A stretch of 13,719 nucleotides of DNA from positions 1 to 13,719 of the forward strand of contig JARLGP010000138.1 of NCBI GenBank assembly GCA_031292735.1, given 5' to 3'. The translations under genes and the position numbers were made by a program. Below, piece by piece: positions 1 through 13,719 of this stretch. Each line of letters starts with the position of its first letter. Position 1 is the stretch's first letter. The notes under the pieces are model-generated. The model was not told where the DNA came from. It saw nothing but the letters and a program-made list of their open reading frames with translations, and searched no databases. Origin of the DNA: Holophaga sp. (GTDB lineage Bacteria > Acidobacteriota > Holophagae > Holophagales > Holophagaceae).

Positions 1-319
1 GAGGTGCCGGGGCCGGGGCGGGGGTCGGGGCCGGAGCGGCGGCGGGGCCGGCGGGGGCCGGGGCGGGAGCCGGCGGCTGGAAGGTGGCGTCGGCGCCACC
101 GGCGCGTTCCAGGGCGGTGAGCTGGTCGGCCACCGAGGCGGGCAGTTCCTGGAGGGTTTCCCCGGCGCCCCGGGCCGCGGGATGGCGCAGGGCGGCGCTC
201 TGCTTGCCCACCTGGACCCCCAGCACGTAGCAGAGGGTCAGCAGCCCCACTCCCACCGCGGTCACCAGGAGGATGGTCTGGCGGCTCAGGATGACGGTCT
301 GGGTATCGCGACTGGGCAT
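1..319 (-). CDS. Single-pass envelope protein, DedD/FtsN (SPOR-protein) layout, N-terminal part
   Basis: The minus strand reads MPSRDTQTVILSRQ from an ATG at 319 and stays open to the window edge (106 codons seen; the C-terminus is outside). A short polar N-terminus is followed by one hydrophobic helix (about residues 14-36, ending YVLGVQVG), a polar stretch with QELPASVADQLTALE, and from about residue 81 a Pro/Ala repeat linker. Cytoplasmic tail, single membrane anchor and Pro/Ala linker are the layout of DedD/FtsN-type proteins, whose C-terminal SPOR domain binds denuded peptidoglycan at the division site. The SPOR domain itself cannot be seen, so that identity is an inference; a TonB-like or other Pro-rich periplasmic protein is possible. 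No Shine-Dalgarno precedes the ATG. Instead a TATAAT lies six bases upstream. Divergent from nuoA. Confidence 0.6.
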   Translation of the reverse strand, partial: MPSRDTQTVILSRQTILLVTAVGVGLLTLCYVLGVQVGKQSAALRHPAARGAGETLQELPASVADQLTALERAGGADATFQPPAPAPAPAGPAAAPAPTPAPAPAP

Positions 320-324
320 GGGGG

Positions 325-330
325 ATTATA
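325..330 (-). promoter_or_regulatory. TATAAT -10 box, possible leaderless start for the envelope-protein gene
   Basis: On the minus strand a perfect TATAAT ends at 325, so transcription would start at about 318-319, exactly at the ATG of the leftward gene. No convincing -35 is seen (TGAGTC at 17-bp spacing) and there is no Shine-Dalgarno. If used, the mRNA would be leaderless. Rests on one hexamer. Confidence 0.35.
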
Positions 331-369
331 ACGGGGGAATCGCGGGGGACTCACAGATACCGATGACGG

Positions 370-375
370 TATGAT
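370..375 (+). promoter_or_regulatory. Candidate -10 box of the nuoABCD operon
   Basis: TATGAT matches five of six consensus positions and lies 33 bases before the nuoA ATG, in the 89-bp divergent gap between nuoA and the leftward envelope gene. No good -35 is visible at 16-18 bp. Transcription would start near 382, giving a leader of about 27 nt. Confidence 0.3.
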
Positions 376-408
376 CGGCGAGGAGCCTGTCTCCCCTCGG
401 ACTTCGCC

Positions 409-792
409 ATGACCCCTGCTTTTTCTCCATTCCTGCCCGTGCTGCTGCTGTTCCTCATCGCCCTGGGGGTGGGAGCGGCCATCCTGGTGGTCTCGGGCCG
501 GATCCTGCCCGGGCTGATGAAGCCCGACAACCCCCAGCGGGCCAAGCTCACCCCCTACGAGTGCGGCGCCCCGCCTCTCCAGGAGGGCGCCCGGCACCGC
601 TACAGCGTGAAGTTCTACCTGGTGGCCATGCTGTTCATCCTGTTCGACGTGGAAGGGGCCTTCCTGCTGCCCTGGGCGGTGCAGTACAAGGCCCACCTCT
701 GGACCTTCGGGGCCATGCTCAGCTTCCTGGCCACCCTGGTGGTGGGCTACATCTATGTGTGGGGCAAGGGCGCCCTGGACTGGGAGCGCTGA
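409..792 (+). CDS. nuoA: NADH-quinone oxidoreductase subunit A
   Basis: 127 residues, normal for NuoA, a small subunit of the complex I membrane arm next to the quinone site and the NuoH/J/K region. Three hydrophobic helices are visible (about 6-32, 66-91, 98-118). The conserved YECG (50-53) lies in the first cytoplasmic loop and FDVE (79-82) in the second helix, with the family's acidic pair D80/E82. These motifs make the call secure. The start is the first ATG after the divergent gap; there is no clear Shine-Dalgarno in the ten bases before it, only AGGAG further upstream at about 380. First gene of a tight operon: nuoB begins two bases after the TGA. Confidence 0.96.
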
Positions 793-793
793 C

Positions 794-1402
794 ATGGCCG
801 GCATCAACCTCGACGATTCGGTGATGACCACGCGGCTGGATTCGGTGGTGAACTGGGCGCGCAAGAACAGCCTGTGGCCGCTGCCGTTCGGCACCGCCTG
901 CTGCGCCATCGAGTTCATGTCGATGATGGCCTCCCGCTACGATTTCTCCCGGTTCGGCGCGGAGGCCCTGCGCTTCAGCCCCAGGCAGAGCGACATGCTG
1001 CTGGTGCTGGGCACGGTCACCAACAAGCAGGCGCCGGTGCTGCGCCAGATCTACGCCCAGATGGCCGAGCCGAAATGGGTGGTGGCGGTGGGGGTGTGCG
1101 CCTCCTCGGGCGGCATGTACCGCACCTACGCCACCCTCCAGGGCATCGACCGGGTGGTGCCGGTGGATGTCTACGTGCCGGGCTGCCCGCCCCGTCCGGA
1201 GACCATGATCTACGGGGTGATGGAGCTGCAGAAGAAGATCGGCCGGGAGTGCTTGTCGGCGCGCAAGGAGCACATCGAGCGGTTCTACGCCTCCATGGCG
1301 CGCCAGGAGGAGCTGCAGCGGGCCAAGGGGCTGTCCTCCTACCAGGTGGTGCGCGAGATGGTGCTGGAGGCCGGCGCCGAGGGCGGGCAGCAGATCTGGT
1401 GA
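794..1402 (+). CDS. nuoB: NADH-quinone oxidoreductase subunit B (N2 cluster subunit)
   Basis: 202 residues from the ATG at 794 ([10 protein letters not shown]), chosen because GGGAG sits about eight bases upstream at 782-786 and the start falls one base after the nuoA stop. The frame is open further 5', but that would overlap nuoA. NuoB carries the terminal [4Fe-4S] cluster N2, which passes electrons to quinone. The ligands are visible: the tandem pair C36-C37 in GTACCAIE, C102 in GVCASSGG and C131 in VPGCPPRPE. The region after about residue 150 is a charged helical tail, somewhat longer than in many NuoB proteins. It sits with nuoA, nuoC and nuoD as one transcription unit. Confidence 0.97.
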
Positions 1403-1419
1403 GGGACTCGGGGGATGGG

Positions 1420-1917
1420 ATGGTGATCGAGCGGATCGAAGCACAGTTGCCGGGGGTCATCCTGGAGCGCCACGCGTTCCGGGGCGACGAGACCCTCACC
1501 GTGGCCGGGGAGAACTTCCTGGCGGTGGTGGACCTGATCTTCGCCGAGGGGTTCCAGATGCTGCTGGACGTCACCGCGGTGGACCTGGAGACCCCGGAAT
1601 TCCGGTTCGAGGTGGTCTACCACTGGCTGAACCTGGTGAGCCAGGAACGCCTGCGGATCAAGGTGCCGGTGGCGGAGGGGGTGGCCCAGCCCAGCCTGGT
1701 GAGCCGCTTCAAGTCCGCCGACTGGGCCGAGCGGGAGGTGTTCGACCTGTTCGGCATCCCCTTCGACGGCCACCCCAACCTCACCCGCCTGCTCATGTGG
1801 GAGGATTTCCCGGGCCACCCGCTGCGCAAGGATTTCCCCCTGGATGGCGGCGACCTGTTCTGCAGCCAGGACATCGGCGCCTCCTACGCTCCCGAAGCCC
1901 GTCCCCTGGAACCCTGA
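1420..1917 (+). CDS. nuoC: NADH-quinone oxidoreductase subunit C (30 kDa subunit)
   Basis: 165 residues from the ATG at 1420, with a G-rich Shine-Dalgarno (GGGGGAT, 1410-1416). A GTG at 1399 overlaps the nuoB stop as GTGA and would add seven residues (VRDSGDG), so a coupled start there is possible. NuoC is part of the peripheral arm and packs against NuoD. The family signature is clear in the C-terminal half: ADWAEREVFDLFGIPFDGHP (100-119), then LTRLLMWEDFPGHPLRKDFPL (121-141). It is a separate gene, not fused to nuoD as in enterobacteria. nuoD starts one base after the stop. Confidence 0.95.
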   Translation: MVIERIEAQLPGVILERHAFRGDETLTVAGENFLAVVDLIFAEGFQMLLDVTAVDLETPEFRFEVVYHWLNLVSQERLRIKVPVAEGVAQPSLVSRFKSADWAEREVFDLFGIPFDGHPNLTRLLMWEDFPGHPLRKDFPLDGGDLFCSQDIGASYAPEARPLEP

Positions 1918-1918
1918 G

Positions 1919-3127
1919 ATGACCATGGCAACCGAACCCAACAGCACCCGCGACGGCGACCGCATGATCGTCAATATGGGCCCCTCCCACCCGGCGACCC
2001 ACGGCACCCTGCACATCGTCCTGGAACTGGAGGGGGAGATCATCGTCAAGGCCACCCCCAACATCGGCTACCTGCACCGGGGGGTGGAGAAGCTGGGGGA
2101 GAACCTCACCTACCAGCAGTTCATCCCGCTCACCGACCGGCTGAACTACTGCAGTTCGCTCATGAACAACGTGGGATACGCGGTGGCGGTGGAGAAGCTG
2201 CTGGACATCCAGGATCCGCCCCGGTCCCGGGTGCTGCGGGTGCTGTGCTCCGAACTGGCGCGGATCGGCGACCACCTGGTGTGCATCGGCATCAACGCCG
2301 TGGACATCGGCGCCTTCACCGCCTTCCTCTACCTGTTCAAGGAGCGGGAAACCATCTACGACCTGTTCGAGATGATGGCGGGGCAGCGGCTGCACTCCAG
2401 CTTCACCCGCATCGGCGGCCTGTTCCGCGACATCCCGCCGGAGTTCGAGCCGCTGTGCGAGCAGTTCCTGGACAGCTGCCCGCGCACCGTGGACGAGATG
2501 GAGAGCCTGCTCACCCACAATCCCATCTGGGCCGACCGCACCAAGGGGGTGGGCGCCATCTCCGCGGCGGACGCCATCAACTGGGGCTACACCGGCCCCT
2601 GCCTGCGCGCCGCCGGGGTGGCCCAGGACCTGCGCAAGGCGCAGCCCTACCTGGACTACGGCAGCTACGAGTTCGACCTCCCGGTGGGCACCACCGGCGA
2701 CGTCTACGACCGCTACCTGGTGCGCACCGAGGAGATCCGCCAGTCCCTGCGCATCGTCCGCCAGTGCCTGGACCGGCTCAAGGAGATCGGCCCCGGGCCG
2801 GTGATCATCGAGGACTACAAGATCGCCCTGCCGCCCAAGGAGAAGGTCTACACCCGCATGGAAAGCCTGATCCACCACTTCAAGCTGATCATGCACGGCA
2901 TCGCGATGCCGGTGGGCGAAGTGTACAGCGCCACCGAGGCGGCCAACGGCGAGCTGGGCTTCTACATCGTCTCCCACGGCGGCAAGAGCCCCTACCGGAT
3001 CCACGTGCGGCCGCCCTGCTACCCGATCTTCAGCAGCTTCAACGAGCAGGTGCGCGGGCGCATCATCGCCGATGCGTTGGCGGTGCTGGGCGGGATGAAC
3101 ATCATCGCGGGAGAGCTCGACCGCTAG
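1919..3127 (+). CDS. nuoD: NADH-quinone oxidoreductase subunit D (49 kDa subunit)
   Basis: 402 residues from the ATG at 1919; an in-frame ATG at 1925 could also serve. NuoD forms most of the quinone-binding cavity beside cluster N2. Visible signatures: MGPSHPATHGTLH (20-32) with the loop histidines H24/H28, YLHRGVEKLGE (51-61), and PLTDRLNYCSS (70-80), whose Y77 corresponds to the quinone-contacting tyrosine of the family. The C-terminus is PPCYPIFSSFNEQVRGRIIA followed by GGMNIIAGELDR, the normal end of the protein. The TAG stop is followed by an unrelated porin rather than nuoE, so the rest of complex I must be encoded elsewhere. Confidence 0.97.
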   Translation: MTMATEPNSTRDGDRMIVNMGPSHPATHGTLHIVLELEGEIIVKATPNIGYLHRGVEKLGENLTYQQFIPLTDRLNYCSSLMNNVGYAVAVEKLLDIQDPPRSRVLRVLCSELARIGDHLVCIGINAVDIGAFTAFLYLFKERETIYDLFEMMAGQRLHSSFTRIGGLFRDIPPEFEPLCEQFLDSCPRTVDEMESLLTHNPIWADRTKGVGAISAADAINWGYTGPCLRAAGVAQDLRKAQPYLDYGSYEFDLPVGTTGDVYDRYLVRTEEIRQSLRIVRQCLDRLKEIGPGPVIIEDYKIALPPKEKVYTRMESLIHHFKLIMHGIAMPVGEVYSATEAANGELGFYIVSHGGKSPYRIHVRPPCYPIFSSFNEQVRGRIIADALAVLGGMNIIAGELDR

Positions 3128-3144
3128 TCCGGCCCAGGAACTTT

Positions 3145-3160
3145 TGCCCCGGCCAGGGCA
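3145..3160 (+). other. Small hairpin after nuoD
   Basis: TGCCC (3145-3149) and GGGCA (3156-3160) pair around a six-base loop, 18 bases after the nuoD stop. No T tract follows, so it is a weak candidate for 3' end formation of the nuo transcript. Confidence 0.25.
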
Positions 3161-3186
3161 GGGATTGAGGGAACGCGCTGGTGGCG

Positions 3187-3206
3187 CCGGTTCCAGCTGG
3201 AACCGG
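3187..3206. promoter_or_regulatory. Perfect 20-bp palindrome upstream of the porin
   Basis: CCGGTTCCAGCTGGAACCGG is a perfect palindrome, 48 bases before the porin ATG. It could be an operator for a dimeric regulator, or in RNA an 8-bp hairpin with an AGCT loop ahead of the porin Shine-Dalgarno. The half GGAACCGGG recurs in the hairpin just after the porin (4525-4560). Confidence 0.45.
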
Positions 3207-3254
3207 GTGGCAGCCGCCCCGTACCCGCAACCTTCCTCCTGGGGAGCAGAAGCC

Positions 3255-4493
3255 ATGATTTCCCATCGCATTTCCGGCGCCGCCCTGGCGGCCGTGCTGG
3301 TGGCCTTTCCTTCCGCGGCGGATGAGAAGGTCACCCCCAACTACATCAGCCTGCCCGGCACCGACACCAAGCTGAAGATCTATGGGGTGGCCTGGATAAA
3401 CAGCTGGTACTACTTCAACCAGAACCTGGGCGATGCCAGCACCCTCATCGCCGGCCAGGCCAACCCGCTGGATGCCCACGCCACCCCCGACGGCCAGTAC
3501 GGCATGACCGCGCGGTATTCCCGGCTCGGCTTCACCACCACCACCCCCAGCGCCCGGCTGGGCGACATCACCACCCTGGTGGAGATGGACTTCACCAAGG
3601 ACCAGGGCAAGAACGGCGGGTTCAGCCTGCGCCATGCCTACGTGGCCTTCGGCAACTGGACCGTCGGCTACACGTGGTCCAACTGGCTGGACCTGGATGC
3701 CAACCCCGAAACGGTGGACATGAACGGGCCGGTGGGCCAGGCCTGCAACGGCAGTTCCCGGTTCACCCAGGTCCGCTACCGGGTGCCCATGACCCAGCGT
3801 TCCAGCCTGGCCTTTTCGGTGGAGCAGAACCGGATGGGCTGGAGCAAGTTCCCCAGCGACGTGGTCAGGCCGACGGACACCCCGGCCACCACCCTGCCCG
3901 ACGCGCGCTACCCCACCCCCACCGCCGCCTACACCTTCGCCGACGACTGGGGCCACCTGGCCCTGCGCGCCATGGGGCAGAACTACGGCGTCTACGCGCC
4001 CGGGACCGCCAGCGCCGCCGGGTTCCGTTCCAGCCGGTGGGGCGGCGGGGTGCAGCTGTCCGGCACCGTCAAGCTGGGCCAGGACAAGCTGGTGGGCTCG
4101 GTCTACACCGGCCGCGGCCTGGGCGAGTACGGGGTGGGCATCCAGGCCATGCGCTTCGTGCCGACCGGCCAGGAGGAGCTCCTGCTGTTCCGCAACTACG
4201 GCTGGCAGGCCGGCTATACCCACGCCTGGACCAGCCAGGTGCGCTCCAACCTGGTGGTGAGCGGCATGGGCTACAGCAACGACGCCGCCGTGCAGCCCGC
4301 CTGCATCCGGAATTCCATGAACTACTTCGCCAACACCTACGTCAAGCTCACCCGCAACGTGGAGCTGGGCATGGAATACGGCTACGAGAACCTGCACACC
4401 TTCGGCGCCAACGCGGTGACCACCCACGGCGGCACCCTGTCCGACCACAACCGTTCCAACAAGCTGCAGATGTCCCTGACCGCCACCTTCTGA
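3255..4493 (+). CDS. Outer-membrane porin, DcaP-like
   Basis: 412 residues from the ATG at 3255, chosen because GGGGAG lies at 3241-3246 and it begins a signal peptide (MISHRISGAALAAVLVAFPSAA, cleavage probably near residue 22). The mature part is a run of alternating amphipathic strands ending in LTATF, with the terminal phenylalanine used for outer-membrane insertion. The N-terminal region (KIYGVAWINSWYYF, RYSRLGFTTTTP, LGDITTLVEMDF, FSLRHAYVAFGNWTVGYTWS, NPETVDMNGPVG) resembles the DcaP-like trimeric porin family, which admits small anionic, often aromatic or dicarboxylic, solutes. Two cysteines (C164, C350) could form a disulfide, unusual in a porin. Substrate unknown. A link to the aromatic-acid genes at the right end is possible but not shown by linkage. 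Confidence 0.75.
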   Translation: MISHRISGAALAAVLVAFPSAADEKVTPNYISLPGTDTKLKIYGVAWINSWYYFNQNLGDASTLIAGQANPLDAHATPDGQYGMTARYSRLGFTTTTPSARLGDITTLVEMDFTKDQGKNGGFSLRHAYVAFGNWTVGYTWSNWLDLDANPETVDMNGPVGQACNGSSRFTQVRYRVPMTQRSSLAFSVEQNRMGWSKFPSDVVRPTDTPATTLPDARYPTPTAAYTFADDWGHLALRAMGQNYGVYAPGTASAAGFRSSRWGGGVQLSGTVKLGQDKLVGSVYTGRGLGEYGVGIQAMRFVPTGQEELLLFRNYGWQAGYTHAWTSQVRSNLVVSGMGYSNDAAVQPACIRNSMNYFANTYVKLTRNVELGMEYGYENLHTFGANAVTTHGGTLSDHNRSNKLQMSLTATF

Positions 4494-4524
4494 GTTTTTT
4501 CCCCGAAGAATCCACGGATCGACC

Positions 4525-4560
4525 GGAACCGGGCGGTGCGCACGCGCACCGCCCGGTTCC
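4525..4560 (+). terminator. Strong hairpin after the porin gene
   Basis: GGAACCGGGCGGTGCG (4525-4540) and its exact complement CGCACCGCCCGGTTCC (4545-4560) form a perfect 16-bp stem with a CACG loop, 31 bases after the porin stop. No T tract follows; a T6 run lies before the stem at 4495-4500. It is probably a transcript-end or RNA-stabilising structure separating the porin from the exporter operon. Confidence 0.6.
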
Positions 4561-4632
4561 CTGTGGTTAACTGGAGGTCTGGACCCGCCATGCAGGGTTT
4601 TTCCTGATGCGACACCAGGGGGAACGATTGTG

Positions 4633-5829
4633 ATGAAACGAAATCGGTGGCTTCTTCTGGGCGGGGTGCTGGTGGTCCTGGCGCTGGGGGGCATCGCCGC
4701 GGCCCGGCGGAAGACCGGCATGCCGGTGCAGGTGGCGGTGGCGGCGCGTCAGGACCTCCAGGCCAAGGTGAGCGCCAACGGCAAGATCCAGGCGGTGAAG
4801 AAGGTGGACATCACCGCCAATTCCATCGGCCAGGTCACCCGGATGATGGTGAAGGAGGGGGATCCGGTGCGCACCGGGGAACTGCTGCTGGAGATCGACC
4901 CGATCCAGTCCCGGGCCGCCGCCCAGTCCCGGGAGGCCAACCTGAAGGCCACCACCCACGACCTGGCCACCGCCGAGGCCAAGCTGGACAAGACCCGCAA
5001 GGACTACGCCCGGGCGGTGCTCAACCACCAGGCCCGGATCATCTCCCAGAGCGACTTCGAACAGGCCAAGGCCAACCTGGACATGGACGAGAGCGCGGTG
5101 CGCAGCGACCGCCAGCACGTGGACCAGGCCCGGGCCGACCTGGCCGGCGCCACCGACGTGCTGGACAAGACCCGGATCACCTCGCCCATGACCGGCATGG
5201 TCACCGGCAAGCACATCGAACTGGGGGAGACCGCGGTGCCCGGCCTGCAGAACCAGCCGGGCACGGTGCTGCTCACCGTTTCCGACATGAGCCGGGTGGA
5301 GGCGGAGATGGAGGTGGACGAGGCGTCCATCCCCATGGTGAAGCTGGGCCAGTCGGCCCAGGTGCGCATCGACGCCTACCCCAACCAGGCCTTCGACGGG
5401 CTGGTCACCGAGGTGGGCGGCAGCCCCATCGTCCAGGCCAACAGCAACGAGGCCATCAAGTTCAAGGTGAAGGTCCAGCTCCGGCAGCCGCCCGCGGGCA
5501 TCAAGCCGGGGCTGTCGGCCCAGGCGGACATCTTCACCGGCAGCCGCAGCCAGGTGCTGGCCGTGCCCATCCAGGCCCTGGTGGTGAAGGATCTCAAGGC
5601 CAAGCCGGGCGAGCCGGCAGCCCCCCGGGAGCAGGAAGGGGTCTACGTGATGGAAGCCGGCCGGGCGGTGTTCCGGCCACTGCGCACCGGGCTCATGGGC
5701 GACCTCATGGTGGAGGTGCTGTCCGGCCTCCAGGGCGGGGAACAGGTGATCATCGGCCCCTTCAAGGCGCTGCGGGAACTGAAGGACCGCGACCCGGTGC
5801 GGGTGGACGACCGCAAGAAGGCGGACTGA
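4633..5829 (+). CDS. Periplasmic adaptor (membrane fusion protein) of a MacA-type exporter
   Basis: 398 residues from ATG 4633, preceded by GGGGGA (4618-4623); a GTG directly before it is also in frame. One N-terminal membrane anchor (about 7-24) with no lipobox. Then come a barrel-sandwich half (QAKVSANGKIQAVKKVDITA, EGDPVRTGELLLEIDP), a long helical hairpin (about 92-178, rich in Ala, Lys, Asp and Gln) and the return lipoyl half (DKTRITSPMTGMVTGKHIELGETA). Beta-barrel and membrane-proximal domains follow (VEAEMEVDEASIPMVKLGQ, GLSAQADIFTG). This is the domain order of MacA/HlyD-type adaptors that join an inner-membrane ABC permease to an outer-membrane TolC-like channel. The next gene starts immediately after the stop, so it works with the two permeases. 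No TolC homologue is in the window, and the exported substrate cannot be read from sequence. Confidence 0.88.
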   Translation: MKRNRWLLLGGVLVVLALGGIAAARRKTGMPVQVAVAARQDLQAKVSANGKIQAVKKVDITANSIGQVTRMMVKEGDPVRTGELLLEIDPIQSRAAAQSREANLKATTHDLATAEAKLDKTRKDYARAVLNHQARIISQSDFEQAKANLDMDESAVRSDRQHVDQARADLAGATDVLDKTRITSPMTGMVTGKHIELGETAVPGLQNQPGTVLLTVSDMSRVEAEMEVDEASIPMVKLGQSAQVRIDAYPNQAFDGLVTEVGGSPIVQANSNEAIKFKVKVQLRQPPAGIKPGLSAQADIFTGSRSQVLAVPIQALVVKDLKAKPGEPAAPREQEGVYVMEAGRAVFRPLRTGLMGDLMVEVLSGLQGGEQVIIGPFKALRELKDRDPVRVDDRKKAD

Positions 5830-7056
5830 ATGCGGGCCTCCGACCTGGCCGGCGCCGCCCTGGGGGCCCTGCGGGCCCACAAGCTGCGCAGCTTCCTCAC
5901 CCTGCTGGGGGTCATCATCGGGGTGGCCACCATGGTCAGCGTGGTGGGGGTCATCTCCGGCCTGGACGCCTACGTGAAGGACAAGGTGATCCGCCTGGCG
6001 CCGGATGTGTTCGTGGTGGACCGGCTGGGCATCATCCAGTCGCACCGGGCCTTCATCCAGGCGCTCAAGCGGCCGTTGCTCACCTGGGCGGATTTCGAGC
6101 GGGTGCGCGACGCCAAGCTGCCGCACACTACCCAGGTGAGCACCCGGGCGTTCCGCTCCATGACCGTCAAGTTCGGCGAGAAGCACCTGGCCAATGTGCT
6201 CGTGGTGGGCTCCACCGCCAATTTCGCGCCCATGTTCCAGCTGGACACCGAGGCCGGCCGCTACTTCTCGGAGAACGAGGACCGCAGCGCCGCCAACGTG
6301 GCGGTGATCGGCGCCGACACCCGGGACGAGCTGTTCCCCCACCTGGATCCCCTGGGCCGCACCCTCACCCTGGGCGGGCTGCCGTTCCGGATCATCGGCG
6401 TGTTCTCCCGGCAGGGCAAGGCGCTGGGCTTCAGCCGGGACACCCTGGTCTGCATCCCCATCCAGGTCTACCGCAAGAACTTCATGTCGGCCCACGATTC
6501 CCTGAACATCCAGGTGCAGGCCCGGGGCGGGGTGGCCGGGCTGGACGCCTCGGTGGACGAGGTGCGGGCCCTGCTGCGGGCCCTCCGCCACACCAGTTTC
6601 CGCGACCCCGACCCGTTCGGCATCCTCACCCAGGACGTGCTGCAGGACCTGTGGAAGCAGGTGAGCCGGGCCGCCTTCGTGCTCATGCTGCTGGTGTCCT
6701 CGGTGAGCCTGGGGGTGGGCGGGATCGTCATCATGAACATCATGCTGGTGAGCGTGGTGGAGCGCACCGGCGAGATCGGCATCCGCATGGCCCTGGGCGC
6801 CCGCAAGCAGGACATCGCCCGCCAGTTCCTGCTGGAGGCCGCCATCCTCAGCCTGTGCGGCGGCGTGCTGGGGCTGCTGGCCGGGGCCTGCGTGGCCTGG
6901 GCGGTGCGCACCCTGGTGGACTTCCCGGCCCAGATCACCCTGGGCATCGTCGGCGCCAGCATCGCCGTGGCCACCCTGGTGGGGCTGGCCGCGGGCCTGC
7001 TGCCGGCGCGCCGGGCCGCGAACCTGCCGGTGATCGACGCCCTGAGGGCGGAATGA
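5830..7056 (+). CDS. MacB/FtsX-type ABC transporter permease (first of a pair)
   Basis: 408 residues; the ATG directly abuts the adaptor's TGA (TGAATG). The MacB permease fold is visible: an N-terminal helix after AHKLRSFLTLLGVIIGVATM (17-36), a periplasmic domain of about 230 residues (with VVGSTANFAPMF and VAVIGADTRDELFP), then three C-terminal helices. The second helix is followed by the conserved GGIVIMNIMLVSVVERTGEIGIRMALGARKQDI block, the coupling region to the ATPase. It ends in the usual PVIDALRAE. Unlike MacB it has no fused nucleotide-binding domain, so it needs a separate LolD/MacB-type ATPase, not found here. Its stop overlaps the start of the second permease (ATGA), so the two are translationally coupled and probably form a heterodimer. 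Confidence 0.9.
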   Translation: MRASDLAGAALGALRAHKLRSFLTLLGVIIGVATMVSVVGVISGLDAYVKDKVIRLAPDVFVVDRLGIIQSHRAFIQALKRPLLTWADFERVRDAKLPHTTQVSTRAFRSMTVKFGEKHLANVLVVGSTANFAPMFQLDTEAGRYFSENEDRSAANVAVIGADTRDELFPHLDPLGRTLTLGGLPFRIIGVFSRQGKALGFSRDTLVCIPIQVYRKNFMSAHDSLNIQVQARGGVAGLDASVDEVRALLRALRHTSFRDPDPFGILTQDVLQDLWKQVSRAAFVLMLLVSSVSLGVGGIVIMNIMLVSVVERTGEIGIRMALGARKQDIARQFLLEAAILSLCGGVLGLLAGACVAWAVRTLVDFPAQITLGIVGASIAVATLVGLAAGLLPARRAANLPVIDALRAE

Positions 7057-8345
7057 GCCGCCAGCGCCGGCGCGGCGTGCTGAGCGCCCTGGGGCCGGAG
7101 ACGTTCCGTTTCGCGTTCCGCTCCATCCAGGCCCAGAAGCTGCGCAGCTTCCTCACCCTGCTGGGGATCCTGGCGGGGGTGGCCACCGTGATCGCCATGG
7201 TCAGCTTCGTGGCCGGGTTCAACCAGGCGATCACCGGCGCCTTCGCCTCCAGCGGCACCAGCCTGGTCCAGTTCCAGAAGTTCGAGCCCCGGTTCGGCGG
7301 CCCGCCGGAACTGATCCCGGACGAGCAGAAGCACCGGCGCAACCTCACCCTGGAGGACGCCGCGGCGCTCAAGCGGCTGGCTTCCCTGGCCGCGGCGGTC
7401 TCCCCGGAGCGGGACCTGCTTTCGGTGACCACCACCGTTCCGGTGAAGAACCGCCAGGGCGCCGAGGCCAACGGCCCCGGCATCCTGGGGGTGACCCCCG
7501 ACTACAGCCTGGCCAACAACCGCTCCGTGGACGACGGCCGCTTCTTCAGCGCCAACGACCTGGCCTTCGAGACCCGCACCTGCGTCATCGGCGCCGACCT
7601 GGTGAAGTCGCTGTTCCCCACCCGGGACCCGGTGGGCCAGGAGGTGCTGGTGCAGGGGGTGGCGTTCCAGGTGATCGGCGTGCTGGAAAAGCGCGGCTCC
7701 CAGTTCGGCGGCAGCGCCGACAGCCTGCTGCTGATGCCCCTGACGGTGTTCGACGGCCTGTTCCCCCAGGTGAAGGACGGCACCGGCGACACCCTGCACA
7801 TCGCCACGGTGCCCAGGGATCCCCGCCGGGTGCAGGAACTCACCGACCAGGAGGTGGCCGTCCTGCGCAGCCGCCGGGGCCTCAAGGCCCACCAGGAAAA
7901 CGATTTCGCCATCTTCACCAGCGACGAGAGCCTGGCCACCTTCCGGCAGATCACCGCCAGCATCGCCGCCGCCATGATCTTCATCGCCGCCATCGCCCTG
8001 CTGGTGGGGGGCGTGGGCATCATGAACATCATGCTGGTGAACGTCACCGAGCGCACCCGGGAGATCGGGGTGCGCAAGGCCCTGGGGGCCACCCGCAAGG
8101 ACATCGCCGGCCAGTTCCTGGTGGAGGCGGTGGCGCTCACCGGGCTGGGCGGGGCGCTGGGCATCGGCTGCGGGCTGGGGGTGGCCATGGCGGCGCGGCT
8201 CATCTTCGATTTCCCGGCCGCGGCGCCGCTGTGGAGCGTGGCCCTGGGTTTCGGCATCAGCACCGCCATCGGCCTGGGCTTCGGCCTGTGGCCGGCGGTG
8301 AAGGCGGCCCGGCAGGATCCCATCGAGGCGCTGCGCTACGAGTGA
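7053..8345 (+). CDS. MacB/FtsX-type ABC transporter permease (second of a pair)
   Basis: 430 residues from ATG 7053, which overlaps the preceding stop by four bases. Paralogous to the first permease: QKLRSFLTLLGILAGVATVI matches HKLRSFLTLLGVIIGVATMV, and GGVGIMNIMLVNVTERTREIGVRKALGATRKDI matches the same coupling block. One N-terminal helix, a large periplasmic domain (VIGADLVKSLFPTRDPVGQEVLV is the usual MacB core), three C-terminal helices and the final DPIEALRYE. No ATPase domain. The frame is also open upstream through the adaptor gene, but the upstream translation is low-complexity Gly/Pro/Arg shadow, so the real start is 7053. The 3' end overlaps the convergent kinase gene by ten bases. 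Confidence 0.9.
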   Translation: MSRQRRRGVLSALGPETFRFAFRSIQAQKLRSFLTLLGILAGVATVIAMVSFVAGFNQAITGAFASSGTSLVQFQKFEPRFGGPPELIPDEQKHRRNLTLEDAAALKRLASLAAAVSPERDLLSVTTTVPVKNRQGAEANGPGILGVTPDYSLANNRSVDDGRFFSANDLAFETRTCVIGADLVKSLFPTRDPVGQEVLVQGVAFQVIGVLEKRGSQFGGSADSLLLMPLTVFDGLFPQVKDGTGDTLHIATVPRDPRRVQELTDQEVAVLRSRRGLKAHQENDFAIFTSDESLATFRQITASIAAAMIFIAAIALLVGGVGIMNIMLVNVTERTREIGVRKALGATRKDIAGQFLVEAVALTGLGGALGIGCGLGVAMAARLIFDFPAAAPLWSVALGFGISTAIGLGFGLWPAVKAARQDPIEALRYE

Positions 8346-9814
8346 CCGTCCAGCACCGCCCGCACGGTGCGGGTCAGGTCCAGCAACCGGAACGGCTTCT
8401 GGATGAAGTGGGTGTCTTCCTGCATGAGTCCGCGCTTGGCGATGATGTCGCCGGTATAGCCGGAGATGAAGATCACCTGGATCCCGGGGCGCACCTGGGT
8501 GATGCGCGCCTCCAGTTCCTTGCCGTTCATGCCGGGCATCACCACGTCGGTGATGAGCAGGTGGATGGGGCCCTCGTGCTGCTGGGCCAGGAGGAAGGCG
8601 TCCAGCGGGTTCTGGGCGGCCAGCACGGTGTAGCCCTTGCCTTCCAGGGCCACGCGGATGACGTTCAGCATGGGCATTTCGTCCTCCGCCACCAGGATGG
8701 TCTCGTGCCCGCCGGAAACCGCCTCCTCCTGGGTCGGCTGGTCTCCGGCGCACTGCTCCTGGCAGGTGGGCAGGTAGAGCTTGAAGGAGGTTCCCAGGCC
8801 CAGGTGGCTGTACACCGAGATGGCGCCGAGGTTCTGCTTGACGATGCCGTAGACCGTGGCCAGGCCCAGCCCGGTGCCCTCGCCCTCGCCCTTGGTGGTG
8901 AAGAACGGCTCGAACAGGTGCTCCAGGGTATGGGCGTCCATGCCGCTGCCGGTGTCGCTCACCGTGAGCTTCACGTAGGAGCCCACCGGCAGGTTGCCGT
9001 GGATCAGGCTGGATTCCTCGTCCACCCGGACGGTGGCGGTCTCGATGCTGATGGTGCCCGCCCCGGGCAGGGCGTCCCGGGCGTTGATCACTAGGTTGGC
9101 CAGGATCTGGCTCACCTGGTTGGGATCGATGAACACCGGTTGCGGCCGCGGCGCGGGATGGAACACCAGTTCGATGTCCCGCTCGATCATGCGCAGGAGC
9201 ATCTTCTGGTTGTCCTTCACCACCACGTTGAGGTCGACCCGCTGGGGCTGGGCCGGCTGCTTGCGGGAAAAGGCCAGCAGTTGCCGGGTGAGCAATGCCG
9301 AGCGCTCAGCAGCCTGCTGGATCTCCTGGATGCGCAACCGGTGCGCGTCGCTCAGGTCCTTGCCCAGGAGGGTGATCTCCGCGTTGAGCAGGATGACGCT
9401 GAGCATGTTGTTGAAGTCGTGGGCCACGCCTCCGGCCAGCCGGCCCACCGCTTCCATCTTCAGGGATTGCCGGTACTCCGCTTCGATGCGCCGCTGCTCG
9501 GTGATGTCCTCCGCGATGCCGATGAAGTGGGCCAGCTCGCCCGCCTCGTTCCGCAGCGGGGTGATGGCCAGCTGGAAATTCTGGAGAGCCCCGGACTTGT
9601 GGCGGTTGACCAGCTCGCCGCGCCACACCTCACCGGCCTGGAGGGTGGTCCAGAGGTCCTTGAACACAGTGGCGTCCTGGATGCTCGACCACAGGAACCG
9701 GGGGTTGCGGCCCAGCAACTCGGCCTGGTTGTAGCCGGTGGCGGCCAGGAAGGCCGGGTTGACCCATTCGACGACCCCCTGCGGGTCCGTGATCAGGATG
9801 CCGTTGGCGGCCAC
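8336..9814 (-). CDS. PAS-histidine kinase-receiver part of a hybrid sensor kinase (downstream of an in-frame TAG)
   Basis: 492 codons counted from a GTG directly after the TAG of the upstream ORF, in the same frame. Domains: PAS (about 1-105; ILITDPQGVVEWVNPAFLAATGY, DITEQRR), HisKA with H132 in GGVAHDFNNML, HATPase with LVINARDAL (241-249), DTGSGM (287-292) and GTGLGLA (313-319), and a C-terminal receiver (about 371-490) with D423 in LLITDVVMPGMNG and lysine in FIQKPF. No membrane segment, so the signal is cytosolic. The H-box type (HDFNN) is that of kinases that often carry a receiver. The GTG has no proper Shine-Dalgarno, and SAAL*VAANGILITD matches the common uninterrupted linker SAALEAAANGI-ITD. 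The gene is therefore probably the larger half of one broken or read-through hybrid kinase. Translation as an independent protein is uncertain. Confidence 0.85.
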   Translation of the reverse strand: MAANGILITDPQGVVEWVNPAFLAATGYNQAELLGRNPRFLWSSIQDATVFKDLWTTLQAGEVWRGELVNRHKSGALQNFQLAITPLRNEAGELAHFIGIAEDITEQRRIEAEYRQSLKMEAVGRLAGGVAHDFNNMLSVILLNAEITLLGKDLSDAHRLRIQEIQQAAERSALLTRQLLAFSRKQPAQPQRVDLNVVVKDNQKMLLRMIERDIELVFHPAPRPQPVFIDPNQVSQILANLVINARDALPGAGTISIETATVRVDEESSLIHGNLPVGSYVKLTVSDTGSGMDAHTLEHLFEPFFTTKGEGEGTGLGLATVYGIVKQNLGAISVYSHLGLGTSFKLYLPTCQEQCAGDQPTQEEAVSGGHETILVAEDEMPMLNVIRVALEGKGYTVLAAQNPLDAFLLAQQHEGPIHLLITDVVMPGMNGKELEARITQVRPGIQVIFISGYTGDIIAKRGLMQEDTHFIQKPFRLLDLTRTVRAVLDGHS

Positions 9815-9817
9815 CTA
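9815..9817 (-). other. In-frame amber codon splitting a hybrid histidine kinase
   Basis: On the minus strand the reading is CTG TAG GTG GCC GCC AAC, that is L-stop-V-A-A-N. Kinases of this architecture commonly read S-A-A-L-E-A-A-A-N here, so TAG stands where GAG (Glu) is expected, one G-to-T change away. The frame is otherwise continuous over 673 codons. TAG is used as a normal stop by nuoD, the transporter and the kinase itself in this window, which argues against general recoding. Confidence 0.75.
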
Positions 9818-10357
9818 CAGGGCGGCGCTCTTCAGCCGCAGCATGGACTCCACCTGCAGCAGCTCATCCACCTGGCGGCTCAGTTGCTGGGTGCGCTGGT
9901 CCAGCTTCTGGACAAGCCGTTCGTTATAGAGCTTCAGGTAGGGGCCCTCCGCCGTGTCCCCGGGTTCGGGGACCGGCAGGGTGCCCGCCTGGGCCCGGGC
10001 CACCACTTTCTGCACCTGCGCCAGGAACACGTCGGGCTCCATGGGCTTGCGCAGGAAGGCCGCCGCGCCCAGGGACAGGGCGAACAGCTCGTCCTCTTCC
10101 GCCTGGTAGGTGGCGGTGTAGAAGATGAACGGGATCCCGCGCCAGCGGGGGTCCTCGAACCAGGCCCGGCAGAGGGCGAAGCCGTCCATGACCGGCATCA
10201 GGATATCGGAGATCACCAGGTCCGGCCGGTCTTTCCGGGCCCACTGCAACGCCTCCTGGCCGTTCTCGGCGCAAAGGGTGGCATGCCCCTGGCTGCCCAG
10301 GAGGATCTGCAGCAGCTTGAGATTGGTCCGGTTGTCATCTACCAGCAGGATCTTCAT
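9815..10357 (-). CDS. Receiver domain plus coiled coil: N-terminal part of the split hybrid kinase
   Basis: 180 residues from the ATG at 10357 (MKILLVDDNRTN), chosen over an in-frame GTG at 10375 because AGGAG lies six bases upstream. The receiver domain is complete: acidic pair D7-D8, phosphoacceptor D51 in VISDILMPVMDGF, the T/S position in FYTATY and K104 in FLRKP. It is followed by a linker and a heptad-like helix (LYNERLVQKLDQRTQQLSRQ onward), which is the usual connector into a PAS domain. The ORF then ends at TAG. Alone it would be a receiver with a helical tail and no output domain. Read through, it is the input receiver of a REC-PAS-HK-REC hybrid. First gene of the leftward unit. Confidence 0.85.
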   Translation of the reverse strand: MKILLVDDNRTNLKLLQILLGSQGHATLCAENGQEALQWARKDRPDLVISDILMPVMDGFALCRAWFEDPRWRGIPFIFYTATYQAEEDELFALSLGAAAFLRKPMEPDVFLAQVQKVVARAQAGTLPVPEPGDTAEGPYLKLYNERLVQKLDQRTQQLSRQVDELLQVESMLRLKSAAL

Positions 10358-10445
10358 AGCGTACTCCTGGACCACTCAACGTTGCGGAACGTGGTGATCG
10401 TATCGGTGAACGTGTCTGGGCTGATGCGCTTTTCAAGATACTCCA

Positions 10446-10469
10446 GTAACCCCCCCAGCGGGGGGATAC
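10446..10469. repeat. C6-AGC-G6 hairpin
   Basis: CCCCCC (10451-10456), loop AGC, GGGGGG (10460-10465), with outer GTA/TAC pairs across a small internal bulge. It lies about 90 bases upstream of the kinase start on the minus strand. It could be a structured leader or terminator element; no T tract adjoins it. Confidence 0.4.
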
Positions 10470-10564
10470 CGGATCTGCGGGCGGCGGCGCCAGCTTCTAG
10501 TTCACGCTCCCTGATACCGCCGCCCACCCGGCCGGGGCCACAGGCTCAAGCCATGCTGAAAACG

Positions 10565-10579
10565 ATAGGCAAAAGCTAT
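10565..10579. promoter_or_regulatory. LysR-type box upstream of the transporter (ATAG-N7-CTAT)
   Basis: ATAGGCAAAAGCTAT has the T-N11-A LysR-family layout with ATAG/CTAT arms. It begins a 57-bp element repeated at 13271-13327. The box is centred at 10572, about 65 bases before the predicted transcription start, the usual recognition-site position for activating LysR proteins. ATAGGCAAAA also recurs alone at 10748-10757. Confidence 0.6.
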
Positions 10580-10600
10580 AGGTATGCCCGTAAAATAGTT

Positions 10601-10630
10601 TTGGACGTTTAAATCGATCCTACGGATCAT
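10601..10630 (+). promoter_or_regulatory. Candidate LysR-dependent promoter of the transporter gene
   Basis: TTGGAC (10601-10606), 18-bp spacer, GATCAT (10625-10630, four of six to TATAAT). TTGGAC lies inside the identical 13-mer TAGTTTTGGACGT shared with the copy at 13302-13314. The weak -10 and long spacer suit an activator-dependent promoter. Predicted start near 10637, giving a leader of about 280 nt. Confidence 0.5.
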
Positions 10631-10660
10631 ACAAATATCGAAATACAGGGGTGTGTCGAA

Positions 10661-10705
10661 ATGAATCTGGGCGTAATTCCCAGCTGGATCCTTCGTGCTC
10701 GCTGA
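10661..10705 (+). CDS. Possible 14-codon leader peptide
   Basis: ATG at 10661 with AGGGG at 10647-10651 reads MNLGVIPSWILRAR then TGA. It lies just after the predicted transcription start of the transporter mRNA and contains the hairpin CTGGG-N7-CCCAG (10667-10683). No run of a single regulatory amino acid is seen. Chance is a real alternative for so short an ORF. Confidence 0.15.
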   Translation: MNLGVIPSWILRAR

Positions 10706-10768
10706 TTTCAAGTTGAAGCCATCGCAGAACCTAGTATCAGGGATCGCATAGGCAAAAAACTTCCTGAA

Positions 10769-10788
10769 ATTTACGACTTATTGTAAAT
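10769..10788. repeat. Inverted repeat ATTTAC-N8-GTAAAT
   Basis: Six-base arms 10769-10774 and 10783-10788 in the AT-rich part of the transporter leader. Could be an operator or a weak RNA hairpin; no assignment possible. Confidence 0.3.
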
Positions 10789-10847
10789 CCACGAAGTTAT
10801 CGAACCGCTCTTCAAACCTGGCCCCCCTATGCCCAGCCGGGAATACC

Positions 10848-10868
10848 ATCGGACCGCTACCGTCCGAT
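10848..10868. repeat. Inverted repeat ATCGGAC-N7-GTCCGAT
   Basis: Perfect seven-base arms (10848-10854, 10862-10868) around a seven-base loop, 47 bases before the transporter ATG. It would form a stem in the mRNA leader or serve as a protein-binding site. Confidence 0.4.
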
Positions 10869-10915
10869 TCGTCCAGGCCCGGCACCAGGGACCGATTGCT
10901 CATAGGAGAAAACGA

Positions 10916-12334
10916 ATGTCCTCCAATAACGCGAAAATCATGGGGTGGCAGGTCATCCTGGCTTCCTGGCTGGCGGTGTTCTGCCTCTTCGGATATCGGG
11001 CCACCTTCGCCATCCTCAAGGGGCCCATGGCCATCACCCTGGGCTGGAGCGCCTCCCAGGTCACGCTGGGCTACTCCCTGATGATGGTGTTCTATGCGGT
11101 CACCGCCTACTTCAGCGGCATGATCCTGGACAAATGGGGCACCCGGCCCGTCTACGCGATTGCCGCCGTGCTGGGCTGCCTGGGCTTCGTCCTGACCGCC
11201 CGGGTGAGCACCAACCTGGCCTACCTCTTCACCTTCGGTTTCCTCGGCGGGGTCGCCACCGGCATGCTCTGGGTCACCAGCACCGTGTCGGTTCGCAAGT
11301 GGTATGTGGGTGGAACCTACGCGACCATGTGGGGCTTCGCCTTCGCCGGCGGGCCCATGGCCCAGTTCGTTCTGGCCCAGCTGGTCAAGCCGGTCCTGAG
11401 CTCCGCCCAGAGCCGCCTGGACCTGGCGGTCAAGGCGCTGCTGCCCAATGCCGCCTCCCTCTCCGGCCGCGACCTGGCCGCCGCCATCGCCACCAAGCTC
11501 AAGGATCCGGCCGCCCTGGCGGTGCCGGAGGTGCACTCCGCCCTGGATGCCCTGAACCACGCCTGGCGCTCCGAGATGACCCTCCTGGGAGGCATCGTCC
11601 TCCTGGCCCTGGTGGTCGCGGTGCTGGTGGCCAAGAAGTCTCCCGAGGCCTATGGCCTGAAGCCCTTCGGCGCCCTGCCCGCGGCCGGAGCCGCCGCCGC
11701 CGCGCCCGAGCGGGAGTGGGGCCTGGGCGAGGCCTTCTGCAACTACGCCATCTGGGGCGCGGTGCTGACCTTCCTCACCAGCGTCATGGCCGAGTTCCTC
11801 ATCTGGACCCAGGTGGTGAGCTACTGGACCACCGATGCCGGCTTCCCGCTCAAGAAGGCCACCAGCATCTACGCCTTCATCGGCCTGGTGGGGATCTTCT
11901 CCATGCCCATCATGGGCAAGGTGGCCGACAAGGTGGTGGTCAAGGTCGGTGACGAGGCCACCGGGCGCAAGATCATGCTGATCGTGGGGCCCGCCCTGGG
12001 CGTGGTGGCCTGCGCGGTGCTCCTGGCCAGCGGCGTCAGCCCGGTGCTCCCCTACCTCTCCTGCTTCATCTTCGCGGTCTACTGGGCCATCGTGCCCGGC
12101 GGGGTGGTGGGCTACACGGGCGCCATGTACGGGCGCAAGACCCTGGGCAAGATCTGGGGCCTGGCCACCCTGATCGCCATGGGCGTGGGCCCCTTCGTGG
12201 GCTCCTTCATGGGCGGCTACCTGAAGGACGCCACCGGCCACTACACCGCGTCGATCTACTTCGCCCTGTGCTCGTTCGTGGCTTCCACCCTGCTGGCCGT
12301 CTCCCTGCCGCTGGCCAGGCGCCGGCAAAGCTAG
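10916..12334 (+). CDS. Major facilitator transporter, oxalate/formate-antiporter (OFA) type
   Basis: 472 residues from ATG 10916, set by AGGAG seven bases upstream; a longer in-frame start would lack the site. About twelve hydrophobic helices. Motif A of the major facilitator superfamily is at 68-78 (GMILDKWGTRP). The N-terminal helices (GYRATFAILKGPMAITLGWS, TLGYSLMMVFYAVTAYFSG) have the style of the oxalate:formate antiporter family, which carries small organic anions. A polar loop of about 60 residues (158-220) lies between helices 5 and 6, predicted periplasmic. It converges on the LysR gene (20-bp gap) and shares its upstream 57-bp element with the glycyl radical enzyme. Uptake of an arylacetate, perhaps with export of a product, is therefore inferred; the substrate is not shown by sequence alone. 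Confidence 0.85.
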   Translation: MSSNNAKIMGWQVILASWLAVFCLFGYRATFAILKGPMAITLGWSASQVTLGYSLMMVFYAVTAYFSGMILDKWGTRPVYAIAAVLGCLGFVLTARVSTNLAYLFTFGFLGGVATGMLWVTSTVSVRKWYVGGTYATMWGFAFAGGPMAQFVLAQLVKPVLSSAQSRLDLAVKALLPNAASLSGRDLAAAIATKLKDPAALAVPEVHSALDALNHAWRSEMTLLGGIVLLALVVAVLVAKKSPEAYGLKPFGALPAAGAAAAAPEREWGLGEAFCNYAIWGAVLTFLTSVMAEFLIWTQVVSYWTTDAGFPLKKATSIYAFIGLVGIFSMPIMGKVADKVVVKVGDEATGRKIMLIVGPALGVVACAVLLASGVSPVLPYLSCFIFAVYWAIVPGGVVGYTGAMYGRKTLGKIWGLATLIAMGVGPFVGSFMGGYLKDATGHYTASIYFALCSFVASTLLAVSLPLARRRQS

Positions 12335-12354
12335 TCCTGCAACCGGCAGCTGCT

Positions 12355-13251
12355 TCAGGGCCGCGTGACTTCCCGGGCGACCGCGAGCAGCCGCTGGAGC
12401 ATGGGGGATGGATTGTCCGGGTTCCATACCAGGTGGATCCTGATCCGGAGATCGATGTTCTGGATCGGGATCTGCACGATCCCCTCGTAACGGGCGTGGC
12501 CCGGGATGGCGATGCCCAGCGCGCAGCCGAACCCGGCTGCCACCAGGCTCCGGGTGGTGGCGAAGCTGCTGGCCTCCTGGACGATCTTGGGCCTCCAGTT
12601 GCGGTCCTTCAGGGCCTCCCGGAACACCGCCCAGTACGACGTGTTGGCGTCCGCCTCGGGCCAGATGAAATCCAGCCCGGCCAGGTCGTCCAGGCGCAGC
12701 GAGGCGCGGCTGGACAGGGGATGCCCCTCGGGCAGCATGGCCAGGATGGGGATGTCCATGAGGGGCATGCCTTCCAGGGCCAACTCGGTCGCCTCGGTGG
12801 GACGGTGGCCGACGATCCCGGCATCGATCTTCCCCTCGAGGATGGCCTGGTACTGGGCCTGGGAGTGCAGTCCCACCAGCTTGAGGCGCAGGCCCGGGTG
12901 ACGGGTGCCCAGCTGGTGGAGCAGGGTGGGGATCGGCTCGACGGCGGTGAAGGCTTCCAGGATGGACACGCGGAGCGACCCGACCTCCCCGCGCTCGATC
13001 TGCCTTGCGGCGTCCGTGGCAGCGGTCAGGCGGGCCAGCATCTGCCGGACCTCGGTCTGGAAGTACTGTCCCGCCGGAGTGAGCTGGACGCCGCGCCCCT
13101 TGTGGGCGAACAGGGTGAGGCCCAGTTCCGCCTCCATGTCCTTGATCCGCTGGGACAGCGACGGCTGGGCGATATGGAGCTTATGGGCCGCCTGGGTGTA
13201 GTTTTCCGTCTCCGCCACAGCCACGAAGTAACGAAGGTGCCGAAGCTCCAT
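12355..13251 (-). CDS. LysR-family transcriptional regulator
   Basis: 298 residues from ATG 13251, chosen because GGGAGG lies about seven bases upstream and MELRHLRYFVAVAETENYTQ is the standard family start. An in-frame ATG at 13278 falls inside the operator palindrome and is unlikely. The winged helix-turn-helix spans about 1-60 (AAHKLHIAQPSLSQRIKDME, LFAHKGRGVQLTPAG), followed by the linker helix and a two-lobed effector domain (about 90-290: GSLRVSILEAF, IDAGIVGHRP, LVAAGFGCALGIAIPGH). The N-terminus resembles the BenM/CatM group that senses aromatic-acid intermediates. Its gene sits between transporter and enzyme, divergent from the enzyme, with an ATAG-N7-CTAT box 20 bases before its own ATG. 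Autoregulation and activation of both neighbours are inferred; the ligand is probably an arylacetate. Confidence 0.92.
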   Translation of the reverse strand: MELRHLRYFVAVAETENYTQAAHKLHIAQPSLSQRIKDMEAELGLTLFAHKGRGVQLTPAGQYFQTEVRQMLARLTAATDAARQIERGEVGSLRVSILEAFTAVEPIPTLLHQLGTRHPGLRLKLVGLHSQAQYQAILEGKIDAGIVGHRPTEATELALEGMPLMDIPILAMLPEGHPLSSRASLRLDDLAGLDFIWPEADANTSYWAVFREALKDRNWRPKIVQEASSFATTRSLVAAGFGCALGIAIPGHARYEGIVQIPIQNIDLRIRIHLVWNPDNPSPMLQRLLAVAREVTRP

Positions 13252-13270
13252 AGTCCCTCCCAAAGGAATC

Positions 13271-13285
13271 ATAGCCATTGGCTAT
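13271..13285. promoter_or_regulatory. LysR-type operator palindrome in the regulator-enzyme divergent region
   Basis: ATAGCCATTGGCTAT is a perfect palindrome with seven-base arms around a central T and shows the LysR T-N11-A pattern. It lies 20 bases before the regulator's ATG, and its centre (13278) is about 65 bases before the predicted start of the enzyme transcript. It therefore suits both autoregulation and activation. It begins the second copy of the 57-bp element. Confidence 0.75.
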
Positions 13286-13306
13286 GGGTTCGCTACGAAA
13301 TTAGTT

Positions 13307-13336
13307 TTGGACGTGAAAATCGATGCTCCCGATACT
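13307..13336 (+). promoter_or_regulatory. Candidate LysR-dependent promoter of the glycyl radical enzyme
   Basis: TTGGAC (13307-13312), 18-bp spacer, GATACT (13331-13336, four of six to TATAAT). Spacing and distance from the LysR box equal those of the copy before the transporter. Predicted start near 13343, giving a leader of about 180 nt before the ATG at 13522. Confidence 0.5.
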
Positions 13337-13367
13337 TGGAATCCTAGAAGAAAAGTTGCCAGCCGAG

Positions 13368-13482
13368 GGGGCCCTGGATGGGTCTGGGGCCCCATGAGAA
13401 TTCGTGTCTGCGGCGTGGCCGCAGAAGCAGTTGCTCCGCCTGTTTCCGGAGGCATCCTGACGGCCGATCGCATGGACCGTCA
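13368..13482 (+). other. Three consecutive hairpins in the enzyme's 5' leader
   Basis: Hairpin 1: GGGGCCC (13368-13374) with GGGCCCC (13387-13393). Hairpin 2: TCTGCGGC (13407-13414), loop GTG, GCCGCAGA (13418-13425), perfect. Hairpin 3: TGACGGCC (13458-13465) with GG-A-CCGTCA (13474-13482), one bulged A. All lie between the predicted transcription start and the Shine-Dalgarno AGGAGG (13512-13517); a T5 run at 13498-13502 follows. I do not recognise a known riboswitch class. Attenuation, stabilisation or a riboswitch are possible. Confidence 0.45.
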
Positions 13483-13521
13483 CGGGCATTAATTCCCTTT
13501 TTAACCCCCAAAGGAGGAAGG

Positions 13522-13719
13522 ATGACCACATCCGCAGTTTCCCTGGAAGACGTCCTGAAAAGCCGCAACATCGCCGTTTCCGACGTTGCCGACCCCCAGG
13601 ATTACAAGATCCCGGATCCCAAAGAGAGCACCCAGCGGCTCATGGAGATCTACTACAGCCTGAAGGTCACCGCCGACATGGAGGCTCCCTACTGGTACAA
13701 CCGGACCTGGTGGGACAAC
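13522..13719 (+). CDS. Glycyl radical arylacetate decarboxylase (HpdB/PhdB type), N-terminal part
   Basis: 66 codons to the window edge, still open. ATG 13522 has a full AGGAGG four bases upstream. The segment STQRLMEIYYSLKVTADMEA (36-55) followed by PYWYNR (56-61) matches, from memory, the N-terminal region of clostridial 4-hydroxyphenylacetate decarboxylase HpdB (VYYNTLSTADMEFPYWYNR). Known arylacetate-decarboxylating glycyl radical enzymes form p-cresol (HpdB), skatole (indoleacetate decarboxylase) or toluene (PhdB, described from anoxic communities, one host being an acidobacterium). All act in the anaerobic cytosol and need a radical-SAM activating enzyme. The catalytic Cys and Glu, the C-terminal glycyl loop and the activase are outside the window, so substrate cannot be decided. 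The transporter and LysR context supports an aromatic-acid function. Confidence 0.78.
   Translation, partial: MTTSAVSLEDVLKSRNIAVSDVADPQDYKIPDPKESTQRLMEIYYSLKVTADMEAPYWYNRTWWDN

What the first reader, a model, noticed from the sequence alone, without database searches (positions are those of the whole stretch)
10916..13719. Candidate arylacetate uptake-and-decarboxylation locus (toluene-, p-cresol- or skatole-forming)
Seen: an OFA-type transporter, a LysR regulator and, divergently, a protein whose first 66 residues carry the TADME-PYWYNR signature of HpdB-type glycyl radical decarboxylases. Known: this family is small (4-hydroxyphenylacetate, indoleacetate and phenylacetate decarboxylases), and the toluene-forming member PhdB was described from anoxic communities, one host being an acidobacterium. 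Inference: in a GC-rich non-clostridial host with a dedicated transporter and regulator, phenylacetate is a leading substrate candidate. This would be a regulated system with its own uptake route.
Basis: partly seen in the sequence, partly recalled or inferred. Interest (0 to 1): 0.92.

Follow-up and report, generated by a model that had tools for sequence, protein, structure and literature searches.

The report
Acidobacterial p-cresol-forming decarboxylase locus, truncated
The window's end carries the start of a well-known type of oxygen-sensitive enzyme that most likely turns 4-hydroxyphenylacetate into p-cresol, next to a probable uptake transporter and a regulator that appears to control both; it is a known kind of system in an unusual (probably acidobacterial) host, not a new toluene maker.

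Summary
The window holds an MFS transporter gene (10916-12334 +), a LysR gene (12355-13251 -) and the first 66 codons of a glycyl radical enzyme (13522-13719 +), cut off by the contig end. The fragment looks specifically like the 4-hydroxyphenylacetate decarboxylase large subunit (HpdB): 63% identical to the solved C. scatologenes enzyme, the only PDB sequence it matches, and without a BLAST match to two model-verified indoleacetate decarboxylases. A metagenomic protein 91% identical over the 66 residues is a complete HpdB with Glu637 and passes the curated HpdB cut-off. So p-cresol formation is most likely; phenylacetate/toluene is not supported, though PhdB's own sequence could not be compared. 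New here: a 63-bp block, 46 of 63 identical, lies upstream of both transporter and hpdB and contains a T-N11-A palindrome, which suggests one LysR regulon. Small subunit and activase would lie beyond the contig and were not seen for this contig.

The parts
10565..10627 (+). shared upstream block of the transporter gene: LysR-type box ATAGGCAAAAGCTAT (10565-10579) followed by TAGTTTTGGACGTttAAATCGAT (10596-10618); ends 288 bases before the transporter ATG
   Evidence: 46 of 63 ungapped identity to 13271-13333, 0 of 2000 shuffle pairs as good; box and core each found only twice in the window
10916..12334 (+). MFS transporter, 472 aa; probable arylacetate (4-hydroxyphenylacetate) importer
   Evidence: Pfam MFS_1; a 48% identical relative lies directly upstream of hpdB in Caproiciproducens L005, the only relative at E<=1e-20 in that genome
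12355..13251 (-). LysR-family regulator (listed ORF extends to 13278; probable start at residue 10, 13251)
   Evidence: Pfam HTH_1 and LysR_substrate; best family models start at residue 10
13271..13333 (+). shared upstream block of hpdB, in the lysR-hpdB divergent intergenic region: LysR-type box ATAGCCATTGGCTAT (13271-13285) and TAGTTTTGGACGTgaAAATCGAT (13302-13324); begins 19 bases upstream of the lysR start, ends 188 bases before the hpdB ATG
13510..13519 (+). Shine-Dalgarno-like AAAGGAGGAA before hpdB
   Evidence: read directly from the sequence
13522..13719 (+). first 66 codons of hpdB, 4-hydroxyphenylacetate decarboxylase large subunit, truncated by the contig end
   Evidence: 63% identity to PDB 2y8n; NF033715; 91% over 66 aa to complete P0152

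Best explanation
This is the left part of a 4-hydroxyphenylacetate decarboxylase (HPAD, HpdBCA) locus in a Holophagaceae-type acidobacterium. The transporter brings in 4-hydroxyphenylacetate made by other organisms. LysR senses it (or a related aromatic) and activates both the transporter and hpdB through a shared operator. HpdB, with a glycyl radical installed by an activase encoded beyond the contig end, and with the iron-sulfur subunit HpdC, decarboxylates it to p-cresol and CO2. Shown from sequence: the gene order, the HpdB likeness of the fragment, and the shared upstream block. Inferred: substrate, transporter cargo, LysR target and inducer, host, and presence of hpdC and hpdA downstream.
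For: The fragment matches one distinct PDB sequence at E<=1, the HPAD large subunit, while its full-length relative P0152 matches 35 distinct solved sequences at E<=1e-10. P0152 is 91% identical over the 66 aa. Among 13 pairs of HpdB proteins with 88-94% N-terminal identity, the rest of the protein was at least 88% identical. P0152 passes the HPAD equivalog model (1611 bits, cut-off 1150) and fails the indoleacetate decarboxylase one (637, cut-off 1100). P0152 aligns to 2y8n without gaps and has Leu400, Cys503, Glu505, Glu637 and Gly873. All 9 members of its tree clade pass the HPAD model (P0152 and P0155, the other 7). The clade (SH-aLRT 99) includes the protein named uncultured Holophaga sp. 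and sits among Bacillota HPADs. In the 15 Bacillota loci, hpdC follows hpdB in 15 and hpdA in 14. A transporter relative sits directly upstream of hpdB in L005. The 63-bp shared block was equalled in 0 of 2000 shuffles, and its palindrome and core occur only at these two places.
Against: Only 66 of about 897 residues of the enzyme are in the window; hpdC and hpdA are not seen for this contig. The scan of species genomes gave 15 loci, none titled as an acidobacterium, so the host assignment rests on named protein hits. A relative of the transporter (E<=1e-20) occurs in only 1 of 15 HPAD-carrying genomes, and that relative (48%) is more distant than one named from a Clostridia bacterium (62%), so the transporter family is not dedicated to HPAD. 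No sigma-70 promoter passed the consensus scan in 10376-13719, so promoter positions are unassigned. No HpdC is listed with the contig length of P0152 itself (120 of 165 hits listed).
Confidence: 0.88

Rival explanations
1. The enzyme is a phenylacetate decarboxylase (PhdB-like) and the locus makes toluene.
For: PhdB was reported from an acidobacterium in sewage sludge (PMC9226047, passage read). In an enrichment culture, phenylacetate and 4-hydroxyphenylacetate decarboxylation co-purified (PMC4979209, passages).
Against: The fragment and its 91% proxy go with HPAD, the proxy with Glu637 and HPAD model scores. C. scatologenes HPAD made no detectable toluene (PMC4979209, passages). The passages seen treat PhdB as an enzyme separate from HPAD (PMC6181972; PMC9248008). 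PhdB's sequence itself was not available for comparison.
Confidence: 0.04
2. The enzyme is an indoleacetate decarboxylase (skatole-forming).
For: Some indoleacetate decarboxylase clusters carry an MFS transporter (PMC6181972, passages).
Against: Two indoleacetate decarboxylases verified by NF033718 (1666 and 1660 bits), with Ala and Leu at two of the three positions named as diagnostic, are 12% identical to the fragment over 58 aligned columns, and BLAST at E<=10 gave no match between them and the fragment.
Confidence: 0.01
3. The locus is HPAD, but the transporter and LysR are unrelated neighbours (for example a monocarboxylate transporter), and HPAD works on internally made 4-hydroxyphenylacetate.
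For: The transporter's best curated match is to the L-lactate family, below cut-off. 14 of 15 HPAD genomes lack it at E<=1e-20.
Against: Shared 63-bp upstream block with LysR-type box; transporter relative adjacent to hpdB in Caproiciproducens; published proposal that MFS proteins in HPAD and indoleacetate decarboxylase clusters import arylacetates (PMC6181972, passages).
Confidence: 0.12

Closest known systems
4-hydroxyphenylacetate decarboxylase HpdBCA / CsdBCA (C. difficile, C. scatologenes; PDB 2y8n, 2yaj)
   Same: N-terminal fragment 63% identical to 2y8n; the full-length proxy aligns without gaps over residues 5-896, with the catalytic residues checked
   Different: Host appears to be Acidobacteriota; a LysR gene and an MFS gene flank hpdB, where C. 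scatologenes has the HpdDEFG, HpdJ and HpdK tyrosine genes in its HPAD cluster (PMC13285125, abstract and section 2.1 read). What lies right of hpdB here is unknown.
MFS-linked HPAD and indoleacetate decarboxylase clusters of Olsenella scatoligenes
   Same: decarboxylase gene cluster with an MFS gene, proposed to import the arylacetate (PMC6181972, passages)
   Different: no sequence comparison with the Olsenella transporter was made; the LysR and the shared block were seen only in this window
Phenylacetate decarboxylase PhdB
   Same: glycyl radical arylacetate decarboxylase; one source is an acidobacterium (PMC9226047, passage)
   Different: fragment and proxy fall with HPAD; PhdB sequence not compared

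Membership tests
4-hydroxyphenylacetate decarboxylase (HPAD) | sequence passes the curated large-subunit model NF033715 | tested here: inconclusive
   fragment matches the model (E 1.1e-12, 46.6 bits) but is too short for the 1150-bit cut-off; proxy P0152 passes with 1611 bits
4-hydroxyphenylacetate decarboxylase (HPAD) | thiyl Cys503, Glu505, phenol-side Glu637, glycyl Gly873 | not testable with these tools
   outside the window; present in the proxy and in 7 further clade members examined one by one; Glu637 in 122 of 126 HpdB rows, gap in 4
4-hydroxyphenylacetate decarboxylase (HPAD) | iron-sulfur small subunit HpdC | not testable with these tools
   beyond the contig; HpdC listed with an equal contig length for 4 of 9 clade members; Holophaga HpdC P0295 passes NF033716 (110 bits, cut-off 50)
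4-hydroxyphenylacetate decarboxylase (HPAD) | radical-SAM activase HpdA nearby | not tested
   beyond the contig; motif present downstream in 14 of 15 Bacillota loci; not looked for in the Holophaga clade
Indoleacetate decarboxylase | passes NF033718; Ala396 and Leu616 pattern of PMC6181972 (His514 not checked) | tested here: not met
   proxy scores 637 bits against a cut-off of 1100 and has Leu400 and Glu637; the fragment itself is 12% identical to two verified members over 58 columns
Phenylacetate decarboxylase PhdB | closest relationship to the PhdB sequence | not testable with these tools
   no PhdB sequence obtained; PMC7079210 is not held
OFA oxalate/formate antiporter | passes TIGR00890 (cut-off 375 bits) | tested here: not met
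   47 bits
LysR-type regulator | HTH_1 and LysR_substrate domains | tested here: met
LysR-type regulator | T-N11-A palindrome at its target promoters (preference recalled) | tested here: inconclusive
   such palindromes lie upstream of both genes and nowhere else in the window as ATAG-N7-CTAT; binding not tested

The most novel reading that the evidence does not exclude
A LysR-controlled import-and-decarboxylate cycle in an acidobacterium in which uptake of the 4-hydroxyphenylacetate anion plus proton-consuming decarboxylation to membrane-permeant p-cresol acts as an indirect proton pump or pH defence (a role already suggested for these decarboxylases in PMC6181972, passage), acquired from Bacillota and rewired under a local two-promoter regulon.
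Probability: 0.2. Interest if true: 0.5.

Novelty: new member of a known kind. Interest (0 to 1): 0.3.

Why it matters
It adds Holophagaceae-type acidobacteria to the likely p-cresol formers and supplies a concrete, testable regulator, operator and transporter arrangement for an arylacetate decarboxylase. It also removes a false lead for a new toluene producer. HPAD outside Bacillota and Olsenella is not new in itself: passages seen name it in Tannerella (PMC6181972), in Proteobacteria and Planctomycetes transcripts (PMC13228077) and in Bathyarchaeota and Chloroflexi (PMC6258724). On print for this host: no paper in the held library has both 'Holophaga' and '4-hydroxyphenylacetate decarboxylase'. 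Of six with 'hydroxyphenylacetate decarboxylase' and 'Acidobacteri', passages of four were seen and none of those passages assigns HPAD to an acidobacterium; two were seen as listings only. The four papers with 'Holophaga' and 'p-cresol' were seen as listings only. A database record already names the Holophaga sp. protein as HPAD.

Tried and rejected
Whole genome of the window: none held. Plasmid collection: no match for window 1-12000. Viral contigs with P0152 and with P0002: no relatives. Rfam on 10376-13719: nothing. Folding of the two leaders: no unusual stability (z -1.26 and -0.79), so no riboswitch or attenuator is claimed. Sigma-70 scan: no promoter passed; the conserved TTTTGGAC was considered as a -35 element (my note says so) and dropped because TTGGAC matches TTGACA at only 3 of 6 positions. 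Contig-length matching is only a weak proxy for linkage: transporter relative P0032 and HpdB relative P0174 both list a longest contig of 10,986 bases, but with 120 x 120 listed entries one such match can arise by chance, so it is not used as evidence. The structure 7e7l, named hydroxyphenylacetic acid decarboxylase in the PDB, matches P0152 only from residue 266 on, so the N-terminal fragment does not point to it.
Full report
What is there. Searches confirm the three genes: MFS transporter 10916-12334 (+, 472 aa), LysR regulator 12355-13251 (-; the listed ORF reaches 13278 but the best family models start at its residue 10), and an ORF starting at 13522 that runs off the contig after 66 codons. 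No whole genome is held for the window. The window is 67% GC.

The enzyme fragment. By phmmer the 66 residues match one distinct PDB sequence at E<=1, the large subunit of 4-hydroxyphenylacetate decarboxylase (2y8n, E 6.1e-22), at 63% identity. NCBIfam at E<=0.1 gives only the HPAD large-subunit model (E 1.1e-12); Pfam gives nothing. A scan of species genomes with two short patterns found 15 loci with 53-70% identity; their titles are all of Bacillota members and none is an acidobacterium. hpdC follows hpdB in 15 of 15 loci (14 by motif; L013 with a variant motif) and the hpdA motif in 14 of 15 (not found in L014).

A full-length proxy. A protein search with an HpdB alignment gave 995 hits at E<=1e-30, 120 listed. 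BLAST of the fragment hit 119 of the 120; the best is P0152, 91% over all 66 residues, an 897-residue JGI metagenome protein. To judge what N-terminal identity predicts, I compared 7602 pairs among 126 HpdB rows. The 13 pairs with 88-94% N-terminal identity had 88.4-97.1% identity in the rest. P0152 aligns to 2y8n over residues 5-896 without gaps. It has Leu400, Cys503, Glu505, Glu637 and Gly873, as do 7 further relatives checked. The roles of Cys503, Glu637 and Leu400 are from passages of PMC4979209 and PMC6181972; the numbers Glu505 and Gly873, and Ser344 and His536 as pocket residues, are recalled. P0152 passes NF033715 with 1611 bits (cut-off 1150) and fails the indoleacetate decarboxylase model with 637 (cut-off 1100).

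Controls. Two glycyl radical enzymes from the genomes of L007 and L008 (Clostridium; L032 and L033) pass the indoleacetate decarboxylase model with 1666 and 1660 bits. They carry Ala and Leu at two of the three positions that PMC6181972 names as conserved in that family only; the third, His514, was not checked. They are 34-35% identical to P0152 and 12% identical to the window fragment over 58 columns, and BLAST at E<=10 finds no match between them and the fragment. So the fragment separates HPAD from these. PhdB's sequence could not be obtained (PMC7079210 not held), so separation from PhdB rests on HPAD membership and on the published finding that C. scatologenes HPAD gave p-cresol but no detectable toluene (PMC4979209, passages).

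Host and origin. The transporter's closest relatives with an organism name are Mesoterricola sediminis (72%) and Holophaga sp. (72%); Mesoterricola is in Holophagaceae, Acidobacteriota. In a 54-row quick tree (SH-aLRT only) P0152 lies in a 9-member clade (support 99) that includes P0155, named uncultured Holophaga sp.; the clade sits among Bacillota HPADs, which suggests transfer from Bacillota. Only P0155 in this clade has an organism name, so the host label for the others is inference. The other five, P0152 included, have no such match among the 120 of 165 HpdC hits listed. All 9 clade members pass NF033715 (2, 7).

Transporter. It is an MFS protein, but the curated oxalate/formate antiporter cut-off is not met; the only PDB relative at E<=0.001 is the L-lactate transporter 6g9x (E 6.8e-11). 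In Caproiciproducens (L005) a 48% identical protein lies 56 bases upstream of hpdB. It is the only relative in that genome, and the other 14 HPAD genomes have none at E<=1e-20. PMC6181972 proposes that MFS proteins in HPAD and indoleacetate decarboxylase clusters import the arylacetate (passages). The same family has a 62% relative in a Clostridia bacterium, so a role dedicated to HPAD is plausible but unproven.

The regions upstream of the transporter and of hpdB share a 63-bp ungapped block, 46 of 63 identical (10565-10627 and 13271-13333). None of 2000 dinucleotide shuffles of the pair reached its score of 29 (largest 17). Each copy begins with ATAG-N7-CTAT, a T-N11-A palindrome; this pattern occurs only at these two places in the window (0.01 expected). 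The core TAGTTTTGGACGT-NN-AAATCGAT also occurs only there. The hpdB copy begins 19 bases upstream of the probable lysR start, a layout that fits an autoregulated, divergently transcribed LysR system (general knowledge, recalled). I infer that LysR activates both genes. No sigma-70 promoter passed the scan, so exact promoter positions are open. The blocks end 288 bases (transporter) and 188 bases (hpdB) before the start codons, so long leaders are implied; neither folds unusually well.

Verdict. Best reading: an HPAD (p-cresol-forming) uptake-and-decarboxylation locus of a Holophagaceae-type bacterium, under one LysR. It is a new member of a known kind. The toluene reading is not supported.

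Noticed in passing
window 409-3127: A run of four ORFs that look like nuoABCD (the last confirmed as the 49-kDa subunit; the others by eye), followed by a DcaP-like porin (3144-4493).
   Followed up: partly
window 4630-8345: HlyD-type membrane-fusion protein and MacB/FtsX-type permease, with what looks by eye like a second FtsX-type permease within the long ORF ending at 8345 (not scanned).
   Followed up: no
window 8336-10375 (-): PAS hybrid histidine kinase and a stand-alone response regulator, divergent from the transporter.
   Followed up: no
P0174: HpdB relative with AVGGCLES instead of CLGGCLES around the thiyl cysteine; its longest-contig length equals that of transporter relative P0032.
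   Followed up: partly
P0215, P0217: HPAD large subunits attributed by their source to Alphaproteobacteria MAGs, 70% identical to L001.
   Followed up: no
L014: Phascolarctobacterium locus has hpdB and hpdC but no hpdA motif in the fetched stretch; the genome held is only 0.8 Mb.
   Followed up: no
P0231: Olsenella uli HpdB-like protein (68% to L001) is named formate C-acetyltransferase by its source, probably a misannotation.
   Followed up: no
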